Assembly (NCBI GenBank): GCA_903813345.2
Contig: CAIIXF020000007.1
Span: forward strand, 36,974,759-37,038,758
Direction of reading: 5' to 3'
DNA length: 64,000 bases
From: Owenia fusiformis
Taxonomy: Eukaryota; Annelida; Polychaeta; Sabellida; Oweniidae
Shown: piece after piece, positions 1 to 64,000 of the stretch
Layout of the letters: every line of letters begins with the position of its first letter
How positions within the stretch are numbered: position 1 is the first letter of the stretch
The notes under the pieces: model-generated
Database searches by the model: none
Seen by the model: the letters and a program-made list of their open reading frames with translations, nothing else
Told to the model about the DNA's origin: nothing
Position numbers and translations under genes: made by a program

Positions 1-159
1 AGAAGTATCACTCAGCAACTTCACGTGTAGAGTAACTCAATCAATCCAGGATTCATACATAAGTACTCGAAGCACCAACTATATCGGTAATACAGCGACG
101 TTTTACATTTAGAGTCGATTCTCACAGCCAATCAAACCAATGCTTTCTGTATCACGTTT

Positions 160-325
160 CAACCTGCGGTATATGCCAAACTCACCTGTGGTATATGACA
201 TATTCTGCAAGTGAGTATGACATATTCCGCAGGTGAGTATCGGGTATTCGCTGAAATCAATGAATCGCATATTCACTGCGGAATATGCCATATACCGCGG
301 GTGGGTATGGCATATTCAGCCGTAT
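160..325. repeat. Degenerate short tandem repeat at left edge
   Basis: Words such as GGTATATGACATATTC and GCGGAATATGCCATA recur about every 22-30 bp, some inverted. The rest of the first 430 bases shows no gene. Confidence 0.6.
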
Positions 326-429
326 CACAAATACAGCGCAACCATGAATAAATGCCATGTTCCGCGCAACATTTCATTGTGTACGTGCTGTATTACAAGG
401 TGAACTTATACAGTAATTATGAAAAATAA

Positions 430-3400
430 TTAAAACGCCTTTGAGAATATGATGTGCGTAGCTTTGATATCATTGTTGAGTATTACCTTTTGGTTTTCGA
501 ACTTATCCCTTACTGCTACGTAGGCATTGTCGAACTCGGCGAACACGTTGTCGAATCCTCTCTGAAATGTACAACTCAGTGATTCAATTTTGCTCCTGCT
601 CCAGATACGCGATTATAAATACGTATGTCCGATTCTTTATCACTGAAGACAATAGCAATGTATGATCAATAAGACATACAGATTTACAAATATGACACAA
701 TACTTTCTCATATTTTTACAAATTAACTCTAAAGAAATTGTCATAGGCTTACCTCTACAGATTTATGATGTTCTTCTGTGAATTTCTTCATGGTCTCTTC
801 AAGCTGTGACTTTGAAATTATATCAAGACTTTGCGAAGGTTCTGTCACACCATTCCTCCAGGAATTAACACTGTTGTTCCATCGCTGAAGGAACTCGGAA
901 ACCAAAGCATGATCGGTTTCATTTATATATTGTAACACGTTAGCTGATTCGTTTAATGATAAAGATGTCCCCAGATCGCTGTTGTCAGATATACTCTCTT
1001 CAAACTCTTGATACCATAACCCAAGACCAAGGTTAAACCTAATAAAAAACAAGCTGCGATAACATTGGTACCTGTTACACTGCTGGGTTGAGTCTAACGA
1101 AGCATTTTTGTAACGAAGGTTAGCGAAAAAATTGTGTCCACACTGGCTTTATCCAACCCTAACGAAGCAATTATTTGGTGTTACACTGCACTTAAAATGC
1201 TTCGTGAATGTGATCATTCCGTACACATGTCCATACATTTTTCCTATCATTTCGATTTTTATATATTTCAGCTGTCAATACGATTACAAGTACCGTTTTC
1301 ATTTTCTATCATTTCCTTAGGAAAACATATGGAATAAAAATAGGCCTATGTTAATTACTAGGAGGAATTGGATTTGGGGTTTATACAGACGACTAGTATG
1401 TAAAATCGTATAAAAACGTTCAATTTCCAAATGGACTTCTCAGTTATATTTCAAATAGTGTAGCCATTACTAAAATACCTCGGTGTTCGGCTGATGGTTT
1501 AACTCACGCGGTCCTAACTTCGATCGTTAATTTGAATTTTCGACCTACCAGATGCTTGAAAATCAAGGATTGCGAGTCTTATACTGCACCGTTTTTCTTC
1601 AAACCTATACCATTAAAAGCAAAACAAAATTGCCTTTATGTCGGTGCATTACTTTATTGTAAAGAGTCCCTCGTTCTAGCAGCGTTTTGGTCCCCAGCTG
1701 TTAGAAGGCCTTCTTACAGCTTGGGACAAAAATGCCGCTGGAAGTAGGGACTCTGTTTAAGAGAATAATGTACCATCAGAAAGGGATTTTTGTTATGCTT
1801 TGAATGGTACAATTTGGAAGAAAAACGTTGCAGTATGAGACTCATAATCCTTGATTTTCAAACATCCGGTAGGTCAAAAATTCAAATTAACGGTCGAAGT
1901 TAGGACCGCGTGTAACTACTATTTCATGACCAATTCATTTTAATATGAATATTACCCGTCTCGCCAATACATGCATATTTGAGTGAGTTATAAATAGTAT
2001 GTTAAATTAGTATGTTAATACATCAGCCGTCCGTTGAATTCGAAAATGGCGCAAATAGGAAGAAACTTGAATATCAGTTGTAAGCATCGTCTTACGACAT
2101 ATCTGAATAGTGTTTGGGGCTGGCCTAAAACATGCAGCCTCTCTGTGGCAAGTATCTGTCGACAAGAAACAATTTTGGCCACTGTTCCTTGTCCGCAGGT
2201 TTTACCGTACATGTATACGGAAGTTTTGAAACGTAATTAATTCAATATATTTAATTTAAACATGAAGTTTAAATTCAATTACAATTTAAAATCGTCGAAG
2301 AATAAAATAATGGAACGATTAGTACAAGTACATGTATTGCAATGGGGCGATAGCCAGTTGAATACGATTTCTGAAGAGAGACATTTTCGAATCAATCAAA
2401 TCGGCTATATTCCCTGATATGATTCACCGGGAAGCAATTGTATCAGTATCATGGAATTAACACCTTTAGAATTACATTCAAGGTATAATTATTCGAGGCG
2501 CAAGAAAAATTAATATAAACATGTATGCTACAACTTTCTATTTAGTAAGCATATCTTATGTAATTTCAAAAGTTTACCCTTCCACACTTGAGACAGAGTT
2601 TTCCGAAAGAGGGACATTTAAATATTCTAGGTTTATTCTCTAATAGTTCAGATAAACGTTTCAAAACTACCGTATACATATACGGTAAAACCTGCGTTTT
2701 TTAGATTTAATACTTTTTGTCATATCAATGCGAGTAAAGGCAGGGAATCGAATGAAATGCTACGAAAGACGGTAAATCACATTTGTACGTGGCGTTTAGG
2801 GCTTGAGTTAGCGTCAATCAGTGACGCAAATAGGTAATTATTTTAATCAAAACGTAGCATTATAATAATACGTACTTAAAAACATGTTCTTTCCTTGCGA
2901 TTCCTCTCATTTAATACAAAATGATGAATGTGCCCTTTATTACGCGCATGCGCAAACCGCCAACTAAGCATTTTCTAACGAAGCTACCTGTTACACAGGC
3001 CAAAAAAGCTTCGTTGGGAGCTAACCTTCGTCGAATTTTCTACTCAATTGCTTCGTTATCAACTAAGCTTTTCCAACGAAGGCGGAAGTGTTACACTGGC
3101 CCAAAATTGCTTCGTTACGAAGCTTTTTGTCAAATTGCTTCGTAACGAAGCATTTCAACTGGCCTGTGTAACAGGGGTCATTAAGAGGATAAACCCATCT
3201 AAAAATATGCGTTTTGGTGAAAGTTGGCATAATTCGATTAAAACGAACCCACGAGTCCCGAAAATGGAAAGACCAGAGTTATAAGAAACATCTTAGAGCA
3301 TTTTTCAAATTTTCGTCAACAAGGTTTCGCAAATTTTGAATACGAGATGTCATGGCGAATGTAGAAAAGGTGCCCATCGGAGCACAATTAAAACTTTGGA

Positions 3401-6400
3401 GTTCAAAACCTTGCCAATTAATTTTTCTTACATTTCTTTATTACCATACATATGGTAGGATAGCTGATACATGTCATAAACTATGGAATTCACTGTCGCC
3501 ATGTTGACGTACACATCTTGTATTGTCGAACGCCTTTTCCTATTCCCAGTTCCTGCCGCTGCAGCAGCGTTTAGTTTTGGGCATTCAGCTATGATGATAT
3601 GTAAACAGCTACAACAATCAGACAAAATATTCTAAAGTTCATAGTGTGAGCATATTGGATCTTTAACGCAACTGTGTTCAAATTGCTTTTAAATAAAAAC
3701 TGTACGTCATTGTAATAATTGACTCAAAACTGAAATATATATATATTATTATTGTAAAAAAAACTTTACACAGGTACTGTAACCATATAATATTTTTCTC
3801 TTTCGATGCAATAAACTAGTTTTTAACCTTAATAGGAACATACCCTACTGCCTGTCCAGCGGTACCAGGTAAGCAACCACCCCCGATTTTAAGTGCACTG
3901 TTTCCAAGGCTTTCTCCTGCCAGACTTTCACCTGCATAATACACAATACAAAATTTACAAAATGAATACATACTTATCCGTCCAATCCGCTTAATGATGT
4001 AATGATCAAAATGCATGATTAAAAAGGATACATAAGTCAAAAGAGCAAAATTTGAAATTAACAATTGTACTTCAATAATGTCCTACCAATAGCCTCGCCT
4101 ATAGCTTTGAGGCAGCGATACTTTGAACTAAATGATGCAGCTGCATCGACTGGTTTGGGAATGTATCGTTTCTTTCTTTTTGGCCTTGCCAATGGATAGC
4201 TATGGTCATCGACATGTATGGTGTCACCATTCAGATAACGACGTTTACGTCTGGAAAATATATTTCAAAATACGACGATAATATTAAAATCAAATATCAA
4301 CCATAGTGCATCTTTTCGTCAGATATCTATTTATAACTAACCAAGTATTTAAAAATTAGCCTGCCGTCCAAATAGCGATGAAAATGAATTTAAGCTGAAT
4401 ATCAACTTACTTTTTACCGATTGCCTTTCCTAATGTGTATACCCTACGTCCAATAGAATATATAGGTCCAAATCCGGGTACCATAGGCAGAAGGCAGTCA
4501 AGGATTAGTTTCTTGGCACAGTCACATGACATTGGTGTCACAGCCTCATAGTTACGTACGCTGGTAGAAACAGTTGATACACCAGGTCCTCTCCCACCTC
4601 CTACATATTACAAGGCAATTGGTGCATAATAATGATTATCTCAAATTACGTTAACTGTATAAATCAAACTGAAATATATTTTGCAGGAACACCAAATGTC
4701 TATTATGCTTACTATACATAGAGCTGTTCACAAAATAAAAGAAATATGCTATCTTTGGTGAGCACTTATTTTCTTTATGGCTTATACAAATAAAGATGTT
4801 AATTCAGGTATCCCGCCCTTCATTTTGCATTTTGAAATTGTGCATAGCATGCATCAAGCATTATATTTATCATATATAGAAATATCCCAACTGAGGCACA
4901 TACCTATATATCCCCCTCCTCCCCCTCCCCCTGGTCCCCAACCACCACCACCGCATACATTAGGGGGAATACGTGACATCTCTTGGCGACGCTGTAGCAT
5001 GACATCGAGATCGTTTGTCCTGAGAACCCCACAAAGGTAGTCCCAAAGTAATTTTATTCCAAAGGCTAGGCACAAAAGGAAGTTTCGTTTTTGCCTAGGT
5101 TTCTCACGAACCTCTACTGGAACTATAAGTGTTGTGTTGGCTTCAATGTCACCAATAGTTGGAACAGTCTGTAAAATAAAACTGAAGTATCGATCGTTTT
5201 ATTAGACTCCAAGATGAGAGAAACGAACGATTTCCCCAAAATTAAATGTCATTTAGTGTATCTTTGTTTCGTGTCATATCCCTATAAGCATATTTTTAAA
5301 AGGTCATCATTTTCGCTGGAAATGCAGATTTGATAAAAATGATTTTCTTTTTAAATTTGATAGTAGACATTAGAAGATAATCTTAACCTGTATGAATTCA
5401 AGTGTTGGATGATTGTTTGGAAGTGCAAATCTAAGGTTTTGTGCTCTTATCAATCCATGGTTCGTAATAGTGAATACAATTTCATTCTTTTCTCCCTCTT
5501 CCAAGGCAGTTAGGTCGACTTGTCGTGGCTCTATTGTAACAACTGGCATTGGCACCTAAAATAATACATAGTATATCATTTTTTGTACTGAATATGCTTC
5601 TGTATTGTTCTATATATACATTCACATTCATTCTTCAATGTTTAGTTATAGCTTCGTTATATTGCATACAACTTACCTCGGTTTCAAATGTTGAATCTAA
5701 GGTGACTATGTATTTGTCCTGATATGTAACAGGTGTAACAGTCCAGCTATACTTCACTGCCGTTCTCTGTAGGAAGACTGTAATGTTCGGGTAAGCTGGA
5801 GATGCCAGAATGACAGCACTGTATGACGTATGCCTGTCTGCACTCACTTCTAAATTGTAGTATGCCTCTTCAATATCGTCAAACAGCAGTTCTGTTACAC
5901 AAGACCAATAATCATTTTATACGGATTTCTGGTCTTGGAAAATAGTATTTAATGAAATCTCACTCACTTTTTTGCAATTAAATTTTTGTAATTAATTACA
6001 GTAGAGTACCCTGGGCGCAGAGCCTAGTTATAAACTACCGACAAAGAAGCTCTCTCTTTTAAGAAGTGAAATCCAACGAATGCGAAGGATAGTAGAGTTA
6101 AAATTTTGTTAATAAAAAGGTAAGCATAATTAAGCATTGATATCATAAACTAAAATTTTAAGATGGAAGTACCTGTGCTGTTTGAGGTCGTGTAGGTTTC
6201 AATAACGTTTCCCTTTTGCGGATTCCTTAGCCTCACTTTAGCACCCACGACCAACGGGTCACCATCAGTGTAATATGTATATTCATCTTCTACTCGTATT
6301 CTCAAATCAACTTCATTACTTGACGTGATAAGAATTTTATATCCAATTACAACCTCAGTTAGTTTTGAACGAACTATCATTGAACCACGCCGGTCTCCAA

Positions 6401-9400
6401 TCGGTTCCGTTGGAGGTACTGTTATCGATAAAGACAGTGTTGCTTTTGTTGAGGCAGGGATGGTGAAAGCACCATCCGAGCTGACGGTATAATTATCTGT
6501 AAATCGTGAAGAATGTGTTTATATTGATCAATATATTGGCCTATTATTGAAGGGAATTATGTGTGACTTGTGAGTTTAGAGAAATAAATAACTCAACTTT
6601 ATCTCTAAATGCATATAGTAGCATTCCTACTCTGAACAAAAGATGAAGTTAAGCAAATGTGGGATCCACTATACTTGTTTTAAAAACTACAATACCAGTC
6701 CCAATTTCTATTCATAAGTGCAATCACTTCGTAATATTACCTGATTCAGGTGAAAACGAGATGAGAGATATCAAAGGGTCACCACTTAGTTGAACTCTTA
6801 CATCAAGAGCGGAAATTATTCCTTCGTTACTAATATCAATCTACAATAAAACACATAAAAATAAAAAAATATTATGATTTATTACCAAAGTTGGAGTAAG
6901 CGAACCCGAGTACACCTTACGTTAAGTTGTTTATTGTTTATATATTATAATAAATGTCAAATATCTCGTTATGTTAATTGGTGAATTATTTAAAGAGTAT
7001 TTGTTTACCTCAAAAATCTTTTGCTCCCCTCTATTCACACTTGTAGAGAGGAAATTTGGGTTCGCTCTAAGCAAAGGTGTCCGAACATCGAGCCTTAGAT
7101 TTAACCAGTATATAGCAACTGTCCCAGACTGGGAACTAAATATAATGCCAATCCTCCCTCGTACAGACCCATTGGCATCTAATTCAATATCAAATGGCAT
7201 ACTTTGACCTCCATCTAGGTCAGACAAAAACAGTTTATCGCTGGTAGCGGTTCTATTACTGGGTTTTACAATAAGTCTTGTAAGTGGTGGTCCAAATCCT
7301 CTCAACTAAAACAGATATTGTATAACACTGCATTAACGTTTTTTGGATTTTTCAAATGATTTACACACTGAACTTGTAATGTTATTTTAAGTTATAAGTC
7401 AACTGAATAGCCAGAGTAAATGTATTGCTTTGTATTGCGCATACAAACATTGTATACCTGAACCGATATGTTGTATAGTGGCAGAGATCCAGTATTAACT
7501 AGCTGAGCAACTTTTGTCAAATTGCTATCATCTAAAAATCTTCTGTGATAGGCACTTGCAGGCTGCACTTGCATCCCCAGCACTGTCCATTGGGCTTGAT
7601 TAGTACACCTGTCTTCAGACGGGTGTTGAGCACCCTGTCATAAAATACATATGTAATTATATAGCAATAAATTGGAATCAATGTTAATTTGACAATGTGA
7701 ACTATGATTGCATTTACTTACAACTTCGAATAAGCCACTGTCTGCAGGGTTCGGGTAGTATACTGCTGCATAGCGCCCTCTATCTACTAGATCGGTAAGT
7801 GCTGGTATTTTACGAATTCTTCCTTTGTTCTTTACACTAATATCAAGCAGGGGTAAGGATATAGTTAATAAACAATTACAATTGTAATAAGTAATTGTAA
7901 TTGTAATTAAAACTTTGTCATAATTTTTCAATTCTTAAAACGTCAAGAGTAGATGTATAAGGGTTTGAATATCAAAAAGATCCTTAATGGAAGCCCTATT
8001 TGGTTTGTATTTCAATTTGTTAATTTTATAACTTCGGTAGCAATGAAGTATTTTATTTTCATTCCTGACTGATGTTATTTATTGTTTCTTTTTCACTTAG
8101 ATCATAATTTTCGATAATTGAGATAATTGTTTTTCATTTTGACTTTTAACTGCTTCCTTTTTATGATATAATGTTATTCATGTGTGATCTATCGCCTTTA
8201 TTTGATTGAAAGTATGACTGTTAATAACAAATTATTACCAAATGTGCACCAGCACTGTCCCTCTTTTATTTTCCCATTCCTCCTCAAAAAGGTCAACGTT
8301 TCCATAAATGTAGACTTCCGATGGTTGTGATAAGATACCACTGACAGACAATGACGTCACTGTGGCATTGTAGCTTAATGGGACGCTCAGCTTAAAGGTG
8401 TAGATATCCGAACCAATAACATTTTCTACGCGCATGCGAACGTCCTTAAGTAAAAAAGAAACATATAATAAAAACGTTGATGTATGCTTTCAAGATTCTA
8501 ACGGTTGAATATAATTACCTTATTACAAATATGATAGCAATTTAAAAGTATCAAAATGCGTAAGTAAAACTTAGCACATTTTTAAAATCAAGCAATGTTT
8601 ACATTCATTTGAATTAATATCATTATATTATTTATGTTAATATAATATCTATGTTAATATAATAATAAGTAAAGTATTCACAGAATATATATAACTTACA
8701 TAAGGTTCCTTCTGTGCCACAGTCCTAAGCCAAATCAATAAACCGGATCTTGGATCAAGAGACATTCCTGAAGGCCCATTCAGCAGCTGCCATGTTATTG
8801 GTCTAGTTCCCTACAATGATATCTACGTGATGAAATATTTGTAATTTACATATTTGTAATTTAACCATTGAAACTTTAAGAGCTTAATACAATTACTATA
8901 ATATATACTATACATTTATATGGAATGAATTTGCATATGTACTCTATGCATAATTTATACTTAATTATACCGTACCTGTTTTATATTCATTTGAGCTTCA
9001 TATCTCTTCCCTTCCCGGGCAGAGGTGAGATTAACCTCTTTAAAAAATGGCGCAATTACTATATCTTGACACGACTCTCCTTCCCAGGGTAGAATACATG
9101 AACATTGTCCAAACAAACATATTCCATGAGGTGGTGTTTCATTACGTCCACAAGCACTGCTTGGACATGTGGGGTGGTACTTGAATGTAACCTTAAATAA
9201 GGAATATGCCAGATTAATGGTAGAACACATGAACACTGTCCAAACAAGCGAATTCCATGAGGTGGTGTTTCATTTCGTCCACAGGCACTGCTTGGACATG
9301 TAGGGTGGTACTTGATTGTAACCTAAAATAAGGAACACGCCAGATTAATGGTAGAATACATGAACATTGTCCAAACAAACAAATCCCATGAGGTGGGTTT

Positions 9401-12400
9401 TCATTTCGTCCACAGGCACTGCTTGGACATGTAGGGTGGTACTTGAATGTAACCTAAAATAAGGAACACGCCAGATTAATGGTAGACTACATGTACATTG
9501 TCCAAACAAACAAATTCCATGAGGTTGGTTTTCATTTCGTCCACAGGCACTGATTGGACATGTAGGGTGGTACTTGAATTTAACCTTTAGAGAAAAATAA
9601 GCACAACGGTAGAGTTTTGAACGTTGTCAAAACATACCAATCCCATGAGCTGGTGTTTCATTTCAATCACAAGCACTGCTTGGGGATCTACATGTAGGGT
9701 GGTATTTGAATTTAGCATGGGCCTAGATGTGTATTTCAAAATATATTGATTTACTTGACAATTGATAACATCCTATAAGTTTATACATACTCTTTGGTTT
9801 GTCATTTCGTCTCCTGGTTTTCCTACATTTACAGGGACTTCGCCAACTTGCTTTGGACTAATACAACGCACTTGTTCACGTGACAGCCACTGACCAATCA
9901 CATCGATATCACCGAAACGACATCTATACAATCCATCACTACTGTTCTCAAAATTGTGCCCGATTACGTTGACCACAGTGCCACCTATGTCAGGTCCTGT
10001 TGACGGGGCAACAAGGAGAACTGTAGGAATGGGCAAACAATAAGGCCCGTAGAATGTTCTGTTGCACTCACTGCATAGCTCCCCGGCCCAATTTACTGAC
10101 GAACATGTACATCCACCTTAATTAAAGAAATATTATGATACATTACGCATTTAAACTAACATGTCTTTGACATCTTCATTTTCAAAATACCCCAAAAACG
10201 CCAGTGATTTTCTATAGATGTACGTTCATATGTGGACTTAAATTTAGTTGAATCAAATCACCTGACATCTCGTCACAGTATCCATTGACACATGGCGGGC
10301 ATGGCTCGCAATCCTGACCCCAATACAACTCTTGGCATTGTGAGCAGTCATTCCCCGCATAGGAAGAAAAACATGAACATGTGTCTGGTTGCAAACAGTA
10401 TCCTCTTTGTGAACAATTGTTCACATTGTAACATGTTGCATCTGCACAGGTCTCTCCAGTCCAACCCCCGGTGCATTCGCAAACATTTGGTCCAACACAG
10501 TTGCCATTACCATAGCAGTCAGAGACCTTTATATAAAAGTAGTATCAAAATTTCAACATTACGACATACTAGACAGATGTATGCCGTACACCCCGCGATT
10601 AAATAAATCCAACGGGATTCTTAGTTTTTCTGTCGTATTATGGTCATTCAAAAGGTTTTGCACAAAAGTTTCTCAAGAGATGAGATTTACTATGTTAACA
10701 TGCAATTTTATACACATAATAGTATCACCCTTCTTACAAGTACATATCAAATTTCAGGACCGTAAGCAAAGCATTTCCTACATTGACTTTAAAATTTGAA
10801 CAAATCGGCCCATTGTCCATATGACATCATGAAAATAAATTCATTTTCTTGATGCCTCGATAGACTGAAATGGTTTGGTCAATCTTTATTCGTTCAGCTG
10901 TTAGTCAGGTTATGGTGTAACTAATTTATATTTGATCTAAAGAAATAGTTCTTAATATGTAGTCTATCCCTTTCAGAAATGCATTATTTGTAGCTTTATG
11001 TCCAGTCTAAAGATTAATGTCTGAACCATCCTAGCTCTAGGATGTCAAGTCTTCTTATGACTGCAGCTATCCTCTGTCAATACATTTCTTTTTCTCTAAT
11101 TCCATCTAGGAATACTTAGCGATGCCTATTTTGCGTCATCATATGCAATGTCTTAATGCATGAATGAATATAACACTGTTTCCCCATATTTATTATGTAT
11201 TCTATCAATTGGTGTTTTCTGCTACAACTTTGTTATTTGGAGCCATATTCTACAGCATTGCATAAATCCATGAGAATTTTGATTACATCATAAAATCAGG
11301 TGATTTGTTGAATATGTTTGAAGAGTTAGTTCACAGTCATTCTTCTACATAATCAAAGAAATCAAGATTGGACATATTGATATAAAATTTATTTTTGCCA
11401 TGAGAACAATACTAATTATTGTTTTAAATTTAAGTAGACAGTTTTAGACAGTAAATTTAGCATGTTCAGTAATATTGTTCTTTATATGTTACAAGTTTTC
11501 CTTTTCAAAATGATATGGACCATTGCGTCATCACCCTGGTTACTATAGCAACCATAAATTATTAAGTAGTTGACGTATACGCATAAAACCCTAAGAGTGT
11601 AAGGAGATAAGATAGGGCCACAAACCTATAAAGTTTATACAAGATTGGTTCATTATTTATACAAATAGACATATTTGTGCAAAACTTTTTGATCAACCCT
11701 TTAAGATCGGTTCATTATTTATACAAATAGACATATTTGTGCAAAACTTTTTGAACAACCCTTTTAGAATTGAATAAGAGAGCAAGTCGGCTTTATGTAA
11801 GATATGCATTAGAACTATAAAATTGAGAGGTCCTGCTTTACCTGCTTACATGAGACTTGATTACATGTTGGCCCCTGCCAGCCATCAACACAGCGACATC
11901 TATCAGGTCTAACACATTCGCCATGGTTAGAACAGTTGTTCACAGCAAAGCATGTAAATACTTTTCCTGATAACATTGGAATGTAAACTACCTCTGCAGC
12001 ATTAAATGCATCTGCTTTATCAAATATGCGTTCATCTGCATATGCTTCTACAGCGCTTCCCCACCAGTTGTGCGTAGCGTTTATGATGTTATCACCATCA
12101 TATGCGACATAAAGCTCATAAACGCTTGAAGGGTTTTCTAGTATATTGTAATGCATCGAATAATTCCCCGACGTTGTCCTTATGATGCCTTGCGATGCAA
12201 CGTTGTCAGTGAATGCGTTATCAGTTAACGTTCCTCTATTATTCGCTATGTTATCTGGGTGTAGGTAAACCATCGTCAGGCCTTCGTTTCTCAAGAATTC
12301 ATTTCCGACAATGTGAACTTCACTTTTGACCCGTCTGTTATCATAACGATAATATATTGGATGTAAATCTATTAGATTTGACGACCCGCTATTATATTCT

Positions 12401-15400
12401 ATTGTGTTATCTTCAATCAAAACATCAGTTCCTTTATGTAAATCAAGGTCCATTAGAGTATCACTGTTGTTACGAAATAAATTATTATGGATGTTTATGA
12501 ACAGATTTACATTGTGATAATGCGTTGCGGTGGTTACTTTTATAGCATGTCGTGAATTTTGCTCAAACACAGAGTTTTTAATTGTCATGGTAATCTGAGA
12601 TTGAGAAGCGCCATAGTTGTGACCCATACTTTCAATATATACTGCATATCTATTTTCTCGATCTGTTTTCATGAATACACAGTTGGTGAAGGATATATTT
12701 AACGGATATTGGAAGTATGCACCATGATGATAATTGGAGTCGAAGGTCACACCATCTAGTAACACAAACGTAGCATACGCTGCTTGGATTCCATAATTAG
12801 TAGAACGAGTTATCGTTCCATTGTTTACAATAAGTCTCAGACCATTCTTCTCCATATGTATACCTCTCTGCCCCGCCCTGTCAACAACACTCCCAGTGAT
12901 ATCAAGATATCGCAAAGCAAGTGACTTTATAAGTATACCATTTCCACTTGTTTGACTGATCCTACTATCCCGAAATGTCATACTATTTCCAAAACTATTT
13001 TCTGCAAAGTAAAGCCCAGTTTCCGCTTCTTCAATATGAACGTTATCAGTTTGAATGGGGAGATCATATATCAGCATGCCATATTTCGATCCAGTTATGT
13101 TAACATGATTAACAACAGATGAGTCCGATTCTAAAATACATAATAGAAAAATTATAATTGCAAAATGAGAAATATTGCTTATAATACTTATTGTAAGACT
13201 TGCATTAATTAAATTCAATCGATCTTCATTTTCAACAATGAAAAATCCTATCCAATCCCATACATATAAGGCAATTTGATAAAGTGGTCATAATAGTTCA
13301 TGAAGGCAATGAATGTTATCAGATCAACATAGCTCGTATTTTGGGATAAATCACATGGTAAAATGATTTTATTTCCTTTTTAATGATACATATTGTAAAA
13401 GTGTTTACTGTTCCTCAAACAAAGTATGCAATTCGTTGATTTTTAGATAATAGGCATTTTAAGGAATGATTTTTAGATAAAAGGCATGATAAGGAATGAT
13501 TGTTAAAGTTGCTCGCTACATCTAAAACTTTATTTAAATTTCAAAGGAATGATCAGGAGTGTATATGTACAAGGCCAATACTAATAGTACTTAGAAGGCT
13601 TGCAATTGATCTTTTACCCACCGTTACAATCTTCTAGCTCATAGAAATCATACGCCTCGGTATAGTTGTTCCACAAGCTGGGATTGATGTCCACTCTTGA
13701 TTTGTCACTGAGCTGACATCGTCCATCTGACTCTCTGTATTCAATTGACTTGCATCCAAAGGTTGCTGTTCTACAGCGATGTATACAATACCATCTATCC
13801 CAATTGTTGTTCACCTCTCTTTTGTTGCCATCGATTGCGAAATGTTTAATCATTATAAACCTTGTCCCGTTTTTACAAGCTGAAATCAGGTAATTGCTTC
13901 TGTTAAGAGCATATAAGTGCTACATTCAGTTATTCTCAATGTATGATTTTTATAACGTATGAATCATTGGACGCATTGAGGCAATGAATATATAAGCGCA
14001 AATGCCAAAGGGAAGGGTGACTAAAAACTTTAAAGAACCCAACAAGAAAAGCAAACTGTAAGGGTAAATCTGTCATAAGAAAAGTAGACCCTATATATCC
14101 CAAAACCATGATCTAACGTGAAAAGAAACAGTGGAGAGGTTAAGCTAACGATGTTTTTCACAACGTAACCGTGAACGCAAAGTACAAAAATTAACAAAGG
14201 AATGTATCGAGCGCTCATAGTTTATGCGCGCTTAGTCTACTTCAGATACTCTTTCAGCTTCAGAGTTTTGGGTTTAGAACGGGAGATTTTGAAATTTGAC
14301 GTTGGGTCAACGGGAACCATTTTACTCGTGTCTATTGAACACTATGCTGTCAGTTTTGATTTCGATGCACAGTTGAATTCTTGCTGAACACGATGATGTA
14401 TGTCATGCATGATTTAGCGCCAAAAATCTAACGAAACGAGCTCGTTTAAAATATGTATTAGAAAACCGCATCAATGACATACTATAGAATCATTACACGC
14501 TATGGTGTAGTCTACAGTGATTTTTTTTATTCTGGGAATCAGTTCATATGGTTGAAATAAGGAAAGAATGTGATGTAACCACGTGTCTACTTACCGGCTT
14601 GTTCTATGTCATCCATCGGACTAGGTTACATCGTGGAACGCAGCCAAACACGACAATGAAGCCAGTATTCTGAGGTTATAAAATCTAAATCTAAATAATT
14701 TCCCATTTGCAACCCCTTGGAGATTTCCGGAATTGAACAAAGTAGCGAACGTTGCGATCTTTCAACTTTAGTTCGTTCTTTTTCACCACCTTAGGTGTAG
14801 TGTTTTCATTTAGGAGGCGGTCTTATTTGAATGCATCATTTCAGGTCTTTATGAATCAATAGATCAATAAGCAGACTAAAAATACAATTTAGCAGTTTCT
14901 TTCATTGCGTACTGCGCCTGTTAGGCACGAAATACAATTTAGCAGTTTCGTTCGTTATTGGGCCTTCTATAATCAGTAGCAAATGCTCGGAAAACATTTT
15001 CCAAAATATTTACTTCCGTTTTCCTTGAAGACATGGTTGGGTGACACGTCATTGACACGTCATTAAGTCACATGATCGATACAGTAACTAGTCACGTGAT
15101 CAGACACGTGTCACGTGTCAGTCACGTGAGCTTGCAAAATGGACGATCTAAATTTCCAAAGATTCGGCTAAGATCAAGATAGATATGCTGTTGCCTTCAG
15201 TGTCGTGTTTGGCTGCGTTCCACGATGTAACCTAGTCCGATGGATGACATAGAACAAGCCGGTAAGTAGACACGTGGTTACATCACATTCTTTCCTTATT
15301 CCAACCATATGATCTGATTCCCAGAATAAAAAAAATGACTGTAAACAAACACTGGATTTGAACGGCTATTTATATGAGAAGGCTACATGAATTTGTATAT

Positions 15401-18400
15401 GGTCGAGTGATACGTACAGGTTCAGTTTCGACTATATATGCAAAGCTTAACCTCTCAGTAGTCTAACATCCCCCTCCCCCTCCAATCGAGAACCAATATC
15501 ACAATCCAGGAAAAGAACACCAAGAGACATTTCATTCATACTGAAGTCATTACAATACATGTTGAAGAAAAATTGACATGTTGATTTCCTTGAAATTGAC
15601 AGGTTGATGTTCGTAATATACAAAAATTGGTTGTTGGATTGGTACTTACCTTCTGCCGTTGTTCGCTGAAATATTATACCTTCCCATTGAGTGCTGGCAT
15701 CTTTCCTTGAAAGACTTACTTTTCTATCGGCACTTCCTTCAATGACAAGGCGCCCTATTTCAAAATTATGAAAATAATTCTTACAAGTTTAGTCTTGGTG
15801 TGGTGTTGGTTAATAAGTGTAATCACATTGCAGAACTTTTTCTTACAATTTACAATTTCCTCCAAGGCTGGTTGTTAAATGTTATATTCTCGATTGATAT
15901 GTGCCCTGAACATGACTTGTATGTATCGTGACCCTATATCATGTTTACTATTCTTTATTAGTAGTATTTGCTCTTTGCCATTTGACTAATTACCGCTAGA
16001 TGTATTTTCTAATTATTCTGTTTGTGTTCTGCCATTACCTTCAACGATAATCCCTTGTGCTCCTGGAAACTTTAAATGTACTCCTGCCCTCAAAGTCAGT
16101 GAAGCCCCCTCTCTAGAGAATGAAGCAATTATCATACATTTCAGAGAGAAAAGAAAATAATACCTATATCTATATCTATAATTATACTGTTATCACTGTT
16201 CTAAACAAATACATTTATATGTGTAGCTCTACCCAGTCCAAAAAATTGTATATGTTTCCATTAGGTGACACCCGATTAACGAATATAATGATAGTTATTT
16301 CATTGTCCCCATATTACATACATATGGACAAAAATATTCTTAAGCATATCGTGAGAATATCAATATTCAATATCAGAATTATGGAATGAAATCCAATATC
16401 AAAAATCACGACAAACACTTCCATCCAAATGTTTGGCAAACTTAGTTCCCCTATTGGATTTTGAATTTTTATTTGTTTTGCAATCATGTATTACAGCCTT
16501 GCTCACCTTATATATATGGATCGTTTTACATAGTATGGCTCACTTCTGTATTCCACAACAACGTTTTGAACTACATCCCCTCCAAACAATGATGTCTCAA
16601 AAAACTCAACATCATTATCTTCACTGAATTCGGTTAATTCACGGTTGGTTGCAAATGGATGAATAAATATTCGGTTTAGATTGATGTTGTCGTGGTGACT
16701 GTTCAAAGATGTTTCTATTTCACTTAAGTTTCTAAGACCCCAGTAATTTCGTTCAAAATGATATCCAGTTAATGGTTTCCTCGCGGATGACCTAATTTCA
16801 TAACTTGCCATTGGGTTGTTGATTATATTGTTGTGACCTTCTACTCTGTAAATCTTTTGACTTAGATCGATGGATGTTGCAACATGGTTATTTTCGAACA
16901 CATTGTAGTCAAGCCTAATTTTCATACTTTTGGCGACATTGTACCAACTATAATATGGTGCAATTCTTAGAAGACTTGGTGCTGTGTTGTTTATGACAAC
17001 ATTTCTCTCCAACTCAAAGTCAAATGATCCTCTGTCTTGTAATGTTCCATAAAACATGTAGGCATTATTTCCTGATGCTGCAGGGTTTGCATTGTTCCCT
17101 TCAAAGTGGTTGTCATGAAATAAAACTCTAGCATTGTTACTTATGTATTCCATGTACAATGCGACTCCTGTGTTTTCATACAATGTGTTATTGCTCAAAA
17201 TTACAACAGGTTGACTGCTATATCCCGTGTGGCCATAATAATGTATCATCCTTCCCCCCGTATTTTGAATGAATCTGTTCTTCTGAAAAAACACACCATT
17301 GTATCTTTGTCCATTTGGGCTGAAGTAAAATGTACTATTTGATGTATCAGACGGAATGCCATTGTAAGTGATATTGCAATCTCGTATAGTGCAGTTAAAC
17401 TCTGAGTCGGATGCAGGGTTTGAGTATAGGGCTCCGTGTGTGTTTCTTGATATTTCTGTAGACTCAATGTTCAGTGATGATGTTGAAAGAGAAGAATATA
17501 CTGCTCCATATGTGTTGTCAGTCAATAAACTGTTAATCACTGATATGTTCTGATATGAACCTGTATAGTATAACCCAAATTTTTGATTTCTAGTGGACTT
17601 GATGTTTACAAATTCAATATTTGACATTCTGTAAGATTTCTCATTCCAGAATAATCCATTACCATGATTTTCAGATGTTTTGACATTTTCCAACAAAACA
17701 TTTGAAACGTTTCCTATCAAAAAACGTACATCAAAGGTGATTCCATTCTGACTTGATCTGGATGATTCTACATGTTGAAAAACAGAAGGCATGATTCCTG
17801 TGATGTGAAGTCCAAAGGTTGTATTAAGCAGGCGCACATGTTTCAATGTAGACACTTGGTTTCTACTCGCTGTGCTTAATAAACCGACGCAAGTGATACC
17901 AACATCTTCACCATGGCCGCAGTTATGACTTCCAAAACCATTGTGTCTACATTCGAATAGGGTTGTCTCACTTCCACCACATGCTATGTTATCTAACCAT
18001 ATAGGGCCTGTACCACCACCAACTGTTCTGTAAGTTGCTCCCTCAGACCTCATTCCTGTAAGGATTAACAGTAACCCTGCATACTTGCATATCATAAGAT
18101 AATTTCTATTGTTTATAGTATTTTACACCAACAATTTAATAATGCTTAGTTCAATAAAAGTGTTACATACCCAGATGCCTACAGGCAACCTTAGCATCGT
18201 GAGTATCGAATTGATCGTTACAAACTGAGCCCCATTGACCATTATAAAATACCTCAAGTCTTCCCGATGCAGTATCACCTACCAATCGGATACCTCCTTT
18301 TTCGTTGGCAGTACGCTCTGGAAGAAATAAAAGACATGAACATATAGTCTTGTTACTTTTTTCACTGGCGGATCTGCCCCCCCCCCCCCCCCATTGGGAG

Positions 18401-21400
18401 GGCCCAGAAAAAAATAAGGCCCAAAAGAATGTTGGGCCAAAAAATGCCTTATTTTTTAATTTCAGGCCAAATTTTAAAGTAAATGGGCCTCAAAATTTCA
18501 ATATTCTGGCCCACTTTCGGGTTTTAGGGGCCCAAAGTTTTTTTCTGACCTCCACTTTGCCCCCCCCCCTCCTTGTTGGTTCCCAGATCAGCCACTTTTT
18601 TATGATGTATAATAATATAAGAGTTTAGGACTTAATCACATAATTATTATGTTGCAGTAGTACAATCATCTACAGTGCCTTCTTAAATAATAGTGCATGA
18701 ATGGGTCACCTGAGTGAGTTTAGTATGAAATAATTAGTTAGAGAAGGATATGCATGAAGTAGAGTAGAGTGTAATATTTTAGAAAATATTTTGCCAAATA
18801 GACCTTTGAGATAAGTTGTGATTAATAAAGATGAAAGCATTGATTACAGCAACTCAATACTATATATTATTCTTTCACAATCCATTTAATTGTAAGTTCT
18901 TCTTTGACAATCAACCTCTTGTTAGATACTGTATAATTTTGGAATATCGTGGTATCTGCTCTTTGCTTTGATTCAATGCGCAAATTATATTTACCGGTCG
19001 TGATACTCATTCCAGCCCACTTGACGACAGATGTACGGGGTATGCATTGGATTTCTTTTTCTGCAGTTCCATTCATGTGGATTTCACCTAAATATAAATA
19101 CTTATAGTATATTATCAATACCTTGAAGCTATAAAAAGTCATTCTGGCCATCGTCAAATATAACCTCTAAATAAACACATAACGTTCGACAAAATTACAA
19201 CTCTATTATATTTGTATGTCCAGGTGTAAAAGGGTAGGTGGTCCTATCAAATTTTGGTCCTTCTCTGTATTGATTTATATGGTGACCTAATTACAATTAT
19301 TTTCCTTATTATTTATACACAGTCAGGGCCAGTAAGGGCCGCAAGGAAAGGGGACCATAATCCCCGGGGACCATAATTTCTTTTACACCGGGACATATCG
19401 AATCATTGAAGGGAGATCATAATTTATGCATGACTTACAATTAGTTTTACACGGGAACAAATTATGTTAAATTAACAAAGAATAAATGTGACACACTTAA
19501 AGCAGCTTAGTTGTACTTTTAACAAACGTTATTCAACAAGCTCACCTTCTACTCGAATACCAATGTTCTCGGCAAATTTAAGCACAACACATGGTTCAAT
19601 AAGCAAAGAAGCACCCTCCATAACCACAATGTCTGACACGACATCATATGGACTGTCATCACATCTAAGAGTTACGTTCCCCGTAATTTCTCCTCCAATA
19701 CTACCATCTTGTCGAAAAAAATCTTCTTCAATTGACACGTCTGAGAAATTGTGTGAAAGTAGAAACGGAAAAATGTCTAATACACCAACGGTTGGGTCTC
19801 TTTTGTTGTCATATATACTGGCCAATATTTGGGACTGCTCTTTACTGCCCCACCAGTTCAGCTTTGCATTTATATCAGGGTCGCCTTTTGAAGAGCTTAC
19901 CTAGACACACAAGCGTATACAAATACAACAATACTAGTATAGTGCATGATCAATAGAACAAAAAACGCATTGAATGCTATATATATTGAAAAGATAAAAA
20001 ATATAACATAAAATTAAAGGCATTTGATTCATGAGATGATGTAATGGTTCACCCCTTCGAGTTTTATGCTTCACTTAATTGCATAAGAACTCAGTGTTTG
20101 AATATCTATTCATATATGTTGAGTGAAACTTGTTTAATGTCATAACATGGACTTGCAAGTTAGAATTGAGACACTGAAGTAGTTACAGTCGAATTAGAAA
20201 TGTGCAATTTAGAACTAAGAAATATAAGTTTGATTTTAGATAAGAAAGTTATGTTTTATATATGTATTATCATGAGGTGTTAAGATACTTTTTAACATCT
20301 CTGCAATTCACAACAATATGATATAATGTACCTTAACATTATAATTAGGTTCTCCTTTAATGTTATCAAACAAGTTGTAGTTCAACGATGTACCCGACTG
20401 GACTCTTTGGAGGGTAAAGGCGTTGTTGCTGTTATTTAAGAAGATATTGTAGCTGATGGTACAATTGTTTCTTATGCTTGGATTGATGATGACATTGTCG
20501 CTTCCAAAGTTGTAGAGGAATCGATTATTCATAATTCTTGTGCCACTTGTGAGGTCACATGTCAGGGATAAAGCTCCATGACTCTCGGAGATTACGTTGC
20601 CAATGAAGTCAACGGTTCCAATTCCGGCTTTTAATCCGATAGCAAACGCTACACGACGCATTCTATGAATATCGTTCCCCTCTATCAAGATTGAAGAGAA
20701 ATAGTTAATATTTGATAGATCCATAGCAGATGTGCCCCTCGAACCTGTTGATCGAAATGTGTTGTTCACAATCGATATGTTGGAAGACTCTTCATAACCA
20801 GATCTTGAAGACTGTGTATTAATAGTAACCATTCCATGATTGTTGTATGAATTTTGTTCCATAAATGTATTATTATATATTGAAATAGTTCTAGATCCGT
20901 CATTGCTCCAAGGGGTGTAGTAATGTACACCATAGCCATGTCGGTTGATTGTTCTCTTCATCATACAGTCTCCGAGCTCAAATAAACCATGTTTTATGTA
21001 GGCATAAATAGCATAGGATGAATATTCCGAAATTTCACAACGACGAAGCTTGACATCTATGTGACCATTGTAGTGAATGTAGACACCATGACTGCCTATA
21101 TGTTGAATTGTTACATTTGTGAATCCAGAATATGCTTTGCTACTACCCCCTTCGATATACACAGCTCCACTACCATGTGTGTTACGAATAGCCACGGCCT
21201 TCATTGTTAAGTTGAACTCTCTCATGATAGAATTACTCGACGTTACAATGTAAATTCCAGTGTTTGACGATGTGTCGATCCTACTGTTAGTAACATCAAT
21301 GTTAAGGTATTTGGTTATGGTATCAGAGACATGTATGGCATAATCTGTGTTTATGATTGTTACACCTTTAAGACTAATGTTCCTGCCTTGGCCGTGAATA

Positions 21401-24400
21401 CCATATGTTGAACCATCAAGCTGAACATTATTGAGAAAGAGACCTTTAAGTAAGAAAATAAACAAGTTACAATTATTCTCAGAGAAAAAAAAGTAAACTT
21501 ATTTATGTTTAATAGTGAAAAACTGAAACAAGAATGAGTTAACGCTACATAGCTTACCAAGAGGTGACGGTGATCCGATGCGAATTCCTCCCCATTTGCC
21601 CGTGGGATTCATTCTTCTCATTGATATGTCACCATTGTCAGACTCTCCGATGAGCAGTTCACCTACATCAAATATTATGCATATTTATTTTATTATCTTT
21701 ATATTTTTATTATCTTGATCCATTTGTTGTGGATTTGGCAAAACGTAAATACCATATTTTACTAATATTATATATTGCATTTACAATTTTGGTTTATAAA
21801 ACTGATAGTTGATCGGAGGGGGATAAGTAGAAAATTTAATCACAGGGTAAAATTCAAATAATATAGACATATAAATGTTAATATACAGTACATTGGATTT
21901 GGAAAGGAATGACCTTGAGAATGAACCAATTTACTATTTTTGTTTCCAAAATCTTCAATGCAAAGTGAGAGGAACGCAAATCAGTTACCATAATGTTTCA
22001 TTTTTATCATGAATTATCTAATATTATCACACATTAAAGTGGCAACAAGGCATGTGGAGAGAAAACTTTGACATACCTATTTTTTAAAATGTTTGGATAA
22101 ACTATCAATTTCAGCATTAACAAGTGCAAATTCAGTTCAAAGCTTCTATAAAGGGAGTTCCACTTATAGATTCTTATTAAGACCCATCACGTTTTAATAA
22201 ATTGTGAATCAATATGGGTACATAAGAAGTAAGTATCACTTACCAATTAGATAAATTCCGATTCCCTTGCCAAAAGCCAGTTTAACCCCAGATTCTACAG
22301 TGAGAGTTGCATTTCGGCGTATAAAGATGTTGCGCCGAACGTGGTAGGTATGTTTGAAAACATATGGAATCGTTTTGTTGTTCAAGAGCACACCGCCGAT
22401 AGCACCCGTTGAATCAGTAAAGTAGAAATCGACTCCTTCATCTTCATTCAGTTCAGTCAGATTGCGGTCAGTGTAAAAAGGCGAGACAGTGACATGTGCA
22501 AGATCCATATTCCTACTGTTACCACATACTCTATGTTTCACATCACCTGGATCAGACGAGCCCCAATAGGAATATGGGACATTAACGATTAAAGCTGTTT
22601 TAGATACCGAAACATATAATGCACACTGATCAACGCTTTTGAATTGTTCAAAAGAATTGTTTGCTATTATGAAATTGTCCGTGTCTATCCATAACCAAGG
22701 GGATGCAGCAATGTTTGTAAATTTGTTTCTGAAAATATGGAATCTTCCATTATTATTCGAACTGGTTAACTGAACATCAATGTACCGACTATCAGCTCTG
22801 TTGTTTTCCATTGTATTGTCTTCTAAAAATACGTTTGTATTATGGTAGGCCCTAACCAACATTGATTTGAAGCAGTTGGTGAAGACATTATTTGTTATTG
22901 TAATATTCAACTCAGACTGTTTATAGTTTTTCTCTATTTGCAACGAAGGGTATGAGGTTGCAATGTCCTTGAACACGTTTCTATCAATATGTATTTCGTC
23001 TCCATCAAAGGTGTTGGGGTACAAATATACAGCAAGGTATTCGCGACCGCTGCTTTCTCCCACAAAAGAATTGTTAATCAGTAGAAAACGACCTCCTCTA
23101 TAATTGTTATCCGAGTAATAATATATGGTGTAATAGTAGTTATGTTTCATTTTTGTTGATTCAATTGTGGTATTCCCACTCATTCTGTAAATATAGAGCC
23201 CATTATTTCTATTTCTCAGGATTTCTGCCCTGTGTATTTTGATATTCCCCACGGTTTGATACGTTTCTAAACCCCTTTTAGCATTGTGTGACAACTCCGA
23301 ATCCTCGATGGAGATATTTGCGTGTGTGTCTCTGCAATATATGCCGGAGCTTTTACTTCCCGTTATAATAGTCCGAGTGATAGATAGAAACGGATGGACA
23401 GGACTCCCTTTAAATTCAATACCATGCCCGCCATTATTTCCTATGTATGAATCAGATATCATTGTTGAGTTGGCGAATGATCCCCCGTCGGTGTATTTGA
23501 TCCCGGCTGAGCATTTTGTGATGGTCACGTGATCTAGAGTTACGGAGTAGCCTGTTGCTTGGATACCCACACGCGCTCCTTCTACATAAGCATATTGTAG
23601 TAAGGAATCTACAGAGAGAAAGGATATAGAAAATTGATGTATGCGTTTAAGATTTTAATATAATATTAAAATATATTGATTTTCGTATTAAAAACTTGTA
23701 AATTACTTAGTAGTACTCCGAGCGGAATTTATTTTTTGTTAATTACTATTCTAAGTAAACACTAATTAGAATATAATGCAAAACTTACCACCAGAGACAA
23801 ATATTAGTCCAGTCCAATGCGATGAAATTTCAGACACGGCATCATCAGCCGTGAACTCAACAGGAAGATTGTCGATCCCTTGAGCTAAAAGATTACCTGA
23901 AATATAATTTGTACTGTAGTACACATATCGCGTATCAGAACATATCGCCACTAATAGGGATGTTTCAGCTATTCGGAATCTGAAAGTGAGCTTTACGGGG
24001 AAAGTGAAAGTCAGATTTCAGGGGTCATGTCATAAGTTCAGTTGCATTAAACTTTTATTATAACTGATAAATCAATAGTTTCAAAGCTAAAAACATCAAT
24101 GTGCTTTTTAGAGAATAAAGCAACATTAAAATAATTTCAAGATGCTTTTATTTGTTATTCGCTGTGGATTACATTTATTAGAAATATGACACAAAGTATA
24201 TTCTCTTGTACTGAATATTACATGTATTGATAGAACAGTTGATTGAGCAGTTTAAGCAGTCTCAAAGAGATTAACCCTCCTTATACTAAGATTGACACAC
24301 AATTCTGTGAGCTTTGCCAGATGTTGTCGTGGGTGGCGAAAAAGTGTACTTATAACCTTAAAAACCTTGATGTGACCAATCACATGCTCTACATAACTCC

Positions 24401-27400
24401 GCCTACTCCAAATTTTTCTGTTTAGCCGCTTACACTTTTTTTACGTAAATTTAGGGGTTTTCCGCGTATTTCAGAACTTTTATACTTCCTAAGGAGTGGG
24501 TATCGACATGGATATATTTTATCAGCTAAGAGTCTACAGTCTCCAGGGTATACTAAAGGTCCCCCGGGCCCAATATTTGCCATATAGCCAAATGTTTGTG
24601 CATCATTCATATGACCTAATAAGCCACTATGGACATAACGAAGGTCATTGCTATTATCTACAATTAGTTGGGTATGCATACAATGGTATCCTCTATTTCC
24701 AGATTAAAAAAGTGCTTGGGGTTCATTTTCTGGCCTGTCAATTTCATGGGATGTTCCATCAATAGAGCCAATTGCAAATGGGAGATCATTCCAATTATTC
24801 CTCATTGCATTCCATTCTTCAAGAGATGGCCAACTACATTGGATGCATATAGTTCCCATAATATTGGCCAAACGTCATTAATGACTCGTGACACAGTTGT
24901 AATGCTAACATCGAACATCAGGGAGAGTAGAGGATAACAAGGGTACTATCTCAGGCAGATCAATGTGAGGAGTAGTCTATTGTGAGGTGACATGTTATGT
25001 CGCATACCAAAAGTTCTAGGCAGAAAAGTACCAACCATCTCATGAAACGTATTAACTGTTTCATCAACAGTTTCAAAAAACTCATATGGGTATTTTTCAA
25101 ATAATCCAAGGACATCTCGTCCTTGCCAATTGTTGTTATCTGCACCCAATCTGTTACGAAAATTTAACATAGGATCTGGAGGAGGCGCCAATAAAAACAA
25201 TAGGGTTGGAATTATCTCACTTTGAAGGCCTTCTGGTGGTGGTGCAGCTAGAAACATAAGCAATGCAACTAATGCATGCTTCTCTCTTAGGCTCAAAGTG
25301 TATGCATACCCAAGTAATAGTAGATAATAACAATGACCTTCGTTATGTCCATAGTGGCTTATTAGGTCATATGAATGATGCACAAACATTTGGCTAACAG
25401 AAAAATTGGGAGTAGGCGGAGTTATGTAGAGCATGTGATTGGTCACATCATTTGTATGTATGTATATTTTTTCGCCACCCACGACAACATCTGGCAAAGC
25501 TCACAGAATTGTGTGCCGGTCTTAGTATAAGGAGGGTTAATCTCTTTGAGACTACTTAAACTGCTCAATCAACTGTTCTATCAATACATGTAATATTCAG
25601 TAAAAGAGAATATACTTTGTGTCATATTTCTAATAAATGTAATCCACAGCGAATAAAAAATGAAAGCATCTTGAAATTATTCTAATGTTGCTATATTCTC
25701 TAAAAAGCACATTGATGTTTTTAGCTTTGAAACTATTGATTTATCAGTTAAAATAAACGTTTAATGCAACTGAACTTATGACATGACCCCTGAAATCTGA
25801 CTTTCACTTTCCCTGTAAAGCTCACTTTCAGATTCCGAATAGCTGAAACATCCCTATTACAGAAACCAAATACACAGAAATACTACATAAAGTTATATCA
25901 TGCGTACCATGCACATCAAAACCAGCTTCAGCTGTTGTAAATATTACTTTGACGCCTGGTTGAATTGTAAGAGTTCCTCCTGGTCTAATGGCAACTAGTC
26001 TTGACACAATATACGGACTGAGATGTAAGAATAGGACTTCCTCATCCTATAAAGTGTAAGTACAAGCATAAACATCAAATCCAGAACATAATATCCGACT
26101 ATGATTTTTAAAATGATATATTTAATGATCATTGATTATACTCAAATACTAGGACATCCGAATGTAGAATAAAATAAAAAGCATATTGACAAATTAAACT
26201 AATGAAAAGATTCGTAATTGCTACTTCAATTGAGTTGTTTATTCATGAAAATCTTTTAATGAGCATTTTTATAATTCTAAATAAGTTTCATATTACAGTC
26301 ATTTATTAGAACTAAGTATAACCACTTACCAAAATATCGTCGTCGATAGGCGTGTATTCTCTTTCGGATTCTGCTTTTTGACAGCCATAAAGTTCCATTC
26401 GTATTCCAGGGCGACTATTCCACGTTATGGGAAGTATGCGAACATACCGTGCCTTTAAATACAGCCGTTCATATTTTGAAATTGAGGCCTATTTTATTAG
26501 ATAATATGGCATTAATTTGCTGATATTTCACGTATTTATTGTGCCATTATTAACGGGTTTGCAGATAATAGAGAGGTTTCGCAAAACGATTTTTAGCTCA
26601 ACGGATCCGTAGCCGTAACGTATTTACCAGATTTATGCGTAGTCAGCTCAATTTATACGTGAAGCGATACGTAAAACACGAAAAATGAGGCTTTTCTACG
26701 TTGGTCATTTACGTATCCCATTTATCCTTCGATTATACTGATTTTAGTTCTAAAGGTATCACTTTATGAACAAGCACAGTGTGTTGTGTATAATTTGACT
26801 TCTTGGTGAATGAATTTGTTTATTGTTTGACATAAATCGAGTTTTTCAAATGGTATGTTCAATTCATTTTACACTGTATGGAATGGTATCGCAATAATTA
26901 CAGTGTAAATGTTTCGCACAACGTTTTAGCTACCCGTAACAAACTCCGTAACGTATCGATGAAGAAAAAGTGTATTCAATACGTTTGTCTAACCGACAGC
27001 AATACCGAAAGTACGTAAACTAACGCTTTCTGTGCGTTTTGTGTCCGTATCTATTTTGTCCTTCAAATCTTGATAATTTTTTCCCAAAATGTATAATTTT
27101 AGTAACCTACATGTGTTATCATGTATATCGTGCTAATTTTGATGAAGTAATAGGCTTATCTGTCGATAAATTTGATTATTAGTGGGTGGCCTGCAATTTT
27201 TACGAATAAAGCTTTGTCATATTTGTTGGTAGGCAGCCGTACGGTCTATAATTTCTAGGGTCAATAGTAATACCGTGGTCGATTTCTTAGGGACATCAAA
27301 CCAGTGGTTAGCAGCTAGGCCACCTGAATTTATACTTTGTGCCTCAAGTCACGCTCTAAATCCATATGAATTTATACTTTGTGCCTCAAGTCACGCTCTA

Positions 27401-30400
27401 AATTCATATAGAGCAGGGTTTTGGACTTGTTTGAGTATAGCAGCTTGGTCCTGACCTCGACTATGAATGTGATATTGGGTCTAAAGGTGGCGTCCCGTAT
27501 CCAGCTTTTGCCAAGGGGGAACTTTTTGACAATTTTGGCTAAAAGAACTCCCGAAAAGTGCTCAGGATGATCATAAAATTTCTAGCCAGGGGAGCTTCTT
27601 CCCCTGGTATGACTTGAACACGCATTAGTTTTAGTTTAAGTTTAATTTATATTTATGTGTCACAAGCAATACATTTAAAACATTTTTTTAAAAAACATTG
27701 CTTCTAGCCGATGCCGGCTTATGAGACACCAAGTTATTACATGTATGGGTAATATTAAAATTCCAATGTGAAAATTACTAAATGCACAATAAGACAGTGA
27801 TAAAAACCATGACTTTTGTATACTGAGTTTACTGTTTACTTCAACGTACTAAGAGGAGACATCTTCCCCAAGGTTGATGTTCCTGGGAGCAAGCGGAAAA
27901 AGAAACCCTGATTAATCATTAGTCATGCGATCTGTGTCAACTAGTAAGCGGTCTCGTTTTGGTGACCAGGGAGACTAGTGCCCTACAGGTTAGTGCCCTA
28001 GCTTCCCCGAACCACCGTCAGTGATTATGTGACAGGTAGAGTATATTTAGTTGATCATAAGATGATGATATTGGCGTGTCATTTCCTATTTTCATTTTTT
28101 AAACAAAGGCCTGACATCCCGATCCTGTTAGAGACCTTCTCCCTTACATATGAGTCGCGATAGGGGCCCCAGAAGTATCTAACTCTTGGGTGGTGGTCCA
28201 TGATATGTTCTTCATCACCAGCCTTGTGATGATAGGGACAGGGAGGGGGGGTGGGGTGGTTGTAATTCAAGTAGATATCGGGTTGTCCCCGGTTGTCTCC
28301 AGTTGATATATGTTAGTTGAGTATATCGGTATCAACGTTTTGTTGTGATTTATTGGTTGTGCCTGATTGTGTTTTAATGGGTTGATTAAATCGATTAATA
28401 TTAAGTTGAGCCTAGTTGTGTAATGATGGGTTACTGTCAGGTTGCCGAATTGCGTTGTGTCACTTTGAGAGTCGGTTGTCTTTTGATGGTTGTTAGTCTG
28501 GTGATTTAGTATCGGGTTGTGCCCTATTGTGTTATGTTAATTTTATAATGGGTTGAGTTCTCTTGTGAATATATTATGTTGGTTGGGTAGCTGGTTGTCA
28601 GGTGAGGTATCTGGTTGTGTCTGATTGTGTTGTGTTATTGGCGTTGAGGTAAGTTAGTCGTGTATATTGGTACTACACTTTGATTGTGTTTTATTGCTTG
28701 CGCCTGATTTTGTTTTGATTGTTTGGTTTTGAAAAATTGTGTTGTGTTACTTGAACAATGGGTTGTGTTTGCTTTTGTTGGTTTATCATTTGGTTGTGCC
28801 AAATTGTGTGGTGATATTTTCACAGTTTGTTGTGTTTTCGTGGTTGTTATTTTAGTTGTGTTTTATTGGTTGTGCCCGATTGTGTTTTAATTGTTAAGTG
28901 TTGGGTTGTGCACAATTGTGTTGAGTTAGTTCAACAATTGGTTGTGTTTGCCTGTGTTGCTTTATCATTGGGTTGTGACACATTGTGTGAATTTGACAGT
29001 TGGTTGTGTTTTGGTGATTGAAAGGCAGGTTGCGCTATGCTGGCTTTTGGTGCTGGGTTATGCTCTGTTGCGTTCTGTGTATGTTGTCACTGGGTTATGT
29101 TCTATTGTACTGTTGTATGATTGGTGACCTAGGTAGTGTTTGGTTGTAATAGGTTATGTCCGATCGTGTTGTGGTGTACTATTGGGTTAAGATACAAATG
29201 GCCGGTTTGGGGTATTATGTTGTTGGTATATCAGTTGGTTGGTATATTCAGGTTAGAATCAAAGGGTATAATAATATGTTTGTACACATTATTAGTATGT
29301 TATAGGTTTGGTACCTACATGTATTCATATATAATGCAATCTCTTGTGTGAGATATTCAACTGGTATGATTGGCGTTAGTTTTGCGTCGTTCTCTGATTC
29401 TCTGATGAGGGGGCCTCCAGTTGTTCAATGAATCCAAGAAAAACAATGCTAATTTATCTTTTTACATAATATATTTTTGTTGATTTTTCATACAAAACAG
29501 GGGAGATGTACTTTTATTGCATAAATGATAATTTTGTGTCACTTTCTATGATCAAATGTGTTACTTTCCTTCCACCAAGTCGGTATTTTTTACTTATCTG
29601 ATCTTAAAGTATTGCCAAAATATACAGCTGCAAAAACATGAAATTAAAGGTCAATGTACAGTTGGCAAGTGATTTTTAGACGGTCATCTCTTTCACCATG
29701 GGATAGAAATCAAGATATGTAAGAGACCGACTTAGGCAAGGCTACGAATGCCTATATGGTTTGTTATGTCTTATTGGAATCACTCCATAATAGACATTAT
29801 GCATATGCTTAAGATGGAATTCTACTTTTGAGTGAAATAAAAAGATGCTTTATGAGTAAATAGGTGTTGCAATATAGGTCAAATATTTGGCTGGATGGAT
29901 TTCACTCAAGCTTGATGACATAATGAACCACTCCATTTCATTTTTTTAGATTGCGTGTGCTCCTTCAGAACTAATTATAGCATTGATAATTATACTTATA
30001 AGGGCATACTAAAAAAGATAATGAGGTCAAAAGGGATATGATGGTGTTACGTCAAGCGTGCATGCTTTTATGTTAAGTCAAACGCACTGGCTGCATTCTT
30101 AATGTTCTCAGGAAAAATTAAATAAACGCAAATGTACACACACTAACAAATATCATTTCTACCGAAAACAGAAATGTTTACGCATTTTGTAACATAATGC
30201 AGTCACTGCACTTCACTTAATGACCACTATTTCAGCCTATCTGTGTTCAAACCCTTAAATATCCCCCAAAGTATAGTTTGACAATGAATTGATTACTGTA
30301 AACCTAGAAATTATCTTTTCTGGCTTAAGGGATATTCTTCATTTTGAAATTGATTTCATGAAATTAATAAATGACCACTTGGGGATGAATGGGTTAATAT

Positions 30401-33400
30401 GTATTTTTACATTCACCAATAATAATTATGGAATTGTGATTCTGAAAGCTGACACTCTCAATGGTGTATTGAAATGTTAGTGCAGATGAATTATTTGTTT
30501 GACCCTAGTTTTCACTACTATTAAAGACGGATTGAGATGCGTAATATATAATTACGTACTTCAAAAAACGAACTGCGAAACGAAAATTATCGAAATACGT
30601 TTCCGTAAACGTAACGAGATACGGATGCGGATACGTTTTAGCTAACCCGTTGTGCGAAACCTCTCTAGTAAGAGACAGTTCCGTACTTATTGTATTTCAA
30701 TTCGCTTAACAAATTTTTCTTCTCTACACAACATTTATTTTGAAAACACAGAACGTTTTGGATCACAACAAAAATAATACGATGAACAGGGATCAGGGGA
30801 ATTATAAATTGGTGGGAATTTGGAATGAATTATTCGGGAATTAATATGACGTTATATTTGTATTTACTTTATTGTTTTGTAGCGCTTCAGTTCAGTTTTG
30901 TTACAGTTGATAAAAAAAAACCAGATGTAATCCGAAACGTTCTGTGTTTTCAAAATAAAGGTTGTGTAAAGAAGAAAATTTGTTCTAGTGATTTAATAAT
31001 CCAACCTGACGAACATGTTTAAGTGTATTTTATTGTTTGAACCCTGGAGAATAAAGGAACTGGATGCATCACACTACTTACTTCTATATTATCGGTAAAA
31101 TCCACAATGGCAACATCGTGCCCATTGCTGTTCCCCTGTTGAGTTTCCCTTTTATTGTAGTACAACCAATTGGTTCCATCTACACTGTAAAGAATTTGGA
31201 ATGTTTTCACCCAATAGGAATGCCCCGGAGCATACCCCTGTAGCGCCATCTTTGTTAATTTATGTGGTTGTAGCAGATCAAGTTGTAGCCAGGGTGTACT
31301 CGAACCATGGCTATACCATCCATCTAGATTCATAGAAAAAGTAACCATTACAGTGGCGAAGCCAGGATCTCTCAGGGGGGTTCTAATATTTTATGCCACA
31401 TTTTTCTGGAGCCCGCTAAAGATGAATTTGGTGAAAAAATCCCAAATTTGCTGATATTTTTATGATAAGAAGTAAGACTATATGTAAGTATATTTCGTTA
31501 TATATATTTACCATATTATTTATTCATTATTATATGCAATTAATATATTTTATTGTAAAGATCTTGCTGCTGTTACTTGATTAATGGCTGTTTAGACCTC
31601 AGTTACCTTACTATGGGAGATTCTCTGCGCTACAATCTTGAGACAGAATGATTAAGTATATATCGATGTAATTATGGCATGCAGTTGCTTGCAACAACCA
31701 ATCATAACTCAGGATTACAATTTGAATCTTGCTTACATAAACATCTTATCAGCAATATGCCTACTTATATTTGCACAATAAAATAATACATTTTATCTGG
31801 TGTACAAGGAACACAGCAATATCTGTTTATTCAGTAAGTTTTACTCACTAACCACAATGCTAAACATTGGGTTATAGAAGGAATAAACCTCGCGAGTACC
31901 GAACGGCCACAAGATCCCAATGAATCAAATCATAAAATTATGATTCGCAACAATCACCATAACAGCCCAAGCGAATCGTAACAAAAGTATTATAGCTAGA
32001 GCATGGGACTGGACAGTACAGGTAATGGGATAGGTGTCATGCCTAAGGTCGGAAACATGATTGCCACAAACATATTGGTATTCTGTCAAATGCAAAAAAT
32101 GGAACTAGCTTTTCAAAGTTGATAGCAGAGAGATAAAAGTTACTGCAAATAGCAGCCAGGCAACTGTGAATTTCAAACTGACAAGTATTAGCTTGGATTC
32201 GCGAATGCAAATATCGGCTAGCGGCTACGGGATTAACCTTTTTTGTGATCAACTCGTTTAAATTTGAATGGAATAGTGGCAAGTACGATACATATGTTTA
32301 AATGAGTTGCCAATAAAAGAGTAAGTTAATCCGGTAGCCGACAGGCGTTAGTTGCATTCATGAATACAAGGTTAGCCAACCTAGCCATATAATTAGTTTA
32401 ACTGGGATCCTAAAATGCTCATGATATGTTGAGTTTCGATAATAACAAGTGTATTGGTCTGACTTATATAATAGTGTAATTTAGATGCAAGACAAATGCA
32501 CTTAATAGTTAAGAATTATTTTAAACTTACTATTCTGGTTAAATCTTGGAAGACCACTCGAGGAAGATGAATAAGCGACCTGTCCATTGCTCAATATACT
32601 CCTGGTCAATGGCAAACTGCAGTCTGAAACAAAATATAATTGAGTCATTAAACCAATGCATCATATGCTTAATATACTCCTTGTCAATGGCAAACTGCAG
32701 TCTGAAACAAAATAGAATAGAGTCATTAAACGAATGCAGCATATGCTTAATATACGCCTGGTCAATGGCAAACTGCAGTCTGAAACAAAATATAATCGAG
32801 TCATTAAACGAATACACCATATGCTTAATATACTCCTGGTCATTGACAAACTGCAGTCTGAAGCAAAATATAATTGAGTCATTAAACGAATGCAGTATAT
32901 GCTTAATATACTCCTTGTCAATGGCAAACTGCAGTCTGAAGCAAAATATAACTGAGTCATTAAACGAATGGCTTAATATACTCCTAGTCATTGGCAAACT
33001 GCAGTCTGAAACAAAATAGAATTGAGTCATTAAACGAATGCATCATATGCTTAATATACTCCTTGTCAATGGCAAACTGCAGTCTGAAACAAAATAGAAT
33101 TGAGTCATTAAACGAATGCAGCATATGCTTAATATACTCATAGTCAATGGCAAACTGTAGTCTGAAGCAAAATATAATTGAGTCATTAAACGAATGGCTT
33201 AATATACTCCTAGTCATTGGCAAACTGCAGTCTGAAACAAAATATAATTGAGTCATTAAACGAATGGCTTAATATACTCCTAGTCATAAGCAAACTGCAG
33301 TCTGAAACAAAATAGAATTGAGTCATTAAACGAATGCATCATATGCTTAATATACTCCTTGTCAATGGCAAACTGCAGTCTGAATTAAAATAGAATTGAG

Positions 33401-36001
33401 TCATTAAACGAATGCATCATATGCTTAATATACTCCTTGTCAATGACAAACTGCAGTCTGAAACAAAATAGAATTGAGTAATTAAACGAATGCATCATAT
33501 GCTTAATATACTCCTTGTCAATGGCAAACTGCAGCCTGAAACAAAATAGAATTGAGTCATTAAACGAATGGCTTAATATACTCCTAGTCATAAGCAAACT
33601 GCAGTATGAAACAAAATAGAATTGAGTCATTAAACGAATGCAGCATATGCCTAATATACTCCTAGTCATTGGCAAACTGCAGTCTGAAACAAAATATAAT
33701 TGAGTCATTAAACGAATGCAGCATATGCTTAATATACTCATAGTCAATGATAAACGACAGTCTGAAACAAAATATAAGGGCAGTATACGAATAATGAATA
33801 ATGTGCTCATTTACTCCTGCTCAATGGTAAACTGCAGTCTAAAATAAAATAAAACGCCAGTTTACGAATGTATCATATGCTTAATATATTCCTATTGAAA
33901 CGTAAACTGCAGTCTAAATAAAAAAAGACAATATGTTAATGCGTCTTGTTTTTGGTTTGATCAGTGGAGAATAAAATATGTTTGTGCGTAGAAGTGCTTT
34001 TGAATTGAAAAAAGATTAAGTATAGAAAACTACAATTTATTATGATAAAACAATTCGTAATCAGGACAATCATATTAAAAAGAAACACACTTCATGACTT
34101 ACAGTTTAAAAAGAAAATTTTTTCCCCGTAAACACCTTGAAACCTTAGCCTATTTCCAAAAATTAGACATATAATGTATGAGCATCAATTAAGTTTAATT
34201 GTTTACACGAACGAGATTAAATGTTTTGTTAAAATAAATTTGTCAATGGTGAGTTCCTCCTTGGACAAAATCACTGCTTTAAAATACAGATCATTGCAAA
34301 ATGACTGCTATAAAACAAAACTTACTGTCATCGGGTGTGAATTTCCAAGTTCCATTGACACCATTTGTAGTACCAACAGCAAACGAAGTGATGTATTCAG
34401 GACTGCTATCTTGCCATTCTACCAGCGGATCGATCCCTAATTCACGACCTTTTCCAAGAGCAATGTTTCCTATGAAAAGAAACACAATTAAATACCAGTA
34501 CATTTCATCTTCAAGTACAATGCTTGATTATTGTAAAAATGATAACCAAATATAATGTGGGCTAACTGAATTTAACATCAAAAATAAATTGTTTCATCTC
34601 ACCATCTGTCCATCCGATCCACAGAGACACAGATTCATTGCATTTCAGAAGACCTTCAGTCAGTGATCCAGCTCTATCACATCTTCCTCTACAATCTCGA
34701 ATCACAGACTTTGTGTTTGACCATCCTGATATCAAGATCTCGTACATTCGAGAGTTGGTATCTCCAAAAATGGCTGACAATACGACATGTGCCGATTCAC
34801 ATGCCTGGACTTGGAATACAAGTCCAAGCTTACCAGTTAGATCTATTTGGTGAATAGGTTTGTAGATTGTATAATTTGTAACAATGGTGAGCGTCTCTTG
34901 AGTACCTACAAGATAAATCTTAATTATCATATGCATATACATTCTCCATTTGAGCCCAGAATAATACGTTTTACCATATTGACTTGGGCAGTCTTCATAT
35001 ATTTCTTTGCCATAGATTTCTCATTTGATTTGGACATTACACTGGTGCCTGATGGACCAACTGTCTACCATCTCTAAGAAGGGGAACCCCAGAATTCATA
35101 GATGAAACTATAGATGCTCCTCTTTAGATAGAGATGAGTTTATCTATGAATCCTGTGATATTTCCCCTCTTAATAATCATTATCAGATTATCATTATATT
35201 TATTCACAATTACTTCAACCGCATACAGAGTGACCCAAAATGGCAACCCTGTTGGATATAGTAGATATTAGGAAATTACAAAATCGTTAAAAATAAAGTC
35301 CCAAATTTTGTATTCGTAAATGTCTCAGTCAAATACAAGATAAACAAAAATTATTTTATTGTGGCCTCGCTATTCCAAAACGGGATGTGAACAGGTTAAA
35401 TCATTGATGATATGCATCAAGGAAATACTGAATCGATCCATAATTAAATACAATAGGATATATTGACCCTTATTCATGTACTTTCATTGCAAAATAATTT
35501 GGAAGTCGTAGGAAGTCGGCCTAGACGAAAATATTTATACAATTGCACATATTGTCATGTAATATTATATATACATGTTATGTTATATTATTATTTTATT
35601 TTATTAGATTTAATAACAGGCAAAACAGTTGTTTTGATTGTTTTTTGCAACAAAGCTTTGGTAAACACGTGCGTGTGGTAAACATAAATACAATATATAG
35701 GGTGAGTGTAAAACACCCTTTTTCTATTTTGCAAACATTGCTTATAATGCATGGATTTCAATTTTATTTTTGCAGAAAATGGAATGATCTAGTATACAGT
35801 TGATCACAAAATGGCATGATAATATCTAGTCATCGTTCATTTCATGATATAGATTGAATTAATGTATATACTTCCTTTACAATGCTAACTTACCTGGTTG
35901 TGCATTAATCAGGTGTTGACTATGCACAAATAACATAAGTAGAAGCCATCGAAATTCGGCTGCCATTGTTCAATTACATGTTCATCCGGTGGATCATTCC
36001 A
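430..36001 (-). CDS. Giant Bark-beetle/Anakonda-like multidomain extracellular protein (38 coding exons, 3' end uncertain)
   Basis: I joined exons by GT-AG sites, reading phase and domain continuity. Coding exons, 5' to 3': 35966-35894, 34905-34603, 34469-34326, 32623-32531, 31323-31082, 26452-26330, 26046-25908, 23896-23789, 23608-22244, 21662-21558, 21443-20332, 19900-19546, 19087-18995, 18317-18171, 18055-16507, 16112-16039, 15754-15650, 13879-13622, 13130-11842, 10526-10262, 10116-9791, 9191-8976, 8810-8700, 8444-8239, 7836-7722, 7634-7458, 7305-7009, 6840-6741, 6496-6173, 5891-5677, 5555-5388, 5168-4904, 4600-4411, 4250-4087, 3931-3844, 3608-3432, 1038-753, 561-487. The sum is 11,442 nt, exactly 3,814 codons, with no internal stop. 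A signal peptide and only extracellular-type domains point to a secreted or membrane-attached adhesion protein. Drosophila Bark (Anakonda) shares beta-helix and SRCR domains and acts at tricellular septate junctions; that role is inferred here from family resemblance only. Least certain joins are exon 24/25, exon 35/36 and the 3' end. Confidence 0.85.
487..1038 (-). CDS. Exons 37-38: helical C-terminal region, possibly not the last exons
   Basis: Exon 37 (1038-753) encodes about 95 mostly helical, acidic residues (LWYQEFEESISDNSD, then EETMKKFTEEHHK) and ends in phase 0 before GTAAGC. Exon 38 (561-487) gives RGFDNVFAEFDNAYVAVRD and ends KFENQK before a GTAATA site. If that donor is used, the gene continues off the left edge. 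If it is not, the frame runs 18 more codons to a TAA at 432-430. No clear minus-strand AATAAA signal was seen before the window edge. Confidence 0.6.
1506..1911. mobile_element. Palindromic foldback MITE in intron 36
   Basis: Ends are ACGCGGTCCTAAC and GTTAGGACCGCGT. The two ~200-bp arms are imperfect inverted copies that meet at GAAGGCCTTC, centred exactly at 1708/1709. It can fold into one hairpin. Confidence 0.9.
2194..2696. mobile_element. 503-bp MITE with 41-bp terminal inverted repeats
   Basis: The left arm 2194-2234 (CGCAGGTTTTACCGTAC...) and the right arm 2656-2696 (...TACGGTAAAACCTGCG) are inverted copies. No coding capacity is seen. Confidence 0.8.
2987..3176. mobile_element. 190-bp MITE with CCTGTTACACAGGCC ends
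   Basis: It has terminal inverted repeats CCTGTTACACAGGCC and GGCCTGTGTAACAGG, with internal AACGAAGC/GCTTCGTT words repeated in both orientations. A related, decayed fragment starts at 1071 (CCTGTTACAC followed by the same AACGAAGC words to about 1200). Confidence 0.85.
3432..5168 (-). CDS. Exons 32-36: basic and glycine-rich C-terminal region
   Basis: Exons 5168-4904, 4600-4411, 4250-4087, 3931-3844 and 3608-3432 encode residues 3400-3693. Exon 32 finishes a beta-sandwich, then has RQKR, a hydrophobic cysteine-containing stretch and a glycine run (CGGGGWGPGGGGGGYIG) that continues across the junction (GGGRGPG). Cysteines pair around SCDCAKKLILDC. Polybasic stretches KRKRR and RPKRKKR (exon 34) and RKRR (exon 36) look like proprotein-convertase sites. 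The exon 35/36 join (GTATGT donor, phase 2) is chosen because it continues the open frame; reading on from exon 35 would hit a stop at 3819. Confidence 0.65.
5388..7836 (-). CDS. Exons 25-31: series of CARDB-like beta-sandwich domains
   Basis: Exons 7836-7722, 7634-7458, 7305-7009, 6840-6741, 6496-6173, 5891-5677 and 5555-5388 encode residues 2934-3399. The sequence is rich in beta strands with N-x-G turns (VAQLVNTGSLPLYNISVQ, IDISNEGIISALDVRVQ, IVFTITNHGLIRAQNL), as in CARDB/DUF11-like adhesion domains. The stretch EEAYYNLEVSADRHTSY, then FETE-VPMPVVTIEP, is a conserved-looking block that I recall from large invertebrate Bark-like proteins. No catalytic motif is visible. All joins keep frame. 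Confidence 0.75.
8239..8810 (-). CDS. Exons 23-24: cadherin/Ig-like (He_PIG-type) domain
   Basis: Exons 8810-8700 and 8444-8239 encode residues 2829-2933. The segment ITWQLLNGPSGMSLD-PRSGLLIWLRT, followed by PYDVRMRVEN and DIYTFKLSVP, matches the dystroglycan/cadherin-like putative Ig fold (W-x-L...P-x-GM...G-x-I-x-W). The second exon continues with strands up to GTVLVHI. The join into exon 25 is phase 2 and creates a cysteine; it is the least certain splice in this part. Confidence 0.75.
8976..9191 (-). CDS. Exon 22: cysteine-rich EGF-like exon
   Basis: Residues 2757-2828, phase 0 on both sides. It starts with VTFKYHPTCPSSACGRN, then TPPHGICLFGQCSC and PWEGESCQD, an EGF-like CxxGxCxFGxCxC pattern. 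Directly upstream on the coding strand lie three more copies of the acceptor and the first ~85 coding bases (9192-9715). Only the copy at 9191 continues into a full exon with a GTACGG donor at 8975. Confidence 0.82.
9187..9720 (-). repeat. Tandem array of 131-bp units carrying exon-22 splice acceptors
   Basis: Exon-start equivalents are at 9191 (genuine), 9322, 9453 and 9584, exactly 131 bp apart, with a decayed partial copy near 9715. Each unit holds a TTATTTTAG-type acceptor plus about 85 bases of exon 22 (to the FGQCSC codons) and then returns to intron-like sequence. The copies lack the exon's donor. Confidence 0.95.
9791..10526 (-). CDS. Exons 20-21: EGF/laminin-type repeats and IPT/TIG domain
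   Basis: Exon 20 (10526-10262) encodes cysteine-rich EGF-like repeats (DCYGNGNCVGPNVCEC, CYNVNNCSQRGYC and CPPCVNGYC among others). Exon 21 (10116-9791) finishes them (CTCSSVNWAGELCSEC) and enters an IPT/TIG immunoglobulin-like domain: PIPTVLLVAPSTGPDIGGT, VNVIGHNF, YRCRFGD, VRCISPKQVGEVPVNVG. The range is residues 2560-2756. TIG domains occur in plexins, Met and large invertebrate adhesion proteins. The last codon AGA precedes a GTATGT donor (phase 0). Confidence 0.87.
11641..11765. repeat. 62-bp tandem duplication in intron 19
   Basis: GGTTCATTATTTATACAAAT recurs at 11647 and 11709, with matching flanks. The remainder of intron 19 (10527-11841) has no recognisable feature. Confidence 0.85.
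11842..13130 (-). CDS. Exon 19: fourth beta-helix block and first EGF-like repeat
   Basis: Residues 2129-2559. It opens with ESDSSVVNHVNITGSKYG and continues with about 370 residues of Asn-rich beta-helix coils. A short NATHNWWGS turn follows, of the kind that closes such helices in this family. It ends with an EGF-like repeat (CFAVNNCSNHGECVRPDRC, then RCVDGWQGPTC). The exon ends in CAG before GTAAAG at 11841, giving phase 0 into the next EGF exon. A competing GTAAGC donor 10 nt earlier would shift the frame. Confidence 0.87.
13622..13879 (-). CDS. Exon 18: PAN/Apple-like domain
   Basis: Residues 2043-2129. The pattern CKNGTRF, then WYCIHRCRTATFGCKSIEY, then GRCQLSDKSR is that of PAN/Apple domains, which bind proteins or carbohydrates. 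The exon enters in phase 1 at a TTTCAG acceptor. It must leave in phase 1, which selects a GTGGGT donor at 13621. The alternative GTAAAA donor four bases downstream would put exon 19 out of frame. One domain per exon fits modular exon shuffling. Confidence 0.8.
14515..15341. mobile_element. Foldback element with 140-bp inverted arms in intron 17
   Basis: The arm 14515-14654 (ends CAGTGATTTTTTTTAT... to ...GCCAAACACGAC) is repeated inverted at 15202-15341. The ~550-bp loop contains a direct repeat (AATACAATTTAGCAGTTTC twice near 14886 and 14932) and a dense CACGTG cluster. Confidence 0.85.
15040..15130. promoter_or_regulatory. Cluster of four CACGTG E-boxes and two TGACACGTCA-type motifs
   Basis: CACGTG occurs at 15093, 15105, 15112 and 15123, with two GACACGTCATT repeats just before (15041-15064). 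The words are bHLH-ZIP (E-box) and CREB/ATF-like binding sites. Activity is not shown by the sequence. Confidence 0.45.
15650..17884 (-). CDS. Exons 15-17: third beta-helix block
   Basis: The bulk of exon 15 (to 16507), exon 16 (16112-16039) and exon 17 (15754-15650) encode residues of about 1525-2043. They show Asn-rich beta-helix coils (for example LTDNTYGAVYSS and NNTLYENTGVALYME), a bacterial-like FERNYWGLRN turn, and the same capping motif as the earlier blocks (YYVKRSIYIR, then GASLTLRAGVHLKFPG, then GIIVEG). The joins are phase 2, 1 and 1. The cap plus following strand (WEGIIFQ) mirrors the segment that follows the other helices, so the block is a repeat of one ancestral module. Confidence 0.87.
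17885..19087 (-). CDS. Exons 13-15 (start): linker and SRCR domain
   Basis: Exon 13 (19087-18995) is a linker that continues the beta-helix cap. Exon 14 (18317-18171) and the first ~170 nt of exon 15 (18055-17885) form a scavenger receptor cysteine-rich domain, residues of about 1420-1524. It starts at GGIRLVGDTASGRLEVFYNG, followed by WGSVCND, AKVACRHLG, IWLDNIACGGSE, LFECRHNG and HNCGHGEDVGITC. Six cysteines are seen, as in group A SRCR domains. Drosophila Bark also combines an SRCR domain with beta-helix repeats. Confidence 0.9.
18362..18600. repeat. Dispersed repeat copy (pyrimidine-tract-bounded GGGCC family) in intron 13
   Basis: A C-run at about 18377 and another near 18560 flank sequence related to the GCCCGTAGCCAG family (AATTTTAA, CATTTTCGG-type interior). 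It accounts for most of the 677-bp intron 13; the rest shows nothing. Confidence 0.5.
19546..26046 (-). CDS. Exons 7-12: two parallel beta-helix blocks of Bark-beetle type
   Basis: Exons 26046-25908, 23896-23789, 23608-22244, 21662-21558, 21443-20332 and 19900-19546 encode residues 327-1387. The two long exons carry serial Asn-rich coils (patterns such as NNxF, NNTF, ENNT, RNxF) with alternating hydrophobic positions, the signature of right-handed parallel beta-helices (pectate-lyase-like fold, without a recognisable enzyme active site). Each helix is capped by a recurring motif: PY-hydrophobic strand, then ATLT(V/I)-x-x-GVKL-x-F, then GI-x-V-x-G-x-L. Many NxS/T sites suggest glycosylation. 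Joins are phase 1 except the last (phase 0). Confidence 0.87.
23952..25859. mobile_element. PIF/Harbinger-like foldback transposon, decayed, in intron 7
   Basis: The ends are long inverted repeats (TAATAGGGATGTTTCAG at the left, CTGAAACATCCCTATTA at the right) that match for several hundred bases. A TA dinucleotide could be part of the target duplication. On the minus strand between about 25150 and 24430 there are pieces of a DDE_Tnp_4-type transposase in shifting frames: an HTH-like TTVSRVINDVW, then IGSIDGT, then LIVDNSNDLRYV and LLADKIYPC. Part of this gene (about 24590-24690) is also present inverted at 25305-25390, so the right arm carries a copied fragment. Stops and frameshifts show it is not functional. 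Confidence 0.8.
26330..32623 (-). CDS. Exons 4-6: F5/8 type C (discoidin) domain
   Basis: Exons 32623-32531, 31323-31082 and 26452-26330 encode residues 174-326. The domain opens with NCSLPLTRSILSNGQ, followed by a serine run (AYSSSSS). It then shows GWYSHGSSTPWLQLDLL, the VKTFQILYSVDGTNW strand and the closing ARYVRILPITWNSRPGIRM-ELYGC motif. Opening and closing cysteines are present. The fold usually binds phospholipid head groups or sugars at the cell surface. The phases (1, then 1, then 0) join without a frameshift. Exon 4 begins inside the last unit of a tandem repeat array, and intron 5 is 4.6 kb because of transposons. Confidence 0.88.
27326..27409. repeat. 42-bp tandem duplication
   Basis: Two nearly identical copies begin at 27326 and 27368, each starting GAATTTATACTTTGTGCCTC. 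Confidence 0.9.
27487..27615. repeat. GCCCGTAGCCAG-family MITE fragment
   Basis: CCCGTATCCAGCTTTTGCCA followed by TTTTGGCTAAAAGAACTC, then AGTGCTCAGGATGATC and GCCAGGGGAGC matches the copy at 59646 over more than 100 bp. Confidence 0.65.
28280..29360 (+). repeat. G/T-rich degenerate GGTTGTG repeat tract
   Basis: About 1.1 kb of plus-strand sequence is made of loosely repeated GGTTGTG, ATTGTGTT and TGGTTGTGCC words with strong G+T strand bias. Open frames here are by-products of the low complexity. Confidence 0.75.
30708..30984. mobile_element. 277-bp foldback MITE in intron 5
   Basis: The left arm (AACAAATTTTTCTTCTCTAC, then a 40-base continuation) is the reverse complement of the right arm ending at 30984, including the shared AAAACACAGAACGTTT. 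It sits about 40 bp from the right end of the 4.1-kb element. Confidence 0.8.
32590..33935 (-). repeat. Tandem array of 18 units (70-78 bp) carrying exon-4 splice acceptors
   Basis: The unit on the minus strand runs TTAATGACTCAAT, pyrimidine-rich stretch, TTTCAG, then ACTGCAGTTTGCCATTGAC, i.e. a branch-like site, polypyrimidine tract, acceptor and the first ~38 bases of exon 4. Exon-start equivalents fall at 32623 (genuine), 32701, 32779, 32857, 32935, 33005, 33083, 33161, 33231, 33301, 33379, 33457, 33535, 33605, 33683, 33761, 33838 and 33913. Spacing is 78 or 70 bp, with 77 and 75 at the outer edge. The acceptor AG is kept in all but the 33605 copy. Only the first unit is followed by the rest of the exon and a donor. 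Confidence 0.95.
34326..34905 (-). CDS. Exons 2-3: Methyltransf_FA (farnesoic acid O-methyltransferase-type) domain
   Basis: These exons (34905-34603 and 34469-34326) cover residues of about 25-173. Recognisable segments are the VQACESAHVVLS strand, the YEILISGWSNTKSVIRD stretch, and the WIGWTDG and GTWKF motifs near the end, all typical of PF12248. The family name comes from a crustacean enzyme. In large extracellular proteins the domain is normally a non-catalytic module, so no methyltransferase activity is claimed. Both splice joins are phase 1 and keep the frame. Confidence 0.8.
35083..35170. repeat. Short hairpin MITE in intron 1
   Basis: GATTCATAGAT-type arms (AATTCATAGATGAAACT and AGTTTATCTATGAATC) lie about 35 bp apart, bordered by GGGGAA and TTCCCC. 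The rest of intron 1 (34906-35893) has no recognised feature. Confidence 0.6.
35894..36001 (-). CDS. Exon 1: end of 5' leader, start codon and signal peptide of the giant protein
   Basis: The ATG is at 35966-35964, preceded by AACA. The first 22 or so residues (MAAEFRWLLLMLFVHS...) have a basic residue followed by a leucine-rich core and end in a small-residue site, a typical signal peptide. The coding part is 73 nt and ends in phase 1 before a GTAAGT donor at 35893-35888. A polypyrimidine tract and CAG directly upstream, with exon start at 36001, indicate a 3' splice site inside the 5' UTR. At least one non-coding leader exon should therefore lie further upstream (see 36738-39230). Confidence 0.85.
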
Positions 36002-36737
36002 CTGTAAAAAAGACAGTACTGACATTTATGATGTTTTTTTTCGAATGACAACAAAACGTGCAAATTATCTGCGCATCGCTATATAAATTCAGAACCATGG
36101 TGTTATTTTGGAAAGAAATTGACGCATGACACTTTATCAGGAAACAAAAATATTCGCTGAATATATTTTTCAACTTAAATTATTTATGTATCTTAGTAAA
36201 ATGTGATGCTGCGGTTCCTGCATAAGTTAATCGTTCCAACCTAGTGACTGTTATCTATAAAATAAAGTTGAAACTCCAATTATTTATGTACTGAAGTGTA
36301 ACAAAGTTATACCAAAAATGCAATTAATGGCCATGGATATAAATCATTAAAACCATGACAATTATGTATTCATATAAAGCAAGAAAATTGTTCTCAAAAG
36401 TGTGATATCACAAAATGTATATGTCCTAAACTGAGCACTCGTCAAACAATTCTTCATATGATTTAACATGGAACCATCTATTGCCAGGAACAATACTATA
36501 CAATAAATAGCAAAGTGACATTCTCTAAAACATTGTAGGCGTGAACTCCTGCATTTGTGTATGCTAATGTTATAAATAATAAGCAAGCGTGACTCACTTT
36601 AAGAATATTTGAGTAAATCAAGGAATTACAATGGGAAATATAGTTAGGTTGTCGTAACCTGTTGATACACATGCTATCTTTTAACTTAGAAAACACCTTT
36701 TCTTATCAAAACGAAAACAAATGAAAATATCTAAATG

Positions 36738-39230
36738 TACTTATTGCAATGTAATTCCAGTCTTGTCACGGAAATGTAGTAACCTGTTGTTTCACAAGCG
36801 GTCATTCACTTTGGAAATCACTTCACGTTACTTTTCAACGAAAACAAATAATTGAACTATTTAAATGTACTTACTGCAACGCAATTCCAGTCTTGTTTTG
36901 ATGTGCTTTGATGGTGAACTGTTATTTGGAAGTCACATCTATAAAATAATATAAACAGATTGAAACATACAAAATGTTCTTAAAATGGTGATTGACCTTA
37001 GAAGTAGACGTGCTCAAATAATCATACGACCTTGAACTTGCTCGTATATGACAGTACCTATACAATTATTAAAGCAATTATATAATTACACTTTCCATCA
37101 AACAAGTATTTAGAGTCAATCTCCATCCGTTTAGAACACGAATAAAGGAAATGATAAAAAAAAGTAAAGATTGAAATTATTGATAATTTGGGTCCGTAAT
37201 ATGATATTTACGTTTGCAGTTATCTTTTTATTGCAAGTATCATGATATAGTTTATTTACTGGGAGGGTTTAAATATGTGTTTTATTCCGAGGGACAATGA
37301 TATTTTCCAAGGGTCAAGAGGCCCAGAGAATTTTTTTATGAGGAATTAACCCATATTTAATCCAGACCAACGAAAAAAAAGACTATTTATTTAGTCTACA
37401 AAATATGACTTACTTTATGATATTTTGAAAGACAAAATATCCATTGTATAACACAAACACACCAACATCAAAAAAAAAATTCTAAAATTGAGAGCAATTA
37501 GTACCGATAGAGGCAGACATTTTAGACATTCTTTTCAAGAATTTCTTCATTTTCATATTGTACAATCTGTTTTTATTGTGAATTGTGACATCACAATCAA
37601 AACCTGTCATTATTTTTAAAACAATGAAGATAAGTCACATTATATTACATCTTAGAAATATATAATTGCAATGGGAAACACATTCTTATTGAAATTTTCA
37701 ATATTAATTATGGCTGACTATTGTTATTCATGTTAGTCATATATTCGATATTATTACAGTGCATGAAAAAATTGCCGTTCTGGGTCACATTTCTCCTGAT
37801 TAAGCACCTTTTCATCACCGGGTCTTTCGATCACTGTCTCTCAGCATGCAACCACGTGGCATTTATATTGTTCCATGCTTTGCAACTGTCAGGTTTAACT
37901 GACAATTTCATGATAGCAGTTGACACGGCTATTTTAGCATCTCTGATGGATCAAATGCTGTGAAGGTGGAGACTTCTTATGTTTTTCTTCATTTTCGACA
38001 TAGTTATTGAACAGTTCGCTTGGGTTGAACTCATGTCCGTTGGCAGGAAGCTTGACCTCCTCCAGCTGGGCTTGATTTAGGAAATGATTCACAGCTGATT
38101 GACAGAATTAGACAAAAAAGAATGAACCAAATTAGATCCTTTAGAGATGACTCACATGGTTGACAATAATCAACCATAATTGGTATGGCAACAAATACAT
38201 ATTGAAAGACTTAGGCGACAGAAAATTTAATAGCTAGACAATATTTGAAATGGCATTAAAAGTTCAATTCACAAGAAAACTTGTATTTTACTGACAGTAA
38301 AGTGTTTATCATATTAAATATTGTCTCTAGAATAAATCCTGAAAATGTCATTGGTTGTTCCGTTGCAAATATATAGAGTAATAACACGACTGCATCATTG
38401 AACCTGTCCAGGGTACTATTAAAACTCAATGCCCCATCATCTTTTTGTATATCACACATGGTTTATCTGTGTGTTTCTTAATACCTCTAAGAATGATAAA
38501 AAGTGTCCCATTTTGTATTACCCACCCTCTGTACTAGTTTATTATTCTAATATATATATATAGTATTATTATATCATTTACTATTATAACTTAGTAACAT
38601 ATTTAAATGTACTTACTGCAACGCAATTTCAGTCTTTCAGTTTGTAGTGTTTTGTTTAATGTAAGTTTTCGATGGTGACTCGTTACTTAGAAATCTCGGA
38701 TATAAAATATGTATGTAAACAAATTGTTCAAACATTTATGACCATTACATTTTTAAAATCACGTTTTTAAAAGAGTTGTCAAATCTAAATGAAAACAACT
38801 TAACTTATTCAAAATGTACTTTTAATGCAACGTCTTGTCTCGATGTGTTCTGTTTACAATGAATTGGCGATGACGAATTGTTTTTTGGAGGTCACAATAA
38901 AAAAATATGTAAACAGAGTGAAGCATAAAAATTGTTCTCTAAGAGTTCGAAAACACAACATACGTGTAATTGGCCGTCATAGAAAACGTGTTCAAAGAAT
39001 CATACAACCTTGAACTTGCTCGTATATCGCATCCCCTATAAAATTACTACACCAATTATACAATTTTACTTTCCATCAAACAAGCATTTCGACTTAATAT
39101 TCCTTCATTACGAACACGATAATAGGAAATGATAAAAAAGAACAAATATTTGAAATTATTTCTAATTTGGATCAAAAATATAATTAGGTACTTTTGCATT
39201 TTTTTTTTTTTATTGCAAGTAACATGATAA
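36738..39230 (-). repeat. Diverged tandem copies of a probable 5' leader exon and flanks
   Basis: A segment whose minus strand reads ...GCGTTGCA|GTAAGTACATTT recurs at about 36741, 36868, 38608 and 38815. The copies at 36868 and 38608 keep a perfect GTAAGT donor. The copy at 36741 has ATAAGT and that at 38815 is disrupted. The 36861-37255 and 38813-39230 segments align over some 400 bp (shared ACCTTGAACTTGCTCGTATA and TTTCCATCAAACAAG on the plus strand). They lie upstream of the exon-1 acceptor at 36001 and could be alternative first exons of the giant gene; this is inference. Confidence 0.6.
37945..38080 (-). pseudogene. Possible coding remnant of unknown identity
   Basis: The minus strand has an open frame beginning LNQAQLEEVKLPANGHEF, then NPSELFNNYVENEEKHKK, which has a protein-like composition. 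It follows a TCAATCAG acceptor-like site near 38096 and then hits a stop. No family was recognised. It may be a fragment of a transposase or of an unannotated gene. Confidence 0.25.
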
Positions 39231-42200
39231 ATAGAGAAAGTTATAGTTAGAGAGAGTTATTTTGAACGATTATATCCGTTTCTATTTTTTGCATATCAGT
39301 AGATATAAAACTAGCGAGTGGCATAAAAAAATGGTTACAATATATTTTCTTTGACGATATTTTCACATGAATTCAAGTTGCAACATCGTTGTCCAGGAAC
39401 ACATTTTCCCTTGATTTGATGCATTATATCATGATATGGTTAAGTCTTATTGATAAATAAACACCATTAGTTGAAGAATTTCTTTCAATGGATGATTCAT
39501 TGCATATCCAAAAGAATAACCCTCTATGCATGTCTTTTAGTCGGCAAAACGTTACTATTTCAAATCAGGACAATTGTAACACAACTACACTCAAGTAACA
39601 TGTACTAAATGTTACAATTTGATGTTCGTTTGGACATACAGGGACTTTAGGACTGTTTTTATATTGTATTTGCGGTAGTAATAGACCTGGGAGTATGAAT
39701 AAAGCTATCAGAAAGAATAAATATGTTTTGGAAAGTTGTGACGTAAACAAACTTGCCCCGCCTTTTTGTTGTTTCGGTTGCTATAGCAACCACAACTCTG
39801 GCCAATCAAATAGAAGGCGCTTTAAATTCACAGAATAAAGGTAAACAGGTTTGGGCTACAAACTCTGAAAATTTCATCAAGATTGTTTCAATATTAAGAA
39901 AGTTACAATATTGTTTTGTATGCGTGTTGTACACATTACTATATCGATTCATGGACTTTGCGTTCACGGTTACGTTGTGAAAAACATCGCAAGCTTAATG
40001 TCTCAAATATTTGTTGATTCCCGTTTTAGCCACTTTTTGCACGAATATTTTTATGCGATAAATATCGAAAAGAACACTAAAACATCACGTAGTGTATAAA
40101 ACACAGACAATTCGAGGCCCCTGTCTAAATCCAGATGTATCAACTTGTATATTTTATTTCATAGTGGTTTGAGCTGTATGGTTTGAGCTTATGTGGTTTT
40201 GATTTAAGAAAATGAATCTTTTCTGTGTATAAATTTGCAGTGAAGTGAAGAGTAGCATGGTCCATGATTGACCATTTTCTATATAAATGGAAAATAGATG
40301 GCAGGACGGGTATTGGTAGGGCCAGAATACATAAAACATGACAAAAAAACTCTAAAATTTGAATACAGGTAAAAAACTGTGCAAATCAAAGTTAGTTGTT
40401 TTGATAGAAAATTACACCCAGTATTCAAATATGCCATCAAATAGAAGAAAATGTTGGTCATTAATGGTTAAATGGTCGATATTTCTAAAATATTTCTAAA
40501 ACAAGATTTCAAATTCAAGCTACATGGACCCAATCAGGAAGTGTAGCGCGCAATGGTTATTTTAGCCTATCTTTCTCGAATATTGTACAATAGTACAGTA
40601 CGGCCCACGAGTAACTTTCATGTAAGGCCATGCTTCAGCGCACCTATAAAATTGGCGCACTGCATGGAGAAACGCTCTGTGTTGAAACTCTCTCAGCGAC
40701 TCAGCGCGACGCTGTTTGCGACTCAGAGCATAGATACTCGCGCTATGTTATGAATAGCATTGCGCCATGGCCAATTTATGCCTGTCCCGTGTTACTATTA
40801 ATTACCACTGGTCAATCAGAGAGCGTCGTGGCGTGCTGAACTAATACTCGGTCTTCAGCGCAAGTAATAACTTTAATTCAAACATCTAATGTATCACAAA
40901 TCGTGTTTGCTTGTATCAATTTTTAAAGTAAGTCTAGATTTAAAAAATATCCTATTTACAGTACTGTAGATAATCAAAACACAGCACCTCTTTAGAAATC
41001 GCATTCAGTGCAAACTGCACCTAAAGTGTAAGGCTTATTTCAACATGAAAAGGCTAGATCACAACAATTTTCTGAGTCTACTTAGAAAAATAATATAAAT
41101 AATATAATAAATAAAATAATATAAATGAATTGGCAACAAGCTATGATGTCACTGGCGAATCTAGAGTGGGGCGGGAGTAGTAAGGGGACATCTCCAAGGC
41201 GGTTCCGAAGCTGGAATTGCCAGACATTTACAAATGAAGGGATATAATCCTTTTTTATTGTGATACACATCCGCAGCTATAAAAACAAGGAAGTGAACGA
41301 ATGGCGTAATCACGGGATGTCATCGTCTTATTTGGTCAATGTTAGGGAGCAGGTCGTTTTTACAAGATATTTCAGGATATTCACACAATATGCCTTATTA
41401 GTTTAGGCTTAGGTTTAACCTTATTTTCACACAAACGGGTCTTTTATTGCCGAAAAGATCTGCGCAGAAATGTTTCAAGATCCAAAAAGAAGACAGTTTG
41501 TTTCAGAGTATGTCCTACCCTCCTTGCCAATGTCTAAGTCCGCCCCCGTGAACCACCTTGATAATGTCCCCTCCCGAATGTCCCCTTGTCACCCCACCCC
41601 ATTCAGATCCACCAATTGTTTTAAACCTTGCTGCCTATTAACATTATCATATAATCAAAACTGGCATCCGTTTTATTTTCTAACCATGCATGCTATGAAG
41701 GATGTAACAAATATACAGTGTAGAATGGTATATTGAACTTTTTTCTAAATGTTGATCTGAAAAAAAAATTTTGGGGTTTTTCAACACATACCGTTGACAC
41801 AATAATGAATACACATTGTAACATAGAAAATTGGGGAAAATGACAATCCCTTTGATCAAATTATAAAGATTTAATCTCCCGCTTATGTGCAATTAAAGTG
41901 TTGATACACATAATTAGCAATCAGAAAGATGCATGCTCTAACCACTGCAGTTTATTAGATTAATGATTGAGTAAGATTAACGTTTTCAATTGCCTTTGTT
42001 GTAACATCTTATTTCAAAAGAATGGATATTGAGAATTCGAATATGGTTGTATGGATGAAACATTCACATTACAGTTAACAGTGTTATTCCTTCAATAAAT
42101 GCAACATATTTACCATTTTAGATTACATATTGGACTTTCTGCACAATGATAAAATGTTGATAATATAGTTTTCGATGAAACCCCAGGGCCGTAGACAACA

Positions 42201-43438
42201 TGGCTTTCAGTTGGGGGGGGGGGGGTGCAATCGCCAAAATATTTTCGGTTTTCAATCATGACATAAGTGAGGTATTTGTAGCTAGAAGCTTTAAATAAAA
42301 ATCATTTTAACGTTTTCTTCCTCTACCTAATGGTTGTCTTTTATTTGTTGTGGTGGAGGGAGTGCGTTTGCACCTTTCGCCCCCCATCTTGCTACGCTTG
42401 TAAATCCAATTACAATTTCCAAGGAATCAATTTTATTAATTATGTGTACATATGTGAAAATGAGCTTGCATGTAGAAATTGCATTGTATGCAAATCTTCC
42501 TCCGACAGACCCAGTCGTGTTTATGTCTTTTGAATGATGTCAACCCCTTGATGCATGCATCTGTTAATAAGTGATGTTAAGAATATTGGTGGAGGGAAAT
42601 GTCATAAAGATTTGACGTACATCGCGATATAGCCGCGCCCCATTTGTCTTTATCCTTCCAAACGCAAACGGCAGATAAGAGGGGCTCTCGCGTACCAGAA
42701 TGTTTGACGTAGGGTTAACATGAATTGATTGATTGAAGTGATTGATCATTATTGATATGATGTTTAATAAGCCACTTACAAGCTATAATTTTAAATATAG
42801 TTGATATCATGTTAATATAAAGTATGTTTTAACTCATAGGGAACTGACTTTTGTTATTTCAAAATTGAAATATGCCAAATTCCTATGAAATAATCAAATT
42901 ACCACGCGATCTATTTCCCTGGGTTTTACTCTATTTTAGATTTACTAGAAACATGTTTATTTGATGTTGTGATGATTGCGTTTGCTTCTCACGAGTTCAT
43001 TGAAAAGTTCAGTAAAACTTCAGAGATCAAAAGACTAATTAGGCACCTGATTGCGAAAGTTTGATTGCATTTCGATCGCCGGGATTTTACAAGGGAAGCG
43101 TATTGTTTAAGTAGCGATCGTGTTTTTGGGATCTTGATAACTTCCTATTTTAATATAATTTGCATAAACATACCAGTTTTATATTGCAAAAAGAACTGTA
43201 ATATATTAATAGCCTACATAAAAGCATCATGATAAACCATGACATCTCATGTCTGCTCAGCATGTTTCAGGTGAAACAGAAAGATGCTATGAGTATCAGA
43301 ATGACATAAAAGGGTTTTGTTTGGTATTCAAAATAATTGTAAATAATATTTAATTCATTATACAATTGAATAATTATGATGCATCAATTAATACAATGTA
43401 CATGAAATTTGTCTGCTTAATATAATATCCTTTTTACA
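39231..43438. other. Non-coding stretch
   Basis: No gene is supportable here. It contains a dispersed repeat at 39950-39995 (CTTTGCGTTCACGGTTACGT, present inverted near 14150), a region at 40590-40860 related in inverse to 49620-49905, and a G-run at 42217-42228. A segment at 43225-43305 is repeated at 46850-46915. Confidence 0.5.
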
Positions 43439-43553
43439 GGATAGCGGGATGCTACGAGAGGGATAGCAGGAAGAGAGGCAAGGCCGAAGGGGTTGGTGCA
43501 AGCCTTCACTACAGACAGGAGTTAATGCATTATGGGATTCGACGCATTCGTTG
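43439..43553 (+). other. Isolated exon-like open frame
   Basis: On the plus strand a CCTTTTTACAG acceptor-like site precedes an open frame (IAGCYERDSRKRGKAEGV..., 38 codons) that ends in TGA. No upstream partner exon was found. It could be a last exon, part of a non-coding RNA, or chance. Confidence 0.2.
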
Positions 43554-45044
43554 AAGTTCTGAAAAATATTTGTTTATAATTAATTCAATGAATGCATTCG
43601 ACCATTTGCAACCACAACTGACTTTCGAATCACAAGAGTCAGTGGGTTACTTGGCGTTCATACATGTTAATTTGCAGTTGTTTGTTTCACTGTTTATATT
43701 TGAAAGTTAATAATTAAGGGTTTGCGTTATCTTTCAGATATAAGAGAGATTCAGCTACACGCATTTAGCAAAACTTGAACGTGTGATATTGTGACCCTAA
43801 GCAACATTTTTCCCCCATCCAACGGTTTATAATAATAACAACTTACCTAAGATCTTTATACTAAACTAGTCAAATTTAAAGACAACTTTGAGAGATATAC
43901 CCCCAGGGAAAAATAAGTTTTACGCGTTCACCTAAAGAACGTGTAGCTTTATTACAGTTGGCGGCGATCGTGACAATTTCGAAGACAAAAAGCTCTATAT
44001 TGAAATAGATTTATTGTTTTTGGATATTACATAATATAAGCTTATATTGTTACAGTTTATAGTATGCTCTTTTATTAATTTTGATATAAAAATGTTTCAC
44101 TGCTGCCGCTGCAGATGTTTATTTCTTATGAATATTTAGCAAATATATCATCCTATTGTGGTGAATACCTGTACATCTTTCACAAGTGATACTAGTATTC
44201 CACGAGTCCCCCTGGCAAATCCTGGCTACGGGCCTGGGTATTAACCGAAAATAAATGAAATATTTGTTTTATTATATGACTGTCCAGCTTACATCCTCAA
44301 TAATACCTTGGGAAGACAAGATTAATCTGAAAAATGTATTGAGCGTTTTGTGAAGAGAGAAAATTGGATATTAAATTATGATATAAACCACCCTATCAGT
44401 ACAAAATAATTTCATGCAATGTTTTATTGCATTATAAAATTGAAGATTGTCAGTAATGGAACTGAATGGGGGGAGGTGAGATTCAGGCCCATGGTCAGTT
44501 TTTCTACATTTTGAGCAGTGAACACGTGCTTTTGGGCGAAGGTTGTCATTGTTAAATGTGACCCTGGAATTTTTCAAAAAGTGAGCCCCTTGATATTTCT
44601 GCCGGACCTGACCTTCCAAAGAATTCTACCCTAGACGCACCGAGAAATGCTTCGCAGATGATTGACAGAACAAAATTAAGATTCCAAATGGCACCAGAAC
44701 GATGAATTGTTATGCAACACGTTTTGGTGTTAAAGAGATGATCGGACGCTTATAATGTTCTCCTCCCCACGAAATTGTGGGGTTAAAAGTATGTATCTGA
44801 TTCATGTACATTTTACTTTACCAATCTTTACATGATTTGCAAATATCTAACACTCAACATGTACATGTATTAGCTGTAACTACAATGCAACATTTCAGTC
44901 CCCGAGTCAAATGATCAAAAATAATTATGTTTTCATTTACGCCTTCCTGCTTTACAGTATGTATGTAGGCTGCTATTGAAGAATATACCAATAAACTCAT
45001 TTCAGCGGGTACCATAGTCACAGTACTCTGTCCACAAACCGTAG

Positions 45045-45275
45045 CCTGTATTTCTTTAAAAAGAATACAGGCTGCAGTAAAGTTGCAAATGGAGGACGTT
45101 CGTTTATTTCCATATTTCTGATTTACTACTAGTACATGTATATATCAAATATATTCATCAAGCAGTTTGTATTTTATTATAACCAGAAAATCCCATAGAC
45201 AAAGATAAAGAATACCTCTCCATTTGCATCTTCACTGCAGCTTGTATTCCTTTGAAAAAATACAGGCTACAGTAT
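45045..45275. repeat. Inverted repeat with nested hairpins
   Basis: GTAGCCTGTATTTCTTT and AAGAATACAGGCTGCAG form a hairpin at 45045-45078. A similar hairpin lies inverted at 45237-45275, with CAAATGGAG/CTCCATTTG between. Confidence 0.65.
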
Positions 45276-45644
45276 GGGGGCAGGGTAGTCTGATGGTGGA
45301 TTATTGGACCGCCCGAGGACGGATTCTGGGGGAGATGACTTAGAAAATGTCTTGAGACATCACCAGTTATGTACACGCATTGTTTTATCGGTTTTTGGAA
45401 GGTTAATATAGGTACGGGTTAACATGTTTTGTGGTTTCCATACACGTTCATATGTCTCATACGTTATGGTAATCCGGAAAAACATAAATATAGGGTGTTC
45501 TGGGATTGATAATTTCTAGTGCACGTAATAGTTTGTGAGACGATAATAAGGTTAGCTTGTATGTGGGTGGTTCCGTTGTCTGAAAGGGTAAATATTGTCA
45601 TTGATTTCTCGAAAGCTCATGATACACTCGTGAATACTCTTTTG

Positions 45645-45805
45645 ACGTGTTCTTCATCAGCGACTTGGGGAGCGGGGAGGGGGAAGGGAGAACGGTGGTG
45701 TTTGGTGTGTTTTGGTTGGCACTAGTAGTAGAAGTGTTGTTTGGTTTTAAAGTTTGTAATTGAAGAGTTTGGTTGCCCCCAAGCCGCTGATGAAGAACAG
45801 AAAAC
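45645..45805. repeat. Inverted repeat, GTTCTTCATCAGCG arms
   Basis: TGTTCTTCATCAGCGACTTG near 45648 and CAAGCCGCTGATGAAGAACA near 45779 are inverted copies around a GT-rich loop, a MITE-like hairpin. Confidence 0.65.
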
Positions 45806-47809
45806 AACTCCAAAACGCCCCTTAAACCTCATCTAAAACGTTAAACATAACGCCATACAAACTAAAAATAGTTCACCTATTCACACTTCACAAACCAACT
45901 TACATAACAATAGAGATACCATCTCTACAATTACACCGCTAACACTGCATATCATTAGCGAGTTCCAAATCACTGATCCCATGATTCCAACGCAGCTGCT
46001 TTCGCTTTTACAAAACATCTCAGAGAACAATACACACCACCAACAACAACTCCACAATCATTCATATTATAGCAACAAATCAATGACAATATTTACCCTT
46101 TCAGGCCCGAAGCTACCCTTTGCATTCGTTTGACTTCACTTCTTAAAAAAGAGCTTCGTTTAACTTAATTTAACTAGACTCTGCACGCAGGGTAGCCCGA
46201 AGCCATTTTCCAGAGTGATGGGGGCAGCGGGTCCACATTAAACAACATTGGTCAACACTTAAGTTAAAATAGCTCAGAATTATGAAAAACTGCACGATTT
46301 TAAATAAACTTTGGAGAAAGGCGTGCTTGAACCCCCCCCTCTCTGACTACAGGTCTGACTTTGTCAAATGCCATGGAGGTCGATTGCAATGATATTCGAG
46401 GGTCGCCATTTGAATGAGAGAAAGGCATAGATTAAATATTAAAACTTTCCCACATTTTCATGTCTTTGCCTCTCTATGTTTTATTTTTTATTTTATTATC
46501 CTTCAGGAAAAAGCTAAATATATAAGGATATGTGACTTGATCCTATACCTCCAAAGGTCTCAACAATTTAAAATTATTTTTGAAAAACCTCTCCCACAGA
46601 AATAATACCGGAGGAGGTGGAAATGACTTCGAAGCCCTGCAAATTAATGTTACCAAAGTCCGGGACCAAAGTACACGCACGTTTGCGTATATGGATTGAA
46701 TACTTCACGTGGCAAAAGTTCTAAACTAACTATGAAAAAAATTCTATTGGCGATCCTGCCAGGCACACATGCACTCTTCGAGAGCGTTGCCATTTCTATT
46801 GAATCAATTATCAGCAAACTTTATGAATAAAATCAATTGTCATCATGATATACCATGACATCTCATTTCTTCTTAGCCCTGGTGAAACAGAAAGATGCTA
46901 TGAGTATCAGAATGATCAATTGTACGCTACATGGAATTCCTTGTAGGCTAACTCCTGTTAAAATTAGTGTAAATAAAACACAGAGATAAAACCAAAAGTC
47001 GGTTTGAAAAGTATATCAAAATGAGAAATCGATGGATTAATAAATATTGCAAACATATAAATCCGCTTATTAAGGAATAACAATTAACAGAACTTGAAAA
47101 AATGTTCATGCCTTATAATCAGCCATCTCGATGCAGATAAAATCCATCTAGAACAAGTAACAATAACAAAAACAATTAACAGATTTGTGCCAATTAATTA
47201 ATTATCGGACTATGCATGGATTTTTCATAGTTTATGCTTGCTTCAAGTTGCAAGCAACTGCGTACCCCTCTCTTGTCAGTAAACATAGGTCGGAAGAAAT
47301 CATCATGAGATTTTGACATTGTACTTGAGGCAATTTTCATGAACTATAAAATAAACACCACCGTGTTAAATTCTTGACGACTCATTTAATCTGCGATATA
47401 TTGACTGTGTTGTTGTAACCAATTTCAAGGGGAACCCGTAAAACAGAATACAAATATATTATACAATATATAAGAACCGAATCTTAAAGTATGAAAATTC
47501 TCCTCATTCGTGATCCGGAATCGAGTCTTAATAGGAAAACAGATATGATAGATAATTCTACTTGAATTAAAGGGGAAAGTTAACTATCCAACCTCGGAAT
47601 TCAACAATTCACTTTCCGTGCTGATTTTATTTGCCAGTCACATAAGGCTCAGGACGCATGGGCTCTGTCACATCATCTTATCTAATGAAATGTGTGTTTG
47701 AAATCTAATTATTACAATTAAGGTTTAGGTCTTCAAAATTATTCACGTTACATTTCAAAATGTATCTCTTATAAAAATCATATTTGTCCCCGATTTCTCC
47801 TGTCATTCT

Positions 47810-48048
47810 GATTTCCAGTGTCGGGGGATGAAACCAGTAAAATGTTCCGATCGTCACATCATTCGATGCCCCGAGAGGTTTCACAGATACATGCAGCAAT
47901 TATTATTGGAAGAATCGATATATGGAATGTACATGCATACTGTGCTGAATATACAGTATGCATGTTGAATCCGTGAAATCCCTTTGTGTATCGAATGTTG
48001 CGACGATAGGAACATTCACTGGTTTAATCTCCCGACACCATTGTGTGA
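47810..48048. mobile_element. MITE with GTGTCGGGGGATG arms
   Basis: GTGTCGGGGGATGAAACCAG at 47818 and the inverted CTGGTTTAATCTCCCGACAC at about 48019, with matching outer bases, define a short foldback element. It explains an open frame at 47705-47899. Confidence 0.7.
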
Positions 48049-48884
48049 TCTACTGCAAGACAGTATTATCCTTTGGAATACCAAAGGGTTAGATAAAGTG
48101 AGACTCCAATAGACCAATGACAGAACAAATATAATTTTGATGGCCAGAGACTAAATCTATGTGTGGGAGGTAGGGAACCGCACAATTTTGTAATTCCAAT
48201 GCTGCCCTTGTGTTTTATCAACGTTATACAACGATGCAAACAAAACAGATCGTAATAAATCTTATTCTAATTTTAATTCCAACATGAAATCTCAACCCCC
48301 AAACACTGGTGACATTTAAAATACTTTATCTAATTCATGTAATTCAAACGATAAAATCAAATCAAAATTAAAACATGCAAACAGGTATATCTGCTTATGG
48401 AGGAATATCCGAGGAAATGTGTTTTCAGCCCTACATCGGGCCTATATCGCCGCTTAATACCTGAAAAGCAACTTATCTGTTTATTATAAATTATCAAACA
48501 ATTTAACAATTAAACAGAAACACAATGCATGCCAAACATTTATCTATCAAACCCAATATGGGGAATAACCACCACTTGAGGCAAGATTCACAAACTATAT
48601 CTCCACGGCTATAACTTGAAGAACGCCACTGACGAGTCTGTGCCCTTTAGGATGGGCCGTATTGTTCTTGTGTGTATCTTACCCACGGGAACCTACAAAA
48701 CAGAAAAATATATAATTACATTGTGAAGAGGAAATCCCGTCGATATAAAACTCCCTAGAATAAGATACAAGCAGTGTAAACATCCATATTTGCAAAAAGT
48801 AACGATAAACCACTGTCAGTAAGTAGTTGTAGTACCATATGCGTATAGCTTTTGGAAAAGATGATAAAACGCAAAATATGATTG

Positions 48885-48915
48885 GAATATATATATATAT
48901 ATATAGTATATATAT
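48885..48915. repeat. AT dinucleotide microsatellite
   Basis: A run of TATATATA interrupted once. Confidence 0.85.
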
Positions 48916-49082
48916 GAAGTCTGGGATCGATGATCTGATAGAAAATTTAAGGAAGGCGTTGAATCATAATTGAATGTAAGAGCAAAATAATAAACATGTA
49001 CAACTGACGGATCTGGGTAAAGCTTATTAAAAATCTGCTGCAATTTACATATTGCAGTTTGTCTCAAATGATAGGGGTCCAC

Positions 49083-49305
49083 AGGCCCGTAGCCAGGGGG
49101 GAGTTCGCAGGGTTCGGGCGACCCCCCCCCCTGGCCAAAAATTCTTTCAAAATCATGCAGTTTTTCACCATTTTGAGCATTTCTCAAGTGATTTTAGCCA
49201 TATTTGGGCCAAAATTGTCAAATGTGAACCCCCCCTGAAAATTTTTGAAAACTGACCCCCCCCCCCCCCCCCCCCCCCTCGGCAAATCCTGGCTACGGGC
49301 CTGGG
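49083..49305. mobile_element. Complete GCCCGTAGCCAG-family MITE
   Basis: Terminal inverted repeats are CAGGCCCGTAGCCAGG on the left and CCTGGCTACGGGCCTGG on the right. The interior contains AAAATCATGCAGTTTTTCAC and a C-run at about 49256-49279. Relatives are at 27487, 42188, 44200-44240, 46200-46345, 55960-56130 and 59646-59780. Confidence 0.85.
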
Positions 49306-49714
49306 TCCATGCCTGAACTTAGCCCAAAAGATAGACACCTTTAATTTCGAACGTGTTCGGGTATTTTAGATAACAAATATTAAAAGTTTAGGATCCTGAC
49401 ACCATTCACAGTTAGTATTAATTCTAAGCCCATCGCTGACTGTGTATACTGTTTACACATTGCAAATCGTACTGTACAAGTCTTAGTCTGCACATTATCG
49501 CATTTAAGTATTAATGGAACAAGTTTCAAGATAATTGAATCATAATTGTGTACTATAAATGTGAATAACTCCACTGACAGGACAACTACACACTGTTTTG
49601 ACTGCTTACTTCGGCAAACGATCTATTCAAATTTGCACGACTGTAAACACATGGTCATGCGATGTTACTTTAGCATCGGAGAACTAACGCTTGTACATCT
49701 CTTGAACTGTAGTT

Positions 49715-49746
49715 GCGACTCAGCACGACGAGTCGTGCTGAGTCGC
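49715..49746. repeat. Perfect 15-bp palindrome with 2-base loop
   Basis: GCGACTCAGCACGAC, then GA, then GTCGTGCTGAGTCGC. The flanks (49620-49905) are related in inverse to 40590-40860. Confidence 0.9.
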
Positions 49747-49905
49747 GAGTAAGAATTAAGCGAGCTACACGGGTCCCAGCTATGAGGCGCAAGTAGTAAC
49801 TGTCCGTGACACGCGCACAGGTGGTTGACAGTGAACAATTAAGCGTGCCGAGTTACCGATGTCTATGCTCTGAGTAGTCAATTTACATTAAAGCCGTACT
49901 GTATG

Positions 49906-52557
49906 TGTCCGCTGTACTCACAAACAACATCTGGTTCAAAATTAAGGGTTTGTCATGTCATGTAACGTACGTACGCACGTGACGTAACACAAAGACTAGA
50001 AGAATAACCTATCATCAATACAGCTTTTTAAAGCATATCAAACTTACCTTAATGTCTTTAAGTATTTGCCTATGAAATCACCGAATTGAGGATTTGATAT
50101 GGTTCCACTTTTCTCATTTGCCTAAGATATGTTCGTATAGTGAGGCGCTGTTCATAGATGAATTTCTGATCAAAATGGTGTTATATACAGCCTTTTAACA
50201 CTCTGTTTATCCCTACAAAAAGAAACGAAAGTACGCGATAATTTATTAATATTTTACTCAGAAATATTCTAACAAAGATGTTTATCATTCAGGAAGATTC
50301 TCAGAAAGATGTTCATCCTACATTCTTGGGAAATTCACTTGTCGATTGAACTAATTTGAAATAGGAAGAGGCTCCTACTGTATTTAATACGCCGGTTTAA
50401 ACACCTTTTAACCGGATCGGACCCGATTTAAAACTTTGTTTACAAAACATTGCTTGAAACTCTCATTTTAAAATAGCATATCAAAATATGTTTTGTGAGT
50501 TATTTAGACCACCCCCACCCCCCACAAAAAAGGACCATTGTGCAATTTTATATTCAAAATAGAAAAATAACCTAATAAAGACACCTTACCTTACGTATAT
50601 TTTGCTTTGTTTGTGGCTAAACGACCCCTAGTGTGGTATTTTGTATGGTGATACTTCTCTGACATCTCTGACATATTTTAATTTATGACTGAGACTACCT
50701 AAATCACAAAAGCAATGGGTTTACTGCAAAAAACGAATTGTCTGAAATAAACGTATGTTTTGGATCAAAATGTATGTATTATAATATCAAACTGTCGTCA
50801 TTTGATTGCTTATTTTTAATAATCTACTTACATGTTCACTGCTTCCGACTGTAAGACACGAGAGAAATTAATCAACCTTTGTATTCATCACTTTTCCTTT
50901 CCTCCTCATATTTTAACTATAAACTTAATTTTATCAACTGCTTAAATATCCATGATATAGTTTCGCCACTCAAGTAACTTTTTTATGAGCGTCCTGTTAA
51001 ATATGTGTACGTTTACACAAGTGTTCTGTACCAGGTTACATCGAAATCGTTAAAAACAAAATAGTACTTTTGTCACCCGAGTACCATCATTTTAATCCAT
51101 TTGTTTTAGTTGAAAACATTTCCCTTGCATATTCATGTCACCACCAGAAGTGTTGATATATCGTTACAGTCTCAAATAATTTTGGGAACGGCATTCGGCG
51201 GCTAAAGTTCGGCGTTCGGCGTTTGTAACAAATGCAACATGTGACGAGTGGTGAAGTTTTGCATGTTAATACCATGCACTACATTTACTGTTGTACATCT
51301 GGACAGTAAAGTACAGTATTTAAATGTACACTCGCTTAACTATAATTCAAAACCCCAAATCGACTTACACTCCCCTCCATAAGATTGGCAATTAGAAGTC
51401 CTCCTCTGAATCACATATTGAAGCCTGTTTAGGTTTTACAATTCAAAATAAGCCAATCAGTGACATCGATATTTTGCAGGTCTTCTGTCCTGTGCATCCA
51501 ATCATGGACGGATTTTGAATCTGATAGTGTGGATATATTTGAAAAAGACTGGTCTTTTGGTATCTAAGTATATTTTAGGGGAAAAGTCAAAATCTTGAAA
51601 GATATTGAACTTTTTGTAAGTGTAACATTTTTTTTGAGACACACTGTATAGTAATTTTTTTTAACTTGTTTGACTCAAATTAGCTCCAAACTTCTGTGAC
51701 CCCCCCCCCCACCTCTCCTTGACGAAACACACTCTCATAGGTTTGAAGGGGGGGTGACAAGTACTTGTTGCTAGACTAGACTCAAAAAGCATTGTACATT
51801 TCTGAATTTTTGACGATTTTACAATTTTTTCGAAAATTCATGAACATTCTACCAAAAAAAGAAAACTATTGATGGACAAATATCAGACAACTTGGGCAGC
51901 CATGTGTGTCTTCCAAAGACATGGACCCATAGATTACTCCTTGTAAAGGAAAATTACTAATGTAAACACGGCGGTATACGTAGCCCGATTTATCGGGGAC
52001 TTTAACTAATTCGATATATACTTCCACGGTAATGATATATTTTTCAATATTTAAATGTTTCATACATTTATGGGCGCAGTGGGCCATGCCTAATGCAGGC
52101 GAGGAAACTGCCTCGACATTTTTTTACAAATATATATTTATTCGGATTATTCTCAACTAAAACGGTGAAATAAAGTCCAAATGTAGATGTATGACTCAAT
52201 AACGCTAGATTGGCCTCACCTATAAGGCCTCGCCTTATATTTTAAAGATGTCAGTTATGTACCAGGATATGTCAAAGTCTATTTTTATAAGTAACTCCCT
52301 TGTACCGTCTACCGGATGTCTTTATTTGATAATGTTTTAAGCCTGTTAATATTTGAATCTTCAAGAATTTTGTTTTCTATTTATATTACAATAGTATGGC
52401 AATGTATGACAATTTAATGATTTTTTTAAATTCGTCAATATAATCCAACTTGAAGATTGATCCAAAGCGGGGGACTTCCGGTCCAAAGCGGTTGACATCC
52501 GGTTCCCAGATTTATGAAGGGGTGTAACTTGAGTCGATGGGTGTCGATGAGCCCGAG
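49906..52557. other. Non-coding stretch downstream of the laccase gene
   Basis: No gene is recognised on either strand. There is a C-run near 51702. The laccase polyadenylation site should lie near its right end, but I did not identify a signal with confidence. Confidence 0.5.
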
Positions 52558-55460
52558 TTACATATGGGTAGAGATGTCAAATGATTTGTCCCTAGATCTT
52601 TTAAGGAGACAGAAAATAGTGACGAACTGCAGCAGTACTATGGCCAGCAATGCCCCTACAACGCCCCAGAACAGACTCAAGGAGTACACGGAATCTGAAA
52701 AACATCGAAACACATTAATGCTTAAACTTATGAACAATACGACTAAGCAACATGTGTATTAGGGTGGTTAAGCTACACGTTTTAAAATAAACTGTACGTA
52801 AACGTAAAATTATGGTCCTTTTTAGATTAGTTTCCCCTCTGTAGTATTTACGTACCCGTTTATGTATGTATAAAGGTGTAAGCAAATGATTGTGATAAGA
52901 TCCCATCAAAAAAATGAGAGGGGTCAGTGATCCCAAGCGGACATAAGTCTACACGAATATGTCCTTCTAAACTGTTTAATACAAGTAGCTACGGGAGAAC
53001 GCGCTGTGGAATTTTTCACAAAAAAGGCTCTTATTTGGAAATACCTATCCAATCTGTACAAATTAGGTGTGAATATGTGTGCGTTACAAATTTTGTTTAC
53101 CTGAATTAACAAAATTAGATCTCACATATTCGTATTTAAAGAGGTTAGTTGACACGCGTATGAGAGGACGTGGATGCAAACATGTAATATTATGAATCTG
53201 GGTATTGTTGTCAAGTGGTTCAAGCGGGGACCTCCTCACACCTTCATACCCAATAGGAGACTTGCATATCAAGCTTAGTGATGTTGGGATACTCAATATG
53301 TGATCCGGATTTTACACGTTTTATACACCCATTCTTCAAAACAGTGCTCGCTTACTAGCATACTATGTAGTAACATGGCAAAATGTGACACAATTGAAGA
53401 AATACTTTGATATCTAAGTGAAAGACCGTTGCATATTCTCTCGTTGTTAATATATATAATCACTGACCTGTGGCTGGAATTTCCCGTTGTGCCGTTAAAC
53501 TATCATCGTTCGTTTGGTTGTAGGTGAAATCGCCACATTTAGGAAAGTCTTTTGGAGATGGTGGATGTTTGTCCGGCGCCTCATCAAAGAACATCGCCAT
53601 TCCATCAAGATTATGCAGCTCTATGTGACAATGCATGAACCATGCACCAGGGTTGTTTGCCTTAATGCGCACAACCACATAACCGCCAGTAGGTACGATA
53701 ATGGTATCCTTCCGCGGTGGATTAACAAGATTAAGTCCTGGAATATTATCGCTATTGATCCATGATGTATTTCTCCACGTAGCGTCATTACAGAAGTTCA
53801 AATCTTCATCGCCTAAGCAATTTACTTCTGTGTTATCGCGGATTAGTTTTCCTGTTGTACTGTTATAGTCCGCATACCCCATTTTGAGTACGTAGAAGCT
53901 ATGTCCGTGCATGTGGATGGGATGTGACCAACCTTTACCTCTACCAAGATTTAAAAACACCATCTGGATGGTATCGTCGTATTTCAGCTGTAAGTTATTC
54001 GAACATAAACAAACTTTGTTCAATCCACATGAACCCGTGTCACATCCAGTTTTTAATTCACTCCTCTGAGAATATGCAGACACTGCAGGATTTTTGAATG
54101 CACGGCCATTAACGGCACCTGGCGTCCACGTTGTACCTGGGAAGGCAAAATTCAGAAAATGGTTCTGAAACTTACCGGGAGTCGATTCTGGAGCGGGTGT
54201 ATCAATCCTATTTTGCAATTGGTCAAATCGCATACATTCTGTGTACGTATCTGATGGATAGTACGTGAATGGGCAATTTACAACAAGACACGTTTTGTTG
54301 ACATTGCATTTAGATTTCTCACTTGTTATAATGTTGTCCCAATCGGCACTATATGGAGCATCTGCGTAATGCAACACCGCTTCGAAAATATGATTCTTTA
54401 CATCAACTTCGATAGTTTCTCCTCTGATCCAGTAATTATCGACAGCTGCATCAGTAGTAATTTCGAAATCAAACCTCTCCCCTGGGTTTATGATAAACGA
54501 TTCGGCCACAACTGGTTTTAAATCATACCCATCCGAGGCAATAATTGTCAAAATATGGGAATCAACAGATATTCTAAACGGATAAAGAGAACCGGCCGCT
54601 ATCACTCTGAACTTGTACTTTGTAGCACGGGTAACATTGAATACTTCCAAAGGTGCTCCGTTGTGCTTATCTGTTGCAGGGTCATACCATCTTCCCCTGC
54701 CGTTCACAAGTCCAGCGTGGTATTGGAACATGCTGAAAGAAGCACCATCGAGAGATTTCGTGCCTTTAAATTTTGATTTGCCATTGTATAAACCATAGAC
54801 CATCTTAAGATGGCCAGTATCTGAGTCAAAGTCATGGTTCCAGTCAGAGATTGTCATCGTGAATTCTTCAATTGGAGTTTGATTTTCCTTTGGACGCTCG
54901 TGGATGATCATTGGCCCGTATATACCATTTGTACGTTGCGCACCAATATGAGAATGGTACCAAAATGTCCCTTTGCTGCCAACATTGAATCTATACGTGA
55001 ATTTATGCCCGGGACCTATCGGACATTGTGTGATGTAGGCAACGCCGTCCATGAAGGGGGTCCCTTTCTGGTGCAGTCCGTGCCAATGTATGGTCAGTCC
55101 ATGGCTCTTAAGTTTGTTCGTGACATGCACGATAATATCCTGATTCTCGTAGATCTCGATGGCTGGTCCCGGTAGTGTCCCGTTCACAACCATCACTATT
55201 CTATTTCTTTGCCAATAACCATCTCCCTGAATAACACCCTCAGGGGAAATTGGTTCGCTGTTCTCGGGGTCGGTGGCATCATAGGGGTAAAATTCTCCTT
55301 TATACGGCCATACTAACGTTTTGTGCTTCATCATTGTAAGCGCCTCTTTCACTTCCAACCAAAACTCGCATTGCGCGACATCTGGTGGACATGCTGGCTT
55401 GGCATTAGTGCAAGACAAGATGGCTGCCAGAAGAAGAAACGTATCCGAAACGAGCACCAT
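52558..55460 (-). CDS. Membrane-anchored multicopper oxidase (laccase-type)
   Basis: The gene has two coding exons, 55460-53468 and 52694-52558 (709 codons plus stop). It probably oxidises phenolic or metal substrates with reduction of O2 to water at the outer cell face. The start MVLVSDTFLLLAAILSCTNA is a signal peptide; it is chosen because a CCAG acceptor at 55479-55476 lies just upstream. All copper ligand motifs are present: HWHG (about 125-128), WYHSH (about 167-171), HPIHMHGH (about 513-520) and HCHIELHNLDGM (about 610-621) with the axial Met. These motifs define cupredoxin domains 1 and 3. Exon 2 joins in phase 1 and encodes a transmembrane helix (FWGVVGALLAIVLLQFV) and a short basic tail ending DISTHM. 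The donor is the weaker GTCAGT; without splicing the frame stops at 53462-53460. Biological substrate is unknown. Confidence 0.92.
52695..53467 (-). other. Laccase intron
   Basis: This 773-nt intron is bounded by GTCAGT at 53467 and a TTTTTCAG acceptor ending at 52695. No repeat or other gene is evident inside. Confidence 0.75.
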
Positions 55461-55475
55461 TTTTGTAATTTTTCT
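55461..55475 (-). promoter_or_regulatory. 5' UTR segment after a likely leader-intron acceptor of the laccase gene
   Basis: On the minus strand TTATTACATTTCCAG precedes 15 nt of A-rich leader and the ATG at 55460. This looks like a 3' splice site and implies an upstream non-coding exon that I could not locate. It argues against using either upstream in-frame ATG (55535 or 55508). Confidence 0.5.
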
Positions 55476-56545
55476 CTGGAAATGTAATAAATTATATAAA
55501 CTATTCATGATAGTGAAATGAATACAAAAGTGCAATATTTACCCGTTTCTCTTACATAGCGCATCTTTTCAATAATTTAACTTAGAATGATTAGAACGAA
55601 AACTTATTTCATCTCGACTCAGTTATATTGATACGATACGATTGAACATGTATGTAATGAATATGGTAAAATAAATAGATTTTAATCATTCAAAATACTT
55701 AGGCCTTTGACATACTGCCTCATTTCATTATCTAGAAAGAATTACTTTGAACTGATATGAACTGAACAAGATCCAGAGCCGTTTTCCAAAATAGCCTATT
55801 AAAATGGGGAAAGCCTTTTCTTATCTAAAAAGCATACATCTTTAAGACTACGGTTAAAATATACAAACTGGCTCTTTAAGGTCGTCCTTTTCATATTTTG
55901 TTACATTTGATGTTCTCATTTGTATTAGATTTTCATAGTTCATATACTTAACAGGTCCACGGGGTGCAAGCGAACCCCCTGGCCATAATTATTTCAAAGT
56001 CATGCAGTTTACACCATTGTGAGCACTTTTAAAATGATTTGGGTAAAGAGGGTAAAAATGTGACCCCCACACTGGAAACTGTTGAAAGGTGATCTCCCTT
56101 GTCACCATTGACAAAAGCTGGCTATGGGCTTATTCAAATCCATTATCTTAAAAGTAAAAATTGTGTCTTAGACAAAACATATGACCTGAGCGGGATTGGG
56201 GTTCTGGTCGGGTGAAATTCCTTGAGCGAATGAATTGTCTTATCAACAAAAGAGATACAAATGAAATGTCAGTTTTAAGAGTTTTCCATTACTTTCTCTC
56301 TTCATGTTAATTTTCAGTCCTGGATCAAATTTTCAACTTTTCAAAATTTTATCAACTCAAATTCGAAAATTCGATTGGCTTCTATACTTCAGGAAAATCC
56401 ACATTTTGTATTCTGATACGAATTTCTTCATTTTTAAATTTCTTATATTAATGAACATGGATTGCACTTGTTCACCCATTGAACTGTTACATACTTAGCT
56501 TTGAAATTGATAATTATAAAATTAGCCTCTCAATCGTACACCCCA

Positions 56546-57310
56546 ATCACACCAAACTAGTTCTCAACCGTTCTTTCCAGTACTACTACGAAAAAGTCGT
56601 AACACGGGCTAAATCTTGCTATGGTCGGGAAATATGTCTAAAATAATTAGCTACTTCTCATTCGCAGTTCGTTCAGATTGTACCATGTCGGTGTGCACAC
56701 GTATTGTAATTGATATCCGATTGCACAACGTTGTATAACGGGTCCCTAGGACGGCAATTACTGATAACATAACGGTATGGTCGCCATCGAATTTTGAATC
56801 ATTTCAAAATTCTAAATTCACCTTCACGTCTGGGAACGTTCATAAAGTTCTTAAATAGACCTTAGAAAGTTGCAGCTACGTTCACTCCATTCGCACAGAG
56901 TTTAAAACCAGTTTCGAAAAACGCAGTGGCAACTTGTTTGGTGTGATAGCTATATGTTTGCCAACTCGTTCATAAGCGTTCTTAATCAGTTTAAACCCAT
57001 TTGCAATTCTACATCGTTCTCAATACGTTCTCAGACAGTTCAACTCGTTGTAAAAACGTCCCTAGTAGGATTGAAGTACGTTCTTTTCGTGGTACGTCCA
57101 TCTAGTCGTTAGCACGTTGTCACTCGTTCTAATTGTAGAACGTGACGACCACGAGAACATTTTGAGCATTGTCTAAGTTCTAGAGGACCTACCCGTTCGA
57201 GTACGTTCGATGAAGTTTGTAAATAGATCCCAAATGGTTCTTAGTAGGTCCAGTCCGTTCGTACACAGTTGAAGCCCGTTTTCGAGAACTTAGTGAGAAC
57301 TAGTTGTGAT
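56546..57310. mobile_element. GTTC-rich repeat element with ATCACA...AACTAGTTCTCA ends
   Basis: The left end ATCACACCAAACTAGTTCTC resembles the inverted right end GAGAACTAGTTGTGATAG at about 57293-57310. An internal inverted copy (AACTTGTTTGGTGTGAT) ends near 56954, so this may be one 409-bp element plus a second partial one. The interior is full of GTTC/GAAC words. Confidence 0.5.
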
Positions 57311-57902
57311 AGTAGGGCTAGAATAAACGACTTTTTAGGATGATATTCTATTTTATTGACAAAATCGCATTTAATGGTATTGGTAAACTCTTGATGCATT
57401 GTTTTACGATCATGTCACGTGACGTGAAAAACTTATTGTGGAGTTGAAATCAGTTTTGCCGCAAAAAAAACAGGTACGTGACTTTGACTAGTCGAAATAT
57501 GTGTATTCAGCCCTGTACATGTCATGTATCATAAGTTTACGCCTCTGTTCGATGGAAGAACCTCCACCTTTGTTTAAATAATATACAGTATCGACTCATC
57601 CTTGTATGAGTTATTGAATGATTTGAAGTGCAATACAGGATATATTCTGCTCGAGAAATTCTGTATTGGAACGAGACGAAGTCGAGTGCACATACAGATT
57701 ATCGAGAGCAGAATATATCTGATTAAGGAGCAATCTCAGTAGCAATACAGATTGACACAGCAAAAGGATTGACTATTCAGAGCGCTTTATTTTACAGATC
57801 ATACGATAATTTAACGATATAAAGACACACTCGGTGATATTGTTACGGCGAATACATAACTTGAATGAGTTAACTTATCCAGTTTTATCATCGATTACAG
57901 TC

Positions 57903-58394
57903 AATGGTGATCCACTCGATTACGCTGGTTACCGAAACGGTTCGAAGGTATGATTTTTCTTGTTTTCCTTATTTTACACGTTGTAGGCAGAATTCCCACG
58001 ACATTTTTATTACAAACGTGTATCAGTATCATATGTTTAAGAAAATGTACATATTTGCGAACGAATAGTTAGAAGACAACAGAATCGTCGATTTAATTCC
58101 TCACTTAAGTTACATAAACGGTCTTTCAAAAAACAGTTAAGATCTGCACTTTTAACCCAAACCGTTTATGTATAACTTAAGTGAGGAATTAAATCGACGA
58201 TTCTGTTGTCTTCTGAGCTATTTTTCGCAAACATGTACATTTTCTATAACATATGCTACTTATACACGTTTGTCAGAAAAAACCTCGTGGGGACTCTGCC
58301 TACAACGCGTGAAATAAGGAAAAAAGAAAAAATTATACCTTCGACGTTATGACATTTTGTTAACCATCGTAATCGATCGGGTTACCAGTGACAG
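57903..58394. mobile_element. Foldback element, copy 1 (CGATTACGCTGGTTACC family)
   Basis: The left arm starting near 57903 (GATCCACTCGATTACGCTGG, then TTACCGAAACGGTTCGAAGG) is repeated inverted, with divergence, up to 58394. A nested, almost perfect palindrome at 58079-58212 has arms CAGAATCGTCGATTTAATTC and its complement. Confidence 0.8.
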
Positions 58395-59645
58395 TAGTAA
58401 GAAGGTATGTATAATCTGCCATAGATTCAACCTATAATGGATAATAAAAAATTCAAGTTATATAATTATTTCATGTTTCCAAAACGTTTTTGTGAAGTAA
58501 GCTACAAATCCAACGCCTTTTCTAATATTTGGGGGGGTTATGGTATGACATTTCCGTTTTGAAAAAGTGATTTGATTCTGATGTATCATGTGGATTGGTG
58601 GACGTTATGATTGGATTCAACTATTACCGTTCTCAATTAAATTGTTACATATTAGAATCGGATTGTTACATATATTATTTAGTTACGAAATGCTGTTCAA
58701 ATATCTTCCCTATAACATGAATGTAGTAGCTCGTGAAAGTTTTCTACATTGTCCTACTATATATATTGAATATTTGTGCAAAATTTCAAGACATGATGTT
58801 TAGTAAAAACTCTGAAATCACTTACCTCGATTTGCTGTTATATTTTTGCAGTGTCCTTATTCCCTAATATAATGTACACGTGAACTTATGATACATAACA
58901 TATGCAGGACTAAATCCACGGATTTCGACAGTGTACGTGTAGACTTTGTATTCTCGATAACATGATAAAATGAAATAGTTAGAGTTTTAATGTTTCACCA
59001 TAGTGGTCTAGACAAAAGTAATGTAACATGCAATATAACCTATTTAAATCGACTAAAGCCACTTTAGAACCACTTTAAGATAAGCCGGTCATTCTAGTTC
59101 TGACCATACATTTCATTTTGGATTACCAAAATGTGAATTTTGCAAGAAAATCAAACTGGTAAGCGACTATGCATACATTTTTGTCAATTTTAGACTTTGA
59201 CTATTGCTTTGACTTGGGAATCCTTTACTTCAACTTTACAAGCAATGACGGTTTTTTGTCACAAATAAAATTCCATTGGAACCCAGAACAACAGATACAT
59301 CGGTCACTGTCTGTCTCTAGTAAACGTTATGACAAGTTTAATCCAATCTACACAAATTATGTTTTAAAATGTTTGTAATGGCTCTGTGTCTTTTATTATT
59401 ATGAAATCAAACATCAAATATCGCGAACTAGATGATGTACATGTAAATAACTGGTTTCAAAACATTTTTAGAGCCTGGTATTCAAGAGGTTAAATTACAC
59501 CCCCCGAGTTAATACCCTAGTAAATGTTACTTACCGATGATTGTTTTGTGTAGATCTAAAATGCAAATCTTCCGTAAGGTTTGAGAAAGAACTATAGACT
59601 TACGGAATCGTAACTTAACGGAGATCGGAGAAATAGACTAGAGCC

Positions 59646-59780
59646 CAGGCCCGTAGCCAGCTTTTGCCAAGGGAGGAGTTCACTTCTTGGGGTTCACATT
59701 GCACTAATTTAGCCAAAATCACTTAAAAGGTGCTCAGAATGGTGAAAAATTGCATGATTTTAAAATAATTGTTGACCAGG
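59646..59780. mobile_element. GCCCGTAGCCAG-family MITE copy
   Basis: It begins CAGGCCCGTAGCCAGC and shares ATCACTTAAAAGGTGCTCAG and AAAAATTGCATGATTTTAAA with other copies. The right end is truncated by the foldback element that starts at about 59781. Confidence 0.75.
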
Positions 59781-60574
59781 GCACTGCATGGTGATCCACT
59801 CGATTGCGCTGGTTACCGAAACGACATTTTTTCACACAAACGTGTATAAGTTACTGTATCGTGGCCTTCCAGTAAAGATATATTCCTGCATGAACAACTG
59901 GTCATGTCGTAATCATAAAATTTGAAATCATATGTCCGCCATTTTTCCATATCACAATTTGAATTGCGAGTTTTGGTCTTATTACCTCACCAAAAATTCC
60001 AAAACACACATAAAGTGAGCAGTGTATTGGTTCACATCTTCTGGATCGCTAACTTAGAATTTACAGCCAGTTACTAATGTCACACTTCAACGACTTTTCG
60101 TCCAGTTTTCGAACATCGCCATTTTTCTTTGAGCCATTTTGTTTAATTTCAGACGAAATCCTGATGAAATCATGTCATATCTCATCAAGGAGCCGAGCGG
60201 GGTCCGTTTTGATTAATGATTTATTTATCTGGCGATTTTAAAAATATTCAATAAATTTATGACACGGCGGCCAGGTGTTTTCAAATGGAGTTCACAGTAT
60301 TCCAGATGAAATCCCCTCTCATATGTTTTAGGAAAATCTACATGTTTGCAAAAAATAGCTCAGAAGACAACAGAATCGTTGATTTAATTCCTCACTTCAG
60401 TTACAGAAACGGTATGGGTTAAAAGTGCATATCTTAACTGTTAAATCGACGATTCTGTGGGAATTCTGCCTACAACGTGTGAAATAAGGAAGTGAAAAAT
60501 CGTACCTTCGACGTTCCGACATTTTGAACGAACCGTTTCGGTAACCAGCGTAATCGAGTAGATCACCAGTGCAG
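59781..60574. mobile_element. Foldback element, copy 2 (CGATTACGCTGGTTACC family)
   Basis: Ends GGTGATCCACTCGATTGCGC and the inverted GCGTAATCGAGTAGATCACC bound a ~790-bp element that shares CAGAATCGT and GGAATTCTGCCTACAACG blocks with the copy at 57903. Confidence 0.8.
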
Positions 60575-60659
60575 GGAGGGGGGGGGGGGGTCCGAACCCC
60601 CAAGGTAACACCCGAGTAGATGCTACTTACTGGTCCCGGTTACTGGTTGGTTTATGGAC

Positions 60660-60950
60660 ATCTATTGTTGTAAATCCTAACTTTATCAAAGATATATATT
60701 CCAATGTGATCTAGCTCCAACTGAACTATTATATGCAGATTATTGTAAATCTGAACTTCATTCAAAGATACGTTCGAATGTGATCTAGCTCCTAGTGGAC
60801 TAATATATGCAGATTATTGTAAATCTGAACTTCATTCAAAGATATGTTCCAATGTGATCTTGCTCCTAGTGGACTAATATATGCAGATTATTGTAAATCT
60901 GAACTTCATTCAAAGATATGTTCCAATGTGATCTAGCTCCAAGTGAACTA
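60660..60950. repeat. 74-bp tandem repeat, about four copies
   Basis: GCAGATTATTGTAAATCTGA starts at 60735, 60809 and 60883, exactly 74 bp apart, with a diverged copy before them. Confidence 0.9.
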
Positions 60951-61397
60951 TGCAGCACGAATTTATTTACAAGGGCAAAATAATTAACGTTAGGATTAAC
61001 AACTGTGTTTCACAGTGATACGATGTTTACTTCATCTAACTTTAACTTCCTAAACAAATAGCTGGCTGGTAATATGATAATAATTGTCCTATTTTCTACA
61101 TACCCTGTACGTGACACGTTTTAGAAAATGTATATCCTTAAGTACAGTTTCAAGACAAGACGCGTAGATAAGCTGACTCGTAGACAAGACCAACTGCGTA
61201 CATTTGTAGTATCCACTGGGTAACTTAAGTACATGTACGACAGAGTGAAGGGGATGAGGTTGGGGGCAAGTTTATTTTGCAATAGGATTACATCACAGAT
61301 TTTTAGATTACCAATAATTTGATTCATATCAACATGTCAAAAATCTATAAAAATGAAATGGGAAACGTCCAAACATTCCATGGTATGAAAGCTTTAA

Positions 61398-62048
61398 CCC
61401 TAGAAGCACTAAGGGGGGAGGTCATTGACCCCCCCCCCCCTTGTTAAGTTTTTCCCCACAACCTTTTATTGGCATCTGGTAGGGTCTTCAAATTTTCAGT
61501 AGCTGAAGCTACAGATATAACCAATGTTTTCTGAAAAAATCAGCAAAATTGAACATAGGGTAATTGATTTATTATGATGTAATCATCAGCTGCAATAGAC
61601 AAAATCGGTAAAAGCTGAGTCTATTTCTATCATACGTGTTATCTCTAGAATAAGATTAGTAATTTACACAACTTCCATCATCATAGTTGATAAAGTAATT
61701 ACACCAAAGTTTAGATGATTGAAGTATATTTGGGGAAAGTTGGAACATCCTAGCTTTACTAATTTGTTATTAATTTATCTTGATGTAATCATCAGCTCCA
61801 ATAGACAAAATCATAAAAAAGCTAGCACTTATTCTACCATACGTGTTGTCTTAAGAATAAAATTACGCAATTTTACATCATCGTAGTTGTTAAGTTTTTA
61901 CACCAAGTTGTAGATAATTGAATGAAGTATATGTGGAAAAGTTTGAACATCATAGCTCTACTAACAAAAATCTTACAAGGGGTGTCCTTTTGACCCCCCC
62001 CCCTCTTTAGGTGTTCGTGTGACTATTTTTACCTAAGGGCTTCTAGGG
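61398..62048. mobile_element. piggyBac-type MITE with TTAA target duplication
   Basis: TTAA at 61394-61397 and 62049-62052 flank inverted ends CCCTAGAAGC and GCTTCTAGGG. TTAA duplication with CCC/GGG-type ends is the hallmark of piggyBac elements. No transposase frame is present. The interior has two C-runs and a direct repeat (TTATTTATCTTGATGTAATC-type, near 61567 and 61770). Confidence 0.9.
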
Positions 62049-62223
62049 TTAACCCCCCCCCCTCTCGGTCACGCTTTCGTTTCCTTCCTGCCCATTACAA
62101 ATAGCTACGTGTACCAAGGAGGATACCGACCTTTTAAAATAAATAACATTAAAATAAAAAGTCAAAATTGTAATGTTCATAATCCGATTGGATACTTACA
62201 TATTAGTTGTGTTGTGTTATCTA

Positions 62224-62400
62224 GAATCTTTCCACTTAGCAGTGTGCTTTTAGTTGTGTTGTAGTCTCTAGAATCCTTCCACTGAGCAGTGTCCTTTTAG
62301 TAGTAGAATCCTTCCACTGAGCAGTGTGCTTTTAGTAGTAGAATCCTTCCACTGAGCAGTGTGCTTTTAGTAGTAGAATCCTTCCACTGAGCAGTGTGCT
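62224..62400. repeat. 35-bp tandem repeat
   Basis: GAATCCTTCCACTGAGCAGT recurs at 62271, 62306, 62341 and 62376 (35 bp apart), with a diverged copy at 62224. Confidence 0.92.
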
Positions 62401-64000
62401 TCGAGCATTGGCAATTCAAAAACCAAAATTACCCAAATATTCATATTGATTATTAATTTGTAAGATTCTCTTGTTTATGTAAGTTGCAATTTAATTGGCC
62501 TTATGAAATCAAAACTCCTAAGCCTTTAAACAAACATAACTAATCGTCTAATGGCTTCTATTTTGATTAAAGGCCCGTATAAAGTTTTAACCATCTTGGC
62601 GTACAACTATAGTCCTGCTATCAAAATGTTGCATGTGAAACATTTCATTTAAATTTCAAAAAGTTGATTTTGAATGATTTTTGTTATAGAATTGTGGATA
62701 TCATATAAAAGTTTAGTTGTCATACACGTACACTTTACATTGTTAAGTAATAAATTACACAAAATGCATAGGGCAGGTATCCAAACCTTTACTGTTCAAA
62801 AAGTTAGGAAAATGTGTTGAAAATGAGAAAGAAAATGACTTATAAGCTCAAAAATTAAAGTGGTTCAGAAAATATTGCATTTTGAGATTTTAATTCCTAA
62901 TATACATGCATGTATTAAAAACACGAGAACGACTTATTTTCAACCCATATGTAGGTAGCAAATAGTATTGCTTTATTTTGACAGTTTAACTTGTTTAGAA
63001 AACACTGTGTCACCTTAGTGATATCAAAGCGTTTCGTCACGTTGTATTTTGTGAACTAAAATCTAAATGTTTGTGTCCAAAATGACGGGAAATTCAAATA
63101 TTTGAAAATTATAAGTTGAACTACAAGTTTTTTTTTAGAAATGACTCAAATGCTTTTAAAGTCATAAAAAGTAATATTTGAATGATAAAATTCTATATGT
63201 TAAAACTTCATATGGGGCCTTTAATGTTTGTTCACAGAATTTTGAAGACAGAATGTAACATTTTGATAAGGTGACAAAATTCTTTATACAAGCACATGTA
63301 TCTGATAGTAAAATTAGAAACATGTTAGAAACACGTGTAGAATACGTGACTCTCGTGTTTCTCCTCGTGTTTTTGATTGGTAAATATGAAACTCCATTTT
63401 TGAAGTCATGGGACTTCTTAATTGTAGTTTTAGAATTACACTGAAATCAAATGATACAGGACAACATTCAACACGAACATCCATCCATGGCATCCGGGCA
63501 TGCAACATGCATCCGGGCATGGCGATTAATCATTTTGGTTTGTTTGGACTTTGATCCAACCTAATATGAGTCAGATTCGACATTGGTGCGAGTTGACTTT
63601 AGCCCCGAGTTGACTTCGATTCGAGTTAACCTTGGTCTGAGTTGACTGTTATGTGCATGTTCACTGTAATGCGCCTTTAAACGATGCGCATATTTACACA
63701 GGTAAAGCGATTCTACCATTTGCCAGCAGGTGTATTGCGTATGGTCTATCCAGCGTATATTATTTTTAACATTAAGTCTTACCATCATGTAGCTACCTCA
63801 TTCATTAGTTCTAGAGATGAAAATACCGAAGCTTCGTAATGGTTTACATTGGACCTCAGATTGGAATGGCAGTTAATGGGATTGGATTTCTATTTTTCAT
63901 GACTTGTATAGGTAGGCAACGTTAGTCCATATATTTTAATTACCTAGTTTTTGCTTTACGAACGGATGTTGACCCTTTGAATTGCCTCTGGACTTCGAGA
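62401..64000. other. Non-coding right edge
   Basis: Apart from the short repeat at 63585 I see no gene, exon or mobile element here on either strand. Confidence 0.5.
63585..63655. repeat. Short tandem repeat of CGAGTTGACTT
   Basis: Four imperfect copies of (C)GAGTTGACTT spaced 16-19 bp. Confidence 0.65.

Follow-up and report, generated by a model that had tools for sequence, protein, structure and literature searches.

A mirage-type array of 17 extra acceptor copies in front of a discoidin exon, probably a tolerated minisatellite

How does the spliceosome find the correct 3′ splice site when one intron offers many near-identical candidates, and do the extra sites serve any purpose? This question is raised by a locus in the window analysed here (the whole stretch of 64,000 nucleotides), for which an initial annotation had proposed that an exon of a discoidin domain is preceded by 17 additional acceptors, an array that could be a tolerated minisatellite or could regulate productive splicing. 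The domains recognised on the minus strand (Methyltransf_FA, F5/8 type C, beta-helix, SRCR, PAN, and EGF) suggest that the window is animal-like.

The host gene and its array

Exons 2 to 5 of the gene model join in one open frame, and Pfam matched their product to Methyltransf_FA (E 1.6e-22) and then to F5/8 type C (E 2.9e-15). The features of the locus are as follows.

34326..34469, minus strand: exon 3, end of the Methyltransf_FA domain (open frame, Pfam, splice signals)
32624..33923, minus strand: mirage-type array with 17 additional copies of the 3′ end of intron 3, each followed by about 36 nt of exon 4
32531..32623, minus strand: genuine exon 4, 93 nt, first part of the discoidin domain
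31082..31323, minus strand: exon 5, discoidin domain continued (Pfam PF00754)

The exon 3 donor (gtaagt) begins at 34325, and the genuine acceptor AG stands at the end of the array, with 32623 as the first exon base. TRF reported a 78-bp period in 17.6 copies at 32588-33923 (86% matches, score 1767). Each unit comprises about 42 nt of intron and about 36 nt of exon, thus straddling the 3′ boundary of intron 3, and the first ~36 nt of exon 4 constitute the last array copy. Read on the minus strand, the extra acceptor-like sites end at 33914, 33839, 33762, 33684, 33606, 33536, 33458, 33380, 33302, 33232, 33162, 33084, 33006, 32936, 32858, 32780, and 32702, and the genuine site ends at 32624. TRF and this reading together bear out the 17 extra acceptors before exon 4; the AG is kept in 16 of them, the sole exception being 33606, which has AT. 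The spacings between copies (78 bp in 11 of 17, 70 in four, 77 in one, and 75 in one) agree with the 70 to 78 bp given in the initial annotation. Its claim that every unit repeats part of the exon also stood, with a length nearer 36 nt than the ~38 coding bases proposed, and the 78-bp units are indeed in frame with one another, whereas four units, 8 bp short of this length, throw the frame off. The copies at 33684 and 33232 match the genuine site perfectly, both in the 30 nt leading up to and including the AG and in the next 14 nt.

The in-frame continuation of exon 4 into the discoidin domain speaks against an origin of that exon from the array, as opposed to the reverse. The Pfam discoidin match begins after the array-shared residues. 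Alignments to solved discoidin domains start at query residues 10 to 44 in the 60 rows listed out of 62; the five best begin at 12 or 13. They therefore include no more than the final few residues shared with the array. When viral contigs were searched for a relative of the host gene, one pattern match was obtained and none was confirmed.

Signals, frames, and constraint among the copies

Splice signals were scored with an acceptor matrix from the 23 model acceptors of the window, and the 21 model donors served as the donor comparison set. Since these sites were partly picked by an earlier rough score, the absolute values are biased, and the comparison among copies is less affected. The genuine acceptor scored 2.34 on this matrix; four of the 16 AG-bearing copies scored higher, two equal, and 10 lower. 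Its value of 2.3 lies below those of all 23 model acceptors (2.7 to 11.0), a set partly selected by score, and on a rough general matrix it reached 4.9, an ordinary value. These data indicated that local signals do not single out the genuine acceptor, so that the right choice is not guaranteed, a point against a neutral array.

The donors gave a different picture. Around the 18 acceptors, the best GT within 78 nt scored −0.3 versus 2.4 to 8.1 for the 21 model donors; a usable donor in each unit, as expected of a self-contained cassette exon, was thus not found. Because the unit donors are this weak, none of the units resembles a self-standing exon, and the 93-nt exon is made by the last copy only. 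By the same comparison, a 24-nt micro-exon running from the acceptor to a GT within the unit is unlikely; that GT scored −1.8 to −7.3 in 11 of the 18 copies, those in which it was among the two best. The exon that would end at the exon 4 donor measures 93 nt from the genuine acceptor, 171 nt from the next copy, and 1383 nt from the farthest.

For the frame test, exon 3 was joined in turn to all 18 sites, and the frame was followed as far as exon 5. The genuine acceptor reads through into exon 5, and every one of the 17 upstream acceptors runs into a premature stop, either in the array or in exon 4, if the downstream array is retained. The proposal that an upstream acceptor would truncate the protein was thus upheld, provided that the array behind the chosen site stays in the mRNA, and so was the placing of a stop in the unit beside the genuine exon: an in-frame ATATGATGC stop lies there at 32663. 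Units of type ATATGCTGC stay open, the 78-bp units corresponding to 26 codons.

Such a uniform outcome is one point in favor of a regulatory array, in which upstream acceptors would compete with the genuine one, a fraction of transcripts would pass to nonsense-mediated decay (NMD), and copy number would set the output of the gene. The six of 16 AG-bearing copies that locally equal or exceed the genuine acceptor speak for it as well, and the upstream copies would be transcribed first. We nevertheless regard such regulation as unlikely: stops would be expected anyway in unconstrained AT-rich sequence, and neither the AG nor the polypyrimidine tract shows clear constraint among the copies.

The constraint test used 14 core units and left out the three 5′-most ones (U01 to U03). 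Per site, the exon-derived part showed 0.050 changes, the polypyrimidine part 0.071, the two upstream segments of intron 0.036 and 0.024, and the CAG 0.024 (one change); by codon position, there were 10, 5, and 10 changes at positions 1, 2, and 3. The numbers are small, and within this limit neither selection on codons nor preferential conservation of the AG is clearly visible among the copies. All three 5′-most copies still carry the AG despite decayed flanks, which could hint at retention and is compatible with chance as well. RNA folding of four of the 17 units gave structures not clearly more stable than those of shuffled sequences (z −0.73 to 0.90), which argues, for these units, against a regulatory array and leaves an RNA structure that hides the copies unsupported. 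A variant of the regulatory reading, a copy-number-dependent rheostat in which the 16 competing upstream acceptors, each leading to a premature stop, lower productive splicing and array length tunes expression between individuals or cells, appears quite improbable to us.

Comparison of the units with one another revealed a block pattern that fits unequal exchange. U01 to U03 differ from the 14 core units at 6 to 25 positions, and the core units differ among themselves at 0 to 9. U08 and U12 are the only identical pair among the 17 full units; U05/U09 and U10/U13 differ by one change each. These relations also bear on an assembly artefact, by which the copy number of a shorter or longer array would have been inflated or collapsed. 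Tandem repeats are prone to misassembly, and the haplotype-1 mirage of the lancelet gene BflGb6 appeared, in the text available of that report, aberrantly assembled in the draft genome (PMC3087553). Against this, the copies here vary blockwise in length and at many sites of their sequence, with a single identical pair among the 17 full units, and a second array with a different unit exists in the window; we thus consider an artefact very unlikely, with the exact copy number still uncertain.

A second array and published mirages

The second array lies before an exon with an EGF-like match.

9192..9716, minus strand: second mirage-type array, four extra copies of a 131-bp unit in which the acceptor is followed by about 104 nt from the EGF exon
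8976..9191, minus strand: genuine exon with the EGF-like match, 216 nt, following the second array

TRF found 4.6 copies of 131 bp, the whole array including the exon part covering ~9088-9716, and the exon genuinely starts at 9191. Its EGF-like match (E ~1e-4) is below Pfam's curated cut-offs. At the matching position, three of the four extra copies carry AG and scored 6.28, 3.16, and 3.16, all above the genuine acceptor (2.04), and the use of any of the three would be followed by a stop in the frame of the genuine exon. The 5′-most copy is the most decayed (79% identity versus 90 to 91%). Random placement under an approximate 28-exon model overlapped an acceptor with a chance of 0.18 for the length of the first array and 0.12 for that of the second, so that the coincidence of arrays and acceptors is only mildly surprising. 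Placement onto donors gave nearly the same values, and the joint chance of both overlaps is ~0.02 before allowing for the choice of the two highest-scoring arrays. We thus treat the coincidence as weak evidence.

The EGF exon belongs to a minus-strand region (8961-18489, probably extending beyond both ends) with beta-helix, SRCR, PAN, and EGF frames, which are probably parts of one large multi-domain gene and which we take to resemble bark beetle/Anakonda proteins. Elsewhere, the window holds a multicopper oxidase (laccase-like) frame whose 692 codons are not split by any intron (53460-55538), an inverted pair of 476 bp with 94.5% identity (23952-24427 and 25392-25859), and two long self-complementary palindromes (1505-1912, 83% over 408 aligned positions; 57896-58396, 80% over 514), possibly short inverted-repeat transposons. 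Further minisatellites lie at 60664-60950 (74 bp in 3.9 copies) and 62203-62401 (35-47 bp), and a nonsystematic reading of their flanking sequence recognized no exon around them. Scans of the window with Rfam (gathering scores) and for tRNAs returned no match.

Tandem minisatellite-like repeats across intron-exon boundaries have been described in lancelets as "mirages" (PMC3087553, PMC3902484). As far as the available text of these reports goes, the amphioxus cases (Adh3, BflGb6, BflGb9, TnC, and PGBD5) share tandem boundary copies of which the one adjoining the exon is genuine, splice signals in many and not all units (PMC3087553), and a center more homogeneous than the edges; for BflGb6, the cluster edges are stated to escape homogenization (PMC3087553). 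The same anatomy was found here. Both repeats are minisatellite-like (78 bp in 17.6 copies; 131 bp in 4.6), their units span the boundary with a terminal copy that is the real exon, the splice dinucleotide occurs in many and not all extra copies (16/17 and 3/4), and a homogenized center is flanked by divergent edge units in both. With 17 extra copies, the first array is larger than the mirage of BflGb6, which has 6 and 3 units in two haplotypes (PMC3087553) and is the sole case with counts in the text available. A further difference from the amphioxus mirages is that two arrays lie within one window here and are known from one sequence alone.

The lancelet reports also bear on function. RT-PCR of the globin and Adh3 mirages suggested no interference with regular splicing (PMC3087553), and the Adh and TnC mirages are reported to yield no aberrant mRNAs, the same being inferred for the PGBD5 repeats (PMC3902484); in the portions available, these statements argue against a regulatory array. 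In the other direction points the Caenorhabditis elegans repeat CeRep25B, an intronic minisatellite proposed to affect splicing and, according to the accessible part of the report, statistically linked to multiple splicing decisions (PMC4039745). Unlike the units described here, CeRep25B is a 24-base palindromic repeat present in many places and not an exon-boundary copy. Internal tandem repeats of human segmental duplications, as far as that source is available (PMC2812944), resemble our arrays in touching genes and can activate cryptic splice sites, but they lie within exons, whereas here the unit straddles the acceptor and a coding change is only potential. Among the titles and abstract openings of the matches listed, in a search with subscription papers mostly outside its scope, boundary minisatellites were found for lancelets only (PMC3087553, PMC3902484, in the text available).

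A mirage model of intron gain, proposed for lancelet globins in the accessible part of one report (PMC3087553), raises the thought that the array might serve as a source of new exons or introns, parts of units being occasionally exonised. The 26-codon length of the 78-bp units and the read-through of the ATATGCTGC type would suit this reading, which we hold to be highly improbable: none of the 17 upstream acceptors gives an open product at present, and no unit has a good donor.

A probably tolerated array and what it may mean

Between the two options of the initial annotation, the first is favored by the lack of clear constraint, the absence of unusual RNA structure in the folded units, and the lancelet precedent. 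We consider it likely that the array is a tolerated mirage-type minisatellite whose genuine acceptor is picked because it stands beside the donor; by analogy with the lancelet cases, we place it as a large example within a known kind that is probably neutral.

The following course would account for the anatomy, frames, stops, weak donors, and copy relations, all of which were established directly. A tandem duplication of a segment across the 3′ boundary of intron 3 would have started the minisatellite, and unequal exchange, together with the duplication of blocks, would then have expanded it to 17 extra copies. Since the copy nearest the exon still is the true start of exon 4, the protein would be unchanged as long as the spliceosome takes that copy. 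Exon definition probably acts as the selector, since only the last copy has a 5′ splice site as near (93 nt) as is normal for exons. If an upstream copy were used, the transcript would carry a stop and would presumably be removed by NMD.

The locus thus offers a natural competition test, in which many near-identical acceptors stand in one intron and the local sequence is unable to discriminate between them, and it may bear on the shares of exon definition, distance, and transcription order in acceptor choice. The presence of two arrays in one window suggests that boundary minisatellites may be common in certain animal genomes. Should the host not be a lancelet, the range of mirages would be wider than that found in the literature.
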